Below, in pieces: positions 1 through 59,968 of a stretch of DNA of 59,968 nucleotides (position 1 is its first letter; every line of letters begins with the position of its first letter). Source of the stretch: an uncultured Pelagibacteraceae bacterium (lineage in GTDB: Bacteria > Pseudomonadota > Alphaproteobacteria > Pelagibacterales > Pelagibacteraceae); NCBI GenBank assembly GCA_902614905.1, contig CACMMN010000006.1:1-59968 (forward strand), read 5' to 3'. The position numbers and the translations under genes are program-made. A model generated the notes under the pieces. It ran no database searches. It was not told the DNA's origin and saw only the letters and a program-made list of their open reading frames with translations.

Positions 1-27
1 AGGTGTTTAAATCTATTAACAAATAAA

Positions 28-1359
28 ATGTCAAAAAAATATTTTGGTACTGACGGAATTAGAGGAAAAGTTAATCAAGGAAATATCAATGGCGAAATGT
101 TTTTTAAATTTGGTTTAGCGGCTGGAATTTATTTTAAAAATCTAAGAAAATCTAAACAAGTGGCAATTATTGCAAAAGATACAAGATTATCAGGTTATAC
201 ATTAGAACCCGCACTTGTCTCAGGTCTCGCATCAGCTGGAATGCATGTATTTTTATTAGGACCCTTACCAACAAACGGACTTGCAATGTTAACAAAAAAA
301 ATGAAAGCAAATATGGGAATTATGATAACTGCATCTCACAACCCCTATTACGACAATGGTTTAAAACTCTTTGGTCCAGACGGATTAAAATTATCAGATA
401 AAATCGAAATGAGAATTGAAAAACTTATAGACTCTAAAATAATAAAAAATTTATCAAACCCTAAAAAATTGGGTAGAGTTAAAAGGTTAGAAAATGCGAA
501 TGATGACTATATTAAAATTTTAAAAAAAAATTTCCCTAGTAATTTTAATCTTAAAAAAATGAGGATTGCAATAGATTGTGCAAATGGTGCTGGATATAAA
601 TCAGCCCCAAATCTTTTAAAATCACTGGGTGCAAAAATTTATGAGACTGGGACTTCACCTAATGGATTTAATATAAACTCAAAATGCGGATCGACTTTTC
701 CGCAAAAAATACAATCATTCGTAAGAAAAAATAAAGCACACATTGGTATAGCTTTAGATGGTGATGCAGACAGAGTAATATTAGCAGACGAAAGAGGCAA
801 AATAATAGATGGAGACCAAATTATTGGAATGTTAGCTACAAGATGGAAGAGAAAAAAAATATTAAAAGGTGGTGTAGTCGGAACCTTAATGTCAAATTAT
901 GGACTACAAAAATATTTCAAAAATGAAAAAATAAAATTTTTAAGGGCAAAAGTTGGTGACAGATATGTAAAAGAAAAAATGCAAAAAAATAAATTTAATT
1001 TGGGAGGTGAGCAATCAGGACATATTATTTTAGGAAAATTTGCAACCACAGGAGATGGCTTATTGGTTGCTTTGGAAGTATTGTTTGCAATGAGAAAAGG
1101 CAAAAAAGCTAGTGAAATTTTTAATGTATTTAAACCAACTAAACAATTATTAGAAAATATTCCTGTTAAAGATAAATCAATCATAGATACTCTTAAGTGT
1201 AAAAATGCTGTCAAAAAAGCCTCTAAAATAATTGAAAAGCAAGGAAGAATTTTGGTAAGAAAATCTGGTACAGAACCTAAGATTAGAATAATGGTTGAAA
1301 CAGATAATAAAAAATTATTATTAAATTGTATAAATATTGTTAAAAGATCATTGAATTAA
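28..1359 (+). CDS. glmM: Phosphoglucosamine mutase GlmM
   Basis: Converts glucosamine-6-phosphate to glucosamine-1-phosphate in the cytoplasm, feeding UDP-GlcNAc for peptidoglycan and lipid A. At 443 aa it has the usual family length. The N-terminus carries FGTDGIRG, the phosphoserine loop ITASHNP puts the active-site Ser at residue 103, the metal loop DGDADR is at 244-249, and the phosphate-binding RKSGTEPKIRI is near the C-terminus. The ATG at 28 follows a short frame ending VFKSINK-stop at 24-26, which could be the tail of an upstream gene such as folP, a common alphaproteobacterial neighbour; that is only a guess. thiD begins 1 bp after the stop, so they are probably co-transcribed. Confidence 0.97.
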   Translation: MSKKYFGTDGIRGKVNQGNINGEMFFKFGLAAGIYFKNLRKSKQVAIIAKDTRLSGYTLEPALVSGLASAGMHVFLLGPLPTNGLAMLTKKMKANMGIMITASHNPYYDNGLKLFGPDGLKLSDKIEMRIEKLIDSKIIKNLSNPKKLGRVKRLENANDDYIKILKKNFPSNFNLKKMRIAIDCANGAGYKSAPNLLKSLGAKIYETGTSPNGFNINSKCGSTFPQKIQSFVRKNKAHIGIALDGDADRVILADERGKIIDGDQIIGMLATRWKRKKILKGGVVGTLMSNYGLQKYFKNEKIKFLRAKVGDRYVKEKMQKNKFNLGGEQSGHIILGKFATTGDGLLVALEVLFAMRKGKKASEIFNVFKPTKQLLENIPVKDKSIIDTLKCKNAVKKASKIIEKQGRILVRKSGTEPKIRIMVETDNKKLLLNCINIVKRSLN

Positions 1360-1360
1360 T

Positions 1361-2170
1361 TTGAAAATAAAATCTAAAGTACTAGTAATTGCAGGATCAG
1401 ACTCGTCTGGTGGAGCAGGTATTCAAGCAGATATTAAAACTATTACGGCGCTCGGATCTTATGCAATGACAGCAATTACAGCGGTCACATCTCAAAATAC
1501 TGTTGGAATAAATTCTATAATTCCAATCCCAATAAATGTAATTTCAAAGCAAATTGAATTTACCTCAAGAGATATAAAACCAGATGCGATTAAAATAGGG
1601 ATGTTGCATTCTGAAAGTGTGATTAAAACAGTTCTAAAATCATTAAATAAATTAAATATTAAAAAAATTATACTTGATCCTGTGATGGTAGCAAAAGGAG
1701 GTCAAAGATTAGTTAATAAAAAATCAATAAAATTAATGAAAAATAATTTATTAAAAAAAGTTACATTGGTTACCCCCAATATTCCTGAGGCAGAAGTTCT
1801 CTCAGGTATTTCTATAAAAACAGTTGAAGACATGGTTTATGCTGCAAAAATAATAAATATTTTAGGTGTAAAAAATGTTTTAATAAAAGGTGGTCATCTT
1901 AGTACAAAGAAAATTCACGACGTGCTTTTTAGTAATAATAAAGTAGAGATATTCAATAGCAAAAAAATAATAACAAAAAATACTCATGGAACTGGTTGTA
2001 CGCTTTCAAGTGCAATTGCTACATTCTATTCTTGTGGAAAAACACTAAAGAAATCCTGTGAGCTAGGAATAAATTACGTTAACCGTGCTATAATGTCAGG
2101 ACCAAATTATGGTAAAGGCCATGGACCAATTAATCATATAAATAATATAGAAATAAAAAAAATTAAATGA
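1361..2170 (+). CDS. thiD: Hydroxymethylpyrimidine (phosphate) kinase ThiD
   Basis: Phosphorylates HMP and HMP-phosphate to HMP-PP, the pyrimidine half of thiamine. The 269-aa ribokinase-fold protein shows [14 protein letters not shown] at 11-24, a VTPN segment at 137-140 and the anion-hole/catalytic motif [11 protein letters not shown] with Cys at 213. The frame opens with TTG one base after the glmM stop; no in-frame ATG lies close to the conserved start, so TTG is the likely initiator. Its 3' end overlaps purA by 4 bp (ATGA). Cultured SAR11 strains are known to lack thiC and to depend on external pyrimidine precursors, in which case ThiD acts on salvaged HMP; no thiC is seen here, but the window cannot settle that. 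Confidence 0.95.
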
Positions 2171-3459
2171 AAAATGTTGTAGTAGTTGGATCGCAATGGG
2201 GTGATGAAGGAAAAGGAAAAATTGTGGATTGGTTGTCTAGTGAGGCTGATATTGTGGTTAGATTTCAAGGAGGCCATAACGCTGGGCATACGCTAGTGAT
2301 AGATGGTATTACCTACAAGTTAAGACTTCTACCATCAGGTATAGTTAGAAAAGACAAAATTTCAATAATTGGAAACGGTGTAGTTGTTGATCCCTGGGCT
2401 TTGTTGGATGAAATTGATGAGATTAAATCCAAGGGCGTTAACGTTACACCAGAAAATTTGATAATATCAGAGTCTGCAAATTTAATATTACCATTTCATA
2501 AAGAGATGGATGAAATTAGAGAGGACGCTGCAGGAAAAGCTAAAATTGGAACTACTAGAAGAGGTATTGGACCAGCATATGAAGACAAAGTAGGGAGAAG
2601 ATCTATAAGAGTAATGGACCTAATATCAGAAGAAAATTTAGACCATAGGCTTGAAACCGTATTACTACATCATAATGCTATAAGAAAAGGATTAGGTAAA
2701 AAGATCTTCCAAAAAGATAAGTTAAAAAAGGATTTGCTAAAAATTGCACCAGAAATTTTAAAATACTCAAAACCAGTATGGAAAAAAATAGACGAATTTA
2801 AATCTCAAAATAAAAAGATTTTATTTGAGGGGGCACAAGGTATTCTTCTAGATGTTGATCACGGCACCTACCCATTTGTAACTTCCTCTAATACCGTTGC
2901 ATCTTCAGCCGCTACTGGTTCAGGCTGTGGGCCAAGTTCTATAAATTATGTTTTAGGTATAACAAAAGCTTACACAACTCGAGTTGGTGAAGGACCTTTT
3001 CCTACGGAGCTAAAGAATGAAATTGGAGAGGAACTTGGCACCAGAGGTAAAGAGTTTGGAACAGTAACTAGCAGGAAAAGACGATGTGGTTGGTTTGATG
3101 GGGTTCTAGTTAGACAAACGATAAAAATTTCCGGCATTAATGGAATAGCCCTAACCAAGCTTGATGTGTTAGATGATCTAGATCATATAAAAATGTGTGT
3201 GGCATATGAATTAAATGGAAATAAAATTGATTATTTACCAGCCGCTGTCGACGATCAATTAAAAGTAAAGCCGGTTTATAAAACTTTTGACGGCTGGAAG
3301 ACATCTACAAAAGGTGTTAAAAATTTAAAAGATTTGCCTACAAATGCGAAAAAATATATCAGTGGGCTAGAAAAATTTATAGAAACTAAAGTATCAAGTA
3401 TTTCAACTAGTCCTGAGAGAAACGATACTATTTTAATTGAAGATCCTTTTAAAAATTAA
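2167..3459 (+). CDS. purA: Adenylosuccinate synthetase PurA
   Basis: GTP-dependent joining of IMP and aspartate to adenylosuccinate, the first committed step to AMP. The length of 430 aa is typical. The N-terminal [11 protein letters not shown] holds the catalytic Asp13, and GGHNAGHT holds the catalytic His41; the GTP-binding region near the C-terminus ([10 protein letters not shown]) is also present. The start codon overlaps the thiD stop (ATGA), suggesting translational coupling. The stop codon is nested with the stop of the convergent rpoH in the tetranucleotide TTAA at 3456-3459, leaving no room for an intergenic terminator. Confidence 0.98.
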
Positions 3460-4346
3460 TTAGCAGGTAACAAATTTTTAGAGTTAGCTGAGTTAAGCAT
3501 ATGTTTTTGAAGTTTTTCAAATGCTTTATTCTCAATCTGTCTTATTCTTTCTCTACTAATTTTAAATTTTTTACTTAAATTTTCCAATGTTTTTGGATTA
3601 TCAGTCAAACGTCTTGAATATAAAATTTCTTTCTCTCTTTCGTTAAGGATTTTTATTGAGTCTTTTAACAGATCTTTTCTTTGCTCCATTTCTTCTTGAT
3701 GTGCAATTTTTAAATCATGGTCCATTGTTTTATCGACCACCCAATCTTGCCATTCATCTCCATCTTCACCAATTGGCGCATTTAAGGATTGTTCTTTACC
3801 TGACAATCGTCTATTCATTGAAACAACTTCATCTTCGCTTACATCTAAAGTTGATGCAATTTTTTTTACATCTTCATCTTTTAAGTCTCCATCGTTTTTA
3901 GGAGCAATTTGATTTTTTAATTTTTTTAAATTGAAAAATAGTTTTTTTTGAGCTGTGGTAGTACCCATTTTAACTAAACTCCAAGATCTCAAAATATATT
4001 CTTGTATAGCAGCTTTTATCCACCACATAGCATATGTTGCAAGTCTAAAACCTTTTTCAGGTTCAAATTTCTTAACTGCTTGCATTAAACCCACGTTACC
4101 CTCTGATATTATTTCATTTAAAGGCAGACCATAACCCTTATAGCCCATTGCAATTTTGGCAACTAATCGCAAGTGACTTGTGACTAATTTTTCTGCAGAT
4201 TTAACATTACCCGTATTTTTCCAATTCTTTGCCAACATGTACTCCTCTTCTGCATCAAGCATTGGAAACTTTTTGATTTGTTCTAAATATAGTGACAAAC
4301 CACCTTCGTTGGTTAAAGCTGGATATTTAAATGTTGAACTACTCAT
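3456..4346 (-). CDS. rpoH: RNA polymerase sigma-32 factor RpoH
   Basis: Alternative sigma factor directing heat-shock promoters. The 296-aa protein has sigma region 2 ([20 protein letters not shown] and [11 protein letters not shown] at about 83-114), the RpoH-specific box around [10 protein letters not shown] (133-142), and a region 4 helix-turn-helix ([17 protein letters not shown]) near the C-terminus. The RpoH box separates it from RpoD and other group-2 sigmas. It lies about 50 bp downstream of rluD on the same strand, and the two may be co-transcribed. The stop overlaps that of convergent purA by 4 bp. I see no obvious thermosensor hairpin in the short leader, but folding was not computed. 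Confidence 0.95.
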
Positions 4347-4395
4347 TAGTAAGACTTATTTAATTAATTTTTTTAAATTTACAATGTATAAAATT

Positions 4396-5367
4396 TTAAG
4401 CATTTCTTAGGCTTTTTAGAATATTTTCAAGATCATTTGGTAATTTAGATTTAAAATTCATTCTTATATTTTTAGTTGGATGCGTGAATCCTAAGCTGAC
4501 AGCATGTAAAAATTGTCTGTCCAAATTCATGATTTTTTTTTCCAAGTGTTTATTTATATTTTCCAATTTTCTAAATTTTTTCTTGTATTTTTGATCACCA
4601 ACTATGCTATTACCTTTATAGCTCATATGAACTCTTATTTGATGTGTTCTTCCAGTTTCTAATTTACACTCAACCAAACTAAAAGTGGGGACTGTTTCTT
4701 TTTCAAATATTTCAAGTGTTTTATAATTTGTAATCGAATTTTTTCCCCTCGATATACTAACTGACATTAGTTGTCTATTTTTGGAACTCCTTGTTATTAA
4801 AGTTTCTATTCTACCATTACTAGGTCTAAGTTTTCCCCAAACTAAAGTTTGATATTTTCTCTCTATTGTATGTTCGCTGAATTGTTTTGATAAATTTTCA
4901 TGTGTAAAATTATTTTTCGCAATTACCACTAATCCTGAGGTATCTTTATCAATCCTATGAACAATACCTGGTCTTAGCTCACCATTTATATTTGACAATT
5001 TTTTTTTATAGTTAATTAATGCATTAACAATAGTTTTGTCTTTATTACCTGCGCCTGGATGCATTGATATGTCGGCTTTTTTATTTAATACAAGTAAATC
5101 ATTATCTTCATAAATTATATCAATTTTATAATCATAGGGCTTAAGGTTTACTTCTTCAGGCTCAGGAATTATTAAGCTAATTTTATCATTTATTTTGATT
5201 TTTTTGGACGGGTCATCATTAAGTTTATTATTTATACTTAAATTTTTTTTGAGTATTAAACTTTTGATTTTAGATCTACTTAAATTTTTTTCATATTTAT
5301 TTATAAATTGATCTACCCTAAGAATATCATCATGACTCTCTACTAATAAATTAATGATTTTTTTCAT
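4396..5367 (-). CDS. rluD: RluA-family 23S rRNA pseudouridine synthase (RluD-like)
   Basis: Isomerises uridine to pseudouridine in rRNA. The 323-aa protein has an N-terminal S4-like RNA-binding domain (about 15-75), then the RluA catalytic domain with GIVHRIDKDTSG, whose Asp140 is the expected nucleophile, and the downstream TGRTHQIRVH motif. Length and the S4 domain fit RluD or RluC; RluD is preferred from the HRIDKDTSG context, but the modified uridines cannot be read from sequence. It is followed by rpoH on the same strand and preceded by tRNA-Arg on the opposite strand. Confidence 0.88.
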   Translation of the reverse strand: MKKIINLLVESHDDILRVDQFINKYEKNLSRSKIKSLILKKNLSINNKLNDDPSKKIKINDKISLIIPEPEEVNLKPYDYKIDIIYEDNDLLVLNKKADISMHPGAGNKDKTIVNALINYKKKLSNINGELRPGIVHRIDKDTSGLVVIAKNNFTHENLSKQFSEHTIERKYQTLVWGKLRPSNGRIETLITRSSKNRQLMSVSISRGKNSITNYKTLEIFEKETVPTFSLVECKLETGRTHQIRVHMSYKGNSIVGDQKYKKKFRKLENINKHLEKKIMNLDRQFLHAVSLGFTHPTKNIRMNFKSKLPNDLENILKSLRNA

Positions 5368-5390
5368 AAATTGTTATATTAATATCTTGT

Positions 5391-5468
5391 GCGTTCGTAG
5401 CTCAACTGGATAGAGCGCCAGATTTCGGCTCTGGAGGTTCAGGGTTCGACTCCTTGCGAGCGCACCAT
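5391..5468 (+). tRNA. tRNA-Arg (anticodon UCG)
   Basis: A full cloverleaf can be drawn. Acceptor GCGTTCG pairs with CGAGCGC; the anticodon stem CCAGA/TCTGG encloses loop TTTCGGC with anticodon TCG; the T arm is CAGGG-TTCGACT-CCTTG with one G-T pair. The discriminator A and an encoded CCA end at 5468. It would read CGA codons (Arg). It lies on + between two minus-strand genes, rluD and a GT2 gene. Confidence 0.95.
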
Positions 5469-5472
5469 CATA

Positions 5473-6180
5473 TTAATCGTTGAAAAGATTATAATAAAGG
5501 ATGCATTTTATTGCCGCCAGTCCATCTTTCCAGGTAATTTTTTTTCCATCACTGTACTTTCGCCCGTAGTATTTTACACCAACTTCGTAAATTCTTAATT
5601 TTTGTTTAGCTATTTTTGCTGTTATCTCAGGCTCAAATCCAAATCGATTTTCTTTTAATTTAATTTTTTTAATTATACTAGATCTAAAAACTTTATAACA
5701 GACCTCCATATCTGTTAAATTCAAATTTGAAAACATATTTGAAAAAGTTGTCAAAACCTTATTCCCTAGACTGTGCCAATAATATAAAATTCTTTTTTCC
5801 TCTGATCCTATAAATCTAGAGCCGTAAACTACGTCCGCATAACCAGCAATTATAGGTTCAACCAGCTTAAAATAGTCCGATGGATCATATTCCAAATCAG
5901 CATCTTGAATTAAGATTATATCTCCATTGGCTGCTTCGATCCCTTTCCTAACCGAGTATCCTTTTCCATAGTTTTTTTCATTTACAATTAGTTTAGAAAT
6001 TTTATCTTTAATTTCTGACTCAAGAATTTGCTTGCTTTTATCATTTGAGCAGTCATCAATTACTATTATTTCATTATCATAAGGGCTGTATTTAATAATT
6101 TTATCTATTATTTTTTCAATAGTCTTTTCCTCGTTAAAACAAGGTACAACTATACTAAGCTTTGTATTTTTGTTATGCAT
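5473..6180 (-). CDS. Family 2 glycosyltransferase, dolichol-phosphate-mannose-synthase-like
   Basis: The 235-aa GT-A fold protein has LSIVVPCFNEEKTIEKII at the N-terminus, nucleotide-binding IIVIDDCSND (about 40-50), GKGYSVRKGIEAANGDIILI and the metal motif DAD (in QDADLEYDP, near 95). VVYGSRF and the later TDMEVCYKVFR are typical of DPM1-like enzymes, which move a sugar from a nucleotide sugar to polyprenyl phosphate. No C-terminal membrane segment is present, so it is probably soluble or peripheral. The neighbouring gene at 6220-7596 encodes a membrane protein that could use a lipid-linked sugar made by this enzyme; that pairing is inference. Confidence 0.85.
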   Translation of the reverse strand: MHNKNTKLSIVVPCFNEEKTIEKIIDKIIKYSPYDNEIIVIDDCSNDKSKQILESEIKDKISKLIVNEKNYGKGYSVRKGIEAANGDIILIQDADLEYDPSDYFKLVEPIIAGYADVVYGSRFIGSEEKRILYYWHSLGNKVLTTFSNMFSNLNLTDMEVCYKVFRSSIIKKIKLKENRFGFEPEITAKIAKQKLRIYEVGVKYYGRKYSDGKKITWKDGLAAIKCILYYNLFND

Positions 6181-6219
6181 AGATTTATATTAATATAAAT
6201 ATTCAAATAAAAATAAATA

Positions 6220-7596
6220 CTAATTAAAATTATTATTTTTTATTTTTTTTTTACACACCATTACACCTATACCAAAATATATAGCAAGATATATTAATGA
6301 TGGCACCATATATCTATCATGCCCGACCCATCCCAACATACCAAACATATATAAAGCAGAAGATATAAATAGAAAGTTTAATTTCAAATCTAAAACTTTA
6401 AAAGAATTGATAAAACCAATTAAAACCAAAATATAAATAATTAGGGAATAAAATATATTAATAGGCCACCATATTTGTTTATAACTTTTGGTTAAGTAAA
6501 ACTTATTGTCTCTAGTTTGTTCCCAATAATAGTAATGAAATACGTAAAATGGACTCATCATTGCTGTTTGCATCGATTTCCATCCGATATGTTTTATAGA
6601 TACAACCGGATAATTCAAAATAAGATCTAAAGCATATTTTTTTTGATATTTACCGTAAGCCAATCTGTCAATTTCTAATTTTAAATCTATATTATTTTTT
6701 TTTATCCATGTTTCATTATCGTTTTTAATTTTAAGTCTTGCATCTTTAATACTTATATCCATTCCTTTTGAAAGAATAGGTTCTCCGAGATACCATAGAG
6801 GAGCATTATTTGCTTGAGTCGGCTGAAAATAAAAAACTCCTATTCTTTTAAAATTTCCATATCCAACAAACAATAAAACAAATATATAACTAATAGATAA
6901 AAAAATTATTGGCTTAAGAGCTTTTTGTTTGAAATTAAATACGAAAAAAATCACAATTAAAAAAATGTAGAATAGCCCAACGGTTTTTTGCAAAAACATT
7001 AAACCCAGAATTAAACCATAAAGAATATTTATTAAAATTTTAGAGTTTGGCTTTATTATGCAAAAAAGAAATAAAAGCTGCAAACTAAAAAATATACTTT
7101 CTGTATGAAATGAAGAATGAAATAAAAGTATACTTGGACAAAGACATAAAAATAAAGCACAATAAAAAAGGGTGTCTGCATCTAGAAAATTTTGAAGTTT
7201 TTTTAAGAAGTAAAATAAAATTTGGAAATAAAGCAGTGATTGAAAAATTAAGAATAGCAATTTTTTTTTGTCTATTTTAATTTTTTCTGTGTCTTGATCA
7301 GAAAAAAGTTTATAATCAAAAATTATTGAAAAAAAGGCTATAGTCCTTACTGGTAGATAAGATCTATGCAACTCACTCCCTGATGACAGATAATCTTTTC
7401 CAGATAATAAATCTTTTTTTAATTTCGCGGCTCTTTTCCAAATAGGATGCGCATCTCCTTTAACCATTGAATGAACAACATTATCACTTTCGAATTTATC
7501 GTATTTATATGTTATGTAGATCGATAATAATAATGAAACAAATAACGAAATAAAAATTAATTTTACAATTCTTTTTGGTAGTTTGGCATTATTCAT
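6220..7596 (-). CDS. Polytopic membrane protein, possible GT39-like sugar transferase
   Basis: The 458-aa protein has many hydrophobic segments (first at about 11-30, then repeated from 110 to the C-terminus). A periplasmic-looking first loop carries acidic residues (KYDKFESDN and GDAHPIW) in the place where C-superfamily glycosyltransferases such as ArnT/PMT have an acidic pair. Together with the adjacent DPM1-like GT2 this suggests use of a polyprenyl-phosphate sugar donor, but I do not recognise a decisive motif, so the function is tentative. About 147 AT-rich bases without a supportable feature separate it from the ABC permease gene upstream. Confidence 0.6.
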   Translation of the reverse strand: MNNAKLPKRIVKLIFISLFVSLLLSIYITYKYDKFESDNVVHSMVKGDAHPIWKRAAKLKKDLLSGKDYLSSGSELHRSYLPVRTIAFFSIIFDYKLFSDQDTEKIKIDKKKLLFLIFQSLLYFQILFYFLKKLQNFLDADTLFYCALFLCLCPSILLFHSSFHTESIFFSLQLLFLFCIIKPNSKILINILYGLILGLMFLQKTVGLFYIFLIVIFFVFNFKQKALKPIIFLSISYIFVLLFVGYGNFKRIGVFYFQPTQANNAPLWYLGEPILSKGMDISIKDARLKIKNDNETWIKKNNIDLKLEIDRLAYGKYQKKYALDLILNYPVVSIKHIGWKSMQTAMMSPFYVFHYYYWEQTRDNKFYLTKSYKQIWWPINIFYSLIIYILVLIGFINSFKVLDLKLNFLFISSALYMFGMLGWVGHDRYMVPSLIYLAIYFGIGVMVCKKKIKNNNFN

Positions 7597-7743
7597 TTAT
7601 TTAATTAATAAAGATTAATGATTTGTTTATAACGTTATAAAATCATAAATTAAATGATTAATTTTATAATAGTTTAATATTTTATTAGAGACAAATTTAA
7701 CAAGAAATAAGTTTCTTTATCATTACTTATTATTAAGTGAAGT

Positions 7744-8535
7744 TTATTCACCAATATTAATCAATGTCCCTTTATCACGCGCCTTACTGAAGGAGTAATA
7801 AAATAATGAAATTCCTAAAAATAAATAAAAGATGTTTAAGAAAATAGCAGACTTAATATTTGAATAATCAACAACGTTATTTACTAAAATTGATCTAGCT
7901 TCTTCAAAAATATAAACCAAAGGTAAAAATTTTGCTATACTTTGAAAAAAATCTGGCAATATTTCAATAGGGTAATAAATGCATCCCAAAGGAGCTAATA
8001 GAAATAAAGATGACCATGCAATATTTTCAAATGCTGGACCATATCTGAGCAAACCTGCTGAAACAAACAATCCTAAGGTAATTCCAAATGCGTAAAGACT
8101 TAAAAACAATAAAAAAAGTGGCGCCCCTAGATCCAAGATAGATATACCGAATAATGGGGAAGTTATTAATATAGCGGGAACTAAACCTATCAAAGTTCTT
8201 AAAAGCGCAGTTAAAACTAAGGATACAATTATCTCACTAATTCTTAGAGGAGCTATAAATAAATTTGTAAAGTTTCTGCTCCAAATTTCCTCTAAAAAAA
8301 GCATATTAAAACTTATGCTAGATCTAAATAAAAAATCATAAAGAATTGCACAACTTAGTATTACTCCAACGGTATTGTTGTAGTAGTCACTGTAAATTGT
8401 AAAAAATTTTGATATAAAGCCCCAAAGAATTATTTGGATTGTTGGCCAATAAATTAAATCAAGAATTCTTGGGAAAGAACTCTTAATTAAATAAAAGTGT
8501 CTTAAAAATAGTCCTAAAATTCTATTATAGCTCAT
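7744..8535 (-). CDS. ABC-2 type transporter permease
   Basis: The 263-aa inner-membrane protein has about six hydrophobic segments and the ABC-2 family start (LRHFYLIKSSFPRILDLIYW), with a central amphipathic stretch (EEIWSRNFTNLFIAPLRISEI) typical of the coupling region of ABC-2 exporters. Its start overlaps the end of the ATPase gene by 11 bp, so the pair is an operon and presumably one exporter. Substrate is unknown; polysaccharide, lipid or drug export are all possible. Proximity to glycosyltransferase genes weakly favours a surface glycan or lipid. Confidence 0.88.
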   Translation of the reverse strand: MSYNRILGLFLRHFYLIKSSFPRILDLIYWPTIQIILWGFISKFFTIYSDYYNNTVGVILSCAILYDFLFRSSISFNMLFLEEIWSRNFTNLFIAPLRISEIIVSLVLTALLRTLIGLVPAILITSPLFGISILDLGAPLFLLFLSLYAFGITLGLFVSAGLLRYGPAFENIAWSSLFLLAPLGCIYYPIEILPDFFQSIAKFLPLVYIFEEARSILVNNVVDYSNIKSAIFLNIFYLFLGISLFYYSFSKARDKGTLINIGE

Positions 8536-9259
8536 TTTTAACTCTATTTAGTTTTAAAAAAACTTCCTCCAAGTTTTTTTTACCGTGTTTTATTATCATT
8601 TCAGTTGGAGTGCCTCTATCTATGATTTCTCCATCTTTCATCATTAAAATACTTTTACAAAGTCTTTTCACCTCATTCATATTGTGTGAAGCAAGCAAGA
8701 TTGACATTTTTTTTTCTGACGAAATTTTTTCTATGAAAGTTCTTACAAAATCCCCTGTTTCTGGATCTAATGAAGCTGTTGGTTCATCTAATAATAAAAT
8801 ATCTGGATCGTTAACTACTGCTTTTGCAAGACTAACTCTATTTTTTTGACCTGAGGAAAGTTCACCAGTTTTTTTATTTATGAATTCACTCAGCCTTAAT
8901 GTCTCAGCAAGATAATCAATTCGATTTTTTATACTACCAACAGAATATAATTTACCATAAACCATTAGATTTTCTTTTACAGTAAGTTTTTTTGGTAACT
9001 CAATATAAGGAGAGATAAAATTCATTTTTCTTAAAAGATTTATTCTATTTTTTTCAACATTAAGACCATTTATTATAACCTCGCCACTTGTTGGTTTTAA
9101 TAAGCCTAACATCATTCCAATTGTTGTAGTTTTGCCACAACCATTTGGACCTAGCAAACCGATAATTTCGCTTTCGTTTATACTAAAACTAATTTTTTTT
9201 ACAGCTTCAAAACTTGAAAAATTTTTAGATAGATTGTTTACACTTACTAAAGTATTCAT
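8525..9259 (-). CDS. ABC exporter ATP-binding protein
   Basis: The 244-aa nucleotide-binding subunit shows Walker A GPNGCGKT at 37-44, signature LSSGQ at 134-138, Walker B ILLLDEP at 154-160 and the H-loop His192 (LLASHN). The overall layout matches ABCA/DrrA-type exporter ATPases that pair with ABC-2 permeases. It begins directly after the Sua5-like gene (9260) and overlaps the permease gene, so all three could be read as one transcript. Confidence 0.92.
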   Translation of the reverse strand: MNTLVSVNNLSKNFSSFEAVKKISFSINESEIIGLLGPNGCGKTTTIGMMLGLLKPTSGEVIINGLNVEKNRINLLRKMNFISPYIELPKKLTVKENLMVYGKLYSVGSIKNRIDYLAETLRLSEFINKKTGELSSGQKNRVSLAKAVVNDPDILLLDEPTASLDPETGDFVRTFIEKISSEKKMSILLASHNMNEVKRLCKSILMMKDGEIIDRGTPTEMIIKHGKKNLEEVFLKLNRVKNEL

Positions 9260-10192
9260 TTATTTTTTTGCGGAAGCCTTTTGCAACCTGTCATTTATTG
9301 CTAACCCGATCCCTTTATTTTGTATTTTTTCAACAGCAATTTTTTTATATCCTTTTTTTTTAATCATTCTTAAAACTGAATATAGGTTTCTTGCCGCCTC
9401 TTTTAAATTTTTGTTTTTACTAAGATAAAAAAAATTTTTATTACTATTGTCTCTTTTTTTCACTAGTATAAATGCCTCATCTAGACTTGCTTCTTTACAG
9501 TTCATTTTTAATGGTATGCCTGGAGAATAATGTAATCTATTTTGACCTGGTACTTTAATATAAGTTTTTTTTCTGTAAATTAATTTTCTTTTTAATGCTT
9601 TACTTAATTTATTAATATCTATACTGCCAAGACGAAGGATTTCAGGTTTACCTGTTAAATTTATAATTGTAGACTCTAACCCAATCTTAGAAGGGCCTCC
9701 CTCAATAATATATTTTATTTTTTTACCAAACTCTTCCTTTACATGGTTTCTTGTTACCGGACTTACTCTCGATGAAATGTTTGCGCTAGGAGCTGCTAAT
9801 GGATAATTTAACAATTTCAAAAGACATTTAGCTTTAGGATGTGATGGAAATCTTACAGCAAGTGTTTTTTTCTTATTTGTTACAAATTTTGAAATTTTAC
9901 TATCCTTTTTTAATTTTAAAATAAACGTAAGTGGACCGGGGCAAAATTTATTATAAAGATTGGTAAAATTCTTGTTTAAAATACAATCTCTTTTTAACAT
10001 TTCAAGACTGCTATAATGAACTATTAAGGGATTATTTTTTGGTCTTTTTTTTAATTTGAATATTTTTGATATAGCCTTACTGGAGTAAGCGTTAGCAGCT
10101 AGTCCATAAACAGTTTCTGTTGGCATACCTATACAATTGTGTTTATCGAGGAAATATTTACCTTTTTTAATATTTGAAAGATTATTATTCAT
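9260..10192 (-). CDS. Threonylcarbamoyl-AMP synthase (Sua5/TsaC family)
   Basis: Makes threonylcarbamoyl-AMP for the t6A37 modification of ANN-decoding tRNAs. The YrdC domain is seen in MPTETVYGLAA (23-33), KKRPKNNPLIVH, LAVRFPSHP and APSANISSRVSP. At 310 aa it is longer than TsaC (about 190) and carries a C-terminal extension with HYSPGIP, as in Sua5, though it is shorter than typical Sua5 (about 340), so the C-terminal domain may be reduced. It is divergent from xseB with about 20 bp between start codons. Confidence 0.9.
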   Translation of the reverse strand: MNNNLSNIKKGKYFLDKHNCIGMPTETVYGLAANAYSSKAISKIFKLKKRPKNNPLIVHYSSLEMLKRDCILNKNFTNLYNKFCPGPLTFILKLKKDSKISKFVTNKKKTLAVRFPSHPKAKCLLKLLNYPLAAPSANISSRVSPVTRNHVKEEFGKKIKYIIEGGPSKIGLESTIINLTGKPEILRLGSIDINKLSKALKRKLIYRKKTYIKVPGQNRLHYSPGIPLKMNCKEASLDEAFILVKKRDNSNKNFFYLSKNKNLKEAARNLYSVLRMIKKKGYKKIAVEKIQNKGIGLAINDRLQKASAKK

Positions 10193-10211
10193 GTAATAAT
10201 AAAACTAATAT

Positions 10212-10463
10212 ATGAAAGATAAAAATTTACCAGATGATATTAAAGCAAAGTCACTAGATGAATTAAGAGAAATTCTCAATAGTTTGTTAACTAAAATCGA
10301 AACATCTCCAAATTTGGAAAATTCTGCTGACGATTACCAAAAATTAATTAAAGTAAATAATTTAATAGAAAAAAAATTTCAGTCACTATCAAAAGAAATC
10401 AGCAATAATTCAAAATCAAAAATTGATGAAATTATAAAAAAAAATGCAAAAAAAACTAAATAA
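10212..10463 (+). CDS. xseB: Exodeoxyribonuclease VII small subunit XseB
   Basis: A short (83 aa) helical, highly charged protein with the XseB layout: a segment resembling LDELREILNSL and YQKLIKVNNLIEKKFQSLSKEI. XseB binds XseA to form ExoVII, which degrades single-stranded DNA. Assignment rests on size, helical pattern and the classic xseB-ispA-dxs gene order found in many proteobacteria, which is intact here. Its 3' end overlaps ispA by 20 bp. Confidence 0.85.
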   Translation: MKDKNLPDDIKAKSLDELREILNSLLTKIETSPNLENSADDYQKLIKVNNLIEKKFQSLSKEISNNSKSKIDEIIKKNAKKTK

Positions 10464-11310
10464 AGTTGCAAGAGATACTAATGTTTTCTTAAAAAATTAC
10501 CTCAGAAATCAGAAAAAAACAAAATTAATAGATCCAATCAAATATGGATTGTTTCCTGGTGGAAAAAAAATAAGAGTAAAAATTTTAGTTGATATAGGTA
10601 AGATTTTATCGGTTCCATACAGACATTTAATTAGAATCGGAGCTGCCATAGAGTGTATTCATGCATATTCACTAATTCATGATGATTTACCATGTATGGA
10701 TGATGATGATATAAGAAGAGGAAAGTTAACTGTTCATAAAAAATATGGAGAATCCACAGCTGTTTTGGCAGGTAATTCACTTTTAACAATGGCTTTTGAA
10801 ATAATTAGTGAAAAAAAATTCCCTATTCAAGATAAAAAGAAAAATCAGCTTATTCATATTCTTGCAGCTAGCTCAGGTCATACCGGAATAGCAGGGGGGC
10901 AGTTTCTTGATTTGAGTTTTGAAAGACAGAGAATAGGAAAAAGTAAAATATTAGAAATGCAATTAAACAAAACTGGTAAGTTGTTTATGTTTTCAACTTT
11001 AGCCCCAGTGATTTTGAGTAATAAGAAAAATATATTCAAAAAATTTTCTAATTTAGGTCTAGAGATAGGTTTATTATTTCAAATAATTGATGATTTATTA
11101 GATTTCAAAGGAAATGCGAAAAAATTAGGTAAAAAAATTCATAAAGACAAGAAAAAAGGTAAAGCAACTTTAATAAGTTTACTCGGATACAAAAATACTG
11201 TTAAGTATTGTAATTTTAAAAAAGATAAAATATTTAAAGTTTTAAAAAATTTAAAAAAAAGCAATGATTTAAAAGATACGATTGAATTTATTGTTAATAG
11301 GGAAAAATGA
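10444..11310 (+). CDS. ispA: Farnesyl/geranylgeranyl diphosphate synthase (IspA-like)
   Basis: Short-chain trans-prenyl diphosphate synthase joining IPP to allylic diphosphates. The 288-aa protein has the first Asp-rich motif [10 protein letters not shown] at 80-89, [12 protein letters not shown] just after it, the GGQFLDL segment and the second Asp-rich motif QIIDDLLDF. The two residues between DD and DD in the first motif fit bacterial FPP synthase. Placement between xseB and dxs supports the call. Product length (C15 or C20) cannot be fixed by eye. Its ATG overlaps xseB and its stop overlaps dxs by 4 bp. Confidence 0.93.
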
Positions 11311-13214
11311 AAAAATATAAGTTTTTAGATAAAGTAAAATTTCCATCTGATATTAGAAAATTAAAATTAAGTGAACTTAAAATGCTTTCTAGCGAAGTAA
11401 GAGAAGAATTAATTGATGCTGTTTCAGTTACGGGAGGTCACTTAGGAGCTGGATTAGGTGTGGTTGAACTCAGCGTTGCTTTACACTATGTTTTTGATAC
11501 TCCAAATGATAAATTGATTTGGGATGTGGGACACCAATCCTACCCACATAAGATTCTGACAGGTCGTAAAGAAAAAATTAGAACTTTAAGACAAGGAAAC
11601 GGTTTATCCGGTTTCACAAAAAGATCAGAGAGCGAATATGATCCTTTCGGTGCAGCTCATAGTTCCACATCTATTTCTGCAGCACTTGGTATAGCAACAG
11701 CTAATAAACTATCAAAAAAAAATGATAACGTAGTTGCAGTAATTGGAGATGGAGCAATAAGCGCCGGTATGGCTTATGAGGCAATGAATAATGCCGGAAC
11801 TTCAAAAACAAAAATGATAGTTATTTTAAACGACAATGATATGTCAATTGCAAAACCTGTTGGAGCAATGAGAACATATTTAGCAAAATTATTTACTGGC
11901 AAGATGTATTTTAGTTTTAGGGAAACTGTAAAATTAATTATTTCATCGTTTTCTAAAAGATTTAGTAAAAAAGCTGGACAAGCTGAAGATTTTTTTAGAA
12001 GTGCTGTCACAGGAGGTACTTTATTTAATTCATTAGGATTTTATTATGTAGGTCCAATAGATGGTCATGATATAGAAACACTGGTTTCAGTTTTAAAAAA
12101 CGCAAAAAACAGCAATTTTAATGGACCTATAATGATACATATCAAAACTGAAAAAGGCAAAGGATATCAATTTGCAGAGAAGTCAAATGATAAGTTTCAC
12201 GGAGTTTCAAAATTTAATGTCAAAACAGGGGTTCAGCAAAAGTCAAAAGCAACTGTACCGTCTTATACTAAAGTTTTTGCTGAAACATTAATTAAACATG
12301 CAGAGAGAGATAGTAAAATAATTGGAGTTACAGCAGCTATGCCATCCGGTACTGGCATGGATTTATTTGGGAAAAAATTTCCCGATAGAATGTACGATGT
12401 AGGAATAGCTGAACAGCATGCAGTCACATTTTCTGGAGGATTAGCAACAGAGGGATACAAACCTTATGCCGCTATATATTCTACTTTTTTACAAAGGGCT
12501 TATGATCAAGTTGTGCATGATATTGCAATTCAAAGCTTACCAGTTAGGTTTGCAATTGATAGAGCTGGATTAGTTGGGGCTGACGGTCCAACGCACGCAG
12601 GTTCATTTGATATTACATTTTTATCTACATTGCCAAATTTTGTTGTGATGGCAGCTAGTGATGAGTCAGAGTTAGTTAAGATGATTAATACCTCAGTTGA
12701 TATCAATGATAGACCAAGTGCCTTTAGATACCCAAGGGGTAATGGGTTTGGAATTACGCTTCCAGATATTAGTGAAAAAATTGAAATTGGAAAAAGCAGA
12801 ATAATTCAAGAGGGAAAAAAAATAGCTTTAATTAATTTTGGAGCACGATTAAATGAGTGCAAAATTGCAGCACAAAATTTGGAGAAAAAAGGCTTAAGCA
12901 TAACTATTGTAGATGCAAGATTTTGTAAGCCAATTGATGAAAATTTAATGTGGCAAGTTGCTAGAAATCATGAAATATTAATTTCGATTGAGGAGGGATC
13001 AATAGGTGGATTCGGCTCCCACTTGAGCAAGTTTTTATCCGATAAATCTTTATTAGAAAAAATAAAATTCAGATCTATGATTTTACCTGATAGATTTATA
13101 GAACATAATGATCCAAAAAAAATGTATGAAGAGGCTGGTTTAGATAGCCAGGCAATAGAAAACAAAATTTACGAAATAATTGACTCTAAAATTCTAGCTC
13201 AAAAGCAGAATTAG
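11307..13214 (+). CDS. dxs: 1-deoxy-D-xylulose-5-phosphate synthase Dxs
   Basis: Thiamine-diphosphate enzyme condensing pyruvate and glyceraldehyde-3-phosphate, the entry to the MEP isoprenoid pathway. The 635-aa protein has [13 protein letters not shown] at 43-55, [15 protein letters not shown] near 73-87, the ThDP motif GDGA...N at 147-176 and the catalytic Glu369 in DVGIAEQHA. It overlaps ispA by 4 bp. In this organism isoprenoids supply quinone tails, undecaprenol and presumably retinal for the proteorhodopsin at 30721. The stop is nested with convergent aroC in TTAG at 13211-13214. Confidence 0.97.
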
Positions 13215-14296
13215 TTATCGCACTGAGCTTTATTCATTAAATAATGATCGAGCAACACACAATGCATCATTGCTTCACCAATAGGGACTGCTCTTATTCC
13301 AACACATGGATCGTGACGACCTTTAACTGATATAGATGTATTTTTTCCAAATTTATCAATTGTTTTTCTTGAGGACAAAATCGATGAAGTTGGTTTTACA
13401 GCAAAAGACACAATTATTTCTTGTCCACTAGATATACCTCCAAGTATACCACCAGCTTTATTTGACCTAAATTTTATATTTTTTCCTTTTGAAATAATCT
13501 CATCAGAATTTTCTTCACCAGTTAGTTGAGCTGCATTCATACCAGATCCTATATTTACTCCTTTAACTGCGTTGATACTCATCATTGCCGAAGCTAAATC
13601 CATATCAAGCTTTGCATATATAGGTGCTCCTAGCCCAACCGGCACACCTCTTGCTCGTACTTCAATAATCGCACCACAAGATGAACCTGATTTTCTTATA
13701 GCCAACAAATATTTTTCCCATAACTTTATAATTTTTTTATCTGGACAAAAAAATGGATTTTTCCCTATTTCTTTATCATTCCATCTAGTTACATCACAAC
13801 CTAATATTCCAAGTTGGGTAACAGCTCCTACGACTTTATATTTTTTCCCTATTTTTTTTTCTAAAACTTTTTTTGCTATGGCTCCAGCGGCCACTCTAGA
13901 TGCAGTCTCTCTTGCTGACTGTCTACCACCTCCTCGGTAATCTCTAATCCCATATTTTTTAAAATATGTAAAATCTGCGTGACCTGGTCTAAATTTATCT
14001 TTTATGGTTTCGTAGTCTCTTGACCTCATATCCTTGTTATAAATAATTAGTGATATTGGAGTACCTGTTGTTTTCCCTTCAAAAACACCAGACAATATCT
14101 CGACTTTATCGTCCTCTTTTCTTTGCGTAGTAAATTTAGATTGTCCTGGTTTCCTTTTATTTAGTTCTCTTTGAATATCTTCCTGTTTTAAAGCTACATT
14201 GGGTGGACAACCATCAACAACACATCCTATAGCTGGCCCATGTGACTCTCCCCATGTGGTAAAACGAAAAAACTTTCCAAAAGTATTAAATGACAT
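13211..14296 (-). CDS. aroC: Chorismate synthase AroC
   Basis: Converts EPSP to chorismate with reduced FMN, the last shared step to aromatic amino acids and folate. The 361-aa protein begins [19 protein letters not shown] with conserved His19 and contains the signature [14 protein letters not shown], the [19 protein letters not shown] segment, and a C-terminal [14 protein letters not shown]. All hallmark motifs are present and the length is normal. It starts 32 bp from divergent pdxH. Confidence 0.98.
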
Positions 14297-14328
14297 TATT
14301 GTATTATATAAATTATTTTGTTTAAATT

Positions 14329-14952
14329 ATGAATCAAAAAAACTCTCTTGGACTAGATATTTGCTTTAAGGATGAGGATAATCCTTTTAAATTATTTGAA
14401 GAATGGTTTGATTTGGCCAAAGAAAAAGAGCCAAATGACCCAAATGCCTTAGCATTGGCAACTTCTGATAAAGAGGGAAATCCTAATGTACGAATGGTTT
14501 TATTAAAAGGCTTCAGCGAGAAAGGTTTTGTGTTTTATACAAATTTAAACAGTCCAAAAAGTAAAGCTTTGTTGGCAAATCCCAAAGCTTCTATGTGCTT
14601 TCATTGGAAAAGTTTATTGAGACAAATAAGAATTTCCGGAACAATAGAGAATGTTACAGATAAAGAAGCTGATGATTATTATAATTCAAGAAAATATGGT
14701 AGCAGAATAGGAGCCTGGGCATCGAAACAAAGTACAACTTTAAAAAATAGAGATGAGTTAATATCATCTATAGAAAAATACAAAAAAAAATACCCAGACA
14801 CAAATGAAGTACCAAGACCTGAATATTGGTCAGGATGGAGATTAATTCCAAATGAAATAGAATTTTGGTTAGACGGTGAAAATAGAATTCATGAGAGGTT
14901 AAAATACAAATTTGAGCAAAATAAATGGGATAAGTTTTTACTTAGTCCTTAA
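14329..14952 (+). CDS. pdxH: Pyridoxamine 5'-phosphate oxidase PdxH
   Basis: FMN-dependent oxidation of pyridoxine/pyridoxamine phosphate to pyridoxal phosphate. The 207-aa protein has the family signatures RMVLLKGFSEKGFVFYTN, FHWKSLLRQIRISG, YNSRKYGSRIGAWASKQS, and a C-terminal RPEYWSGWRLIPNEIEFW with a terminal basic region (RIHERLKY). Length is normal. The stop is nested with that of the convergent polyprenyl synthase in TTAA at 14949-14952. Confidence 0.97.
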   Translation: MNQKNSLGLDICFKDEDNPFKLFEEWFDLAKEKEPNDPNALALATSDKEGNPNVRMVLLKGFSEKGFVFYTNLNSPKSKALLANPKASMCFHWKSLLRQIRISGTIENVTDKEADDYYNSRKYGSRIGAWASKQSTTLKNRDELISSIEKYKKKYPDTNEVPRPEYWSGWRLIPNEIEFWLDGENRIHERLKYKFEQNKWDKFLLSP

Positions 14953-15962
14953 AAAGACCTTTCGATACTAAAAGACGTTAACTTTTTTAGAATATTCTTT
15001 TCTTCACAATCTTTAATAACATTTAAAGAATTTGACGCTAGAGAAATAAAATAATTCGCTTTTTGGTAACACTCTGATATCACATTATATTTTGTTATCA
15101 GATCTATTACAAACTTAAATTCATTTTCATTACGATGCTCTTTTGTGAACAATTTTTTTAATTTTAATTTTTCATCTGAGTTACATTTTTGGTTTAATAT
15201 GATTACAGGAAGTGTAATTTTACCCTCAAAAAAGTCATTTCCAATTTTTTTCCCAAATTTTTGTATTTGAGAGTTGTAATCTAAAGTATCATCTGCAATT
15301 TGAAATGTTATACCTAAATTTTTGCCATACGAGTCTAACGCATCCTTAATTTTCTCCTCTTGCTGACCAAGTATTGCGCCAACTCTGCTAGAAGCTGAAA
15401 ATAAGGAAGCTGTTTTAGATGTTATTATTTTTAAATATGTTTCTTCTATAATATCTAACTCAGACTTATGTTGTAATTGTAATACTTCACCTTGTGCAAT
15501 TTGAGCAGAAGTTGATGATAATAATTTTAAAACTTCAATGTTCCCATCTTCCACCATCATTTCAAAACATCTACTTAAAAGATAATCTCCGACCAGAATT
15601 GAAGCGTTGTTTCCCCATATTGATCTAGGAGTTCTTTTTCCTCTTCTAATTTCTCCATTATCAAGCACATCATCGTGCATTAATGTAGCCGCATGAATTA
15701 ACTCGACACATGCAGCAAGATTTACGTCTCTCCCACCTTTTGAATAACCACATAATTTTGCAGATCCTAAAGTTATTAAAGCCCTAAGTCTTTTTCCGCC
15801 TGTGCTTAAGTTATAAGTTGTCATCTTTTCTACCAAAGAGACATCGCTTTTTAACTTATTTTTAATCTTTTCCTCAACAAGCTCTAATTTATTTTCGACA
15901 GAATTTCTTAGATCTAAATAAGCATTATTGATTTTTGTTTTTAGTTGTATTACTGACCCCAT
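14949..15962 (-). CDS. ispB: Long-chain polyprenyl diphosphate synthase (IspB-like)
   Basis: Makes the long isoprenoid tail, probably of ubiquinone. The 337-aa protein has GGKRLRALITLGSAKLCGY, the first Asp-rich motif LMHDDVLDNGEIRRGKRTP and the second FQIADDTLDY. A spacing of DDxxD without extra residues and the longer protein separate it from the IspA-like enzyme at 10444. The exact chain length is not visible. A 110-bp AT-rich region separates it from the divergent S49 peptidase gene and should contain both promoters. Confidence 0.92.
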   Translation of the reverse strand: MGSVIQLKTKINNAYLDLRNSVENKLELVEEKIKNKLKSDVSLVEKMTTYNLSTGGKRLRALITLGSAKLCGYSKGGRDVNLAACVELIHAATLMHDDVLDNGEIRRGKRTPRSIWGNNASILVGDYLLSRCFEMMVEDGNIEVLKLLSSTSAQIAQGEVLQLQHKSELDIIEETYLKIITSKTASLFSASSRVGAILGQQEEKIKDALDSYGKNLGITFQIADDTLDYNSQIQKFGKKIGNDFFEGKITLPVIILNQKCNSDEKLKLKKLFTKEHRNENEFKFVIDLITKYNVISECYQKANYFISLASNSLNVIKDCEEKNILKKLTSFSIERSF

Positions 15963-16072
15963 ACGCTTAAGTTAATATAATTAAGCATTAATCATACTTA
16001 TCAATTGACGCACCCTAAACTTCAACTATAAGTAGACTTTATATTATTAAAAAAATTTTATAAGCATTATCT

Positions 16073-16879
16073 ATGTTCTCATTTTTCAAAAAAAAAAAAA
16101 TCATTCCTCATATAAGATTAACTGGCGTCATAGGAAGCGTAGGAAAATTTAAACAAGGAATTGATTTTAATGGCCAAGAAGAAATTATTAAAAAAGCTTT
16201 CGCAATAAAAAAATCACCTGCAGTTGCTATATCAATCAATTCACCTGGAGGATCGCCAGTGCAATCCCATTTAATTTATAGTTTCATTCGGAGACTTGCG
16301 AAAAAAGAAAAAAAGAAAGTTATTGTTTTTGCCGAAGATGTTGCTGCATCAGGTGGCTATCTTATAGCCTGTGCTGGTGATGAAATATATGCTAATTCAA
16401 GTTCTATAATTGGATCTATAGGAGTTATTTATTCATCATTCGGATTTAAGGATTTAATTCAAAAAATTGGAGTACAAAGAAGAGTTTATACAGCTGGAAA
16501 GAATAAAAGCACTTTAGATCCATTTATGGAAGAAAAAAAAGAGGATATTGATAGACTTAAAAATATTCAATTGGATCTTCATAAAGATTTTATAAATGTT
16601 GTTGAAACTAGCAGAGGATCAAAACTAAAAAAAGATTTGGGAATTGAATTATTTTCTGGTGAGTTTTGGTCTGGTAGTAAATCAAAAGAACTGGGATTAA
16701 TTGATGGAATAGGTGATGCAAACCATATATTAAAAGAAATTTACGGTGAAGACGTTGTAATTAAAAAATTTGAGAAAAGCAAAGGATGGCTTGCTAAAAG
16801 ATTATCATCAGAAAATTATATTGATAGTTTGTCAAATGTAATGGAAGAAAAATCTATTTGGCAAAGGTATGGCTTCTAA
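16073..16879 (+). CDS. S49-family signal peptide peptidase (SppA/SohB-like)
   Basis: The 268-aa single-domain S49 protease has [12 protein letters not shown] (55-65), the nucleophile Ser93 in [21 protein letters not shown] at 111-119 and the likely general base Lys145 in [10 protein letters not shown], giving the Ser-Lys dyad of the family. Length fits the half-size SppA form of alphaproteobacteria. No clear N-terminal membrane anchor is visible: the start MFSFFKKKK is followed directly by the domain, which is unlike membrane-anchored E. coli SppA. It overlaps glyQ by 11 bp. Confidence 0.9.
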
Positions 16880-17741
16880 AAAAAAAACTAAGATACAAAC
16901 TTTTCAAGATACAATTTTTACTCTACAAAAATTTTGGGCAAATCACGGGTGTGTAATTTTACAACCATACGATTTAGAAGTAGGGGCTGGAACTTTTCAT
17001 CCAGCGACAACTTTGAGATCACTTGGATCAAAACCATGGAAGTCAGCCTACGTTCAACCGTCAAGAAGACCGACTGACGGAAGATATGGAGAAAATCCAA
17101 ATAGATTGCAACACTACTATCAGTTTCAAGTAATAATGAAGCCATCACCAAAAAATATTAAGAAATTATATTTGAGTAGCTTAGAAAACTTGAACATTAA
17201 ACATAGTGAACATGATATTAGATTTGTAGAAGATGATTGGGAGAGCCCAACCTTAGGCGCAGCTGGACTAGGCTGGGAAGTTTGGTGTGATGGTATGGAA
17301 ATAACCCAATTTACATATTTTCAAAAAATGGCTGGTATGGATTGTAAACCTATTTCTGTTGAACTTACGTATGGACTAGAGAGACTTTGTATGTTTACCC
17401 AACAAAAAAAAAATGTGTTTGATTTAGTTTGGAATAATGAGGGTATACTTTATAGGGATATTTTCTTTCAAGCAGAAAAAGAATTTTCAGCTTATAATTT
17501 TGAATTAGCAAATGTGGACAATCTGTTCAAAATTTTTGATATGGTTGAACAAGAAACAAAACTACTGCTAGAAAAAAAACTGCCATTACCAGCTTATGAT
17601 CAATGTTTAAAAGCAAGTCATGTTTTTAATATTTTAGATGCAAGAGGAGCAATTAGTGTTGCTCAAAGAGCAGAGTATATTGCAAAAATAAGGGACATGA
17701 CAAAAAGTGTAGGACAAGCTTGGGTAGATAACCAAAAATAA
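16869..17741 (+). CDS. glyQ: Glycyl-tRNA synthetase alpha subunit GlyQ
   Basis: Catalytic-core subunit of the bacterial alpha2beta2 glycyl-tRNA synthetase. The 290-aa protein shows [57 protein letters not shown] (class II motif 2 region) and [12 protein letters not shown] followed by [11 protein letters not shown] (motif 3). Length and motifs are typical. glyS starts 7 bp downstream, so the subunits are co-expressed. Confidence 0.98.
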
Positions 17742-17748
17742 AAAATAA

Positions 17749-19818
17749 ATGCCAGAATTTTTTATAGAACTTTTTAGTGAGGAAATTCCTGCAAATTTAC
17801 AGAATAAGACAAGAAAAGATTTTTTTCAAAATTTAAAAGAATTTTTAGAAAAAGAGGAGATAAAATATAGTGGTGAAGCTACAGCTTTTTCAATACCAAA
17901 TAGATTAATTGTTTACTTTGAAAATATATCTAAAAAAATTATTAAAAAGGCAAATGAAATTAGGGGCCCCAATATTAATGCTTCAGAGGTAGCTTTAAAC
18001 GGTTTTTTAAAATCATACAAGATAACCATAGACAAAATTTATAAAAAAAAAACTGATAAAGGAGAATTTTATTTCTTTAAAAAACCATCTGAAAATATTG
18101 AAACAAAGTCCCTTTTGCAAAAAAATTTACCAAGAATTTTAGACAATATATCCTGGAAGAAATCGATGCGCTGGGCTGACCATGGACTATATTGGGGAAG
18201 GCCACTTAAATCTATACTATGTTGTTTTGACAATAAAACTTTAGAATTTGAATACCATCATCTAGTCTCATCGAACATCACTTTCATCGATAAAGATTTT
18301 GAGCAAAAAACCGCAAAGTTTTTTAAATTTAAAGATTACTTAGCTTTTTTTAGGTCACAAAATATTATTTTAGACAATAAAAAAAGGGAGAAATTTATTA
18401 TAGATCAATTGAACAGAATAGCAAAAAAAGAAAACTTAAAAATTCATTTCAACTCTAATCTTTTAAATGAAGTCACCAACATAGTTGAAAAACCAAATAT
18501 AATTAAATGTAGATTTAATAAAAGATTTCTTGAGATCCCAGATGATATATTGGTGACCACAATGCAAGTTCATCAAAAGTATTTTCCAACATTTGATAGT
18601 AGAGATAATTTAACAAATAATTTTTTTCTAGTTGCAGATAATAAAGACAGTAAAGGTTTAATAAAAATAGGTAATGAAAATGTAGTCGAGGCCCGTTTAA
18701 ATGATGCGAAATTTTTTTGGGATAAAAATAAAACTCAAAATTTGGTTAAGGGCATATCAAATTTAAAAAAACTAAGTTATTTTGAGGGATTAGGATCTTA
18801 CTTTGAAAAAATTCAAAGACTTAGAAAATTAGGTGCTTTAATTTCTGACGAATTACTAATAAGCAAAGAAAAAGTTGAGATAGCCAGTTCAATTTGTAAA
18901 GTAGATTTGACATCAGATTTAGTAAATGAGTTCCCTGAACTTCAAGGTGTAATGGGCGGCCATTTTGCAAAATCACAAGGTTTTGATAACGATATATGTT
19001 TAGCTATAAGAGAACATTATCTACCTACAGGTCCAGAAACTAAAACTCCAAAAAAACCTTACTCTGTCGCTTTAGCTATGAGCGATAAGTTAGATACTTT
19101 GTCAGGTTTCTTTGCAATTAATTTAAAACCCACTAGTTCAAAAGACCCATTTGCATTAAGAAGATCTGCTATCGGTCTTATTAGGCTAATAGTAGAAAAT
19201 AAATTAGAAATTAAATTAAAAGATATAATAAATTATTCTTTTTTACTTTTTAGTGAACAAGGTGTTAAGTTTGATATCAAACTAGCCCAACACGATTTAT
19301 ATAGGTTTATTTCAGATAGACTAAGATTTTATATGAAAGAAAAAAATATTAGATCAGATATCATTGAATGTTCTATGAGTAGTTACAATATAGATCAAAT
19401 TTACAAAATATTTAATAAAGCGTTTATTTTAAATAAACTAATCGATAAAAATATAGGTCAAGATATTATTTTCTCATATAAAAGAGCCTCAAATATTTTA
19501 AGTGATGAGGTTAAAAAAAATAACTTTGAATTGTCTGAGACTACTGATCCAGGATTATTCAAAAATGACTCTGAAAAAAAATTATATAAAAAGATACAGG
19601 AAATAAGAAAATATTTTACAAGTCTAGGTAGTAGTGAGAATTGTGAGAAAACTCTTGAGGTGTTGGCAGAAGCAAAAATAGAAGTTTCAAATTTTTTTGA
19701 GGATGTAATTGTCAATGATGATGATGAGGTTTTAAAAAAAAATCGTTTGGAACTTTTACAATTGTTATGTAAAACCTTCAATAATTATATAAATTTTTCA
19801 AATATAGAGAGCGCTTAA
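17749..19818 (+). CDS. glyS: Glycyl-tRNA synthetase beta subunit GlyS
   Basis: Partner of GlyQ for tRNA-Gly recognition. The 689-aa protein starts PEFFIELFSEEIPANLQ and contains the conserved WKKSMRWADHGLYWGRPL, TTMQVHQKYFP, KFFWDKNKTQNL, and the HD-like segment CKVDLTSDLVNEFPELQGVMGGHFAKSQG split across about 380-410, ending in a helical C-terminal domain. Length matches the family. Its TAA overlaps the ATG of ppdK by 1 bp, so ppdK is probably read from the same message. Confidence 0.97.
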   Translation: MPEFFIELFSEEIPANLQNKTRKDFFQNLKEFLEKEEIKYSGEATAFSIPNRLIVYFENISKKIIKKANEIRGPNINASEVALNGFLKSYKITIDKIYKKKTDKGEFYFFKKPSENIETKSLLQKNLPRILDNISWKKSMRWADHGLYWGRPLKSILCCFDNKTLEFEYHHLVSSNITFIDKDFEQKTAKFFKFKDYLAFFRSQNIILDNKKREKFIIDQLNRIAKKENLKIHFNSNLLNEVTNIVEKPNIIKCRFNKRFLEIPDDILVTTMQVHQKYFPTFDSRDNLTNNFFLVADNKDSKGLIKIGNENVVEARLNDAKFFWDKNKTQNLVKGISNLKKLSYFEGLGSYFEKIQRLRKLGALISDELLISKEKVEIASSICKVDLTSDLVNEFPELQGVMGGHFAKSQGFDNDICLAIREHYLPTGPETKTPKKPYSVALAMSDKLDTLSGFFAINLKPTSSKDPFALRRSAIGLIRLIVENKLEIKLKDIINYSFLLFSEQGVKFDIKLAQHDLYRFISDRLRFYMKEKNIRSDIIECSMSSYNIDQIYKIFNKAFILNKLIDKNIGQDIIFSYKRASNILSDEVKKNNFELSETTDPGLFKNDSEKKLYKKIQEIRKYFTSLGSSENCEKTLEVLAEAKIEVSNFFEDVIVNDDDEVLKKNRLELLQLLCKTFNNYINFSNIESA

Positions 19819-22481
19819 TGAGTAATTTAGTTTTTAATTTTAATTCTAAAAAGTCAAAGAATTTAAAAAACCCAAAATTTATCTTAGGTGGCAAAGGCGC
19901 GAACTTGGCTCAAATGGGAAAACTAGGATTACCAGTTCCCCCTGGCTTCACAATTTCCACGGAAGTTTGTGAAATTTTTTACAAAAATAATAAAAAATTA
20001 AATTCAAAACTGATTAAATCTATTAACCTTGAATTAAAACAAGTTGAGACTGAGTGTAGAAAAAAATTTGGTGATTTAAACAATCCACTTTTGGTTTCAG
20101 TTAGATCTGGAGCAAGAGTTTCTATGCCAGGAATGATGGATACCATTTTAAATCTTGGATTAAATGATAAAACTGTAAAGGCATTAGCTAAAAAAACCTC
20201 TAATATGAGGTTTGCAAAAGATAGCTACAGAAGATTCATTCAGATGTATTCAAACGTTGTTTTAGGAATAGAAAGTTATAATTTTGAGGAACTAATCGAA
20301 AACTATAAGTTAACAAAGGGTGTTTTAATGGACACTGATCTAGATGAAAATGATTGGGATGGTTTAATTAAAGATTTCAAAAATGTTGTTAAAGAAAAAA
20401 CAAAGAAACAATTTCCCCAAGATGTATATGAACAATTATATGGAGCAATTTCTGCTGTGTTTTTGTCTTGGGAAAGCCATAGAGCAAAAGTTTATAGAAA
20501 GCTAAATCAAATACCATCTGAATGGGGAACAGCTGTTAATGTTCAATCAATGGTTTTTGGAAATATGGGAGATGATTGTGCAACTGGGGTTGTTTTTACA
20601 AGAAATCCATCTGATGGAAAAAATGAAATTTATGGCGAATATTTAATTAATGCCCAGGGTGAAGATGTTGTAGCAGGAACTCGAACTCCAAATTACATTA
20701 CAAAAAAAGCACATAAAGAGTCAAAATCAAATGGAAAATCAATGGAAGAAGCTATGCCAAAAGTATTTTCTCAATTAAAAAAAATTCTACTACTCCTAGA
20801 GAAACATTATAAAGATATGCAAGATGTAGAATTCACTGTTGAAAACTCAAAACTTTGGATGCTTCAAACACGATCAGGAAAAAGAACAGCAAAGTCAGCT
20901 GTGAAGATAGCTGTGGACATGGTTAAAGAAAAATTAATTTCAAAAAAAGAGGCTGTGTTAAGAGTGGATGCAAATTCACTAGACACATTGCTCCATCCAA
21001 CACTTGATGAAACAAAAGATATAAAAACTATCGCAAAAGGTTTGCCAGCATCACCAGGTGCAACAAGTGGAAAGGTAGTTTTTACATCAGACGAAGCAGA
21101 AAGATTAAATGGCATGATGCAAGATACAATACTAGTTCGTGTAGAAACATCCCCTGAAGATATTCATGGTATGCATGCAGCAAAAGGAATTTTAACAGCT
21201 AGAGGAGGCATGACAAGCCATGCCGCAGTTGTTGCAAGAGGCATGGGTAGACCATGTGTTTCTGGATCAAGTGAAATCGATATTAAGTATGATGATAAAC
21301 TTTTTAAAACTTCCTCAAATGTTGAAATAAAAGAAGGTGATATAATTACAATCGATGGATCTACAGGGAGAGTAATTTTAGGAGAAGTTCCAACTATAAA
21401 ACCAGAGATTTCAGGAGATTTTTCAAAACTGATGAATTGGGCTGACAAATTTAGGAAATTAAAAGTTAGAACTAATTCTGAAACTCCTCTAGATACAAAA
21501 ACTGCTAGAGACTTCGGAGCTGAAGGAATAGGTTTATGTAGAACAGAGCATATGTTTTTTGATGAAGATAGAATTCTTTCAGTAAGAGAGATGATTTTAT
21601 CTAAAACTATTGACGATAGAAATAAAGCTTTGGCTAAACTTCTTCCTCATCAAAAGAAGGATTTTACTGAAATTTTTGAAATTATGAGTGGCTTACCAGT
21701 AACTGTAAGGCTGTTGGATCCACCTTTACATGAGTTCTTACCTAAAAACGATAAAGAGATAAGCGATCTCAGCAATGTAACAGGTCTGCATGTAAACGAA
21801 ATAAAATCTAGAACAGAAGAATTACATGAACACAACCCAATGCTTGGACACAGAGGATGTAGATTAGGAATATCTTTTCCAGAAATTTATGAAATGCAGT
21901 GCAGAGCAATTTTTGAGGCTTTAATAGATTGTAAAAAAAGAAAACTTAAGTCTACTATGCCAGAAATAATGATCCCACTTGTCTCAACAGAGGCAGAGAT
22001 AAAAATCATGAAAGACTTAGTTATTAGGGTAGCAAAAAAAGTTCAAGACGAGCACAAATCTAAAGTAAACTTTTTAGTTGGGACAATGATTGAATTACCA
22101 AGAGCAGCAATAAAAGCAAAAGATATAGCAAAACATGCTGAGTTTTTTAGTTTTGGAACAAATGACTTAACTCAAACAACTTTTGGTATCAGCAGAGATG
22201 ACAGTGGAAAGTTTTTGAACGATTATATTGAAAATAAAATATTTGATATTGACCCTTTTATTTCGATTGATGATGGTGTTGGTGACTTAATTGAAATTGC
22301 AACTTTAAAAGGAAAAAAACAAAATAAAAATATTAAACTTGGTATTTGTGGTGAGCATGGGGGAGATCCAAAAAGTATTAATTTCTGCTCTAGAACTGGA
22401 TTAAATTATGTTTCTTGTTCACCTTACAGAGTTCCTGTTGCAAGACTGGCTGCAGCACAAGCTGAGTTAATTAAAAAATAA
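19818..22481 (+). CDS. ppdK: Pyruvate, phosphate dikinase PpdK
   Basis: Reversibly converts pyruvate, ATP and Pi to PEP, AMP and PPi. The 887-aa protein has the nucleotide-binding domain (GGKGANLAQMGKLGLPVPPGF at 24-44, SVRSGARVSMPGMMDT at 94-109), the swivelling phospho-His domain with His468 in GGMTSHAAVVARGMG, and the PEP/pyruvate TIM barrel with GTMIELPRA, FFSFGTNDLTQ, GICGEHGG and catalytic Cys867 in YVSCSPYRVPVARLAAA. All functional residues are present. It follows glyS with a 1-bp overlap and its 3' end runs 11 bp into convergent nadC. Confidence 0.97.
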   Translation: MSNLVFNFNSKKSKNLKNPKFILGGKGANLAQMGKLGLPVPPGFTISTEVCEIFYKNNKKLNSKLIKSINLELKQVETECRKKFGDLNNPLLVSVRSGARVSMPGMMDTILNLGLNDKTVKALAKKTSNMRFAKDSYRRFIQMYSNVVLGIESYNFEELIENYKLTKGVLMDTDLDENDWDGLIKDFKNVVKEKTKKQFPQDVYEQLYGAISAVFLSWESHRAKVYRKLNQIPSEWGTAVNVQSMVFGNMGDDCATGVVFTRNPSDGKNEIYGEYLINAQGEDVVAGTRTPNYITKKAHKESKSNGKSMEEAMPKVFSQLKKILLLLEKHYKDMQDVEFTVENSKLWMLQTRSGKRTAKSAVKIAVDMVKEKLISKKEAVLRVDANSLDTLLHPTLDETKDIKTIAKGLPASPGATSGKVVFTSDEAERLNGMMQDTILVRVETSPEDIHGMHAAKGILTARGGMTSHAAVVARGMGRPCVSGSSEIDIKYDDKLFKTSSNVEIKEGDIITIDGSTGRVILGEVPTIKPEISGDFSKLMNWADKFRKLKVRTNSETPLDTKTARDFGAEGIGLCRTEHMFFDEDRILSVREMILSKTIDDRNKALAKLLPHQKKDFTEIFEIMSGLPVTVRLLDPPLHEFLPKNDKEISDLSNVTGLHVNEIKSRTEELHEHNPMLGHRGCRLGISFPEIYEMQCRAIFEALIDCKKRKLKSTMPEIMIPLVSTEAEIKIMKDLVIRVAKKVQDEHKSKVNFLVGTMIELPRAAIKAKDIAKHAEFFSFGTNDLTQTTFGISRDDSGKFLNDYIENKIFDIDPFISIDDGVGDLIEIATLKGKKQNKNIKLGICGEHGGDPKSINFCSRTGLNYVSCSPYRVPVARLAAAQAELIKK

Positions 22482-23316
22482 GTAAACTACTATCGAAACT
22501 TTTTGCACTATGTGTAATTGAACCTACAGAGATTCTGTTTACCCCGGTCTTACTAATTTTGGTTATATTTTTTAAGTTAGCGTTTCCAGAATACTCAGTT
22601 TCATATTTACCCTTACAAATCTTTAAATATTTTTTTAATTGAGTAAGACTTACATTATCAAATAAAATTCTATCAAATTTAAGATCCAAGACATTATTTA
22701 ATTGTCTCAAATTTTCGATCTCAACTGTTACTTTTTTTTTAGCTTTTAAGGATTTTTTTATTATATCTCTTAATGATGTCTCTGATTTAAAATGATTTTC
22801 TTTGATAAGTACCTCATCACTTAGATTATATCTATGATTATACCCACCACCTTTTCTGACAGCGTATTTTTCTAACAATCTTAAATTTGGTGTTGTTTTT
22901 CTTGTGCAACAAATTTTAGTTTTGTTTTTGACTTTGCTTACATATAGATTAGTGATGGTGGAAATACCAGAGGCATGATTAAGAAAATTAAGAGCGGTTC
23001 TCTCGGCAATCAAAATCGTTTTTGTTTTTGCAGTTATTTCAGCTATAATTTGATTTCTTTTAACTTTTTTACCATCTTTAATTTTCTGTGAAAATTTACT
23101 TTTTCTCTCCAAAAGTTTGAAAGCTGCCTTGCAAAAATTAATACCAGATATTATTCCACTCTGTTTTGATATTATTTTAGCTTGAACTATTTTATTTTTC
23201 GAATTTAAAAGTTTTGTTGTTATGTCACCATTTGGTTTTAAATCTTCTTCAAGAGCTTTAAGAACTAAGTTATTTATATATTTTTGGTTTATTTTTTGCA
23301 CTGATCTAACGACCAA
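22471..23316 (-). CDS. nadC: Nicotinate-nucleotide pyrophosphorylase (carboxylating) NadC
   Basis: Converts quinolinate and PRPP to nicotinate mononucleotide in de novo NAD synthesis. The 281-aa protein has LEEDLKPNGDITTKLL, ERTALNFLNHASGISTIT, TRKTTPNLRLLEKYAVRKGG (split motif around 138-158), NHRYNLSDEVLIKENH, VEIENL and a C-terminal ISVGSITHS. The frame opens with TTG at 23316, overlapping nadA by 11 bp; a GTG at 23301 is an alternative start. Order nadA-nadC is as in many bacteria, but nadB is not next to them. Confidence 0.95.
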   Translation of the reverse strand: MVVRSVQKINQKYINNLVLKALEEDLKPNGDITTKLLNSKNKIVQAKIISKQSGIISGINFCKAAFKLLERKSKFSQKIKDGKKVKRNQIIAEITAKTKTILIAERTALNFLNHASGISTITNLYVSKVKNKTKICCTRKTTPNLRLLEKYAVRKGGGYNHRYNLSDEVLIKENHFKSETSLRDIIKKSLKAKKKVTVEIENLRQLNNVLDLKFDRILFDNVSLTQLKKYLKICKGKYETEYSGNANLKNITKISKTGVNRISVGSITHSAKSFDSSLLIF

Positions 23317-24295
23317 TTTCAGTCATTCTTTCAACAGATTTTCTAGCTTTTTCTATTACCTCTTTAGACATTAAAATTTCGTTCGTTTCTTTTTTTAAAC
23401 AATCTAAAATTTTTGGAAGAGTTATTCTCTTCATATGTGGACATAAGTTACAAGGTTTTATAAATTTTACGTTAGGATTATCAACTTGAACGTTATCGCT
23501 CATTGAGCATTCTGTTACCATCATAACTTTCTCGGGCTGATTTTCTTTTACGTATTTAATCATACCACTAGTAGAACCTGTAAAATCGCTTGCGTTTATG
23601 ACATCTGGTGGGCATTCAGGATGAGCAATAACTTTAATACCAGGATTATGTTTTCTAATTTCATTTATTTCTTGATCGTTGAATTGTTCATGCACCTCAC
23701 AAGTACCTTTCCAAGAAATTATCTCAACATCTGTCTGAGTTGCTACATATTTTGCAAGATAATCATCAGGTAAGAAAATAACTTTTTTAACACCAAGGGA
23801 ATTTACAATTTTTACAGCATTCGCAGAGGTACAACACACATCAGTTTCTGCTTTAACATCTGCAGAGGTATTAACATATGATACAACCGGCACTCCTGGA
23901 TATTGTTTTTTCAAGTTTCTAACGTCTTCTCCTGTTATTGAGGAAGATAATGAGCAGCCGGCACGCATATCGGGTAATAAAACTTTTTTGTTTGGGCTCA
24001 TTAATTTTGCTGTTTCAGCCATAAAGTGCACTCCACACATAACAATTATGTCAGCTTTTGTTTTTGCTGCTTCAACTGCAAGCGCTAATGAGTCGGCTGA
24101 AAAATCTGAGATACCATGATAAATTTCTGGGGTCTGATAATTATGGGCAAGTATTACCGCATTTTTTTCTTTTTTTAGTTTGTTAATTTCATAAATATAT
24201 GGAGCGTGAGTAGACCACTCTATTTCTGGCATTATGTCGGATATTTTTTCGTAAATCGGATTAGTTGCTTTTTTTACTTCTGAGTTAAATTCCAT
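23306..24295 (-). CDS. nadA: Quinolinate synthase NadA
   Basis: Fe-S enzyme condensing iminoaspartate and dihydroxyacetone phosphate to quinolinate. Motifs include AHNYQTPEIYHGISDFSADSL, MCGVHFMAETAKLM, DMRAGCSLS, TDVCCTSANA, HPECPPDV and the C-terminal KPCNLCPHMKRI; these hold the conserved cysteines that ligate the 4Fe-4S cluster. I prefer the ATG at 24295 because an AGGA sits six bases upstream; a longer frame can begin at a TTG at 24310 with five more residues. The gene overlaps nadC by 11 bp. Confidence 0.96.
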   Translation of the reverse strand: MEFNSEVKKATNPIYEKISDIMPEIEWSTHAPYIYEINKLKKEKNAVILAHNYQTPEIYHGISDFSADSLALAVEAAKTKADIIVMCGVHFMAETAKLMSPNKKVLLPDMRAGCSLSSSITGEDVRNLKKQYPGVPVVSYVNTSADVKAETDVCCTSANAVKIVNSLGVKKVIFLPDDYLAKYVATQTDVEIISWKGTCEVHEQFNDQEINEIRKHNPGIKVIAHPECPPDVINASDFTGSTSGMIKYVKENQPEKVMMVTECSMSDNVQVDNPNVKFIKPCNLCPHMKRITLPKILDCLKKETNEILMSKEVIEKARKSVERMTEIGR

Positions 24296-24349
24296 ATGTA
24301 ATCCTATCAACTTGAAAGAAGATTGTCATTCAATTAATGTGACGCATAC

Positions 24350-24435
24350 GCGGCCGTGCTGAAACTGGTAGACAGGCTTGGTTGAGGGCCAAGTGGGGCT
24401 TCCCCATGAGAGTTCGAGTCTCTCCGGCCGCACCA
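24350..24435 (+). tRNA. tRNA-Leu (anticodon GAG)
   Basis: A type II tRNA with a long variable arm. Acceptor GCGGCCG pairs with CGGCCGC; the anticodon stem CTTGG/CCAAG encloses loop TTGAGGG with anticodon GAG; the variable arm TGGGG-CTT-CCCCA forms a hairpin; the T arm loop is TTCGAGT, and the encoded CCA ends at 24435. It would read CUC and CUU. It lies on + between minus-strand nadA and a cupin gene. Confidence 0.96.
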
Positions 24436-24440
24436 AAAGT

Positions 24441-24785
24441 TTATAATAATTTATTTTTTTTTCTCATGAAAACTAAAAGTTTACAACCTGTTTTTGTGTA
24501 AGATGAATGACAAGTGCCAGGTTTATAACTTACAAAGTCTCCTTTGTTAAATTTAGTATTATCTTTATCAATTAATTGCCCATCTAAAATATAAAACTCC
24601 TCATAATTAGAATGTTTGTGGAAAGGAGTTAGAGTATTAGGTTTTAATCTTAATATATAGCTTCCTTGGCCTGTTTTTTTGTCATAAGTTATTTTGTGCC
24701 AATCCATGCCTTTGAAAACATTTCCATAATTATCAAATGGTTTAAATTTAATTTTAGAGGTCTTTGTTATTAACCTTTTTTTCAT
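24441..24785 (-). CDS. Small cupin-domain protein
   Basis: A 114-aa single-domain cupin. The first motif is seen as LTPFHKHSNYEEFYILDGQL (52-71, with HxH and Glu spacing), the second as FVSYKPGTCHSSYTKTGC (83-100, His at 92). These residues would hold one metal, as in anti-sigma ChrR-like or oxalate-type small cupins. The residue pattern says metal-binding beta-barrel only; the substrate or role is not recognisable. It overlaps the start-side neighbour (YgfZ-like gene) by 4 bp, so the two are probably translated together. Confidence 0.8.
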   Translation of the reverse strand: MKKRLITKTSKIKFKPFDNYGNVFKGMDWHKITYDKKTGQGSYILRLKPNTLTPFHKHSNYEEFYILDGQLIDKDNTKFNKGDFVSYKPGTCHSSYTKTGCKLLVFMRKKNKLL

Positions 24786-25675
24786 AAATTAAGCCAATCA
24801 GGTTTAAAAAATTTAATTTCTGCATTCCCACATTTAAAAACCTTATCAAAACTGAAGATATCATTATTTAATTTAACCAAACCAAAGTTATATTTTTTTG
24901 AAATTAAAGCCTTTCCAATTTCTTTTTCGTTATATTTAATATTATCATCTTTTGACAATGAACCATTTAGAATTTTAAAAGGTAAAAGTCTTTTATTTAA
25001 TTTGTTTTTAAGTTTTATTCTTGAAGTATTTTCTTGCCCTATATAACACCCTTTTTTGAAATCTATTGCATTGAGTTCTTCAAAATTACATTCAATTCCA
25101 AATAATTTTTCCTTTAACAAATTAGTTTGTAATTGAGGAATTCCCAGATTGAAACTATAATCATAATATATGTCGGGATCCTCCGATTTGAGATTTAATT
25201 TTTTTAAAGATAAATATAATTTTTCTAAATTGATTATTAATCTTCCCCCCAATTCTTTGTTTCTTGGATCTAGAAAGACAGGATCTTCTCTATATTTAGT
25301 GGTGAAACCGGGCAAGTCTTGAGCTCCTTCAAATTCTAAAAATTTAGAATATGAAAAAGCAGCAACAACAAATTCGTTACTTAAATTTAAAATTTCCACC
25401 TTAGATCTCAATTTATAAGAGATTATTTTTTTATATAATTCTTCTGCAATACTTTTTTCACAATCTAAAAAAAAACCATTTTTATGTTTTACAACTATAA
25501 AGTCATATAAATACTTACCTTGAGGCGTTAACAATGAGGCATAACAACTGTTTTTATCATTAACTTTATAAATATCGTTTGTTATTAAATTTTGAAGAAA
25601 CTCATTTGTGTCAGATCCATTAATATACAAAACTCCTCTGTCCTCTAGAATAAATACAAATTTTTTATTAATCAT
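24782..25675 (-). CDS. ygfZ: Folate-binding YgfZ/GcvT-like protein
   Basis: YgfZ-family proteins are tetrahydrofolate-binding relatives of GcvT that help maintain certain Fe-S enzymes. The 297-aa protein has the family N-terminus (RGVLYINGSDTNEFLQNLITNDI split over 14-34), SLLTPQGKYLYDFIV, and the diagnostic signature KGCYIGQE (near 208-215), in which the Cys is the conserved YgfZ residue. Several Fe-S proteins, including NadA and the ferredoxin, are encoded nearby, but Fe-S maintenance is inferred from family knowledge. It is divergent from the dihydroorotase gene. Confidence 0.88.
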   Translation of the reverse strand: MINKKFVFILEDRGVLYINGSDTNEFLQNLITNDIYKVNDKNSCYASLLTPQGKYLYDFIVVKHKNGFFLDCEKSIAEELYKKIISYKLRSKVEILNLSNEFVVAAFSYSKFLEFEGAQDLPGFTTKYREDPVFLDPRNKELGGRLIINLEKLYLSLKKLNLKSEDPDIYYDYSFNLGIPQLQTNLLKEKLFGIECNFEELNAIDFKKGCYIGQENTSRIKLKNKLNKRLLPFKILNGSLSKDDNIKYNEKEIGKALISKKYNFGLVKLNNDIFSFDKVFKCGNAEIKFFKPDWLNL

Positions 25676-25719
25676 AATTGATAACTTATATTTTATAATA
25701 TAATAAGATTTTTAAAATA

Positions 25720-27024
25720 ATGTTAGATTTAAAAATTATAAACGGCAATTGTTTTATTAATGGAAAACTTGAAAAACAAGATATAGGTATTAAAAACGGC
25801 AAAATTGTAAATATAGGAAATTTCGAGCAAGAATCGAAAGATACTTATGATGCAGAAAATTTAACAGTTCTTCCTGGTTGCATTGATACACAAGTTCATT
25901 TTAGAGAACCGGGCTCAACAGATACTGAAGATCTTAATTCTGGAAGTAAAGCAGCGGTCATGGGAGGTATAACTTCGGTTTTTGAAATGCCAAATACAAA
26001 ACCACCTACTACTAATTTTGAGGAATTCGAAAAAAAAATAAAAATTGCAAAAAAAATGTACTGTAATCACGCATTTTTTTTTGGAGCTACGGCTGAAAAT
26101 TGTGAAACCTTAGAAAAATTACAGGATTTAAAAGGATGTTGTGGAATAAAACTTTTTGCGGGATCTTCAACAGGAAATTTATTAGTGGACAAAGAAGATG
26201 ACATAGAAAAAGTATTCAAGCATGCATCAAAAGTAGTTGCTGTACATTCGGAAGATGAGGAAATACTTAAAATTAGAAAAAAGTTAATTGAAAAAGGGAA
26301 TGTGAAAACACATCCTCTTTGGAGAAATGAAGAAGTGGCCATGTCTTCAACTAGAAAAATTGTCAAAATAGCAAAAAGATTTAATAAGAAGGCACATATA
26401 CTTCATATTACCACAAAAGAAGAAATAGATTTTCTGTCTCAAAACAAAGGTAACATAACATTTGAAATAACGCCTCAACACCTAACGTTTTGCGCACCTG
26501 ATTGTTACGATAAAATTGGCACTTATGCTCAAATGAATCCACCTATTAGAGATAAAACCCATCAAGATCGTCTTTGGTACGCAATAAAAAATAATTACAA
26601 TGATACAATTGGCTCAGATCATGCACCACACTTAAAAGTTAATAAAGATAAAACTTATCCAGACTCACCTTCAGGCATGCCTGGGGTACAAACATTGCTA
26701 CCTGTTATGTTAAATCATATCAATAATGGAAAATTAAAATTAGAACAATTAATTAAATTTATTTGTGAAAACCCTGTTAAAATATTTGGTGTTAAAAATA
26801 AAGGATACATCAAAAAAGACTTTGATGCCGATCTTACAATAGTAGATTTAAACAAAAAAATTACAATCGATAACAAGGATATGCAAAGCAAATGTAAATG
26901 GTCACCTTACCATGGCGAGACATTTAAAGGTTCACCAGTAGCAACTATAATTGCAGGTAAGATAAAAATGAAAAATGGATCATTGATTGGAGAACCTGAG
27001 GGAACCCCGTTAGAATTTATTTAA
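25720..27024 (+). CDS. pyrC: Dihydroorotase, class I type (PyrC)
   Basis: Amidohydrolase of pyrimidine synthesis, cyclising carbamoyl aspartate to dihydroorotate. The 434-aa protein has FREPGSTDTEDLNSGS after the first strand, FEMPNTKPPTT at 88-98, a lysine at 144 in the position of the carboxylated Lys, metal or active-site His176 (AVHSED) and His229 (AHILHITT), and Asp300 (GSDHAPH). The usual HxH of the first strand reads QVH here (Gln58, His60), so one expected metal ligand is replaced. Length fits class I. An allantoinase or hydantoinase-like role is less likely given the pyrimidine-type REPG motif. Confidence 0.88.
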   Translation: MLDLKIINGNCFINGKLEKQDIGIKNGKIVNIGNFEQESKDTYDAENLTVLPGCIDTQVHFREPGSTDTEDLNSGSKAAVMGGITSVFEMPNTKPPTTNFEEFEKKIKIAKKMYCNHAFFFGATAENCETLEKLQDLKGCCGIKLFAGSSTGNLLVDKEDDIEKVFKHASKVVAVHSEDEEILKIRKKLIEKGNVKTHPLWRNEEVAMSSTRKIVKIAKRFNKKAHILHITTKEEIDFLSQNKGNITFEITPQHLTFCAPDCYDKIGTYAQMNPPIRDKTHQDRLWYAIKNNYNDTIGSDHAPHLKVNKDKTYPDSPSGMPGVQTLLPVMLNHINNGKLKLEQLIKFICENPVKIFGVKNKGYIKKDFDADLTIVDLNKKITIDNKDMQSKCKWSPYHGETFKGSPVATIIAGKIKMKNGSLIGEPEGTPLEFI

Positions 27025-27820
27025 ATAGTCTTTTACTCAAATTAAGACAGTCTTTTTTCAAACTCTCTAAGTCATTAGAAATTTTAATTTTTGACATCAA
27101 TTTTCTATTATTTAAATAAAAGTTTTCAGTAGGACCTTTATCATAATTAACAATTTTAAATTTATTTTTATTAAAATGATTAAGCCACTTAATTATATCA
27201 TTTAGAAAAACTTTTCTACCAATTGATATATTATAAATGCCTCTTAAATTTTTACGAATAATCATATTAATAATTTCACAAAACTTTTGGATTGATATGA
27301 AGTCTTTATAATTTTGCTTATTATTGTAAATTACACCTTTTTTGGCTTTCTCATAAAAAATATCTACAAATGTTTTATGTAAATTTTTACTGAATTTTGA
27401 TTTATCACCTATTATATTTGATATTCTTAAAATGATTAAATTATTTTTAAATTTCCTATATAATATTTTCTCAGTCATTAATTTATTTTTTGAATAATTA
27501 GATTTTGGAGATAATTTATCTCCCTCTTTAATATTTGGTTTTATTTTGTAAACTTTTCTTGAACTTAAAAAAATATAAATTGTTTTTTTATTATTTATTC
27601 TTTCAGCTATCTTAAAGTCATTATCAAAATTTTTATTATATTTTTTTTCAATGTAGTTTCTGTTTATTGAAGAATTAATAATAAAATTATACTTGTCAAT
27701 TTGTTTAAAATTTAAAGCTTTTTTAAAACTTATAAATTTGACATTATGCTTAAGTTTTAAAAATTTGTTTAGACTTTTTCCTATAAATCCCCTTTTTCCA
27801 ATAATTAAAACTTTCTTCAT
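27017..27820 (-). CDS. NAD-dependent epimerase/dehydratase (RmlD-like SDR)
   Basis: An extended SDR fold: KKVLIIGKRGFIGKSLNKFL gives the N-terminal Gly-rich nucleotide-binding loop, LSSRKVYK holds a serine and a nearby YSKNK the Tyr/Lys pair expected for catalysis, and ILRISNIIG follows. Likely substrates are nucleotide sugars or a related glycan intermediate; none can be named. A TTG at 27838 would add six residues, but ATG at 27820 begins right at the conserved MKKVLIIG and lies 2 bp after the GT2 stop, so I use it. The sequence is extremely Lys/Asn/Ile-rich, more so than its housekeeping neighbours. It forms a two-gene unit with the GT2 gene. Confidence 0.75.
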   Translation of the reverse strand: MKKVLIIGKRGFIGKSLNKFLKLKHNVKFISFKKALNFKQIDKYNFIINSSINRNYIEKKYNKNFDNDFKIAERINNKKTIYIFLSSRKVYKIKPNIKEGDKLSPKSNYSKNKLMTEKILYRKFKNNLIILRISNIIGDKSKFSKNLHKTFVDIFYEKAKKGVIYNNKQNYKDFISIQKFCEIINMIIRKNLRGIYNISIGRKVFLNDIIKWLNHFNKNKFKIVNYDKGPTENFYLNNRKLMSKIKISNDLESLKKDCLNLSKRLFK

Positions 27821-27822
27821 GA

Positions 27823-28593
27823 TTAGATTAACAAGCAAATAAATTTTGTTAATAAGTAGTCTAGATTCTTTTCAAATTTAATATTATTATTTTTACAAAA
27901 AGAATAAAAATACTGATGTGCTTGACTTCTACGTCTCCACCAATTTTTGGAATATTTTTTAAACTTTGATGAAACATTATTTTCTGTTCTTCTGTAGTAA
28001 GTAAGGTTTTCATTAACTCTGTTAAAGTTTTTTAAAACATATTGTGCATATAGGCAAATCCTTAGATCCATCCATACATCTGTAAAATCTTTAGATGAAA
28101 TTGCTGCAAACAAATCATCAAAAACTTTTTTTTTTATAGTTATGCAACTGGTAGGATGGATGAAAGGCCAGTAAGTTTTAAAAAAATTTTTATTCCCTTT
28201 TTCAATATAATTTGAATTTTCATATACATTTATTGGAAGATCAAAGAGGATTTTGGTTTTATCATTTTTTTTGAAATAATTTACTACAGTCTCTAATTTT
28301 TTTTCATGAAAATAATCGTCACTATCTAGAAAACATATTAATTCACCAGTACTTTGATCGATAGACTCTTTAAAAGCATTTAATTGATTAATAGATCCAT
28401 ACTTTGTTTGGTTTTTATTCTCTATAATTTTTATATTTGAAAATTTTTTAATTTTATCTAACGAGTTATCTGAAGAATTGTCATCAAAAAAAATTATTTC
28501 TAAATTTTTATAAGTTTGTGAATTTAGTGAATTAATACATTGTTCAATGTATTTTTCATTATTAAAATTGGCTATTACAACTGATGTTTTCAA
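27823..28593 (-). CDS. Family 2 glycosyltransferase
   Basis: The 256-aa GT-A protein starts KTSVVIANFNNEKYIEQCINSL, followed by EIIFFDDNSSDNS, GELICFLDSDDYF (the DxD metal motif, near 91-98) and a later WMDLRICLYAQY. It resembles WcaA/EpsE-type transferases acting on surface polysaccharides. There is no membrane segment. It sits directly upstream of the epimerase and downstream of prpE, forming a small glycan-modification pair among metabolic genes, probably acquired as a surface-variation cassette (inference). Confidence 0.85.
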   Translation of the reverse strand: MKTSVVIANFNNEKYIEQCINSLNSQTYKNLEIIFFDDNSSDNSLDKIKKFSNIKIIENKNQTKYGSINQLNAFKESIDQSTGELICFLDSDDYFHEKKLETVVNYFKKNDKTKILFDLPINVYENSNYIEKGNKNFFKTYWPFIHPTSCITIKKKVFDDLFAAISSKDFTDVWMDLRICLYAQYVLKNFNRVNENLTYYRRTENNVSSKFKKYSKNWWRRRSQAHQYFYSFCKNNNIKFEKNLDYLLTKFICLLI

Positions 28594-28611
28594 ATTTAAG
28601 CCTATGTCTAA

Positions 28612-30504
28612 TCACTTTTTAAGAATATTATTTTTAATTAATTCCTCTGCTATTTCTGTTAAAATAGCAGGATCATCAATAGTTGCAGGCATTTTATAAT
28701 CTTCTTTATCAGCAATTTTTCTTATTGTTCCTCTCAAAACTTTACCCGACCTTGTTTTTGGAAGCCTTTTTACGACTATTGCAATTTTAAATGCTGCAAC
28801 TGGCCCAACTTTGTCTCTAACCATTTGAATACACTCTTTTGAGATTGTTTCATTTTCTTTTGTAACTCCAGCTTTTAAAGCTATCAATCCAATTGGTAAT
28901 TGTCCTTTTAGTTGATCTTTGATTCCAATAACTGCACATTCAGCAACCGACTGATGTTCAGATAATACTTCTTCAATTTGTCCTGTAGACAATCTGTGAC
29001 CTGCAACATTTATTATATCGTCAGTCCTAGACATTATCCAAATATAACCATCCTCATCAATATGTCCTGCATCATAGGTTTGATAATATCCTTTGTAATT
29101 TGACATGTAATTCTCCTCATATCTTTTATCTGCATTCCATAATGTTGGAAAAGTTCCTGGTGGCAAAGGTAATTTAACAACTATATCTCCCATTTCATTA
29201 GGTTTAGCTAAAGTTTGATCTGGTTTAATAATTTTTACATCATAACCAGGAACAGCTTTACAAGCTGAACCATATTTTGTTTTTTGCATTTCTATACCTG
29301 TACAATTTGAACTAATAGCCCAGCTGGTTTCAGTTTGCCACCAATGATCAATAACGGGAACTTTAAGAAGGTCCTCAGCCCATTTTATAGTATCAGGATC
29401 CGCTCTCTCACCAGCTAAAAATAAAGACTCAAAGGAACTTAAATCATATTTTGAAAAAAATTTACCTTCCGGATCTTCTTTTTTAATTGCTCTAAACGCA
29501 GTTGGCGCTGTAAATAAAGATTTAATTTTGTATTCAGATATTACTCTCCAAAATACACCTGCATCTGGGGTTCCAACTGGTTTCCCTTCAAAAAGAACAG
29601 TCGTGCATCCTTTAAATAACGGAGCGTATACAATGTAAGAGTGACCAACAATCCAACCAATATCACTTGCTGACCACCATATGTCATCTGTATCTATGTT
29701 ATAAATATTTTTCATAGTCCATTTTAAAGCAACAATGTGACCCCCAATATCTCTAACGATACCTTTTGGTACACCGGTCGTACCAGAGGTATATAAAATA
29801 TATGCAAACTCGTTTGAATTCATCTCTACACAATCTGTATCTTTGGCATTTGATAAAGACTCGTCCCAACTTATTTCTAATGGAGAATTAAGTTTTATTT
29901 CATGACCTTGTCTTTGAAAAAAAATTACCTTTTCTACTTTATGCTTAGCTAGCTTTAGCGCTCCATCAACAAGAGGTCTATATTCTACTGTTCGACCTGG
30001 TTCAAAACCGCATGAAGCAGTCACAAGCACCTTTGCTTTGCTATCATCTATTCTGCTTGCAAGCTCATTTGATGCAAAACCACCAAAAACAACAGAGTGA
30101 ATAGCTCCAACTCTCCCACAAGCTAGCATCGCGACCACTGCTTCTGGCACCATTGGCATATAAATGATAACTCTATCCCCCTTTTTTACACCTTGATTTG
30201 ACAACGCGCCTGCAAACTTAGAAACTTTATCTTTTAACTGTTTAAATGAGAATTTAGCTTTGCTACCTGTTATAGGGCTGTCATAAATTAAGGCCGTTTT
30301 TTCGCCTCTACCTTCGTCAATATGAATATCTAAAGCGTTGTAACAGCTATTTGTTACTCCGTCCTCAAACCATTTATAGAAAGGAGGTTTATTTTTATTT
30401 AATATTTTAGTAGGCTTTTTAAACCAGAAGATGTCATTTGAAATTTCTTTCCAAAATTCCTCAGGTTTGCTGATAGATTTTTGGTATAAGTCCTTAAAAT
30501 CCAT
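28612..30504 (-). CDS. prpE: Propionyl-CoA synthetase PrpE (acetyl-CoA synthetase family)
   Basis: AMP-forming acyl-CoA ligase activating propionate or acetate. The 630-aa protein shows the P-loop-like YTSGTTGVPKGIVRD (AMP-binding motif; the VVRD/IVRD ending is typical of PrpE rather than Acs), WWSASDIGWIVGHSY, DHWWQTETSW, and the C-terminal acetylatable lysine in TRSGKVLRGTIRKI. Substrate preference between propionate and acetate is inferred from motif style. It is divergent from the proteorhodopsin gene, sharing the 216-bp region 30505-30720. Confidence 0.9.
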   Translation of the reverse strand: MDFKDLYQKSISKPEEFWKEISNDIFWFKKPTKILNKNKPPFYKWFEDGVTNSCYNALDIHIDEGRGEKTALIYDSPITGSKAKFSFKQLKDKVSKFAGALSNQGVKKGDRVIIYMPMVPEAVVAMLACGRVGAIHSVVFGGFASNELASRIDDSKAKVLVTASCGFEPGRTVEYRPLVDGALKLAKHKVEKVIFFQRQGHEIKLNSPLEISWDESLSNAKDTDCVEMNSNEFAYILYTSGTTGVPKGIVRDIGGHIVALKWTMKNIYNIDTDDIWWSASDIGWIVGHSYIVYAPLFKGCTTVLFEGKPVGTPDAGVFWRVISEYKIKSLFTAPTAFRAIKKEDPEGKFFSKYDLSSFESLFLAGERADPDTIKWAEDLLKVPVIDHWWQTETSWAISSNCTGIEMQKTKYGSACKAVPGYDVKIIKPDQTLAKPNEMGDIVVKLPLPPGTFPTLWNADKRYEENYMSNYKGYYQTYDAGHIDEDGYIWIMSRTDDIINVAGHRLSTGQIEEVLSEHQSVAECAVIGIKDQLKGQLPIGLIALKAGVTKENETISKECIQMVRDKVGPVAAFKIAIVVKRLPKTRSGKVLRGTIRKIADKEDYKMPATIDDPAILTEIAEELIKNNILKK

Positions 30505-30655
30505 TTTTATTAAATTTGATTCATAATTAGTTAAAATTGAGCTTTATGTATCTATAAGTTGTATTAAATTTCAAAAACCTAGCAAAATCAACAAAAATAG
30601 CTTCAAATTTATACTTCTAATACCTTATTATTTTTGATAATTAGACCACAACTTT

Positions 30656-30672
30656 GGCTTTGAATAAAAGCC
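30656..30672 (+). promoter_or_regulatory. Hairpin in the proteorhodopsin upstream region
   Basis: GGCTTT and AAAGCC form a perfect 6-bp stem around a 5-base loop. It lies about 49 bp before the proteorhodopsin start, ahead of the palindrome at 30674. No T-tract follows, so it is not a terminator. It may be a leader structure or a protein site; role unknown. Confidence 0.45.
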
Positions 30673-30673
30673 G

Positions 30674-30691
30674 TAGTTTAAATTTAAACTA
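30674..30691. promoter_or_regulatory. 18-bp perfect palindrome, candidate operator of proteorhodopsin
   Basis: TAGTTTAAATTTAAACTA is its own reverse complement and lies 29 bp upstream of the proteorhodopsin ATG. AT-rich palindromes arise by chance in such DNA, but 18 perfect bases in the single largest intergenic region, beside a hairpin, is more than expected for most spots here. It may be an operator or part of an mRNA leader stem. Confidence 0.45.
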
Positions 30692-30707
30692 AAAAAAACT
30701 AACTAAA

Positions 30708-30714
30708 GAGGGAG
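30708..30714 (+). promoter_or_regulatory. Strong ribosome-binding site of proteorhodopsin
   Basis: GAGGGAG followed by six T residues precedes the ATG at 30721. Most genes in this window have weak or no visible Shine-Dalgarno sequence, so this one fits a highly translated membrane protein and fixes the start. Confidence 0.8.
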
Positions 30715-30720
30715 TTTTTT

Positions 30721-31485
30721 ATGAAAACAATGAAAATGTTAGCTTTAGTGCTAGTTCTTTTCGGAGCTACTACAGCAGCTAACTCAGCAACAGCCTTCTT
30801 AGCTACAGATGATTTCGTAGGTATTTCATTTTGGCTAATTTCAATGGGTATGTTGGCAGCTACAGCATTTTTCTTTATGGAGCAAGCAAACGTTGGTGCT
30901 CAGTGGAGAAAATCAGTAAACGTAGCTGGATTAGTAACAGGTATTGCATTTATCCACTATATGTACATGAGAGCGGTTTGGGTTGAAACAGGTGATACTC
31001 CAACAGTTTACAGATACATCGATTGGTTAATTACTGTACCACTACAGTTAGTAGAATTTTATCTAATTCTATCTGCAGTTAAAAAAGTACCAACAGGAAT
31101 ATTCTGGAGAATTTTAATCGGTTCTTTAGTAATGTTAATTGGTGGTTATCTTGGAGAAGCAGGAATGATAAACGCTACTCTTGGTTTTGTAATCGGAATG
31201 GCTGGATGGATTTACATTTTATATGAAATCTTTTCTGGTGAAGCAGGTAAAGTTGCTGCTAAGTCTGGTAACAAATCATTAGTAACAGCATTCAGCGCTT
31301 TAAGAATGATCGTTACTGTAGGTTGGGCTATTTATCCACTAGGTTATATCTTCGGATACTTAACAGGTGGTGTAGACGCTAACTCATTAAACGTAATTTA
31401 CAACTTAGCAGACTTCGTTAATAAGATCGCTTTCGGTATTATTATCTGGTCTTGTGCAGTTGCAAACTCTGGAAGAAGAGCATAA
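30721..31485 (+). CDS. Proteorhodopsin, light-driven proton pump (blue-tuned)
   Basis: The 254-aa type I rhodopsin has a signal peptide (about 1-22, MKTMKMLALVLVLFGATTAA) and seven membrane helices. Relative to the reference proteorhodopsin numbering (+4 here) the pump residues are all present: proton acceptor Asp101 (D97), Thr105 (T101), proton donor Glu112 (E108), His79 (H75) and retinal Schiff-base Lys235 (K231). Helix C reads DWLITVPLQLVEF, so the spectral tuning position (105) is Gln109, the blue-absorbing state. It pumps protons across the inner membrane in light. Expression is probably high: strong RBS, own leader and a strong terminator directly after. No retinal-synthesis genes are in the window. 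Confidence 0.98.
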   Translation: MKTMKMLALVLVLFGATTAANSATAFLATDDFVGISFWLISMGMLAATAFFFMEQANVGAQWRKSVNVAGLVTGIAFIHYMYMRAVWVETGDTPTVYRYIDWLITVPLQLVEFYLILSAVKKVPTGIFWRILIGSLVMLIGGYLGEAGMINATLGFVIGMAGWIYILYEIFSGEAGKVAAKSGNKSLVTAFSALRMIVTVGWAIYPLGYIFGYLTGGVDANSLNVIYNLADFVNKIAFGIIIWSCAVANSGRRA

Positions 31486-31510
31486 TAAGCTTCAACTGAG
31501 TTGAAATTTT

Positions 31511-31548
31511 AAATAGGGCAAGTAGAAATACTTGCCCTATTTTTTTTT
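31511..31548 (+). terminator. Rho-independent terminator after proteorhodopsin
   Basis: A 14-bp perfect stem (31511-31524 with 31529-31542) capped by a GAAA tetraloop and followed by a T-run to 31548. The core GGGCAAG/CTTGCCC makes it the strongest terminator seen in the window. A second small inverted repeat (TTCAAC-TGA-GTTGAA, 31491-31505) precedes it, just after the stop codon. It should insulate proteorhodopsin from the ferredoxin gene. Confidence 0.92.
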
Positions 31549-31566
31549 ACACCTATATATAAATAA

Positions 31567-31887
31567 ATGACAAAGATTACTTACATAGAACATAATGGGA
31601 AAGAACATACCATAGATGTGCAGAATGGATTAACAGTTATGGAAGGAGCTGTACAGAATGATATTCCTGGAATAGATGCTGATTGTGGAGGCAGTATGGC
31701 TTGCGCTACTTGTCATGTTTATGTCAAAGATGACTGGTATGATAAATTAGATGAAAAAAGTGAAGGTGAAGACGATATGATAGATCAGGCCTATGAACCA
31801 AAAAAAAATAGTAGACTTAGTTGTCAAATTACAGTCTCTGATAAAATAGAAGGGCTAATAGTTCACCTACCTGAGAAACAAGTTTAA
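31567..31887 (+). CDS. 2Fe-2S ferredoxin, adrenodoxin type
   Basis: The 106-aa electron carrier has cluster ligands Cys40, Cys46, Cys49 ([10 protein letters not shown]) and Cys86 (RLSCQI), the spacing of vertebrate-type/adrenodoxin and Isc ferredoxins. [12 protein letters not shown] is also typical. It is translationally linked to the reductase gene that starts at its last stop base, and together they likely move electrons between NAD(P)H and an unknown acceptor such as a P450 or biosynthetic enzyme. A strong terminator separates it from proteorhodopsin, so co-transcription with that gene should be limited. Confidence 0.94.
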
Positions 31888-32906
31888 TGATAAAAACAGA
31901 CGCTTTAATAATTGGGGCAGGTCCAACAGGATTATTTACTGCACATCAATTAAAAATAATTGGACTGGATTGTCAGATAGTTGACAACCTAGATAAAATT
32001 GGTGGCCAGTGTATAGAACTTTATCCAGATAAACCTATTTATGATATTCCTGCAATACCCGAATGCACTGGAGAAGAGTTAACACAAAATTTAATTAAAC
32101 AACTTGAACCTTTCAAAATAAAATTTCATTTAAATGAAAGAGTTGATGAAGTAAAAAAAGATAAAAATAATTGGGAAGTTAAAACTAGTAATGGTACTAA
32201 ATTTATTACTCCCAATGTCATTATTGCTGGTGGCGTAGGTTCTTTTGAGCCAAGAAAATTTTCTTTAAAAGAATGTGAACAGTTTGAAAATAAGTCTATA
32301 TTTTATTCTGTAAAAAATAAAAAAATATTTGAGGGAAAAATTGTTACTATCTTTGGTGGTGGTGATAGTGCACTTGATTGGGCAGTAGAAATTTCTAAAA
32401 CTTCAAAAGTTAACTTAATTCATAGAAGAGATGAGTTTAGAGGGGCTAAAGCAACAGTAGATAAAATTCATGAACTAGCAAAATCAGGTAAAATTAATTT
32501 ATTTACTAAGTATCAAATAAGTGGAGCAAAGGGATCAAGTAATTTAGAAAGTGTGGAAATTACTCATGAAAATAAAGAGATAAAAACATTTAAAACAGAT
32601 TACATCCTTGGCTTTTTTGGTTTAGTTATGCAACTTGGGCCAATCGCGAATTGGGGACTAAATCTTAATAAAAAAACTATTGAAGTTGATACAGAAAAAT
32701 TTGAGACAAATCAAAAGGGCATATACGCCGTTGGTGATATATGCACTTACCCTGGCAAGTTGAAACTTATTTTGTCGGGTTTTCATGAAGGTGCTTTAGC
32801 TGCGAGAGCTTGTTTTAAATTAGCAAGACCAAATGAAAAATATAGATTTGAATTCACTACATCTTCTAAAACTATAAAAAATAGGCTTGGTGTAAAAAGT
32901 GATTGA
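31887..32906 (+). CDS. Ferredoxin-NADP+ reductase, thioredoxin-reductase-like (YumC family)
   Basis: The 339-aa two-dinucleotide-fold flavoprotein has FAD motif IIGAGPTGLFTAHQL (5-19), DNLDKIGGQC, an NADP(H) motif around FGGGDSALDWAVEI and HRRDEFRGAK (Arg pair for the 2'-phosphate), and the C-terminal FAD segment YAVGDICTYPGKLKL. It lacks the redox-active CxxC of thioredoxin reductase, which together with the adjacent ferredoxin supports the FNR assignment. This gene is often annotated thioredoxin reductase in SAR11 genomes. It overlaps the ferredoxin by 1 bp and the GST by 8 bp. Confidence 0.92.
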   Translation: MIKTDALIIGAGPTGLFTAHQLKIIGLDCQIVDNLDKIGGQCIELYPDKPIYDIPAIPECTGEELTQNLIKQLEPFKIKFHLNERVDEVKKDKNNWEVKTSNGTKFITPNVIIAGGVGSFEPRKFSLKECEQFENKSIFYSVKNKKIFEGKIVTIFGGGDSALDWAVEISKTSKVNLIHRRDEFRGAKATVDKIHELAKSGKINLFTKYQISGAKGSSNLESVEITHENKEIKTFKTDYILGFFGLVMQLGPIANWGLNLNKKTIEVDTEKFETNQKGIYAVGDICTYPGKLKLILSGFHEGALAARACFKLARPNEKYRFEFTTSSKTIKNRLGVKSD

Positions 32907-33519
32907 GTTATATACCGCCAATACTCCTAACGGCAAAAAGATATCAATTATGCTAGAGGAAATTGGTTACGAATATAATGTAAATACAATTGATTTAAAT
33001 AAAGGCGAACAGTTTAATCCTGAGTTTAAAAAGATTAGTCCATTTAGCAAGATACCAGTAATTAAAGATAATGACAATAATGAGGTAATTTTTGAATCTG
33101 GAGCTATACTTATATATCTTGCTGAAAAGAGTGGAAAGTACTTTGATAATAAAAATATTATTACACAATGGTTGATGGCTCAAATGGGTTATGTCGGACC
33201 AATTCTTGGACAACATCATCAGTTTCATCATTATAACCCTGGTAAAAGTGAGTTTGGTGAGCAAAGATATTTCAAAATATCAACTTCAATTTATAAAAAT
33301 TTGGATGAAAGATTATCGGTTTCCAAGTACCTTGCAGGGGAAAATTACTCAATTGCAGATATTGCAACCTTCCCATGGATTGCAAGACATGATTGGCACG
33401 ATATAGGGCTTAAAAATTACAAAAATCTTTGTAGATGGTATTTAGAAATTTCTGAAAGGAATGCTGTTATAAAGGGGTACGATTATTTAAATAAAGGAGA
33501 AAAAATCCCAAAACCTTAA
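32899..33519 (+). CDS. Glutathione S-transferase family protein (YfcG/YghU-like)
   Basis: The 206-aa protein has the thioredoxin-like N-terminal half (TANTPNGKKISIMLEEIGY, SPFSKIPVI and the glutathione-binding FESGAILIYLAEK) and a helical C-terminal half (ADIATFPWIARHDW). TPNGKK without the classical catalytic Tyr/Cys is typical of the Nu-class YfcG/YghU type, which act as disulfide-bond reductases. It starts with GTG inside the end of the reductase gene, so it is the third gene of the ferredoxin/reductase operon, suggesting a shared redox role (inference). The stop is nested with that of dksA in TTAA. Confidence 0.88.
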   Translation: MIELYTANTPNGKKISIMLEEIGYEYNVNTIDLNKGEQFNPEFKKISPFSKIPVIKDNDNNEVIFESGAILIYLAEKSGKYFDNKNIITQWLMAQMGYVGPILGQHHQFHHYNPGKSEFGEQRYFKISTSIYKNLDERLSVSKYLAGENYSIADIATFPWIARHDWHDIGLKNYKNLCRWYLEISERNAVIKGYDYLNKGEKIPKP

Positions 33520-33935
33520 ATATCGTCTGCGTAAACTTTTTCCTCTTTTTCGTGTTTTTCCTGAGCAGCAATTGATAAAGTCGCAACCGGTCTAGCAATA
33601 AGTCTTTTAATTCCGATTGGTTCTCCAGTCTCTTCGCAAAACCCGTATGTCCCATCTTTAATCTTTCTTAAAGCCGAGTCTATTTTTGATATCAGTTTTA
33701 TTTGTCTGTTGATTGCTCTCATCTCAACATTTTTATCTGTATATGAGCTTGCTTGATCCACAATATCTGCAGAGGTACTATTATCATCCATAGAACTATT
33801 ATATAAAGCCTCATTATTTGATCTAACCAAATCCTTCTTCCAAGCTAATAGTTTATTTTTGAAAAACACTTTATGTTTTTCACACATATATTTTTCTGAT
33901 TCTTTTGGAATGTAAGTTTTAGAAATTCTAACCAT
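33516..33935 (-). CDS. dksA: DksA-family transcription factor lacking the zinc finger
   Basis: Binds RNA polymerase through the secondary channel and, with ppGpp, tunes promoters. The 139-aa protein has the coiled-coil with tip motif DxxDxA (Asp57, Asp60, Ala62). The globular part keeps the DksA fold pattern (DGTYGFCEETGEPIGIKRL, ARPVATLSIAAQE) but only one of four zinc cysteines: C100, T103, S121, A124 stand where E. coli has four Cys with the same 2-17-2 spacing. Such C/T/S/A variants are known in alphaproteobacteria and resemble P. aeruginosa DksA2, which works without zinc. Confidence 0.93.
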   Translation of the reverse strand: MVRISKTYIPKESEKYMCEKHKVFFKNKLLAWKKDLVRSNNEALYNSSMDDNSTSADIVDQASSYTDKNVEMRAINRQIKLISKIDSALRKIKDGTYGFCEETGEPIGIKRLIARPVATLSIAAQEKHEKEEKVYADDI

Positions 33936-34013
33936 TATCTAATTTAAAACGCTCGGAGTATATTCAGCAAATAGGTAGTGTCAAGCAAGGTTTAATTGTA
34001 TAAATTCAAATAA

Positions 34014-35336
34014 ATGGTGATTTATAAAAAGCAAATAAAAATTTTTTTTTACATTTTTTTGGTAATCCATTTAATTTTATGGACTTTGACTCCATCATTA
34101 ACAAATAACAATCTTCCACTTGATACGATAGAGGCTCTTGCTTGGGGCAGTAATTTAGACTGGGGTTTTAACAAGCATCCTCCAATGAGTGCATTTATTG
34201 TGGAAATTTTTTATCAAATTTTTGGATCAAACGATTGGGCATATTATTTACTCAGTCAAATTTTTATAGTTTTCTCTTTCTTTATTATTTTTCAATTCAG
34301 TAAAGAAATTTTAAATAATGAGATTTTAGCATTTATATCAGTTTTATTATTAGAGGGTATTTATTTCTATAATTTCACAACTCCCGAATTTAATGTTAAT
34401 GTTTGTCAAATTCCTTTTTGGGCTTTAACAGTCTACTATTCGTGGAAAATTTTTAACCAAAAAATACCTCGATTTAAAGACTGTGTCATTGTTGGAATAT
34501 TTGCTGTAGGTGGTCTTTTATCTAAATATCTATTTATTTATTTACTAATAGCGATTGATATACTTTTTATCTATTTGATAGTTTTCAAGAAAGAAAAAAA
34601 ATTTCATTTTAATTATTTAATTTCTCTAGAAGTTTTTTTAGTTTTATTAATTCCTCATATTATATGGTTATTTAATAATGAATTTATAACAATAACTTAT
34701 GGACTTGCAAGATCTGGCATAGATAGTTCAACTTTTTTAGATCATCTGATTTATCCATTAATATTTTTTTTAAAACAAGTTGGAATATTAATACCATTTT
34801 TTGTTATGCTTTATTTTCTTACAAAAAAAATTAAGATTAATTATAATTTAAAAGATAAAAAACTTTTATTTCTATTAGCAATAAATATTTTACCAATATT
34901 ATTAATTCTTTTTACATCTATGATAATGGGTTCAAAAATACGAACGATGTGGATGACACCCTTTTATTTATTTTTTGGAACTTTATTAGTTTACGTTTTT
35001 CAAAAGTATATAGTAAAACAAAATTACAAAAGTTTTATAACATCATTTTTAATTTTATTTCTTTTATCCCCTATTACCTACGCATATATTTCAATTACAG
35101 AAAATGATAAAAGGACCGATTACCCAGGAAAACAAATTGCAAATAAAGTTCAATTGAGATGGAACGAAGAATTTAAAGATCCGATAAACATAGTTTTAGG
35201 AAATGAATGGAATGCTGGAAATTTATCATATCATTTAAAGACTAGACCAGTTTGGGATGGGGAAATTGACCAAAATAAGTTAGATACTTATAATTATTAT
35301 ATTTGTATAGATAGAATATGCTTAGGCAATAAATGA
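34014..35336 (+). CDS. Membrane glycosyltransferase, GT39/ArnT-like
   Basis: The 440-aa protein has about ten hydrophobic helices and the GT-C features of the PMT/ArnT superfamily: an N-terminal loop with acidic residues in NNLPLDTIEALAWGSNLDWG, then HPPMSAFIVEIFY, typical of lipid-linked-sugar transferases. The C-terminal soluble tail (KRTDYPGKQIANKVQLRW onwards) would be periplasmic. The product is presumably a sugar added to lipid A, a glycoprotein or a polymer. It overlaps a 42-codon gene (35333) by 4 bp, which in turn overlaps a GT2 gene, making a three-gene coupled operon. Confidence 0.82.
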   Translation: MVIYKKQIKIFFYIFLVIHLILWTLTPSLTNNNLPLDTIEALAWGSNLDWGFNKHPPMSAFIVEIFYQIFGSNDWAYYLLSQIFIVFSFFIIFQFSKEILNNEILAFISVLLLEGIYFYNFTTPEFNVNVCQIPFWALTVYYSWKIFNQKIPRFKDCVIVGIFAVGGLLSKYLFIYLLIAIDILFIYLIVFKKEKKFHFNYLISLEVFLVLLIPHIIWLFNNEFITITYGLARSGIDSSTFLDHLIYPLIFFLKQVGILIPFFVMLYFLTKKIKINYNLKDKKLLFLLAINILPILLILFTSMIMGSKIRTMWMTPFYLFFGTLLVYVFQKYIVKQNYKSFITSFLILFLLSPITYAYISITENDKRTDYPGKQIANKVQLRWNEEFKDPINIVLGNEWNAGNLSYHLKTRPVWDGEIDQNKLDTYNYYICIDRICLGNK

Positions 35337-35461
35337 ATGAATTTATAGAAAAAAATAAAAAATTAATATTAATTATTTTTATAATTGCTGTGATAGAATT
35401 TTCAGGACATGGAATATTTGCTTCTTTAATAAGATTTTTAAGTTCAATTAATTCGATATGA
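35333..35461 (+). CDS. Small membrane protein, translationally coupled on both sides
   Basis: A 42-aa frame starting ATG at 35333 (MNEFIEKNKKLILIIFIIAV...) and ending in TGA at 35461. Residues 11-22 are strongly hydrophobic (LILIIFIIAVIE), suggesting one membrane helix after a charged cytoplasmic start. It overlaps the GT39 stop by 4 bp (ATGA) and the GT2 start by 4 bp (ATGA), which argues for real translation. It is too short for automated ORF cut-offs. Function unknown; it may bridge the flanking glycosyltransferases. Confidence 0.65.
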   Translation: MNEFIEKNKKLILIIFIIAVIEFSGHGIFASLIRFLSSINSI

Positions 35462-36327
35462 AGTTTAAAATATTAATACCTCTTTACAATGATTGGCAAT
35501 CTTTGCTTAAGCTTCTTGAAAATATTGACAATCAAATTAATGAAACGGATAACATTTTTTCTATCGTAGTTGTAAACGATGGATCAACCGAAAAAGTAAT
35601 AAATGATTTTCCTAATTATAAAAAAATACACTCTATTAAAATTATAAATTTAAAAAAAAATATTGGTCATGCTAGATCCATTGCAACTGGTCTAAAATTT
35701 ATTTTAGAAAATGATGACTTTGACTATATTATACCCATGGACTCAGACGGTGAAGATAGACCGAATGAAATAAAAGAATTAATCAAAAAAATAGATCCAC
35801 AATCTAATTTGCCAATAGTTTGTGAAAGAGTAAAAAGATCAGAGGGGTTTTTTTTTAAATCTTGTTATTTTTTACACAAATTAATTACTCTTACCTTTAC
35901 AGGAAGATCTATTAAGTTTGGAAATTTTACTTGCCTTCCAAAAGATGTAGTAAAAAGTATGATCAACGAAAAAGCCACTTGGAGTAGTTTTTCAGGATCC
36001 TTATCAAAAATCTCAACAATTAAAATTGGAGTACCTTCAAAAAGAGGTACCAGATACTTTGGACCGTCTAAAATGAGTTTTAAAAACCTTTTAATACACT
36101 CTATATCAATAATAGCAGTTTTTAAGGTTCATGTTTTAATTAGATCAATATTATTTTTTTTTATATACGTATTTTTAATTTATGAAAAAATTTCAGTAAT
36201 TACATTAATACCTATTTTACTAATAATTATATTTAATTTATTAGTATTTATAGTCTCTAAAAGGGAAAATTTAGATGATTATAAAAGCTCAATAAAGAAT
36301 ATTTTTGATGTAAAAACCATTAAATAA
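35458..36327 (+). CDS. Family 2 glycosyltransferase with C-terminal membrane helices
   Basis: The 289-aa protein has a GT-A domain (FKILIPLYNDWQSLLKLLENI, IVVVNDGST, NIGHARSIATGLKFIL and the DSDGEDRPNEI metal motif, near 98) followed by two hydrophobic segments at about 220-240 and 245-265. This layout is that of polyprenyl-phosphate sugar synthases such as GtrB/ArnC. It may charge a polyprenyl carrier for the GT39-like enzyme encoded two genes upstream; the operon structure supports this. Confidence 0.87.
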   Translation: MKFKILIPLYNDWQSLLKLLENIDNQINETDNIFSIVVVNDGSTEKVINDFPNYKKIHSIKIINLKKNIGHARSIATGLKFILENDDFDYIIPMDSDGEDRPNEIKELIKKIDPQSNLPIVCERVKRSEGFFFKSCYFLHKLITLTFTGRSIKFGNFTCLPKDVVKSMINEKATWSSFSGSLSKISTIKIGVPSKRGTRYFGPSKMSFKNLLIHSISIIAVFKVHVLIRSILFFFIYVFLIYEKISVITLIPILLIIIFNLLVFIVSKRENLDDYKSSIKNIFDVKTIK

Positions 36328-36342
36328 TACTAAAATTTTCTA

Positions 36343-38493
36343 ATGGAGAATATTGAATTGGGAACTGTAAAATCATTTGTAGATACACTTTGGGTGATAG
36401 ATTGCGCTATTCTAGTATTTATTATGCAAGCTGGCTTCATGTGTATGGAGACTGGTTTGTCACGACACAAAAATAGCATTAACGTAGCTTTAAAAAATGC
36501 TGCTGACTTTGGTGTAGCAGTTGTAGTTTTTTGGATTTTTGGATTTGGTTTAATGTTTGGAAAAAGCTATAACGGACTTTTTGGAACAGATTTATTTTTC
36601 TTTAAGACAGATATAGCTGAATATATGGTTTACTTTGTGTTTCAAGCAATGTTTGTCGCTACTGCTGCAACTATTATCTCAGGTGCTGTTGCAGAGAGAA
36701 TGAAGTTTAACGGTTACATAATTATTACAATATTAGCCACTGGAATAATTTATCCAATTGTAGGCCACTGGGCATGGTCCTCAAGCTATCTTAGTAATAT
36801 GGATGCTGAAAGACAATTGTTGGAGATAACTGGACAAATAAGTACAGGTGGGTGGTTAAGTAAAATAGGTTTTATCGATTTTGCTGGTAGTACTATTGTC
36901 CATTCAGTCGGTGGATGGATGGCACTTGCGGCTGTTATGATTTTGGGACCAAGAATAGGAAAGTATTCAAAAGCAAACAAAGGAAAGTTTACAGGTTCTA
37001 GTTTTCCTTTAGCAGTATTAGGAACTCTAATACTTTGGTTTGGTTGGTTTGGTTTTAACGGTGGTAGCAACGGCGCAATGGATGAAGCTGTCCCACTAAT
37101 ATTAATTAATACCTTTTTAGCAGCCTCATTTGGTTTACTGACAGGGCTTGGTATTTCTTTTACTTTATTTAAAAAACCAGACCCTTATTATGTTATTCTT
37201 GGACCATTAGCAGGTTTAGTTGCGATAACTGCTGGATGTAACTCAATGTCATCCGTTGTTTCAATATTTGTTGGAATAGTTGGTGCCATAATTGCAATAA
37301 TAGTTAATGAAATTTTGCACAAATATGAAATTGATGATGTGGTAGGAGCTATACCAGTTCACTTAGCAGCTGGAGTTTGGGGAACTTTAGCCGTTGGTTT
37401 ATTTAGTGATTTAGATTTGCTAGGCACTGGTTTAAGTAGACTTGAGCAAATAGAAGCACAATTAATTGGTATAATTTCAATAGGAGCATTTTCTTTCATA
37501 GGTTCCTATTTTATCTTAAAAATTTTAAATAAAATTTATCCTTTACGAGTTAGCCCTATTCAAGAAGAGTTAGGCCTTAATATTGCAGAGCATAATGCAA
37601 CTTCAGTAGAACATGATTTAATTTCTATTTTAGAAAAACAATCTGAGAGTGGAGATTTAACTATTAGAGGACCACAAGATCCATTTACTGCAGGGGGTGT
37701 GATAGGTTTATATTATAATAAACTAATGAGCAAACTAGAGACTAGTGAAATAGAAAAACAAAAGTGGAGAAACAGAATTACAAATGAAGTTAAACTTGCA
37801 GTAAAAGTTCAAGAAAACTTTCTTCCTAAAAGAAATCTAGAGAATTATCCTGTGCATGGTATCAATATTGCTGCTAGAGAGGTTTCTGGAGATTTTTTTA
37901 GTTTTTATCCACACAACGAAAGTGTTTATTTCATCATTGCAGACGTGGCTGGAAAAGGAATTCATGCAGGAATGGTTATGGCTAAAGCCTCCACTCTCTT
38001 TGAAATAATGTCGAGAGATAAAGTTGACGTTGATGAAATGGCCTTCCACATGAATAATGATTTACATATAACAAAAACAGCCGGTATGTTTGTTACAACA
38101 ATTATAGGCAATTATAATGTTAAAAGTGGAGAATTAAATTGGGTAAATGCTGGCCATCAGCCTGCTTTATTGAGAGATGAAAAAGGTAATTTTGAGGAGT
38201 TTGCGAGCAAATCACCTCCATTAGGAGTTGTAAAACAAAATTCAAAAAATGATTATTTTATCAATAAATCAAATCTAAATGGAAATAGGTTCTACGCTTT
38301 TACTGATGGTTTATCAGAAAGCCTTGATAAAAATAATAAAGAGATTGGTATTGAAGGCTCTAAAGAAGTTATTAATAAAAATTTTAATAAAGATTTACAA
38401 GATGAACTCAATGACATTGCTAAAGAAATAAAATCTAACGCTAAAAACCGTCAATTAAGTGATGACTTAACTGTTTTAGCTATTGGAAAATAA
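36343..38493 (+). CDS. Ammonium transporter fused to a PP2C/SpoIIE-type phosphatase
   Basis: The 716-aa protein joins two domains. Residues about 5-400 are a full Amt channel: eleven hydrophobic helices, QAGFMCMETGLSRHKN, Asp179 before the GSTIVHSVGG motif, and the twin pore histidines His187 and His340. Residues about 460-716 are a PP2C-type Ser/Thr phosphatase of the RsbU/SpoIIE class with metal aspartates at Asp517 (SGDFFSF), Asp534 (IADVAGKG), the FTDGLSE motif and DDLTVLAIGK at the end. A helical linker (465-495) joins them. It is predicted to sense or carry ammonium and dephosphorylate a cytoplasmic partner, such as an anti-anti-sigma factor. No STAS or anti-sigma kinase gene is nearby. 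A plain Amt would end near residue 410. Confidence 0.93.
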   Translation: MENIELGTVKSFVDTLWVIDCAILVFIMQAGFMCMETGLSRHKNSINVALKNAADFGVAVVVFWIFGFGLMFGKSYNGLFGTDLFFFKTDIAEYMVYFVFQAMFVATAATIISGAVAERMKFNGYIIITILATGIIYPIVGHWAWSSSYLSNMDAERQLLEITGQISTGGWLSKIGFIDFAGSTIVHSVGGWMALAAVMILGPRIGKYSKANKGKFTGSSFPLAVLGTLILWFGWFGFNGGSNGAMDEAVPLILINTFLAASFGLLTGLGISFTLFKKPDPYYVILGPLAGLVAITAGCNSMSSVVSIFVGIVGAIIAIIVNEILHKYEIDDVVGAIPVHLAAGVWGTLAVGLFSDLDLLGTGLSRLEQIEAQLIGIISIGAFSFIGSYFILKILNKIYPLRVSPIQEELGLNIAEHNATSVEHDLISILEKQSESGDLTIRGPQDPFTAGGVIGLYYNKLMSKLETSEIEKQKWRNRITNEVKLAVKVQENFLPKRNLENYPVHGINIAAREVSGDFFSFYPHNESVYFIIADVAGKGIHAGMVMAKASTLFEIMSRDKVDVDEMAFHMNNDLHITKTAGMFVTTIIGNYNVKSGELNWVNAGHQPALLRDEKGNFEEFASKSPPLGVVKQNSKNDYFINKSNLNGNRFYAFTDGLSESLDKNNKEIGIEGSKEVINKNFNKDLQDELNDIAKEIKSNAKNRQLSDDLTVLAIGK

Positions 38494-38498
38494 TTTTG

Positions 38499-39779
38499 TC
38501 ATCCAATTCTAATTTTTGGCATGCAATAAAAGTCTGCAGTATCGATTTTTGACGAATACTCTCTTTTCATGTTCCACTTTTTATGTACCCCAGCACTTGC
38601 AAGGCTTAAAGTAGATCTACCGTATCGATAGTTAGTATTATCAATTGATTTCATTAATTTATTTATTTTTTCATCTCTCTCGGATGAAAACAAATTTTTC
38701 TTTTCAGTATCATTTGACAACCCCGTTAGCATTACTCCTGCTTTTTGATAACGATAACCATTTTTAAAAATATTTTCTAAAATAGAAATAGCTGCTTTCA
38801 CTATTTCGATACTGTTATTTGTTGCAATTGGAAAGTCTATTGTTTTGGAATTTGAATAATATCCGAAGTTTCTTTGAAAAGGGCTAGTTCTTACAAAAAC
38901 TGTTATTGCTTTTGCAACCAAAGACTCTGATCTTACTTTTTCAGAGGCATTCAGACAATAATTTGCAACTGCTTCTTTTAATTCTTGAAAACTTTCAACT
39001 CTTTTTCCAAAAGAACGTGAGACTACACAACTTTTTCTCTTTGAGGTGGTCTTTTCAAGATCTATACATGGTACACCTCTTAGTTCCATTGCTGTCCTTG
39101 AACTTAAAACATTTGAAGATTTTTTTATCCAGGTATTAGATTTATTTTTTAATTGTTTAGCATTATATATTCCATTTTTCTGATAAAATTTTGTTAACTG
39201 TCTACCAACTCCCCACACATCATTTATTTCTATTTTTTCTAATATTGGATCAAGATTCTCAATACCAATCAAACTTGTAACACCCGATTGTTTTTTCTTT
39301 GCAATATGATTTGCAACTTTGCTTAAGGTTTTAGTTTTTGCTATTCCTATACTGGTTGGAATGCCAGTCCATTGCATTACTGTATTTCTTATTTCTTTAC
39401 CAACATCTGCTATTTCATTGTCTGGAAAATTAGATAAATCCATAAACGCTTCATCTATTGAGTACACTTCTATATCAGAATTAAATCTTTTTAATGTTCT
39501 CATTACTCTTCTTGATAGATCTCCGTATAAAGAATAGTTTGAAGAAAAAACTTGTACATTATTTTTAATAATTATATTTTTTGCTTTGAAATATGGTTCT
39601 CCCATTTTTATTCCAAGAGCTTTTGCTTCATTAGATCTTGAAATAATACAGCCATCATTGTTGGATAAAACAACGACAGGTTTTTTTCTTATTTTAGGAT
39701 TAAATAATCTTTCACAAGATACATAGAAAGAATTACAATCGACCAGTGCTATTTTTTTAGTAAACCGAGTGGATGACAT
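38499..39779 (-). CDS. umuC: DNA polymerase V catalytic subunit UmuC
   Basis: Y-family translesion polymerase. The 426-aa protein has the catalytic residues in ALVDCNSFYVSCE (Asp14) and YSIDEAFMDL (Asp109, Glu110), the steric-gate region with FYVSCERLFNP, and the C-terminal little-finger and UmuC extension. It overlaps umuD by 23 bp and follows it in the same operon. With RecA and UmuD' it would copy past damaged bases during SOS. The stop is 5 bp from convergent Amt-PP2C. Confidence 0.95.
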   Translation of the reverse strand: MSSTRFTKKIALVDCNSFYVSCERLFNPKIRKKPVVVLSNNDGCIISRSNEAKALGIKMGEPYFKAKNIIIKNNVQVFSSNYSLYGDLSRRVMRTLKRFNSDIEVYSIDEAFMDLSNFPDNEIADVGKEIRNTVMQWTGIPTSIGIAKTKTLSKVANHIAKKKQSGVTSLIGIENLDPILEKIEINDVWGVGRQLTKFYQKNGIYNAKQLKNKSNTWIKKSSNVLSSRTAMELRGVPCIDLEKTTSKRKSCVVSRSFGKRVESFQELKEAVANYCLNASEKVRSESLVAKAITVFVRTSPFQRNFGYYSNSKTIDFPIATNNSIEIVKAAISILENIFKNGYRYQKAGVMLTGLSNDTEKKNLFSSERDEKINKLMKSIDNTNYRYGRSTLSLASAGVHKKWNMKREYSSKIDTADFYCMPKIRIG

Positions 39780-40152
39780 AAGTTACAACTCCCCAAATAA
39801 AGATATCTTCTTCTTCGTTGATTAAAATTCGATCTTTAAAGTTTTTAGATCCTGAAGTAAGAAATTTTTTATCTCTTTCCTGGACAAAACTTTTAACAAC
39901 TAACTCATCGTGAACATTTGCAATTACAGTTGAAAAATTTTTTGGCTTTAAACTTTTATCAACCACCAATATATCTCCATCATTAATACCAACATCAGTC
40001 ATAGATTTACCTTGTACTCTAATTACAAAAGTTGCTGGAACATTCCTTATTAAATGAACATTAAGATCTATATCTTCTTCTATATAGTCTGTAGCAGGAG
40101 ATGGAAAACCAGCCCCAGCTTTGTGTAAATAATAAGGTATTGTAATCTTCAT
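39757..40152 (-). CDS. umuD: UmuD, self-cleaving SOS mutagenesis subunit
   Basis: A LexA-fold peptidase of 131 aa. The cleavage site is probably Ala14-Gly15 in AGAGFPSPA, and the Ser-Lys dyad is Ser50 (QGKSMTD) and Lys87 (ELVVKSF). The N-terminal arm is about ten residues shorter than E. coli UmuD. It is followed by umuC with a 23-bp overlap. An SOS box (GAAC-N7-GAAC on this strand) lies 5 bp upstream of the start codon, so LexA control is expected. Confidence 0.93.
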   Translation of the reverse strand: MKITIPYYLHKAGAGFPSPATDYIEEDIDLNVHLIRNVPATFVIRVQGKSMTDVGINDGDILVVDKSLKPKNFSTVIANVHDELVVKSFVQERDKKFLTSGSKNFKDRILINEEEDIFIWGVVTYVIHSVY

Positions 40153-40156
40153 AAAT

Positions 40157-40171
40157 GTTCTTATTTTGTTC
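40157..40171 (-). promoter_or_regulatory. SOS (LexA) box of umuDC
   Basis: On the minus strand it reads GAACAAAATAAGAAC, on the plus strand GTTC-N7-GTTC. This is the alphaproteobacterial LexA motif (direct repeat, GTTC-N7-GTTC), as known from Rhizobium and relatives. It starts five bases before the umuD ATG, overlapping the likely RBS, and a TATAAATAT sequence upstream of it on the same strand could be the -10 box. Confidence 0.82.
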
Positions 40172-40233
40172 TTTTAATATTTATAGCCCAATAATTAAAT
40201 GTAGTCAAATAGGTTGTATTTTGAGTCTGAAAT

Positions 40234-40255
40234 TGAATCAAAAGTGAATCAAAAG
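40234..40255. repeat. Two tandem copies of an 11-bp repeat upstream of the secreted-protein gene
   Basis: TGAATCAAAAG occurs twice without a gap, in the region between umuD and the gene at 40320. The spacing of one helical turn would let a protein bind both copies on one face of the DNA. No known site is recognised. Confidence 0.5.
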
Positions 40256-40319
40256 GTGAACATTGAAACTACATATTGTTGTGTTGTGGATAACTTTTAC
40301 AATAGATAGACTGAATGAA

Positions 40320-40781
40320 ATGAGAAAATTTTTAGGAGTAATATTTTTAAGCTGTTTTTTTTTCTTAAATGCTAACTCAGAAACTATTTTTTATGGATGC
40401 ATAGGAAATACACAAGCTGAGAAAGTAAAGCACGGTCTAAATTTTGATAAAATGATAATGACACATTGGAATGATCAAAAGGTTAATTATCCAATTACGA
40501 AAATAGAAGGATCTTATGTTTGGGTAGAAGAAAGAGATGACGTGGGAGGAATGTTTCCTAATAGTAGAATAATAAATTATTTTGATAAATCTGAAAATAC
40601 GTTAAACAAATTTTTTTATGGGATAAGTTATGAAGAAAGAGATTTATTAAGATCAAAAATTGAGTCAGGAAAAGATAAGTATTGGAGCGAAGATGGACCA
40701 AAGTTTATTGAATATCAAGTAAAAATATTACAAGAAAATTTTAAATCTCAATTTGAATTTAAATTAACATGTAAAAAATAA
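40320..40781 (+). CDS. Secreted hypothetical protein
   Basis: A 153-aa protein beginning MRKFLGVIFLSCFFFLNANSE, a convincing signal peptide with cleavage probably after Ser20. The open frame extends back to a TTG at 40263, but the ATG at 40320 sits at the signal peptide and is preferred. The mature part has a Cys near the N-terminus (YGC) and one near the end (LTCKK), which may form a disulfide. No domain is recognised. It ends one base inside the GFA-type gene at 40781 and heads a cluster with two GFA genes and a kinase. Confidence 0.7.
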   Translation: MRKFLGVIFLSCFFFLNANSETIFYGCIGNTQAEKVKHGLNFDKMIMTHWNDQKVNYPITKIEGSYVWVEERDDVGGMFPNSRIINYFDKSENTLNKFFYGISYEERDLLRSKIESGKDKYWSEDGPKFIEYQVKILQENFKSQFEFKLTCKK

Positions 40782-41149
40782 TGAAAAAACTAACCTGTCA
40801 TTGTGGATTAATAGAAATTGAGATTGATATAAAAGATAATTTTGAAGATTTATACAGATGTAATTGTTCAATGTGCATTAGGAAAGGAGCAATTACTGCA
40901 ATTGTAAACAAAGAAGATTTAAAAGTAGTTAAAGGTATGAATAAATTAAAATGTTATCAATTCAAAACAAAGGTAGCAAAACATTATTTTTGCTCTAATT
41001 GTGGAATTCAAACTCACAATCTAAGAAGAAGAGATCCAAATACATATGGTATTAATGTTGCGTGCATCAATGACATATCTACAAAAGAGCTGTTTGATTT
41101 TAAAGTAAGAATAAATGATGGGAAAAATCACATAATGGATAGACAATAA
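40781..41149 (+). CDS. GFA-family zinc protein (first copy)
   Basis: GFA-domain proteins are small zinc-binding folds first described in glutathione-dependent formaldehyde activation. The 122-aa protein has the paired CxC and CxxC sites: TCHCGLIEIEI (Cys5, Cys7), RCNCSMC and HYFCSNCGIQTH. The last His with GINVACI follows. The formaldehyde link is a family annotation and is not proven for most members. The next gene is a paralog, 2 bp away, with similar motifs. Confidence 0.85.
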   Translation: MKKLTCHCGLIEIEIDIKDNFEDLYRCNCSMCIRKGAITAIVNKEDLKVVKGMNKLKCYQFKTKVAKHYFCSNCGIQTHNLRRRDPNTYGINVACINDISTKELFDFKVRINDGKNHIMDRQ

Positions 41150-41151
41150 TT

Positions 41152-41523
41152 ATGAAAAAAAAATTAACATGTCACTGCGGAGAATTTGAAGCAGAAGTGA
41201 CAATACCTGAAAATGGTATTGAAAAAGTTATGAGATGTAATTGTACTTTATGTAAGAGAAAAGGCTATGTGATTGGAGTTTTAGGTGAAAATGACTTTAA
41301 AATTTTAAAAGGTGAGAAATTGTTAAAACTTTATCAGTACTATACTAAAGCTGCAAAACATTATTTCTGTTCAATATGTGGAATTCATACACATAATAGA
41401 CCAAGAATAAATCCTAAAATATATGGTATTAATGTAGCATGTGTTGAAGGTATAGATCCATTTCAATTAAAAAATGTCGCACTTAATGATGGAGAAAACC
41501 ATCCACTAGATCAAAAGAAGTAA
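41152..41523 (+). CDS. GFA-family zinc protein (second copy)
   Basis: A 123-aa paralog of the preceding gene. It shows TCHCGEFEAEV, RCNCTLCKRKG and HYFCSICGIHTHNR, with the same layout and GINVACV. The pair probably arose by tandem duplication, and both retain all metal ligands, so neither looks like a decaying copy. They might act as a heterodimer or have split substrates. The stop overlaps the kinase ATG by 1 bp. Confidence 0.85.
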   Translation: MKKKLTCHCGEFEAEVTIPENGIEKVMRCNCTLCKRKGYVIGVLGENDFKILKGEKLLKLYQYYTKAAKHYFCSICGIHTHNRPRINPKIYGINVACVEGIDPFQLKNVALNDGENHPLDQKK

Positions 41524-42452
41524 TGATTAATCATTTAGATTGTTATCAAAAGGTGAAGAAAAAGTGTTTTAAATTTATCAATTTACAGGAAACTAAAAAA
41601 GAAAAATTTAAGAATAAAGAAAAAATGATTAAAAGTTTTTTAATTCCAATTTGTTTTTGGATTAATAAACATAAACCACAAAATAAAACATTTATTATAG
41701 GACTTGCAGGTGGCCAAGGAACTGGCAAGACTACGATATCTTCTTTAATAAGATTAATATTGACAACTTATTTTAAATTAAACGTATTCAAAGTCTCTAT
41801 TGACGATTTTTATAAAACTAGAAAAGAAAGAATAAAATTATCAAAATCAAAACATCCCTTACTTTTAACAAGAGGTGTACCAGGAACACATGATGTTGAT
41901 ATGATGAACAAACTTTTTTCTAATGTAAAAAAAAAGACATTTAATAGCATGATGATACCAAAGTTTGACAAATCGATTGATGATCGGTGTAATAAAAAAC
42001 TTTGGTACAAGATAAAGAAAAAACCTGATGTTTTGATTTTAGAGGGGTGGTGTGTTGGGGCAAAACCAGAGAAAAGAAATACATTAAATAAGCCATTAAA
42101 CAAGTTAGAGAAAAATTTAGATAGTAAAAAAAAGTGGAGATTATACGTTAATAATCAATTGAAAAGTAAATACTCCAAGTTATTTGATCAAATACATATT
42201 TTATTATATTTAAAGGCTAAAAATTTTAATGTGCTCAAACGTTGGAGAATTAAACAAGAAAAAAAACTTAAATTAAAAAATAAAACAAAAAAAAATAATA
42301 AAGTTATGAATAATTCAGAAGTTTTAAACTTTATGATGACATACCAAAGAATTACACAAAATATGTTTAAAATTGCGCCAAACCATTCCTCTATTATTAT
42401 TGACTTAAATGATAGGCATCAAATAAAAAGAGTAAAATTTAAAAATGCATAA
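41523..42452 (+). CDS. P-loop kinase, D-glycerate 3-kinase-like
   Basis: The 309-aa protein has a Walker A GGQGTGKTT at 63-71, then SIDDFYKTRKERIKLSK, GVPGTHDVD, IPKFDKSIDDR and a Walker B-like LILEGWCVGA. These are hallmarks of the plant/fungal-type glycerate 3-kinase group (also found in bacteria), which makes 3-phosphoglycerate from glycerate. Uridine kinase or phosphoribulokinase-type relatives are less likely. The substrate is inferred from family similarity. It overlaps the TolC gene by 8 bp. Confidence 0.8.
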   Translation: MINHLDCYQKVKKKCFKFINLQETKKEKFKNKEKMIKSFLIPICFWINKHKPQNKTFIIGLAGGQGTGKTTISSLIRLILTTYFKLNVFKVSIDDFYKTRKERIKLSKSKHPLLLTRGVPGTHDVDMMNKLFSNVKKKTFNSMMIPKFDKSIDDRCNKKLWYKIKKKPDVLILEGWCVGAKPEKRNTLNKPLNKLEKNLDSKKKWRLYVNNQLKSKYSKLFDQIHILLYLKAKNFNVLKRWRIKQEKKLKLKNKTKKNNKVMNNSEVLNFMMTYQRITQNMFKIAPNHSSIIIDLNDRHQIKRVKFKNA

Positions 42453-43746
42453 AAAAATATTAATAATTTTGTTTTCTTTCTTAATTTTCAATCAATCGAA
42501 TGCTGATGACTTAATGAAAGCATTATCAGATGCATATTATAAAAATCCAGAACTTAACGCAGAAAGAGAAAATATTTTAGTTTCTAAAGAAGATCTTAAA
42601 ATATCTAGGAGTGAATTTTTACCATCCATCACAATCACAGGATCTAAAAGTGATCAAACTACAGATAAATTAACTGATAGATCTGGAAATGAAACTGCTA
42701 TTACCGATGTAAATACTGAAACCCAAAAAATTACAATAGAGCAAACATTATTTAAAGGACTTGGTGGAAAAGCTGATCTAGATAAAAGCAAAATTGGAAT
42801 AGTTTTAGCAGAAGCAAATTTATTAAAGAAAGAACAAGAAATTATCTTAACAGCAGCAGAGGCTTATAGCGGTCTTACATTTGCAAAAAAAAAGTTAGAT
42901 ATTAATAAAGAAAATTTAAGTTTGCTTGAGAGACAAGTTGAGACAGATCAAAATAGATTAGAAAATGGATTAATAACTCTTGCTGATTTAGCTCAATCAG
43001 AGTCTTCACTTGCAGGCGCAGAGGCTCAATTCATCAATTCAAAAAACGATTTAATAACCGCAAAATTAACTTATGAAAAAATTATTGGCCCTTTAGAAGA
43101 TATAGATTTAATTAATGGTAGTATAAATTTAGATTTTAATATTCCTGAAAGTTTAAATAAAGCTATTGAAATATCCATTGGTAATAATCCAGATTTAATA
43201 ATTGCAAAATTAGAATATGAGCAATCACAACAAGATGTTAAAATAGCAATAGCTGAATTTTCACCAACCGCTAAATTATCAGCTGAATCTACTAAATCTA
43301 ATGATTTAAGTTCGACGGTAGATGAGAGAGATCAAGAAACTCTTAAAGCAGAAATAACATGGCCATTGTTCAAAGGTGGAAAAAATTCGGCCTCTTTAGA
43401 AAGAAGTAAAAGATTAAATAATAGAAAAAAACTTCTTTTAGATAATGCACTTAGAACAAATGAAACAAATGTTGCGAGCGCATGGTCTAGTTTTCAATCA
43501 TCTGAGAGCGCTTTAACATCTGTTAGATCTCAAGTTAATGCAGCAGAAATTGCAAATGAAGGTATAACAGTTGAATATGAGACAGGTCTTGGAAGAACCA
43601 CCTTAGATGTTATTCAATCAAATACTATCTTACTTACATCTAAAATTAATCTTGCTAATTCAGAGAGAAACTTTTTCTTATCTCAGCTGGAACTATTAAA
43701 GTCTGTTGGACTTTTGAACGCTAAATATCTCAAAATTGTTAAGTAA
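42445..43746 (+). CDS. tolC: TolC-family outer-membrane efflux protein
   Basis: The 433-aa protein has a signal peptide (MHKKILIILFSFLIFNQSNA, cleavage near Ala20-Asp21), followed by the TolC layout: LMKALSDAYYKNPELNAERE at the mature N-terminus, long helical pairs with a TolC-type duplication (PSITITGSKS, then LYEKIIGPLEDIDL and the second half with SPTAKLSAESTKS), and helices in the C-terminal half (NVASAWSSFQSSES, YETGLGRTTLDVIQSN). The protein forms an outer-membrane exit duct for a type I or RND exporter; the inner-membrane partners are not in the window. Confidence 0.9.
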   Translation: MHKKILIILFSFLIFNQSNADDLMKALSDAYYKNPELNAERENILVSKEDLKISRSEFLPSITITGSKSDQTTDKLTDRSGNETAITDVNTETQKITIEQTLFKGLGGKADLDKSKIGIVLAEANLLKKEQEIILTAAEAYSGLTFAKKKLDINKENLSLLERQVETDQNRLENGLITLADLAQSESSLAGAEAQFINSKNDLITAKLTYEKIIGPLEDIDLINGSINLDFNIPESLNKAIEISIGNNPDLIIAKLEYEQSQQDVKIAIAEFSPTAKLSAESTKSNDLSSTVDERDQETLKAEITWPLFKGGKNSASLERSKRLNNRKKLLLDNALRTNETNVASAWSSFQSSESALTSVRSQVNAAEIANEGITVEYETGLGRTTLDVIQSNTILLTSKINLANSERNFFLSQLELLKSVGLLNAKYLKIVK

Positions 43747-43776
43747 AAGGCTATTATTTTTAATTCTTGCTAATGA

Positions 43777-43791
43777 GAACAAAATGTGTAC
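43777..43791 (+). promoter_or_regulatory. Candidate SOS (LexA) box of recA
   Basis: GAACAAAATGTGTAC lies about 50 bp before the recA start. It matches the umuD box (minus strand) at 12 of 15 positions, with the second half-site GTAC instead of GAAC. The location in the recA promoter region and the shared spacer strongly suggest a LexA site. A CGTATG-ATT-CGTATG direct repeat (43799-43813) lies further down. Confidence 0.68.
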
Positions 43792-43841
43792 ATTTATACG
43801 TATGATTCGTATGTTAAAAAACACAAAAAAAGAGGCAAAAT

Positions 43842-44963
43842 ATGAGTAAAAATAACTTAAAAGTAGTTAAATCAGCAAAAGATAAAGATTTGGAAAACAA
43901 AGAGAAAAATAAAGCTTTAGAAGCAGCTATTAGCCAGATTACAGATAACTTTGGAAAAGGCTCTGTAATGAAGCTTGGCCAAAAAAAAGCAATGGATATA
44001 GAGTCTATTTCTACAGGCTCACTAAGCTTGGATTTAGCACTAGGCATTGGTGGATTACCGAAAGGAAGAATTGTTGAAATTTATGGTCCAGAGTCTTCTG
44101 GAAAAACAACACTTGCTCTTCAAGTAATCGCAGAAGCTCAAAAATCTGGTGGAATATGTGCATTTGTTGATGCAGAGCATGCTTTAGACCCAGTATATGC
44201 AAAAAAATTAGGTGTAAATACAGAGGAATTATTAATTTCTCAACCTGATGCTGGTGAGCAAGCACTAGAGATAGCAGATACACTTGTTAAATCAGGTTCT
44301 ATTTCTGTAATAGTTATCGACTCAGTTGCAGCATTAACACCAAAAGCTGAAATTGAAGGGGATATGGGAGACCATCACGTAGGTCTTCAATCAAGATTAA
44401 TGAGTCAGGCTTTAAGAAAATTAACTAGTTCAATATCAAACACAAATACAATGATGATTTTCATTAACCAAATCAGAATGAAAATAGGTGTTATGTTTGG
44501 AAGTCCTGAAACTACATCAGGTGGAAATGCATTAAAATTCTACTCATCTGTAAGAATGGATATTAGAAGAATTGGTGCAATAAAAGATAAAGATGTAATC
44601 ATTGGTAACTCTACAAGAGTTAAGGTTGTTAAAAATAAAGTATCACCGCCATTTAAAGTAGTTGAATTTGATCTAATGTATGGAAAAGGAATTAGCAAAG
44701 TAGGTGAATTGATTGATCTTGGTGCTAAAGCAGAAATTGTAGAAAAATCTGGAGCTTGGTATGCATACAAAGGTGAAAAAATTGGCCAAGGTAGAGAGAA
44801 TGCTAAAATTTACCTAGAACAAAATCCAAATGTTGCTGCTGAAATAGAGATGGCAATTAGAGAAAAAGCAGGTGTGATCACTAAAAAAATAGAAGGTAAT
44901 CCACTTGATCAGGAGAAAGTAAAAGCAAATCAAAAAGAAGAAGCTCCTGCAAAAAAGAATTAG
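43842..44963 (+). CDS. recA: Recombinase RecA
   Basis: ATP-dependent strand exchange and coprotease for LexA/UmuD. The 373-aa protein has Walker A GPESSGKT at 82-89, [12 protein letters not shown], Walker [13 protein letters not shown], loop 2 with [25 protein letters not shown] (split across about 210-235), and a shorter acid/Lys-rich C-terminal tail. An RBS-like AGAGGC precedes the ATG by several bases. A Rho-independent terminator follows. Together with umuDC 4 kb away it completes the local SOS set. Confidence 0.99.
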
Positions 44964-44985
44964 CTAAATAGTCATTATTAGTCAT

Positions 44986-45013
44986 AAAAGGCGTCCAATG
45001 GGACGCCTTTTTT
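44986..45013 (+). terminator. Rho-independent terminator after recA
   Basis: GGCGTCC and GGACGCC form a 7-bp perfect GC-rich stem, with loop AATG, extended by AAA/TTT pairs and followed by a T-run. It sits between recA and alaS. Confidence 0.92.
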
Positions 45014-45060
45014 CCCTTTAACATTATAGACATCATTTAAAAAAGCTGTATTTTAAAAAT

Positions 45061-47727
45061 ATGGCTCAAAAAACTTTAAATGAAATAAGAAATACTTTTC
45101 TCAAATATTTTGAGAAAAATGACCACACAATTGTTGAGTCTAGTAATATTGTGCCTAATAACGATCCAACTTTGATGTTTGCAAACTCTGGGATGGTTCA
45201 ATTTAAAAATGTTTTTACGGGTTTAGAAAAAAGAGATTATAAAAGAGCGACTACTTCACAAAAATGTGTAAGAGCTGGTGGCAAACATAATGATTTAGAA
45301 AATGTTGGTTATACTCCAAGGCATCATACATTCTTTGAGATGTTAGGAAATTTTTCTTTCGGAGATTATTTTAAAGAAAAAGCAATTTATCTTGCATGGA
45401 ATTTAATAACAAAAGATTTTGGACTAGATAAAAATAGGCTTTATTTCACAGTTTTCAATGAAGATGATGAGGCTTTTAATCTTTGGAAAAAAATTACAGG
45501 TTTTAGTGATGACAGAATAATAAAAATACCTACGTCAGATAATTTTTGGTCGATGGGAGAAACCGGACCTTGTGGCCCCTGTTCAGAAATTTTTTATGAT
45601 CATGGAGATCATTTGAAAGGTGGTTTACCTGGCACTAAAGATCAAGATGGTGATAGGTATATTGAAATTTGGAATTTAGTATTCATGCAATTTGAGCAAG
45701 TTACTAAAGATAAAAGAATTAATTTACCAAAACCATCGGTTGATACAGGTATGGGCCTAGAAAGAATAGCAGCTCTGCTCCAAGGCACACATGATAATTA
45801 TGAAACAGATCATTTTAAAAAAATTATAAGTTCTATCTCTGAGGAGTTAAAAGTTAAACCTGATAAAAATAACTTATCGAGTTTTAGAGTGATTGCAGAT
45901 CACTTAAGAGCAAGTTCTTTTTTATTAGCAGAGGGAGTTTTACCATCTAATGAGGGCAGAGGATATGTTTTAAGGAGAATTATGAGAAGAGGTATGAGGC
46001 ATAGTCATTTGCTTGGATCTAAGAAGCCTATTTTTTTTAATATATTTAAAACATTGATGGATGAAATGTCAGGAAATTATCCAGAATTAAAAAGAGCAAA
46101 CTCGCTTATTAAAGAGACTTTAAGAATGGAAGAAGAAAAGTTTTTAGTTTTACTTGATAGAGGAATAAAAATTTTGGATGAGGAAATAAAAAAAGTCGAC
46201 AAAAAATTATCGGGTGAGGTAGCGTTTAAACTTTATGATACTTATGGCTTTCCACTAGATCTGACTGAAGATATTTTAAAAAATAAATCTCTAACACTAG
46301 ACCATAAAAAATTTGATAATTTAATGAAACAAAGCAAAGAGCTTGCAAAAAAAAATTGGAAAGGCTCAGGTGATAAATCTATAGAGGAAATTTGGTTTAC
46401 TATTAAAGATAAAACAGAACCGACTGAATTTTTAGGTTACGAAACAAATACATCAGAGGGAATAGTCAAATTTATTATAAAAGATAACAAAGAAGTTAAT
46501 TCACTCTCTGAAGGTGAAGAAGGATATATAGTTTTAAACCAAACTCCTTTTTATGGTGAGTCAGGTGGACAGCTTAGTGATACCGGGACTATTAAATGCG
46601 GAGATAACAATTTTGTTGTAAGAGATGTACAAAAAAAGTTTGGAGATTTATTTATCCATTTTGGGAAAATAAAAAGAGGCAAAATTAATTTAAATGACAG
46701 TGTTGAATTAAACATAGACTTTGAACGTAGAAAAAGTATTAGAGCATACCACTCCGCAACACATCTACTTCATGAGTCCTTAAGAAGAACCTTAGGTAAG
46801 CATGTAATGCAAAAAGGATCTCTCGTTGCACCTGATAGACTTAGATTTGATTTTAGTCATATGAAATCTATATCTGAAAGTGAATTAGATAAGATCAATG
46901 ATATTGTTAATCAGATTGTTGATAATAAAAGCGATGTTATCACAAGACTAATGACACCCAAAGAAGGCATGGAACATGGTGCTTTGGCTTTATTTGGAGA
47001 AAAATATGGAGAAGAAGTAAGAGTAGTGTTTATGGGAGAAGAAGGTAATAAATATTTTTCCACAGAATTATGTGGAGGAACACATGTAAGAAATACCAGT
47101 GAAGTTGGTAAATTTAAAATTGTAAGTCAATCTGCGATAGCAGCAGGCGTTAGACGTGTAGAAGCTTTAAGAGATATTCAATTGGATAAATACTTACAAG
47201 AGAAAGAAAAGAATATAAATTTGTCTACCCAAAAAGATGAGGAAAACATTAATAATTTATTAAATCAAATCAAAAAATTAGGAGGCGAAGTTAAAATAAC
47301 TTCAGATGACAAAAAATTAGTTATTAAAGATCTCACAAGGCAATTAGATCGATTGAATATTAAATCAGTTCTTGAAGATAAATCAAAAAATATAGTTCAA
47401 GACTTTGAGATCAATAAAGTAAAGGTAAGGTTTCAAAAAGTAAGCAATTTATCACCAAAGGATTTAAGAAAATTAGTTGACGAAGGTAAAAATTTTTTAA
47501 AAAAAGGCATTGTCGTAGTTTCTGCACATAAAGATAATAAGGTAGGTTTAGCAGTAGGAATTACAGAAAATTTAACTAATAAGTATGATGCCGTCAAACT
47601 TGCTAAAGTAGGATCTGAAATTATTGGAGGAAAGGGTGGAGGTGGTAGAAAAGATTTTGCCCAATCAGGAGGAAATTTAGTAAATAAAATTGACGACGCA
47701 TTTAATGAGATAAAAGGTCTTATTTAA
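45061..47727 (+). CDS. alaS: Alanyl-tRNA synthetase AlaS
   Basis: The 888-aa class II synthetase shows MAQKTLNEIRNTFLKYF, HTFFEMLGNFSFGDYF, WSMGETGPCGPCSEIFYD, VDTGMGLERIAALLQG and RVIADHLRASSF in the catalytic half, then the editing domain with zinc ligands in HSATHLLHE and CGGTHV, and a C-terminal domain ending with the GGKGGGGRKDFAQSGG motif. All domains are intact and the length is normal. Aside from recA, there is no close functional link with neighbours. Confidence 0.99.
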   Translation: MAQKTLNEIRNTFLKYFEKNDHTIVESSNIVPNNDPTLMFANSGMVQFKNVFTGLEKRDYKRATTSQKCVRAGGKHNDLENVGYTPRHHTFFEMLGNFSFGDYFKEKAIYLAWNLITKDFGLDKNRLYFTVFNEDDEAFNLWKKITGFSDDRIIKIPTSDNFWSMGETGPCGPCSEIFYDHGDHLKGGLPGTKDQDGDRYIEIWNLVFMQFEQVTKDKRINLPKPSVDTGMGLERIAALLQGTHDNYETDHFKKIISSISEELKVKPDKNNLSSFRVIADHLRASSFLLAEGVLPSNEGRGYVLRRIMRRGMRHSHLLGSKKPIFFNIFKTLMDEMSGNYPELKRANSLIKETLRMEEEKFLVLLDRGIKILDEEIKKVDKKLSGEVAFKLYDTYGFPLDLTEDILKNKSLTLDHKKFDNLMKQSKELAKKNWKGSGDKSIEEIWFTIKDKTEPTEFLGYETNTSEGIVKFIIKDNKEVNSLSEGEEGYIVLNQTPFYGESGGQLSDTGTIKCGDNNFVVRDVQKKFGDLFIHFGKIKRGKINLNDSVELNIDFERRKSIRAYHSATHLLHESLRRTLGKHVMQKGSLVAPDRLRFDFSHMKSISESELDKINDIVNQIVDNKSDVITRLMTPKEGMEHGALALFGEKYGEEVRVVFMGEEGNKYFSTELCGGTHVRNTSEVGKFKIVSQSAIAAGVRRVEALRDIQLDKYLQEKEKNINLSTQKDEENINNLLNQIKKLGGEVKITSDDKKLVIKDLTRQLDRLNIKSVLEDKSKNIVQDFEINKVKVRFQKVSNLSPKDLRKLVDEGKNFLKKGIVVVSAHKDNKVGLAVGITENLTNKYDAVKLAKVGSEIIGGKGGGGRKDFAQSGGNLVNKIDDAFNEIKGLI

Positions 47728-47747
47728 ATAAAAAATAATTATATAAA

Positions 47748-48041
47748 CTAGTTTTTATTGCCTTTAATGTCAGTGGTAAGTTGTTGGTAAACCATAACTG
47801 TAATAGCTCTAATATTTTTCTCTAATCTATTTATGTCAAAGCTAAAATTTGCATCATTACAATTTAATTCATGAAAATAATAAGTATTAGTATAACCCAA
47901 AGTTGGTTTTACTTCATCGCTAATAATTTTTAAAGCTTGGGTTTTCTTATCAATTGTAAAATTATAACGACAAACACTGGTAGTAGCCCATTGAAGTATT
48001 AAGCCAATAACAATGCCAATCGTTAAAATTATTTTGGTCAT
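47748..48041 (-). CDS. Small membrane-anchored protein coupled to the GAF-PP2C gene
   Basis: A 97-aa protein with a single N-terminal hydrophobic helix (TKIILTIGIVIGLILQWATT, residues 2-21) and a short soluble part. It has two cysteines (CRYNF and LNCND) that could form a disulfide outside the membrane. The start overlaps the phosphatase stop by 4 bp (48038-48041), so the genes are translationally coupled. I do not recognise a family; it may be a partner of the phosphatase. Confidence 0.65.
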   Translation of the reverse strand: MTKIILTIGIVIGLILQWATTSVCRYNFTIDKKTQALKIISDEVKPTLGYTNTYYFHELNCNDANFSFDINRLEKNIRAITVMVYQQLTTDIKGNKN

Positions 48042-49327
48042 TTTGAGTCAACTACTAAAATGGTTAAATCATCTTTTTGAATTTTACCTGAGTTAATTAT
48101 ATCATCAATAATAATTTTCAGTCTTTCATTATTTGGTTTTTCTTGATATTTTTTTATATAGTCTTTAAAGCCATCTGAACCCAACATTTCACCGCTAGGA
48201 TCTTTAATCTCTGTTATACCATCAGTAAAAATGTACATTGAGCTATTATCAAATCCAATTGTAGCTTCGTTATATTTCGTTTTAGCCATTATTCCAAGAG
48301 GCGGCCCAGCTTCTTCGAAAGTAGCAAAGCTTCCGTCTTTTTTTAAAATTAATGGCGGCTCATGTCCTGCACTTGATAATTTTAATTCTTTTTTGTTACT
48401 GTCGTAAATACCAACCAACATAGTAACAAACATTCCTCTAGAAATTGTTTCACATATTTCGTTGTTAAGAAGCATTAATAATTCAGATGTTGAAAACATT
48501 GTTTTACTTAAACATCTATAAAGACTAGAAGCCTTGGACATCAATAAAGATGATTTAATTCCTTTTCCAGATACATCAGCTACTCCAAATCCATATTTAC
48601 CTTCACCAAGATCAGAAAAGTTATAAAAATCTCCAGACACAACTTTAGCTGGTATGTTTATCCCTGCTATTGGAAAATCTTCTTTTTTATTTTGAGATAA
48701 TAATGATCTTTGAATTTCTCCAACTATTTCCACTTCTTTTTGAATCTTATTTTTCTCAATCATTTCTTTAGCCATTTTAGCATTTCTAATTGCTAAAGCT
48801 GCTGGAGCAGATAGTGTTTCTAATAATTTTCTATCGTCCTCAATAAATAATTTATCGTTGGTTTTTTTGTTTAAGCAATGTATTACGCCTATACAATCGT
48901 TTGCAGCTATAAGAGGTGAGCATAAGACTGAATAAGTTGTAAAATTTGTTTTATTATCTAAATCAAAATAAAATTCTGCAATTTCTCTTACATCCTTTCT
49001 AACATTTCCCACTCTCACACATTTTCTACTTTGCACAGCCTTGCCCATTACTCCATCTTTTAAATCTAATTCGTATTCATCAAGATAATTTTGATGCAAT
49101 GAGGCAATACATTCAAATTTTTTTTTTTTATCATTAATCAAAAATATATTTGCAGCCTCGGCATTTATTCTTGCAATGATTACTTGTAGCGCAGTCTTCA
49201 AGGTATCATTTAAATCAAGAGAGACCGCAAACTCTTGATTCATTTTAGTGACAATCTCCAAATCTACGTTTACTTGTAGATTTTTGTCTGTCTCGTCTTT
49301 TGCTTGTTTTTTTGATTTAAAAAACAT
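48038..49327 (-). CDS. GAF-domain PP2C/SpoIIE-type phosphatase (RsbU-like)
   Basis: The 429-aa protein has a GAF domain (about 25-190, with SLDLNDTLKTALQVIIARINAEAANIF split across it, GVMGKAVQSRKCVRVG and VLCSPLIAANDCIGVIHCLN), a helix (190-205) and a PP2C domain (about 205-428) with metal aspartates in SGDFYNF, VADVSGKG, FTDGITE and KDDLTILVV. It belongs to the same phosphatase class as the C-terminal half of the Amt fusion at 36343. Its ligand for the GAF domain is unknown. The 97-aa membrane protein is coupled downstream. Confidence 0.93.
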   Translation of the reverse strand: MFFKSKKQAKDETDKNLQVNVDLEIVTKMNQEFAVSLDLNDTLKTALQVIIARINAEAANIFLINDKKKKFECIASLHQNYLDEYELDLKDGVMGKAVQSRKCVRVGNVRKDVREIAEFYFDLDNKTNFTTYSVLCSPLIAANDCIGVIHCLNKKTNDKLFIEDDRKLLETLSAPAALAIRNAKMAKEMIEKNKIQKEVEIVGEIQRSLLSQNKKEDFPIAGINIPAKVVSGDFYNFSDLGEGKYGFGVADVSGKGIKSSLLMSKASSLYRCLSKTMFSTSELLMLLNNEICETISRGMFVTMLVGIYDSNKKELKLSSAGHEPPLILKKDGSFATFEEAGPPLGIMAKTKYNEATIGFDNSSMYIFTDGITEIKDPSGEMLGSDGFKDYIKKYQEKPNNERLKIIIDDIINSGKIQKDDLTILVVDSK

Positions 49328-49372
49328 TTATTATACTAGCATTTTAAACAGTTTTTGGTAAATTCTACAACA

Positions 49373-49486
49373 ATGGAAATTATAATAAATACACCAAATC
49401 TTTACATTCATCTTCAAGATGCAATGCTTGTTATACAATACGTTATAGACGGATTGATCCATATTACTTCAAACATAGAACTTTAA
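49373..49486 (+). CDS. Possible small protein in the divergent region
   Basis: ATG at 49373 opens a 37-codon frame (MEIIINTPNLYIHLQDAMLV...) ending with TAA at 49486, six bases before the prepilin peptidase GTG. It has no clear membrane helix or RBS. It occupies most of the 165-bp space between divergent genes and may be a leader peptide, a real small protein or a chance frame. Confidence 0.35.
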   Translation: MEIIINTPNLYIHLQDAMLVIQYVIDGLIHITSNIEL

Positions 49487-49492
49487 AAACGT

Positions 49493-50254
49493 GTGGACAT
49501 ACTATTTGTAATAATCCTAGGTGCACTCTGGGGTAGTTTTGCAAATGTATGTATTTTTAGATTTCCAAATGAGGGTAATGTTGTTTCAGGAAGATCATTT
49601 TGCCCTAAATGCAAACAAAAAATTGTTTGGTATGATAATATACCAATCATCTCTTATATCATTTTAAAAGGAAAATGTAGAAATTGTGATTATAGAATTG
49701 CTTTTCAATATCTTGTAGTTGAAATTTTAAGCTTAATATCGTTTACATTAATATATTATCTATTTGGAATTTCGTTAACAACTCTATTTTTTTGGATTTT
49801 ATTTTTATCTTTTTTAATAATTTTTTTTATAGATCTTAAACACTATATAATACCAAATGTAATAACGTTTCCCCTAATGGCTTTGGGCTTTTTAAAATCT
49901 TTTGATCCAAATTTAAGCTATCTTTTTCCAAATTATGTAAATTCATTAATTGGCGGTGCATTAGGTTACGGAATAATATTTTCTATAATTTATTTTTATA
50001 AACAGATTAGAAAAAAAGAGGGGATGGGCTTAGGTGATGCAAAACTATTTGCTGTCATAGGATTTTGGTTTGGCTGGATATCAATTCCATTTATTGTTTT
50101 TCTATCATCCTTGATAGCATTAGTTTCTGTAATTCCAAGTTTGATAAATAAATCAAAGCAAATGTCATCTGAAATTCCTTTTGGCCCATATATTATTATC
50201 GCAACAGCAATATTTATTTTTTTCAAAGAGAGCTTTACTAATTTTCTTTTATAG
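49493..50254 (+). CDS. pilD: Prepilin peptidase/methyltransferase PilD
   Basis: Cleaves the leader of type IV prepilins and N-methylates the new N-terminus. The 253-aa membrane protein has the cytoplasmic zinc-binding cysteines Cys37, Cys40, Cys62 and Cys65 (CPKCKQK and CRNC) and the two catalytic aspartates: Asp114 (FFIDLKHYIIP) and Asp182 in the GxGD motif (GMGLGDAKLF). It starts with GTG at 49493. It sits next to two prepilin genes, whose K-G|FT cleavage sites it would process. Confidence 0.95.
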   Translation: MDILFVIILGALWGSFANVCIFRFPNEGNVVSGRSFCPKCKQKIVWYDNIPIISYIILKGKCRNCDYRIAFQYLVVEILSLISFTLIYYLFGISLTTLFFWILFLSFLIIFFIDLKHYIIPNVITFPLMALGFLKSFDPNLSYLFPNYVNSLIGGALGYGIIFSIIYFYKQIRKKEGMGLGDAKLFAVIGFWFGWISIPFIVFLSSLIALVSVIPSLINKSKQMSSEIPFGPYIIIATAIFIFFKESFTNFLL

Positions 50255-50258
50255 TTTA

Positions 50259-50888
50259 ATGAAAATTAAAATTCGTCTTTACTTATTTTTTTTTTTAATA
50301 GTTTTATTTAACGGTTGCAGTGAAAAACAACCTAAAGAAATAAAAAAAATCGTATTACTTGGTGATAGTTTAATGAGTGGATACGGCCTGTCTAGTGAAA
50401 AACATTTAGATAAAATTTTACAGAAAGATTTAAACTTAAGTGGATATAAGATCACAATTATAAATAAAAGTGTATCAGGCGATACTTCATCTGATGGTCT
50501 AGCTAGATTAGATAAAATACTAGAAATAAAAGATACTGACTTAATAATTTTAGGTCTAGGAGCAAATGACATGTTACAAGGCATTGCTCCTCAAAAAACT
50601 AAAAAAAATTTACAAGAAATAATTACCAATATAAAAAATGAGAACATAGAGATACTCCTCGCAGGGATGAAAGCGACAACATCAAGAGGCTTAAGCTATA
50701 AAAAAAAATTTGATGAAATTTACCCGGAGTTATCAAAAAATAATGATATATTTTTTTTTCCATTTTTGTTAAAAGATGTAGCCTTAAATCCAGACCTTAA
50801 TCAATCTGATGGTATTCACCCAAATTTTAATGGAGTTAAAATTATTTCAATCAATTTAAAAAAAAGTATAGTAGAATTAATAAAATAA
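50259..50888 (+). CDS. SGNH/GDSL esterase, TesA-like lipoprotein
   Basis: The 209-aa protein begins MKIKIRLYLFFFLIVLFNGC, a lipoprotein-like signal with a Cys at 20. The SGNH motifs are complete: GDSLMSGYG (Ser37), GANDML (Gly/Asn blocks) and DGIHPNFNG near the C-terminus (Asp/His dyad). Family members are acyl-CoA thioesterases and arylesterases (TesA). The open frame extends further upstream into pilD, but the ATG at 50259 is right at the signal peptide. Its place between pilD and the pilin genes could be coincidental; a role in surface lipid or pilus assembly is not known. Confidence 0.85.
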   Translation: MKIKIRLYLFFFLIVLFNGCSEKQPKEIKKIVLLGDSLMSGYGLSSEKHLDKILQKDLNLSGYKITIINKSVSGDTSSDGLARLDKILEIKDTDLIILGLGANDMLQGIAPQKTKKNLQEIITNIKNENIEILLAGMKATTSRGLSYKKKFDEIYPELSKNNDIFFFPFLLKDVALNPDLNQSDGIHPNFNGVKIISINLKKSIVELIK

Positions 50889-50896
50889 AATTTTAC

Positions 50897-51397
50897 ATGA
50901 AACACAAAGGTTTCACATTAATAGAACTTCTAGTCGTAGTAGCTATCATTGGTATTTTAGCTGCTGTAGGTGTAGTTGCTTATAATGGGTATACTGCTAG
51001 CGCTAAAAAGAAAACGATGGAAAGTAATTCTAAAACGATTCAAAAATATGCAATGGCTGAAATTGCAAAATGTCAGATGGGCACAAATCTTACCGAGGGA
51101 CCAACTGTAAGCAAACATATAACTTCATGTTCAACTGGAGGTGCTGGAAATTTAAACAGCAATGTTTGGGCACAGTATTTTATAGATGTTTTTCAAAGCA
51201 AAATAAAAAACCCTTATGGCTCATCAAGTAATCCAAGTGGTCTATTAAATAGCGGCCCTACTAGAAATGCTGGTGAAATTGTTTTAGTTGGATGGAACCA
51301 ATGCAAAACCGATCCGTGTTTTTTGATAAGAGCGTCTTATGACGAGAATGGTTCAAAAAAAGACTTGCCTGACCTTCAAGTACCAACTGGATTTTAA
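50897..51397 (+). CDS. Type IV pilin (first of a tandem pair)
   Basis: The 166-aa prepilin has a short charged leader MKHKG, cleaved before FTLIELLVVVAIIGILAAVG (residues 6-25, Glu at +5). AAVGVVAYNGYTASAKKK follows. The globular domain carries four cysteines after residue 50 (AKCQMG, TSCSTGG, NQCKTDPC), able to form two disulfides. It resembles type IVa PilA/PilE. It follows the esterase by 8 bp and is the likely major pilin, shared with the next paralog. Confidence 0.93.
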   Translation: MKHKGFTLIELLVVVAIIGILAAVGVVAYNGYTASAKKKTMESNSKTIQKYAMAEIAKCQMGTNLTEGPTVSKHITSCSTGGAGNLNSNVWAQYFIDVFQSKIKNPYGSSSNPSGLLNSGPTRNAGEIVLVGWNQCKTDPCFLIRASYDENGSKKDLPDLQVPTGF

Positions 51398-51399
51398 AT

Positions 51400-51945
51400 A
51401 TGAAGCGTTCGGGTTTCACACTCATAGAACTTTTAGTAGTAGTAGCAATAATTGGTATTTTAGCTGCAGTAGGAGTAGTTGCTTATAATGGGTATACGGC
51501 TAGTGCTAAGAAAAATACATTGCAAACTAATTTTAAAAATTTAGAAAAAAAAATTGCTGTATCAGCAACAGGTTGTTTTAGTGGAGTGGAAGTAAAATTC
51601 GGTCCATATCTTGATGGCAGATCTCCTAATAGTCATACTTGTAATACACCAAGTTTTTCTGGAAATATGTTAAATGCAGACTCAATTACATATAAACTTT
51701 ATTTGGAAATCTACGGAACAAAAAATCCTATTGACGACTCTGTCGCTGGAGCAGCATGGAGTAATGGAAGATGTCCACCAGCAAATGTACCACCAGGTCA
51801 AATAGCCTTAGGTTATGCCCATAAAAATAATACATGTGGAATGGCAGGCAATATGTCCTGCGTGAGAGTAAACTTAGGTGATACAGATGGAGATGGTAAG
51901 GACGACTTTTTATCTAAAGAATATAATTTTTGTGAATATAAATAA
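51400..51945 (+). CDS. Type IV pilin (second of a tandem pair), with a Ca-loop-like motif
   Basis: The 181-aa prepilin has leader MKRSG before FTLIELLVVVAIIGILAAVG, and its first 40 or so residues are nearly identical to the upstream copy, also at DNA level. The globular domain differs completely, with six cysteines (GCFSG, HTCNTP, GRCPP, NTCG, MSCVRV, NFCEYK). Near the C-terminus DTDGDGKDD at 161-169 fits a DxDxDGxxD calcium-binding loop. It starts 2 bp after the first pilin. Confidence 0.92.
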   Translation: MKRSGFTLIELLVVVAIIGILAAVGVVAYNGYTASAKKNTLQTNFKNLEKKIAVSATGCFSGVEVKFGPYLDGRSPNSHTCNTPSFSGNMLNADSITYKLYLEIYGTKNPIDDSVAGAAWSNGRCPPANVPPGQIALGYAHKNNTCGMAGNMSCVRVNLGDTDGDGKDDFLSKEYNFCEYK

Positions 51946-51953
51946 CAAAATAA

Positions 51954-52190
51954 ATGGATCAGTTTCTATATTTTAATATTTTAATTTCAGCATTAAATAT
52001 TTTTATAATAGTTTACGCTTTTTCTTATAATTTTTTTCCAAAAAAGTGGAGAAATAAAGTTAAACAAGGAACAATTATTGGATTAGCTTTAATCTTCGTT
52101 ACGATGATTACTATGTTTTCTTGGGTAATTTATTTTTATTATTTAATTTTTAAACCTTTAGAAAATTTAAATTTTTTAGCTCTAATTTAG
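51954..52190 (+). CDS. Small membrane protein next to the pilins
   Basis: A 78-aa protein with two hydrophobic segments (FLYFNILISALNIFIIVYAF at 3-22; GLALIFVTMITMFSWVIYF near 43-61) and a basic loop between them (KKWRNKVKQG). It follows the second pilin by 8 bp, suggesting one transcript. The stop is nested with that of convergent PilY1 in TTAG at 52187-52190. No family recognised. Confidence 0.6.
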   Translation: MDQFLYFNILISALNIFIIVYAFSYNFFPKKWRNKVKQGTIIGLALIFVTMITMFSWVIYFYYLIFKPLENLNFLALI

Positions 52191-55100
52191 AAGTTTTCTT
52201 TCCAAGAATTTCTGTAAGATGAAGCAGCTCCTTGACCAGCTTGAATCTGAACTAAATCTTTTTTATTTCCTGCAGATTGACCTGCGATGTTAGCAAATAA
52301 TTTATCTGCAAAAACTACAATTTTTGATAAAACACCTTGTCCAACATAATAACACGCTTCACCTTTTCTTATAGTTCCTAATTGACTTGAGTTGTTACTT
52401 CCACATTCATCATCAGCTTGGCAAATATATGCATTACCTAAACTACACTTATTAACTGATTGCGTAGGTTCATATATAGGAAAATACGCAAAACCTTTGT
52501 AAACAGTTGGCTCTGCAGTGACTTTAGAAGAATTATCTAAAACTATATACCAGCCTCTATGTTTATTTTCCACAAGACATGTAGTTGGCATATCATTTGT
52601 CGTATTTCTGCATTTAGTTATATCATCTGCTGTTGCTGCTTTACCGACATCTCTAAATTGAGGATAAAATTCGTCTCTTATTCCTATTAAGTAATTAGAT
52701 GTTCCAGCTGAAGTGTCATTTATTCTATTAAAGTCTCCAGTTCCTGCGTATAACCATAATGAATTTGTCGATCTACCAATAGTAGCATCCATTGGATGGA
52801 ACATGTACCTTCCATTAGTTTTGTTCGATCCTGCAGTAAATAAAGTTGTTTGGTCGAATATTTTAATTTGATTTCCGGCACCATCGTCGGTCATATTTGT
52901 TAAATTAAATTTCGTAATTTTACCTTCTAAATCACTTAGATATAAAAGACCACCTGAGTAAGTTACTCCCCTAGCTGTATCAGGAGTTATCAAAACCGGA
53001 GAAGCCGGGGTTGAATTAACAATATCACTTGATGCCATGTCTGTGATCTCTATTCTTTTATATAGACTTCCAGGATTTGTGAAATCTTCAAGATTAACAA
53101 TTGTTAAATTTGATCCAATACCCTCAAACTGAGTACCATATCCGCCACCCATTGCGGCAACATAAATATCATCTCTTATATCATTGTCACCTGCACCATT
53201 GTTTGGAATTCTAAAAATTCTTGGATCTGACCATGTCTCACCAAGAAGACTGTAGTCATACTCTGGATGAGTAGTCACACCAGTATTCTTAGTGCCAGGC
53301 TTGATACTGACACCAAGTATTGAGCTTGTATTGCTGTCACCTGTATCTGCAGAATAAGTTATATCATCAGCAAAGTTTAAAACTGTCTCACCATTTGCAT
53401 CTTTTGTAACAGTAAAATTTGTGTAATTCTTGTCATTAAATAAAACTTTTATATCGTTTTTTGAAATATCTCTTACAGGAAACGTCCATGATTTACCTTT
53501 GTAACATGAAGTAGTAAGTTCTCCATTACTATCTCTAGTGTCTTGACATGTATTAGATATACTGCTGTTTTGAGAAAATTTATCTGTAACCTCTAAAGCT
53601 TCTGCAAAACTAGCTAAAGAATATGATCGTGCAATATATTTATAAAGATGTGTATTTTCGTTATGATCTATTCTGTAAACAGTACTGTTAATATTGTCAT
53701 TATATATTGACATTAAGTGTAAAGGTTTTTCAGGATCTGTTACATCAAGAACAGAAAAACCAGCTCCACCTCTACCATAAGGTACCATTAATATTGTATG
53801 CCATTTTTTGATTGTATCTAAAGGACTCTTAAAGTACATATCATGCACTACAATAGAGCCATCAACTCCAAAAACTGCATTTGTTCCACCTTTTGTTTTA
53901 TTCAGTGATCTATTCATAACTAGCGGAAGGTTCGGAGCAACTAAAGGCGGTACAAATCCCCATAACTCTTTTCCTGTTTTAGAGTCGAAGGCATGAAGTA
54001 TTCCGCTATTAGAGCCTGCGTAGATTACTTCTTTTCTAGTTTTATTATTTGCAGCAAAATTAACGTAGTTATTTAAAGTTCTAAAATAAGCTTCCTGGTT
54101 ATTTCCTGTAAATGCTGTATCTGCCCCTGGCGGACCAACTACTACAAGCTGTGAATGATAAATGTCACCTAAAGGATTGTCTCTTGTTTCAGTTAAGTTA
54201 CAATCACCATCATAATCGAAATAGTCTTTACCTCTAATAAACTCTATTAAACCTTTCTGATCGTCTGAATTACCATCTATAACACCAGCTGTGTTTGCAC
54301 ATCTATTGTTTGTCGTATCAGTATCATTATGAAAGTCGACAATAGCATTTTTGTATAAACTAAATAAAGCACCAACTTCTGCCGCATTTGCTTTAGTAAA
54401 ATTGTTATAGCCAGATTTGTAGTTTGTTCCAGGAATTCCAACACTCCAAATTTTCCTTTGATCTGGCGCTGGCATTTCCTCAACAGCTGACCAATTACCA
54501 CTATCCTTCTCATCTAAGTTTCCATTTGAGTCAATGGCTGTTCTTGTAATAGTACCTGCCCACTCCTTATTTTGTCTGTAATCAAATTGTGCTTGAAATA
54601 GTGATCCTGAAGACTCAATCGTTGCTGTAATTGCAGGAGCTGTAAATGATAATTTTTGAGCAATAATTTGCGAAATTGCCGCTTTGAGTTCTGATTTTAA
54701 TTGAGCAGCTGTTTTTGCAACAATTGCTGCATCTGTTCCACCTTCTTTTGCAAGTTGATTAAAATTTCTTAAACCACTTGATGATATTCCTGTTCCAAAA
54801 GCAACTGCAAAAGTTTTTACAGGATGTTTTTGTGTTCTAAGACTTTTTGCTGCATTCTTCGCACCATTATGATTATACCAGTCTCCGTCCCCGATTACCA
54901 TGGCATAACTATTTTGACATGGTGAATTTTTATCTATTGGGCTGAATCTGCCATGATTATAATACTGTTGCGCAATTTTCATAAAAGCCATTGCATCTGT
55001 TCCACCCCCAGGGTTTACTCCGCTAATTATTTGATTAATTCTTGCAGCTCCACCTTTATGAACTCTAACTTTTAAACAATTATATCTATTGCATGGACTT

Positions 55101-56269
55101 GAATTTCCTGTTGTTATGTTTCCACTCCAATTTCTAAATCCAGATGAGCCATGCGCCCAATAAGCAAATCCAAAGTTAACACCAGAAGTTAAAGAAGCAT
55201 CTGTAACGATCGCTTTGATAGCCTCGTGAGCTGCCTGCATTCTTGTTTGTGGAGCACCACCAAAATTTTTCAACCAGTTTCCATTCATATCAAAAGATTG
55301 AACAGTTGCTTTATTTAGTCCTGTTGTAATAATTCTGCTATTAGTTTTATCTACTGAAACTCCCCAAGGATAATAAAAGTAAGTAGCGCTACTTGTTGAA
55401 GCCGCAGTGCTTCTAACACCTTTCCTCCATGTATAATTACTTTGACCGTAACTAACTTTTGTCAGCCTACTTGAACCCCAGCTCAGATGATAAAGAACCT
55501 GTTCGTTATTAGGATCAACTGTTAATCCCCCATAATTGTTTCCATAACCATATCTATAGCTACCAGCGTTAATACTTGGGCAACCATTACTATCAAATTG
55601 AAATCTATATATTCTACTGTTTCTGTAAGAATACATGTAACTAAAATTTTTATCAGCCGCACCAACCATGTAAGAATATCTTAAATTGGTATTTACATTA
55701 CAATTTCTTGCTCTATTTCTATCAACATCATAAAGATAATAACCCTGACTAGTTCCAACTCCGATAAACCTCCCTTGAGGGTTCTGAAATAATGCAAGGT
55801 TATAAGGATAGGCACTTCCAAGATTTATAAAACCTAAGCACGCCCCATCCGACTCTCTTATTTTAACTATTCTTCTGTTTGACCAACTAATTGCATAAAG
55901 TACTCCACCCGCAGACTCAATACCATATGGATAATAAGTCTGACAATTTCCTTTATGGGCTGTACCATTTACTCCCCAACTTGAGTCAACCTTAGCGTTT
56001 GCATATTCTAATTTCTTAATTCCATATGCTGCATATTGTGCAACATATAAATTACCGTTTGCATCTGTTGTAGTATCGTAAGGTAAACTTATTCCAGAAG
56101 ATCCTCCGCTCATTCTCCAACCCATACTTCCAGACTTATCTAATAATATTAAAACATTAGCTGGCACATCACCAATACCAGTTCCAGGAGGTAACGCTTT
56201 TCCAAAAACTACACCAAAAGAAATTAAATATAAAAATAATGAAGTAATTGTAATTTTAAAATTTTTCAT
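52187..56269 (-). CDS. pilY1: PilY1-like type IV pilus tip adhesin with split VWA domain
   Basis: The 1360-aa secreted protein has a signal peptide (about 1-23, KITITSLFLYLISFGVVF), then a von Willebrand A domain with a complete metal site: DKSGS (Asp44, Ser46, Ser48), Thr424 (GGGTDAM) and Asp461 (VIGDGDW). Residues about 52-340, between the first MIDAS motif and the rest of the VWA, are a repeat-rich insertion resembling NHL/beta-propeller blades (DANGNLYVAQYAAYGI, GGVLYAISWSNRRIVKI, VDPNNEQVLYHLSWG). The C-terminal half (about 690-1250) is the PilY1/PilC beta-propeller domain (ASGSNSGILHAFDSKTGKELWGFVPP region and MGGGYG). PilY1 primes pilus assembly and mediates adhesion. It overlaps the 182-aa gene by 4 bp. 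Confidence 0.92.
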   Translation of the reverse strand: MKNFKITITSLFLYLISFGVVFGKALPPGTGIGDVPANVLILLDKSGSMGWRMSGGSSGISLPYDTTTDANGNLYVAQYAAYGIKKLEYANAKVDSSWGVNGTAHKGNCQTYYPYGIESAGGVLYAISWSNRRIVKIRESDGACLGFINLGSAYPYNLALFQNPQGRFIGVGTSQGYYLYDVDRNRARNCNVNTNLRYSYMVGAADKNFSYMYSYRNSRIYRFQFDSNGCPSINAGSYRYGYGNNYGGLTVDPNNEQVLYHLSWGSSRLTKVSYGQSNYTWRKGVRSTAASTSSATYFYYPWGVSVDKTNSRIITTGLNKATVQSFDMNGNWLKNFGGAPQTRMQAAHEAIKAIVTDASLTSGVNFGFAYWAHGSSGFRNWSGNITTGNSSPCNRYNCLKVRVHKGGAARINQIISGVNPGGGTDAMAFMKIAQQYYNHGRFSPIDKNSPCQNSYAMVIGDGDWYNHNGAKNAAKSLRTQKHPVKTFAVAFGTGISSSGLRNFNQLAKEGGTDAAIVAKTAAQLKSELKAAISQIIAQKLSFTAPAITATIESSGSLFQAQFDYRQNKEWAGTITRTAIDSNGNLDEKDSGNWSAVEEMPAPDQRKIWSVGIPGTNYKSGYNNFTKANAAEVGALFSLYKNAIVDFHNDTDTTNNRCANTAGVIDGNSDDQKGLIEFIRGKDYFDYDGDCNLTETRDNPLGDIYHSQLVVVGPPGADTAFTGNNQEAYFRTLNNYVNFAANNKTRKEVIYAGSNSGILHAFDSKTGKELWGFVPPLVAPNLPLVMNRSLNKTKGGTNAVFGVDGSIVVHDMYFKSPLDTIKKWHTILMVPYGRGGAGFSVLDVTDPEKPLHLMSIYNDNINSTVYRIDHNENTHLYKYIARSYSLASFAEALEVTDKFSQNSSISNTCQDTRDSNGELTTSCYKGKSWTFPVRDISKNDIKVLFNDKNYTNFTVTKDANGETVLNFADDITYSADTGDSNTSSILGVSIKPGTKNTGVTTHPEYDYSLLGETWSDPRIFRIPNNGAGDNDIRDDIYVAAMGGGYGTQFEGIGSNLTIVNLEDFTNPGSLYKRIEITDMASSDIVNSTPASPVLITPDTARGVTYSGGLLYLSDLEGKITKFNLTNMTDDGAGNQIKIFDQTTLFTAGSNKTNGRYMFHPMDATIGRSTNSLWLYAGTGDFNRINDTSAGTSNYLIGIRDEFYPQFRDVGKAATADDITKCRNTTNDMPTTCLVENKHRGWYIVLDNSSKVTAEPTVYKGFAYFPIYEPTQSVNKCSLGNAYICQADDECGSNNSSQLGTIRKGEACYYVGQGVLSKIVVFADKLFANIAGQSAGNKKDLVQIQAGQGAASSYRNSWKENF

Positions 56270-56814
56270 TGTGATTGGTCCAGCTCTTCCTCAATTTTTC
56301 CTAGTTCAAAATTATTAATATGTTCTGCTAAAATTTGATCGTATTTCTTAGTAGATAAATATAATTGCTCATCTATTTTATTTTCTTCACCCAAAAACCT
56401 CTGGTAAACTACAAATTCATCTGACTTTTCAAAAATATGAAAACCCGTAAACGAGTCTGGATTTTGAGAAGTATCAAAATCACCATATACCTTTTTAGTA
56501 TATTTCATTAGGGTTAATTTTTTTGAGATGTTGTTATTTTCATCATTTAATGCAACAAAATTTATAGCAACAAGAGTGTTATTAACAAACCTATACTCAA
56601 TCATAATTCCCTCATCTAATCCTTCACCAGGACAAATATCTTTTGCAAAAAAAGGATATATGTTCATTCCTGGATAACGATATGGAGGTGGAGGGCCATA
56701 CTCCTTTTCCATTTTTGATAAATTATCACCGATTTCATATATAACGTTGCATTTCGCGTGTGCTGCAGCAGATATTAAAAGACTTATTAATATAATTTTT
56801 AATCTTAAAAACAT
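56266..56814 (-). CDS. Secreted hypothetical protein coupled to pilY1
   Basis: The 182-aa protein has an N-terminal signal peptide (RLKIILISLLISAAAHAKCN, cleavage after AHA). It contains PPPPYRYPGMN and a charged middle, with no recognised domain. It lies between the PilX-like gene (73 bp away) and pilY1, whose start codon overlaps its stop by 4 bp (ATGA), so its product is probably made with PilY1 and acts in the periplasm, perhaps as a chaperone or pilus-associated factor (inference). Confidence 0.6.
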   Translation of the reverse strand: MFLRLKIILISLLISAAAHAKCNVIYEIGDNLSKMEKEYGPPPPYRYPGMNIYPFFAKDICPGEGLDEGIMIEYRFVNNTLVAINFVALNDENNNISKKLTLMKYTKKVYGDFDTSQNPDSFTGFHIFEKSDEFVVYQRFLGEENKIDEQLYLSTKKYDQILAEHINNFELGKIEEELDQSQ

Positions 56815-56887
56815 GAAATTTTAATAATTATAGACGAATATTTAAATATTTTAAAATAAATTTTTTAGGATAAATAAATATTTTTGA

Positions 56888-57592
56888 CTATCTTGGAAAA
56901 ACTATTGTGCTTTCCAATGAAACTACCATGTTCTCACTGTCCATATTAAGGCCGCATCCGTACACTCTGTAAGCCATTCCGCTTTGTCCAGCATCTGACT
57001 GGGTTTTTTTTACACTTCCACCGTATCCTTTAAAGGGAACAGCGCCAATTCTAAAGATAAAAAATTCATAATAATAATCATATAAATCTTCTGCCTCCTC
57101 CTTTTCACTTTTGCTGGCATTAGTTTTAAAACTATCTCTTAGCAATTTTCCAAAATTCCAGCTTTGAGCAGTAACTACTCCTTTGTTATCTAAATTTTTT
57201 TTGTCTAAGTCATGAAAACTGTTGTAACACACATCCCTCGTATTTTTATAACTACCAAAGGTCTTGTCGTAATTTGCAAGTGTCATTGTGCCCGAAAAAC
57301 CTGACCCTCCTGTGCTTTTACCACCTTGGTTTTCAGGTAATTTTCTTAAACTTAAATCTCTCTTTTTAGATTTAGAATTCCATGGACCCAAAAAATAATT
57401 TTTTAAATAATTTTCTCCCTCCATAATTGCTGTTTCCGCTACATAAAATGTTTGCTGGTAATCATCACTATAATTATTACTTTGATGATCACCTGAAGAA
57501 ATCACAATTAAAGCACCACCCATCAAAGACATCACAAGAAGCAAAACGAGTGAAAGTACTAACGCAAATCCTTTTTCATTTCTATTTTTCAT
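56888..57592 (-). CDS. pilX: Minor pilin, PilX-like
   Basis: The 234-aa protein has the leader MKNRNEKG before FALVLSLVLLLVMSLMGGAL, so it is a class of minor pilin processed by PilD. Position +5 after cleavage is Leu rather than Glu, as in GspK/PilX-type tip pseudopilins. ETAIMEGENYL follows, a PilX-type N-terminal helix. Two cysteines (RDVCYNSF, VYGCGLN) are in the globular part. It overlaps PilW by 4 bp in a fimT-pilV-pilW-pilX order. Confidence 0.85.
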   Translation of the reverse strand: MKNRNEKGFALVLSLVLLLVMSLMGGALIVISSGDHQSNNYSDDYQQTFYVAETAIMEGENYLKNYFLGPWNSKSKKRDLSLRKLPENQGGKSTGGSGFSGTMTLANYDKTFGSYKNTRDVCYNSFHDLDKKNLDNKGVVTAQSWNFGKLLRDSFKTNASKSEKEEAEDLYDYYYEFFIFRIGAVPFKGYGGSVKKTQSDAGQSGMAYRVYGCGLNMDSENMVVSLESTIVFPR

Positions 57593-58434
57593 TCTAATCC
57601 TACATTTCTGGCATAAGCCGTTACCGTTAAAGTCTCTCTTAAAAATCGATCATTAAATCTTGTAAGATCTCTAGATGAATCTGTTAAAGCAAAAATTGTC
57701 TTTTTTTTGTTGTCATTATAAAACGGATTTTTTGATCTTACCGCTAATGCGATATCTACAGTTTTAATGTCATATAATTTCTTTTTGTTAGAATTTGTTG
57801 GTGATGGTGGTGGTTTAAGAAGATTTCCATTTGCATCAACTGCGTTAAAAATCATATCTTGAACATAACCTTCAATAAATTGTTCTGGGTAAGTTCTCTC
57901 ATCTAATTGACTGCTATTTGGATATGTGTCTGTAGCAGGATTATCCCAAGTATTTTTTTGCTTACTCCATTTAACTTTAGTTTTGAAAACTGAAAATGCA
58001 TCGATATTATTATTTGTTAATTTATCTTTTACAGTTGAAGGTTTACAATAATAAGAAACTTTGTATCTTATAAATGTATACCTTTTATTTACATCAGTTT
58101 CGTTGGGCTTATATTCCACATCACCATAAACAATATCAATTTTGTCACAATCATTAAGCTTGTTTGAAGTTTTAGAAATTAATATTGGGGGATCTGAAAC
58201 TTTCAAGTCATCTCCATAATACTTAAAACCTGCCATACGAATATCTCTCACCAACATATTAAGTACCGCTCTACCAGTTTGACTCACTTTTGCTTTATCT
58301 GTAACTTTTTGAAAAGAGTTATTGACAGCAGTGTAAGAAGCATACATTGCAGCCATCATAATTGATGAAATCACTATACCAATTAATATTTCGACTAAAG
58401 TAACCCCCAGAATAGATTTTTTGTCAGTTTTCAT
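57589..58434 (-). CDS. pilW: Minor pilin, PilW-like
   Basis: The 281-aa prepilin has leader MKTDKKSILG before VTLVEILIGIVISSIMMAAM (Glu at +5), then a long extended domain. RDIRMAGFKYYGDD, a segment near residue 68, is the common PilW signature, and the globular part contains CDKIDIVYG and YYCKP. It overlaps PilV by 1 bp and PilX by 4 bp. It would be part of the minor-pilin tip complex that primes pilus assembly with PilY1. Confidence 0.88.
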   Translation of the reverse strand: MKTDKKSILGVTLVEILIGIVISSIMMAAMYASYTAVNNSFQKVTDKAKVSQTGRAVLNMLVRDIRMAGFKYYGDDLKVSDPPILISKTSNKLNDCDKIDIVYGDVEYKPNETDVNKRYTFIRYKVSYYCKPSTVKDKLTNNNIDAFSVFKTKVKWSKQKNTWDNPATDTYPNSSQLDERTYPEQFIEGYVQDMIFNAVDANGNLLKPPPSPTNSNKKKLYDIKTVDIALAVRSKNPFYNDNKKKTIFALTDSSRDLTRFNDRFLRETLTVTAYARNVGLE

Positions 58435-59030
58435 TATGGTTTAATATCTACGTGCACAGGGAAATAAATGAATTTATCTTTCTCACCATTATTTAAAAAA
58501 ATTTGAAATTTAGCTATATACATTTTGTCAAAAACTTTATCATTTTTGAACCTGCATCCTGAAGGGCAGATATCAAATATTTTCAAAAATTTCTTTTCTT
58601 TGGTACCTGTTCCATCTTTTCTACATTTAAGCCTTCTCTCAGAAAATCGATTATTCCATTTGTCTAATTTTTTATCAACAATGTTAGTAAAATTTGAGTT
58701 TAAATTGGCACCTGTTGAACAACTATTCGAACCCCAAGACTGGTTATCACCAGTGCTGTTATCTTGCTTGCTATTATTAACTAAAATATCAACAAACTTT
58801 TGACTAGATTTTTCTGCTTGAGAATTTCCTAGTAGGTCCTCAGCAACCATACTAACTAAATAAGTACCTTTAGTTCTCTCTCCTGATACATCAATTGATT
58901 GAACTGAATAATTGACCATTTGAAAAACGGCGATAAAACCAATGCCAACTATAACTGTAGAGATTAAACCTTCTATAAGTGTTATCCCCTTTTCAAAAAA
59001 TCTTTTACTGTCTTGACCAAGTTTTTCCAT
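58434..59030 (-). CDS. pilV: Minor pilin, PilV-like
   Basis: The 198-aa prepilin has leader MEKLGQDSKRFFEKG before ITLIEGLISTVIVGIGFIAV (Glu at +5). The following helix NYSVQSIDVSGERTKGTYL is PilV-like. Four cysteines lie in the C-terminal half. It overlaps the FimT gene by 26 bp at its start and PilW by 1 bp at its end. The leader is longer than those of the major pilins, which is common in PilV. Confidence 0.85.
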   Translation of the reverse strand: MEKLGQDSKRFFEKGITLIEGLISTVIVGIGFIAVFQMVNYSVQSIDVSGERTKGTYLVSMVAEDLLGNSQAEKSSQKFVDILVNNSKQDNSTGDNQSWGSNSCSTGANLNSNFTNIVDKKLDKWNNRFSERRLKCRKDGTGTKEKKFLKIFDICPSGCRFKNDKVFDKMYIAKFQIFLNNGEKDKFIYFPVHVDIKP

Positions 59031-59667
59031 TAAATTTATACCTTGTTACATTACCAAATCTTGACCATTCCACCAAGTATGCAGGTTGTTCCAGATCTGG
59101 TGTTGATATTGGACATTTATTACTATTTTTAGCCGCAACACTTGTTTTGCAAAAAATTATGTATTGATTTGATGTTCTACCTTCCAAAGTAACATTTTTA
59201 TTCGCTAAATTTTTATATGAGTAATAAGAACCGTCTTGTGAAAAACATACAGCCGTCTCTATTGGTGATGGACTATAATGTGCCGCACCTTCACCCTCAT
59301 AGTAATCTATATATTCAGATGATCCATTAATTTTAGAATAATAATTATTACCTGTTTTACATTGAGGTAATTTTCCAGAATTTAAAGTTTCAGAAAGTTT
59401 TTTTTTAGTAAATCCTCTTGTGTGAAAAATAATTCTTCCATTATTTTGAGACATATAAAATGATACAAAAGGGTAACTTCCTCTTTGAGCTTGTGTTGTC
59501 GCTGAATTAATCATCGCAGAGGCTTTTTCAGCTAACACTCTTATTTTACGATCAGTATTCCAATCTAGAAAGTTTGGAATTCCAACTGCGGACACAATTC
59601 CAACAATTGTAATTACAACTAATAATTCCAAAAGTGTAAAACCTTTAATGTTCTGATCTTGCTGCAC
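59005..59667 (-). CDS. fimT: Minor pilin, FimT/GspH-like
   Basis: The 220-aa prepilin has leader MQQDQNIKG before FTLLELLVVITIVGIVSAVG (Glu at +5) and a GspH/FimT-type body (IPNFLDWNTDRKIRVLAEKASAMI split over 26-50). Initiation is at a GTG at 59667, the only possible start before the leader. That start lies 23 bases inside the pilT-like remnant, so it appears to have been a coupled gene behind pilT. It is the first gene of the minor pilin operon fimT-pilV-pilW-pilX. Confidence 0.88.
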   Translation of the reverse strand: MQQDQNIKGFTLLELLVVITIVGIVSAVGIPNFLDWNTDRKIRVLAEKASAMINSATTQAQRGSYPFVSFYMSQNNGRIIFHTRGFTKKKLSETLNSGKLPQCKTGNNYYSKINGSSEYIDYYEGEGAAHYSPSPIETAVCFSQDGSYYSYKNLANKNVTLEGRTSNQYIIFCKTSVAAKNSNKCPISTPDLEQPAYLVEWSRFGNVTRYKFNGKTWSRQ

Positions 59668-59767
59668 CTGGATCTATCTTACCTGACTTTGCTAATTCTT
59701 CCAAAGATTTTTCCATAGTAATCATGCCATCTCTTACCGCAGTCTGCATAATGCTTGGTATTTGTTT
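59645..59767 (-). pseudogene. C-terminal remnant of a PilT retraction ATPase
   Basis: A 40-codon frame after a stop reads KQIPSIMQTAVRDGM and continues ITMEKSLEELAKSGKID to a TAA at 59645. This is the end of PilT-family ATPases (IPS-x-x-QTG..GM.TM..SL..L...G.I). No Walker A, B or other PilT motif precedes it in frame. An internal ATG at 59749 could give a 34-aa peptide. It is best read as the surviving tail of a deleted pilT, retained because fimT starts inside it. Confidence 0.7.
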
Positions 59768-59968
59768 TTAATCTCTGATTTGAATTGAGTGATTTCATTA
59801 CTCATTTGCATAATTTCATCTTGTTTTAGGACTTTATCGTTATACTTTTCCTTCTTTTCATTAACTATCGGACTTAATATAGCGTAATAACCTATTAAAA
59901 AAATCAATATAGCCGCAAAACCTGAGCCAAACTTAATTAAAGTTTTTTTATCTACATTTTGTAACTTT
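59734..59968 (-). CDS. Truncated PilO-like membrane protein (5' end outside the window)
   Basis: The minus-strand frame enters from the right edge and ends at TAA 59734. Visible are 77 residues: a hydrophobic helix (IKFGSGFAAILIFLIGYYAI, 11-30), then a charged coiled coil (NEKKEKYNDKVLKQDEIM...) and a terminal QALCRLR. One membrane helix followed by coiled coil is the N-terminal layout of PilO, but the periplasmic domain is missing: translation runs out of frame into the pilT remnant. It could also be a complete small protein. The upstream part is not visible. Confidence 0.55.
   Translation of the reverse strand, partial: KLQNVDKKTLIKFGSGFAAILIFLIGYYAILSPIVNEKKEKYNDKVLKQDEIMQMSNEITQFKSEIKNKYQALCRLR

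Follow-up and report, generated by a model that had tools for sequence, protein, structure and literature searches.

Receptor-class Amt proteins with a cyclase output are already known, and the C-terminal output of Sd-Amt1 from Shewanella denitrificans is a diguanylate cyclase. Histidine-kinase outputs are known as well: Ks-Amt5 of Kuenenia (6eu6) and alphaproteobacterial Amt-histidine kinases join an Amt module to a signalling output, and Ks-Amt5 is described as holding two ammonium ions inside the membrane at a site formed by Q24, E31, N47, D50, T51, T109 and T112 (PMC5764959). RsbU-type phosphatases are activated when helical linkers pair their phosphatase domains, according to the available portion of PMC12143880. 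The inputs named for PPM phosphatases such as RsbU, SpoIIE, RssB and SiaA, in the sections of the literature at hand, are the RsbU four-helix bundle, receiver, HAMP, PAS and GAF modules, not Amt, and the text of a survey of bacterial PP2C proteins mentions neither ammonium nor Amt (PMC12088040). A phosphatase, a STAS protein and a kinase make up HmpUVW of Nostoc punctiforme, which belongs to another phylum and for which no Amt input is mentioned in the excerpts at hand; its likeness to the system described below is one of composition. Neither receptor-class Amt fusions nor SpoIIE phosphatases are new in kind; their union, together with a switch in a SAR11 pilus locus, did not turn up in the literature searched. 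No Amt-SpoIIE protein occurred in the open-licence literature among the matches listed, in keeping with the remark of a first-pass annotation that an Amt-PP2C protein is not known to have been characterised, and no phosphatase fusion is named in the accessible parts of PMC5764959, PMC10433425 and PMC12918730.

Here, a fusion of these two modules was analysed in a window comprising the whole 59,968-nucleotide stretch of DNA under study, which derives from an uncultured Pelagibacteraceae bacterium (GCA_902614905.1, contig CACMMN010000006.1). The Amt-SpoIIE fusion (copy A) occupies positions 36343-38493 on the forward strand as a single frame of 716 aa with zero internal stops, and was delimited by Pfam and by one-frame relatives. 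Its Amt receptor domain (residues 17-420; 36391..37602, +), defined by PF00909, by alignment to 6eu6 and 8qj3 and by invariance, scores 372 bits with Ammonium_transp (cut-off 23.2; E 4e-111). The SpoIIE/PP2C phosphatase (residues 526-714 of the Pfam match; 37918..38484, +), defined by PF07228, invariant aspartates and a structural model, matches SpoIIE with 118 bits against a cut-off of 25 (E 4.7e-34). An Amt channel and a PP2C domain in one frame had been proposed from the first reading, and both Pfam domains indeed lie in this one ORF. They are the sole matches in the Pfam scan of the protein, HisKA and HATPase_c being absent, and membership of the Amt-histidine kinases was rejected on that basis.

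Related contigs were scanned with two narrow peptide patterns, and the loci described here are the best 80 of 150 relatives, all titled Pelagibacteraceae. The two domains shared a single frame of 600 aa or more in 77/80 loci (best 80 of 150), which come from separate genome records; the count includes L085, where a contig end truncates the frame a few residues ahead of the stop. Contig ends cut the fusion within the Amt part in L025 and L042, and the frame is broken inside the Amt part in L019 (1/80 of the same best 80 of 150). The loci AG-912-F23 (L009) and AG-893-K09 (L010) showed approximately 98% identity across the whole fusion protein, and the best relative among the best 80 of 150 reached 99% over the linker and phosphatase. 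The Nei-Gojobori method was applied to 12 orthologues with the Amt, linker and PP2C segments each treated separately, and dN/dS lay between 0.03 and 0.05 in Amt, between 0.02 and 0.08 in the linker (where one value was not computable) and between 0.04 and 0.12 in PP2C, these ratios being rough because many dS values exceeded 1. In 12/12 comparisons, dN was lower in the linker than in either the Amt or the PP2C segment. These values indicate that the Amt, linker and PP2C segments are each under purifying selection. The metal-binding set of the phosphatase, which the first-pass annotation had called complete, is so: Asp517, Asp534, Asp655, Asp707 and Asp708 were found in 130/130 aligned fusion rows, although these rows were drawn from two overlapping collections and are not independent. 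A decaying or artefactual gene, that is, a chimeric assembly or a functionless phosphatase domain, could be read into the broken frame of L019; the 77/80 intact loci (best 80 of 150), the invariant metal residues and a dN/dS of 0.02-0.12 argue against it so strongly that we give it almost no weight, and a chimera or pseudogene was rejected. It is refuted as far as sequence can refute it. A stop or frameshift between the domains and a pseudo-phosphatase had both been raised as possibilities beforehand; the intact loci speak against the former, and the invariant aspartates and the PP2C ratios against the latter.

The top PDB sequence matches of the fusion were 8qj3/8qj4, titled 'Receptor Sd-Amt1' (OFF-state / ON-state), and 8qpf, Ammonium Transporter Amt1 of Shewanella denitrificans (E 7e-120), followed by 6eu6, titled 'Sensor Amt Protein'. 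Among solved structures, Sd-Amt1 (8qj3, 8qj4, 8qpf) stands nearest to the Amt part and the linker after it, and its alignment extends past the Amt domain to residue 466, whereas its C-terminal output is another domain, unmatched by the SpoIIE part of the fusion. In the alignment, the ammonium site of Ks-Amt5 corresponds to Q29, E36, N52, D55, F56, T110 and S113 of the fusion: five of the seven residues are identical, T112 is conservatively replaced by S, and T51 is replaced by F. Sd-Amt1 bears this same F and S and agrees with the fusion at all seven positions (Q, E, N, D, F, T and S), which are invariant in 130/130 aligned fusion rows. At the positions of Q29, D55 and T110, the stand-alone SAR11 Amt carries A, L and S, but E36, N52, F56 and S113 are common to both proteins, so that the distinction made here comes down to three positions; L209, an Amt-HisKA-HATPase_c protein, was left out of the residue table. 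Judged by these alignments, the Amt part is closest to the receptor-class Amt proteins Sd-Amt1 and Ks-Amt5, and the comparison with Ks-Amt5 drawn in the first-pass annotation is upheld by the five identical site residues and by closest structures that are receptors.

The channel residues are also kept in the fusion, namely, the F104/F238 gate, W145 and H187/H340, the twin histidines of the earlier reading, which align with the His pair of Ks-Amt5; S242 varies among the 130 fusion rows, with 96 carrying Ser, 33 Ala and one Thr. Retention of the Phe gate, W145 and the His pair would suit an Amt part that acts mainly as a transporter, the phosphatase reporting flux or regulating uptake or nitrogen assimilation instead of pili. 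We consider this improbable. Ks-Amt5 keeps the same residues without translocation (accessible text of PMC5764959), a stand-alone Amt is also encoded in the genome (contig C24), the closest structures are receptors, and the genomic tie that was observed is to pili.

The conserved C-terminal tail of the Amt part and the helical linker span residues 421-503 (37603..37851, +), as delimited by the Sd-Amt1 match, the model and the lowest dN; the tail is common to Sd-Amt1 as far as residue 466. An AlphaFold model of the entire fusion places a helix at residues 450-493 ahead of the phosphatase with low confidence (pLDDT ~43-57), the first strand of the phosphatase at residue 504, and a PP2C fold thereafter (pLDDT 68-91 per ten-residue block). 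The Amt part was poorly modelled (mean pLDDT 57.6 and pTM 0.37); Foldseek TM-scores for this part therefore carry little meaning, and sequence matches were relied on. Foldseek relatives of the phosphatase half were the RsbU domain of Rv1364c, RssB, RsbX, SiaA and SpoIIE, with fold matches to 3ke6, 3f79, 6k4e and 5ucg. The fusion shares PF07228, the metal aspartates and, as far as the low-confidence model shows, a preceding helix with the RsbU, SpoIIE, RssB and SiaA phosphatases. Ks-Amt5 and the Amt-histidine kinases differ from it in their histidine kinase output, for which a response regulator is expected, whereas the output of the fusion is a Ser/Thr phosphatase, for which a partner switch is expected. 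Amt proteins are trimers and RsbU-type phosphatases are active as dimers, as stated in the available parts of PMC5764959 and PMC12143880, and this mismatch of coupling geometry is a real puzzle.

SpoIIE and Amt domains each occur three times in the source assembly (1.01 Mb in 37 contigs, 82% complete). A second Amt-SpoIIE fusion, copy B, is encoded on contig C8 (745 aa, 55% identical overall to copy A). In a tree of 16 Amt domains, copies A and B and a fusion from another genus (L268 of genome G004) cluster with support of 99/98, apart from the Amt-histidine kinases, and long branches are flagged in this tree. The same fusions group weakly in the phosphatase tree (73/89), where they are joined by the SpoIIE protein L273, whose 297-aa frame revealed no Amt part. 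The simplest account, a tentative one, would be that the two domains were fused once and the gene was later duplicated.

The range of the fusion was searched with a two-row profile of linker plus phosphatase in 385 class-level (E 1e-10) and 398 phylum-level genomes (E 1e-25), two overlapping sets. A full-length match was found only in the own genome among these 385 genomes, of which few are Pelagibacteraceae, and 398 genomes. The linker end alone was matched in ten class-level genomes, and 9/9 of those scanned proved to be Amt-HisKA-HATPase_c proteins. Amt-SpoIIE is confined to Pelagibacteraceae within the class- and phylum-level genomes searched. A search for the same domain pair in SAR11 and other genomes had been suggested beforehand; it returned the pair in 22/197 Pelagibacteraceae genomes and, in the class- and phylum-level sets, only in the own genome.

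Downstream of the fusion, the window encodes a GAF-SpoIIE (RsbU-like) phosphatase of 429 aa (48038..49327, -; PF07228 139 bits, PF13185 44 bits). This second SpoIIE protein of the window is absent from the first-pass annotation, and it is presumed to be a second input to the switch. A type IV pilus locus follows, with a prepilin peptidase (PilD; 49493..50254, +; PF06750, PF01478), two pilin-like genes (50897-51397 and 51400-51945, +; the first recognised by PF07963 and the second by its N-terminal sequence) and a PilY1-like protein of 1360 aa (52187..56269, -; PF05567). A group of small genes, most of them with pilin-like N-termini on inspection, occupies 56266..59667 (-), and there the locus leaves the contig. 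The ORF at 59734-59967 clustered with PilO and was considered as such, yet the collinearity of AG-893-K09 suggests that this is chance. That genome (taken to be G093) is collinear with positions 33820-59764 of the window at 93-98% identity, short gaps excepted, and its locus continues with PilT, PilMN, PilO, secretin, PilB, PilC, an RsbW-like kinase and STAS.

Profile searches with STAS, STAS_2 and HATPase_c_2 found no partner in the own assembly, which is 82% complete; the sole STAS-like stretch scored 12.5 bits (E 0.08), far below the cut-off. Among 14 control genomes, these searches gave matches in 10 (STAS), 11 (STAS_2) and 12 (HATPase_c_2). In AG-893-K09, genes for a STAS protein (99 aa) and a HATPase_c_2 protein (146 aa) lie in the type IV pilus locus, approximately 29 kb from the window-type fusion and not adjoining it. 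By this collinearity, the partners of the source genome should lie approximately 8 kb beyond the contig end. The initial reading of an organism devoid of partner-switch proteins was set aside, given that relatives, including the near G093, have both and that they are expected past the contig end. The STAS protein matches PF01740 (E 3.7e-16) and lies above the cut-off of TIGR00377 (anti-sigma antagonist); the kinase matches PF13581 (E 1.5e-18) and the RsbW and SpoIIAB models, all of the latter below their cut-offs. A DSSG motif was found in 14/14 STAS proteins compared (12 YMDSSGI and 2 YIDSSG), and EAAQNIVKHA and GGLGTFF are kept in 9/9 kinases; we take the former to be the phosphorylation site and the latter two to be the ATP-binding boxes.

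Across the best 80 of 150 relatives, 55 loci have adjacent STAS and kinase genes, surrounded by pilus genes, just upstream of the fusion; in those 55, the pair is opposite in strand to two pilin genes, and PilC lies beyond in 54/55. In 13/80 loci of the window type (L009-L021), the fusion adjoins a glycosyltransferase and/or a UmuD-like gene, and in 8/80 a contig end falls less than 1.5 kb upstream; the flank is present and the pair absent in 4/80 (L022, L024, L086 and L087), all counts referring to the best 80 of 150. The fusion of G004, in another genus, is positioned near the partners too. Other inputs to SpoIIE domains are GAF and CHASE2, and a receiver domain in genus g9; in relatives, CHASE2-SpoIIE genes adjoin FecR-like and autotransporter genes. 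In coastal SAR11, autotransporter adhesins are reported always to have type IV pilus genes, type II secretion genes or both as neighbours, according to the accessible text of PMC12636525.

SpoIIE was detected in 38 of 197 Pelagibacteraceae genomes, a set that overlaps with the 80 loci, so that the counts are not independent. A STAS protein (frame <200 aa) and a HATPase_c_2 kinase were both found in the same 34/38 SpoIIE genomes and in 0/159 genomes without SpoIIE (Fisher p 4e-34, kinship ignored). Frames of 540-629 aa with a STAS stretch were omitted as presumed anion transporters, and HATPase_c_2 matches weaker than E 2.5e-16, all partial where listed, were left aside too; G048 and G074, which are without SpoIIE, have STAS only in such presumed transporters (629- and 544-aa frames). 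The SpoIIE genomes in which partners were not detected are the own genome, G010, G146 and G172 (4/38). The search for STAS proteins and anti-sigma kinases that had been advised earlier accordingly failed in the own assembly and succeeded in relatives, both at the loci and across the genomes. Both partners occur in 21/22 of the genomes with Amt-SpoIIE, including G131 among the 22, in which a contig end cuts the fusion.

In 29/34 genomes, the listed coordinates, read by eye, place STAS next to the kinase. They lie 29-57 kb apart in G009, G017, G022, G063 and G078, which have no Amt fusion and in which the kinase sits approximately 0.8 kb from a short T2SSE (PilT-like) match. The odds of a pilus output are unchanged by these five, because they lack the fusion and their kinase still stands at pilus genes. 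Full-length PilB, defined as T2SSE with E <1e-110, was found in 43 genomes, 33 with and 10 without SpoIIE, and pili can therefore exist without the switch; it was present in 32/34 switch genomes, and in G134 and G160 a contig end lies near the locus.

We propose, with a probability of roughly 0.6, that the fusion is an ammonium receptor-phosphatase that feeds a STAS/RsbW-like partner switch whose output is type IV pilus and adhesion genes. The Amt part would bind ammonium inside the membrane, as the residues common to Ks-Amt5 and Sd-Amt1 suggest, and the change induced by binding would be relayed through the helical linker to the SpoIIE-type phosphatase; we infer ammonium control of the phosphatase from these sequence features. 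The phosphatase would then strip phosphate from the serine of the STAS DSSG motif, put there by the RsbW-like kinase, and dephosphorylation of STAS would lead to release or capture of that kinase. One switch may receive several SpoIIE inputs: two Amt fusions and the GAF protein here, and CHASE2 proteins in relatives. Ammonium would in this manner set the making or use of pili, as gene position suggests. An output on pili and adhesion is the most likely one, although the evidence of gene position that points to it is weak: the pilus locus encloses the STAS/kinase pair, and CHASE2-SpoIIE genes have FecR-like and autotransporter genes as neighbours.

The main rival keeps the same receptor-phosphatase and switch with a classical output: the RsbW-like kinase would act as an anti-sigma factor, freeing or holding a sigma factor whose gene lies elsewhere, with the pilus genes as mere neighbours or as one part of a wider regulon. 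The STAS protein scoring above the TIGR00377 cut-off and the kinase matching the RsbW and SpoIIAB models, albeit below their cut-offs, favour such an output, and classical Rsb systems operate in this way in the accessible text of PMC8256260. However, no sigma-factor gene was found among the Pfam-scanned locus genes, the STAS and kinase genes are set amid pilus genes in 55/80 loci (best 80 of 150), the five genomes with the pair apart keep the kinase near the PilT match, and several Gram-negative switches are without a known sigma target in the portions of the literature available. A target independent of sigma factors would suit the pilus context just as much, and we regard a sigma-factor output as rather unlikely. 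The earlier suggestion that ammonium would be linked to an anti-sigma partner switch accordingly stands in part: in relatives, the fusion is accompanied by a STAS antagonist and an RsbW-like kinase, and the anti-sigma output finds no sigma gene in the scanned locus genes. A wider version of our proposal is offered tentatively, at somewhat less than even odds: ammonium, through the Amt-phosphatases, might decide the deployment of pili and adhesins in SAR11 by way of a shared STAS/kinase switch that also takes GAF and CHASE2 signals and acts independently of sigma factors.

SAR11 bacteria are poor in regulators and very abundant, being among the most abundant bacteria of the ocean. With a Ser/Thr phosphatase as output, membrane ammonium sensing is joined to partner switching, and the fusion fits the proposal, made in the available part of PMC12143880, that input modules linked by coiled coils are interchangeable among kinases, cyclases and phosphatases. 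If the wider version is true, the fusion would represent a new signalling path that ties surface behaviour to a nutrient receptor in highly abundant ocean bacteria, and, with candidate receptor, substrate and kinase defined, ammonium control of SAR11 pili becomes directly testable.

Amt-histidine kinases were detected in all nine of the scanned loci from other Alphaproteobacteria (L201-L209), which are spread over five alphaproteobacterial families, and a linker motif is common to these kinases and the Amt-SpoIIE fusion. The receptor-site residues are common to the five Amt-histidine kinases compared, except for one F-to-L change.

The second Amt-SpoIIE fusion, copy B (745 aa; L007:8385-10961, contig C8, including the ORF before it), is preceded by a 110-aa ORF that resembles a small, metal-binding-like protein, itself HMA/MerP-like by weak matches only. 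This small protein adjoins copy B in three genomes of the family (G043, G026 and G109), and was found in 26 of the 80 loci representing the best 80 of 150 relatives.

At 38499-40152 of the window, a UmuC-like polymerase (Pfam IMS), accompanied by a UmuD-like ORF judged by eye, lies directly downstream of the fusion in convergent orientation; of the 13 loci of the window type, 11 had the UmuD-like gene. The otherwise collinear alignment with the near relative AG-893-K09 is interrupted by approximately 450 bp (40330-40780), a stretch that takes in the greater part of a short ORF of 153 aa. It is followed at 40781-41523 by a tandem pair of small cysteine-rich proteins (122 and 123 aa; cluster c11), which resemble each other and are kept in relatives. 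The other SpoIIE phosphatase of the window, GAF-SpoIIE, is overlapped at its end over four bases by a 97-aa ORF (47748-48041; cluster c18), which gave no match in the Pfam scan and also adjoins GAF-SpoIIE in three further loci of the comparison.

In some genomes, the single STAS gene is replaced by a tandem pair (L150:10491-11071, L157:13436-14016 and L159:6562-7142), both members of which carry the DSSG motif. Near the pilus/switch locus, G043 and G026 encode a protein (cluster c42; L148:1532-2524 and L150:2037-3005) that gave two winged-helix matches, both weak, and may be a DNA-binding regulator. In the genome of the window, a STAS-like stretch scoring 12.5 bits, far under the cut-off, was located in a 175-aa frame (G000:C7:14122-14247); it is probably a chance match. 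The near relative G093 has a similar stretch.

Further SpoIIE proteins occur in the family. A 540-aa receiver-SpoIIE protein of genus g9 of Pelagibacteraceae (L241:301-1920 and L247:301-1920) has an RssB-like domain arrangement and a weak HisKA-like stretch in the scan of L241. CHASE2-SpoIIE phosphatases (L157:5265-7316, L162:1592-3643 and L165:3625-5679) are neighboured by FecR-like and/or autotransporter genes and adjoin the pilus/switch locus, a neighbourhood that is possibly linked to the coastal SAR11 adhesins described in PMC12636525.
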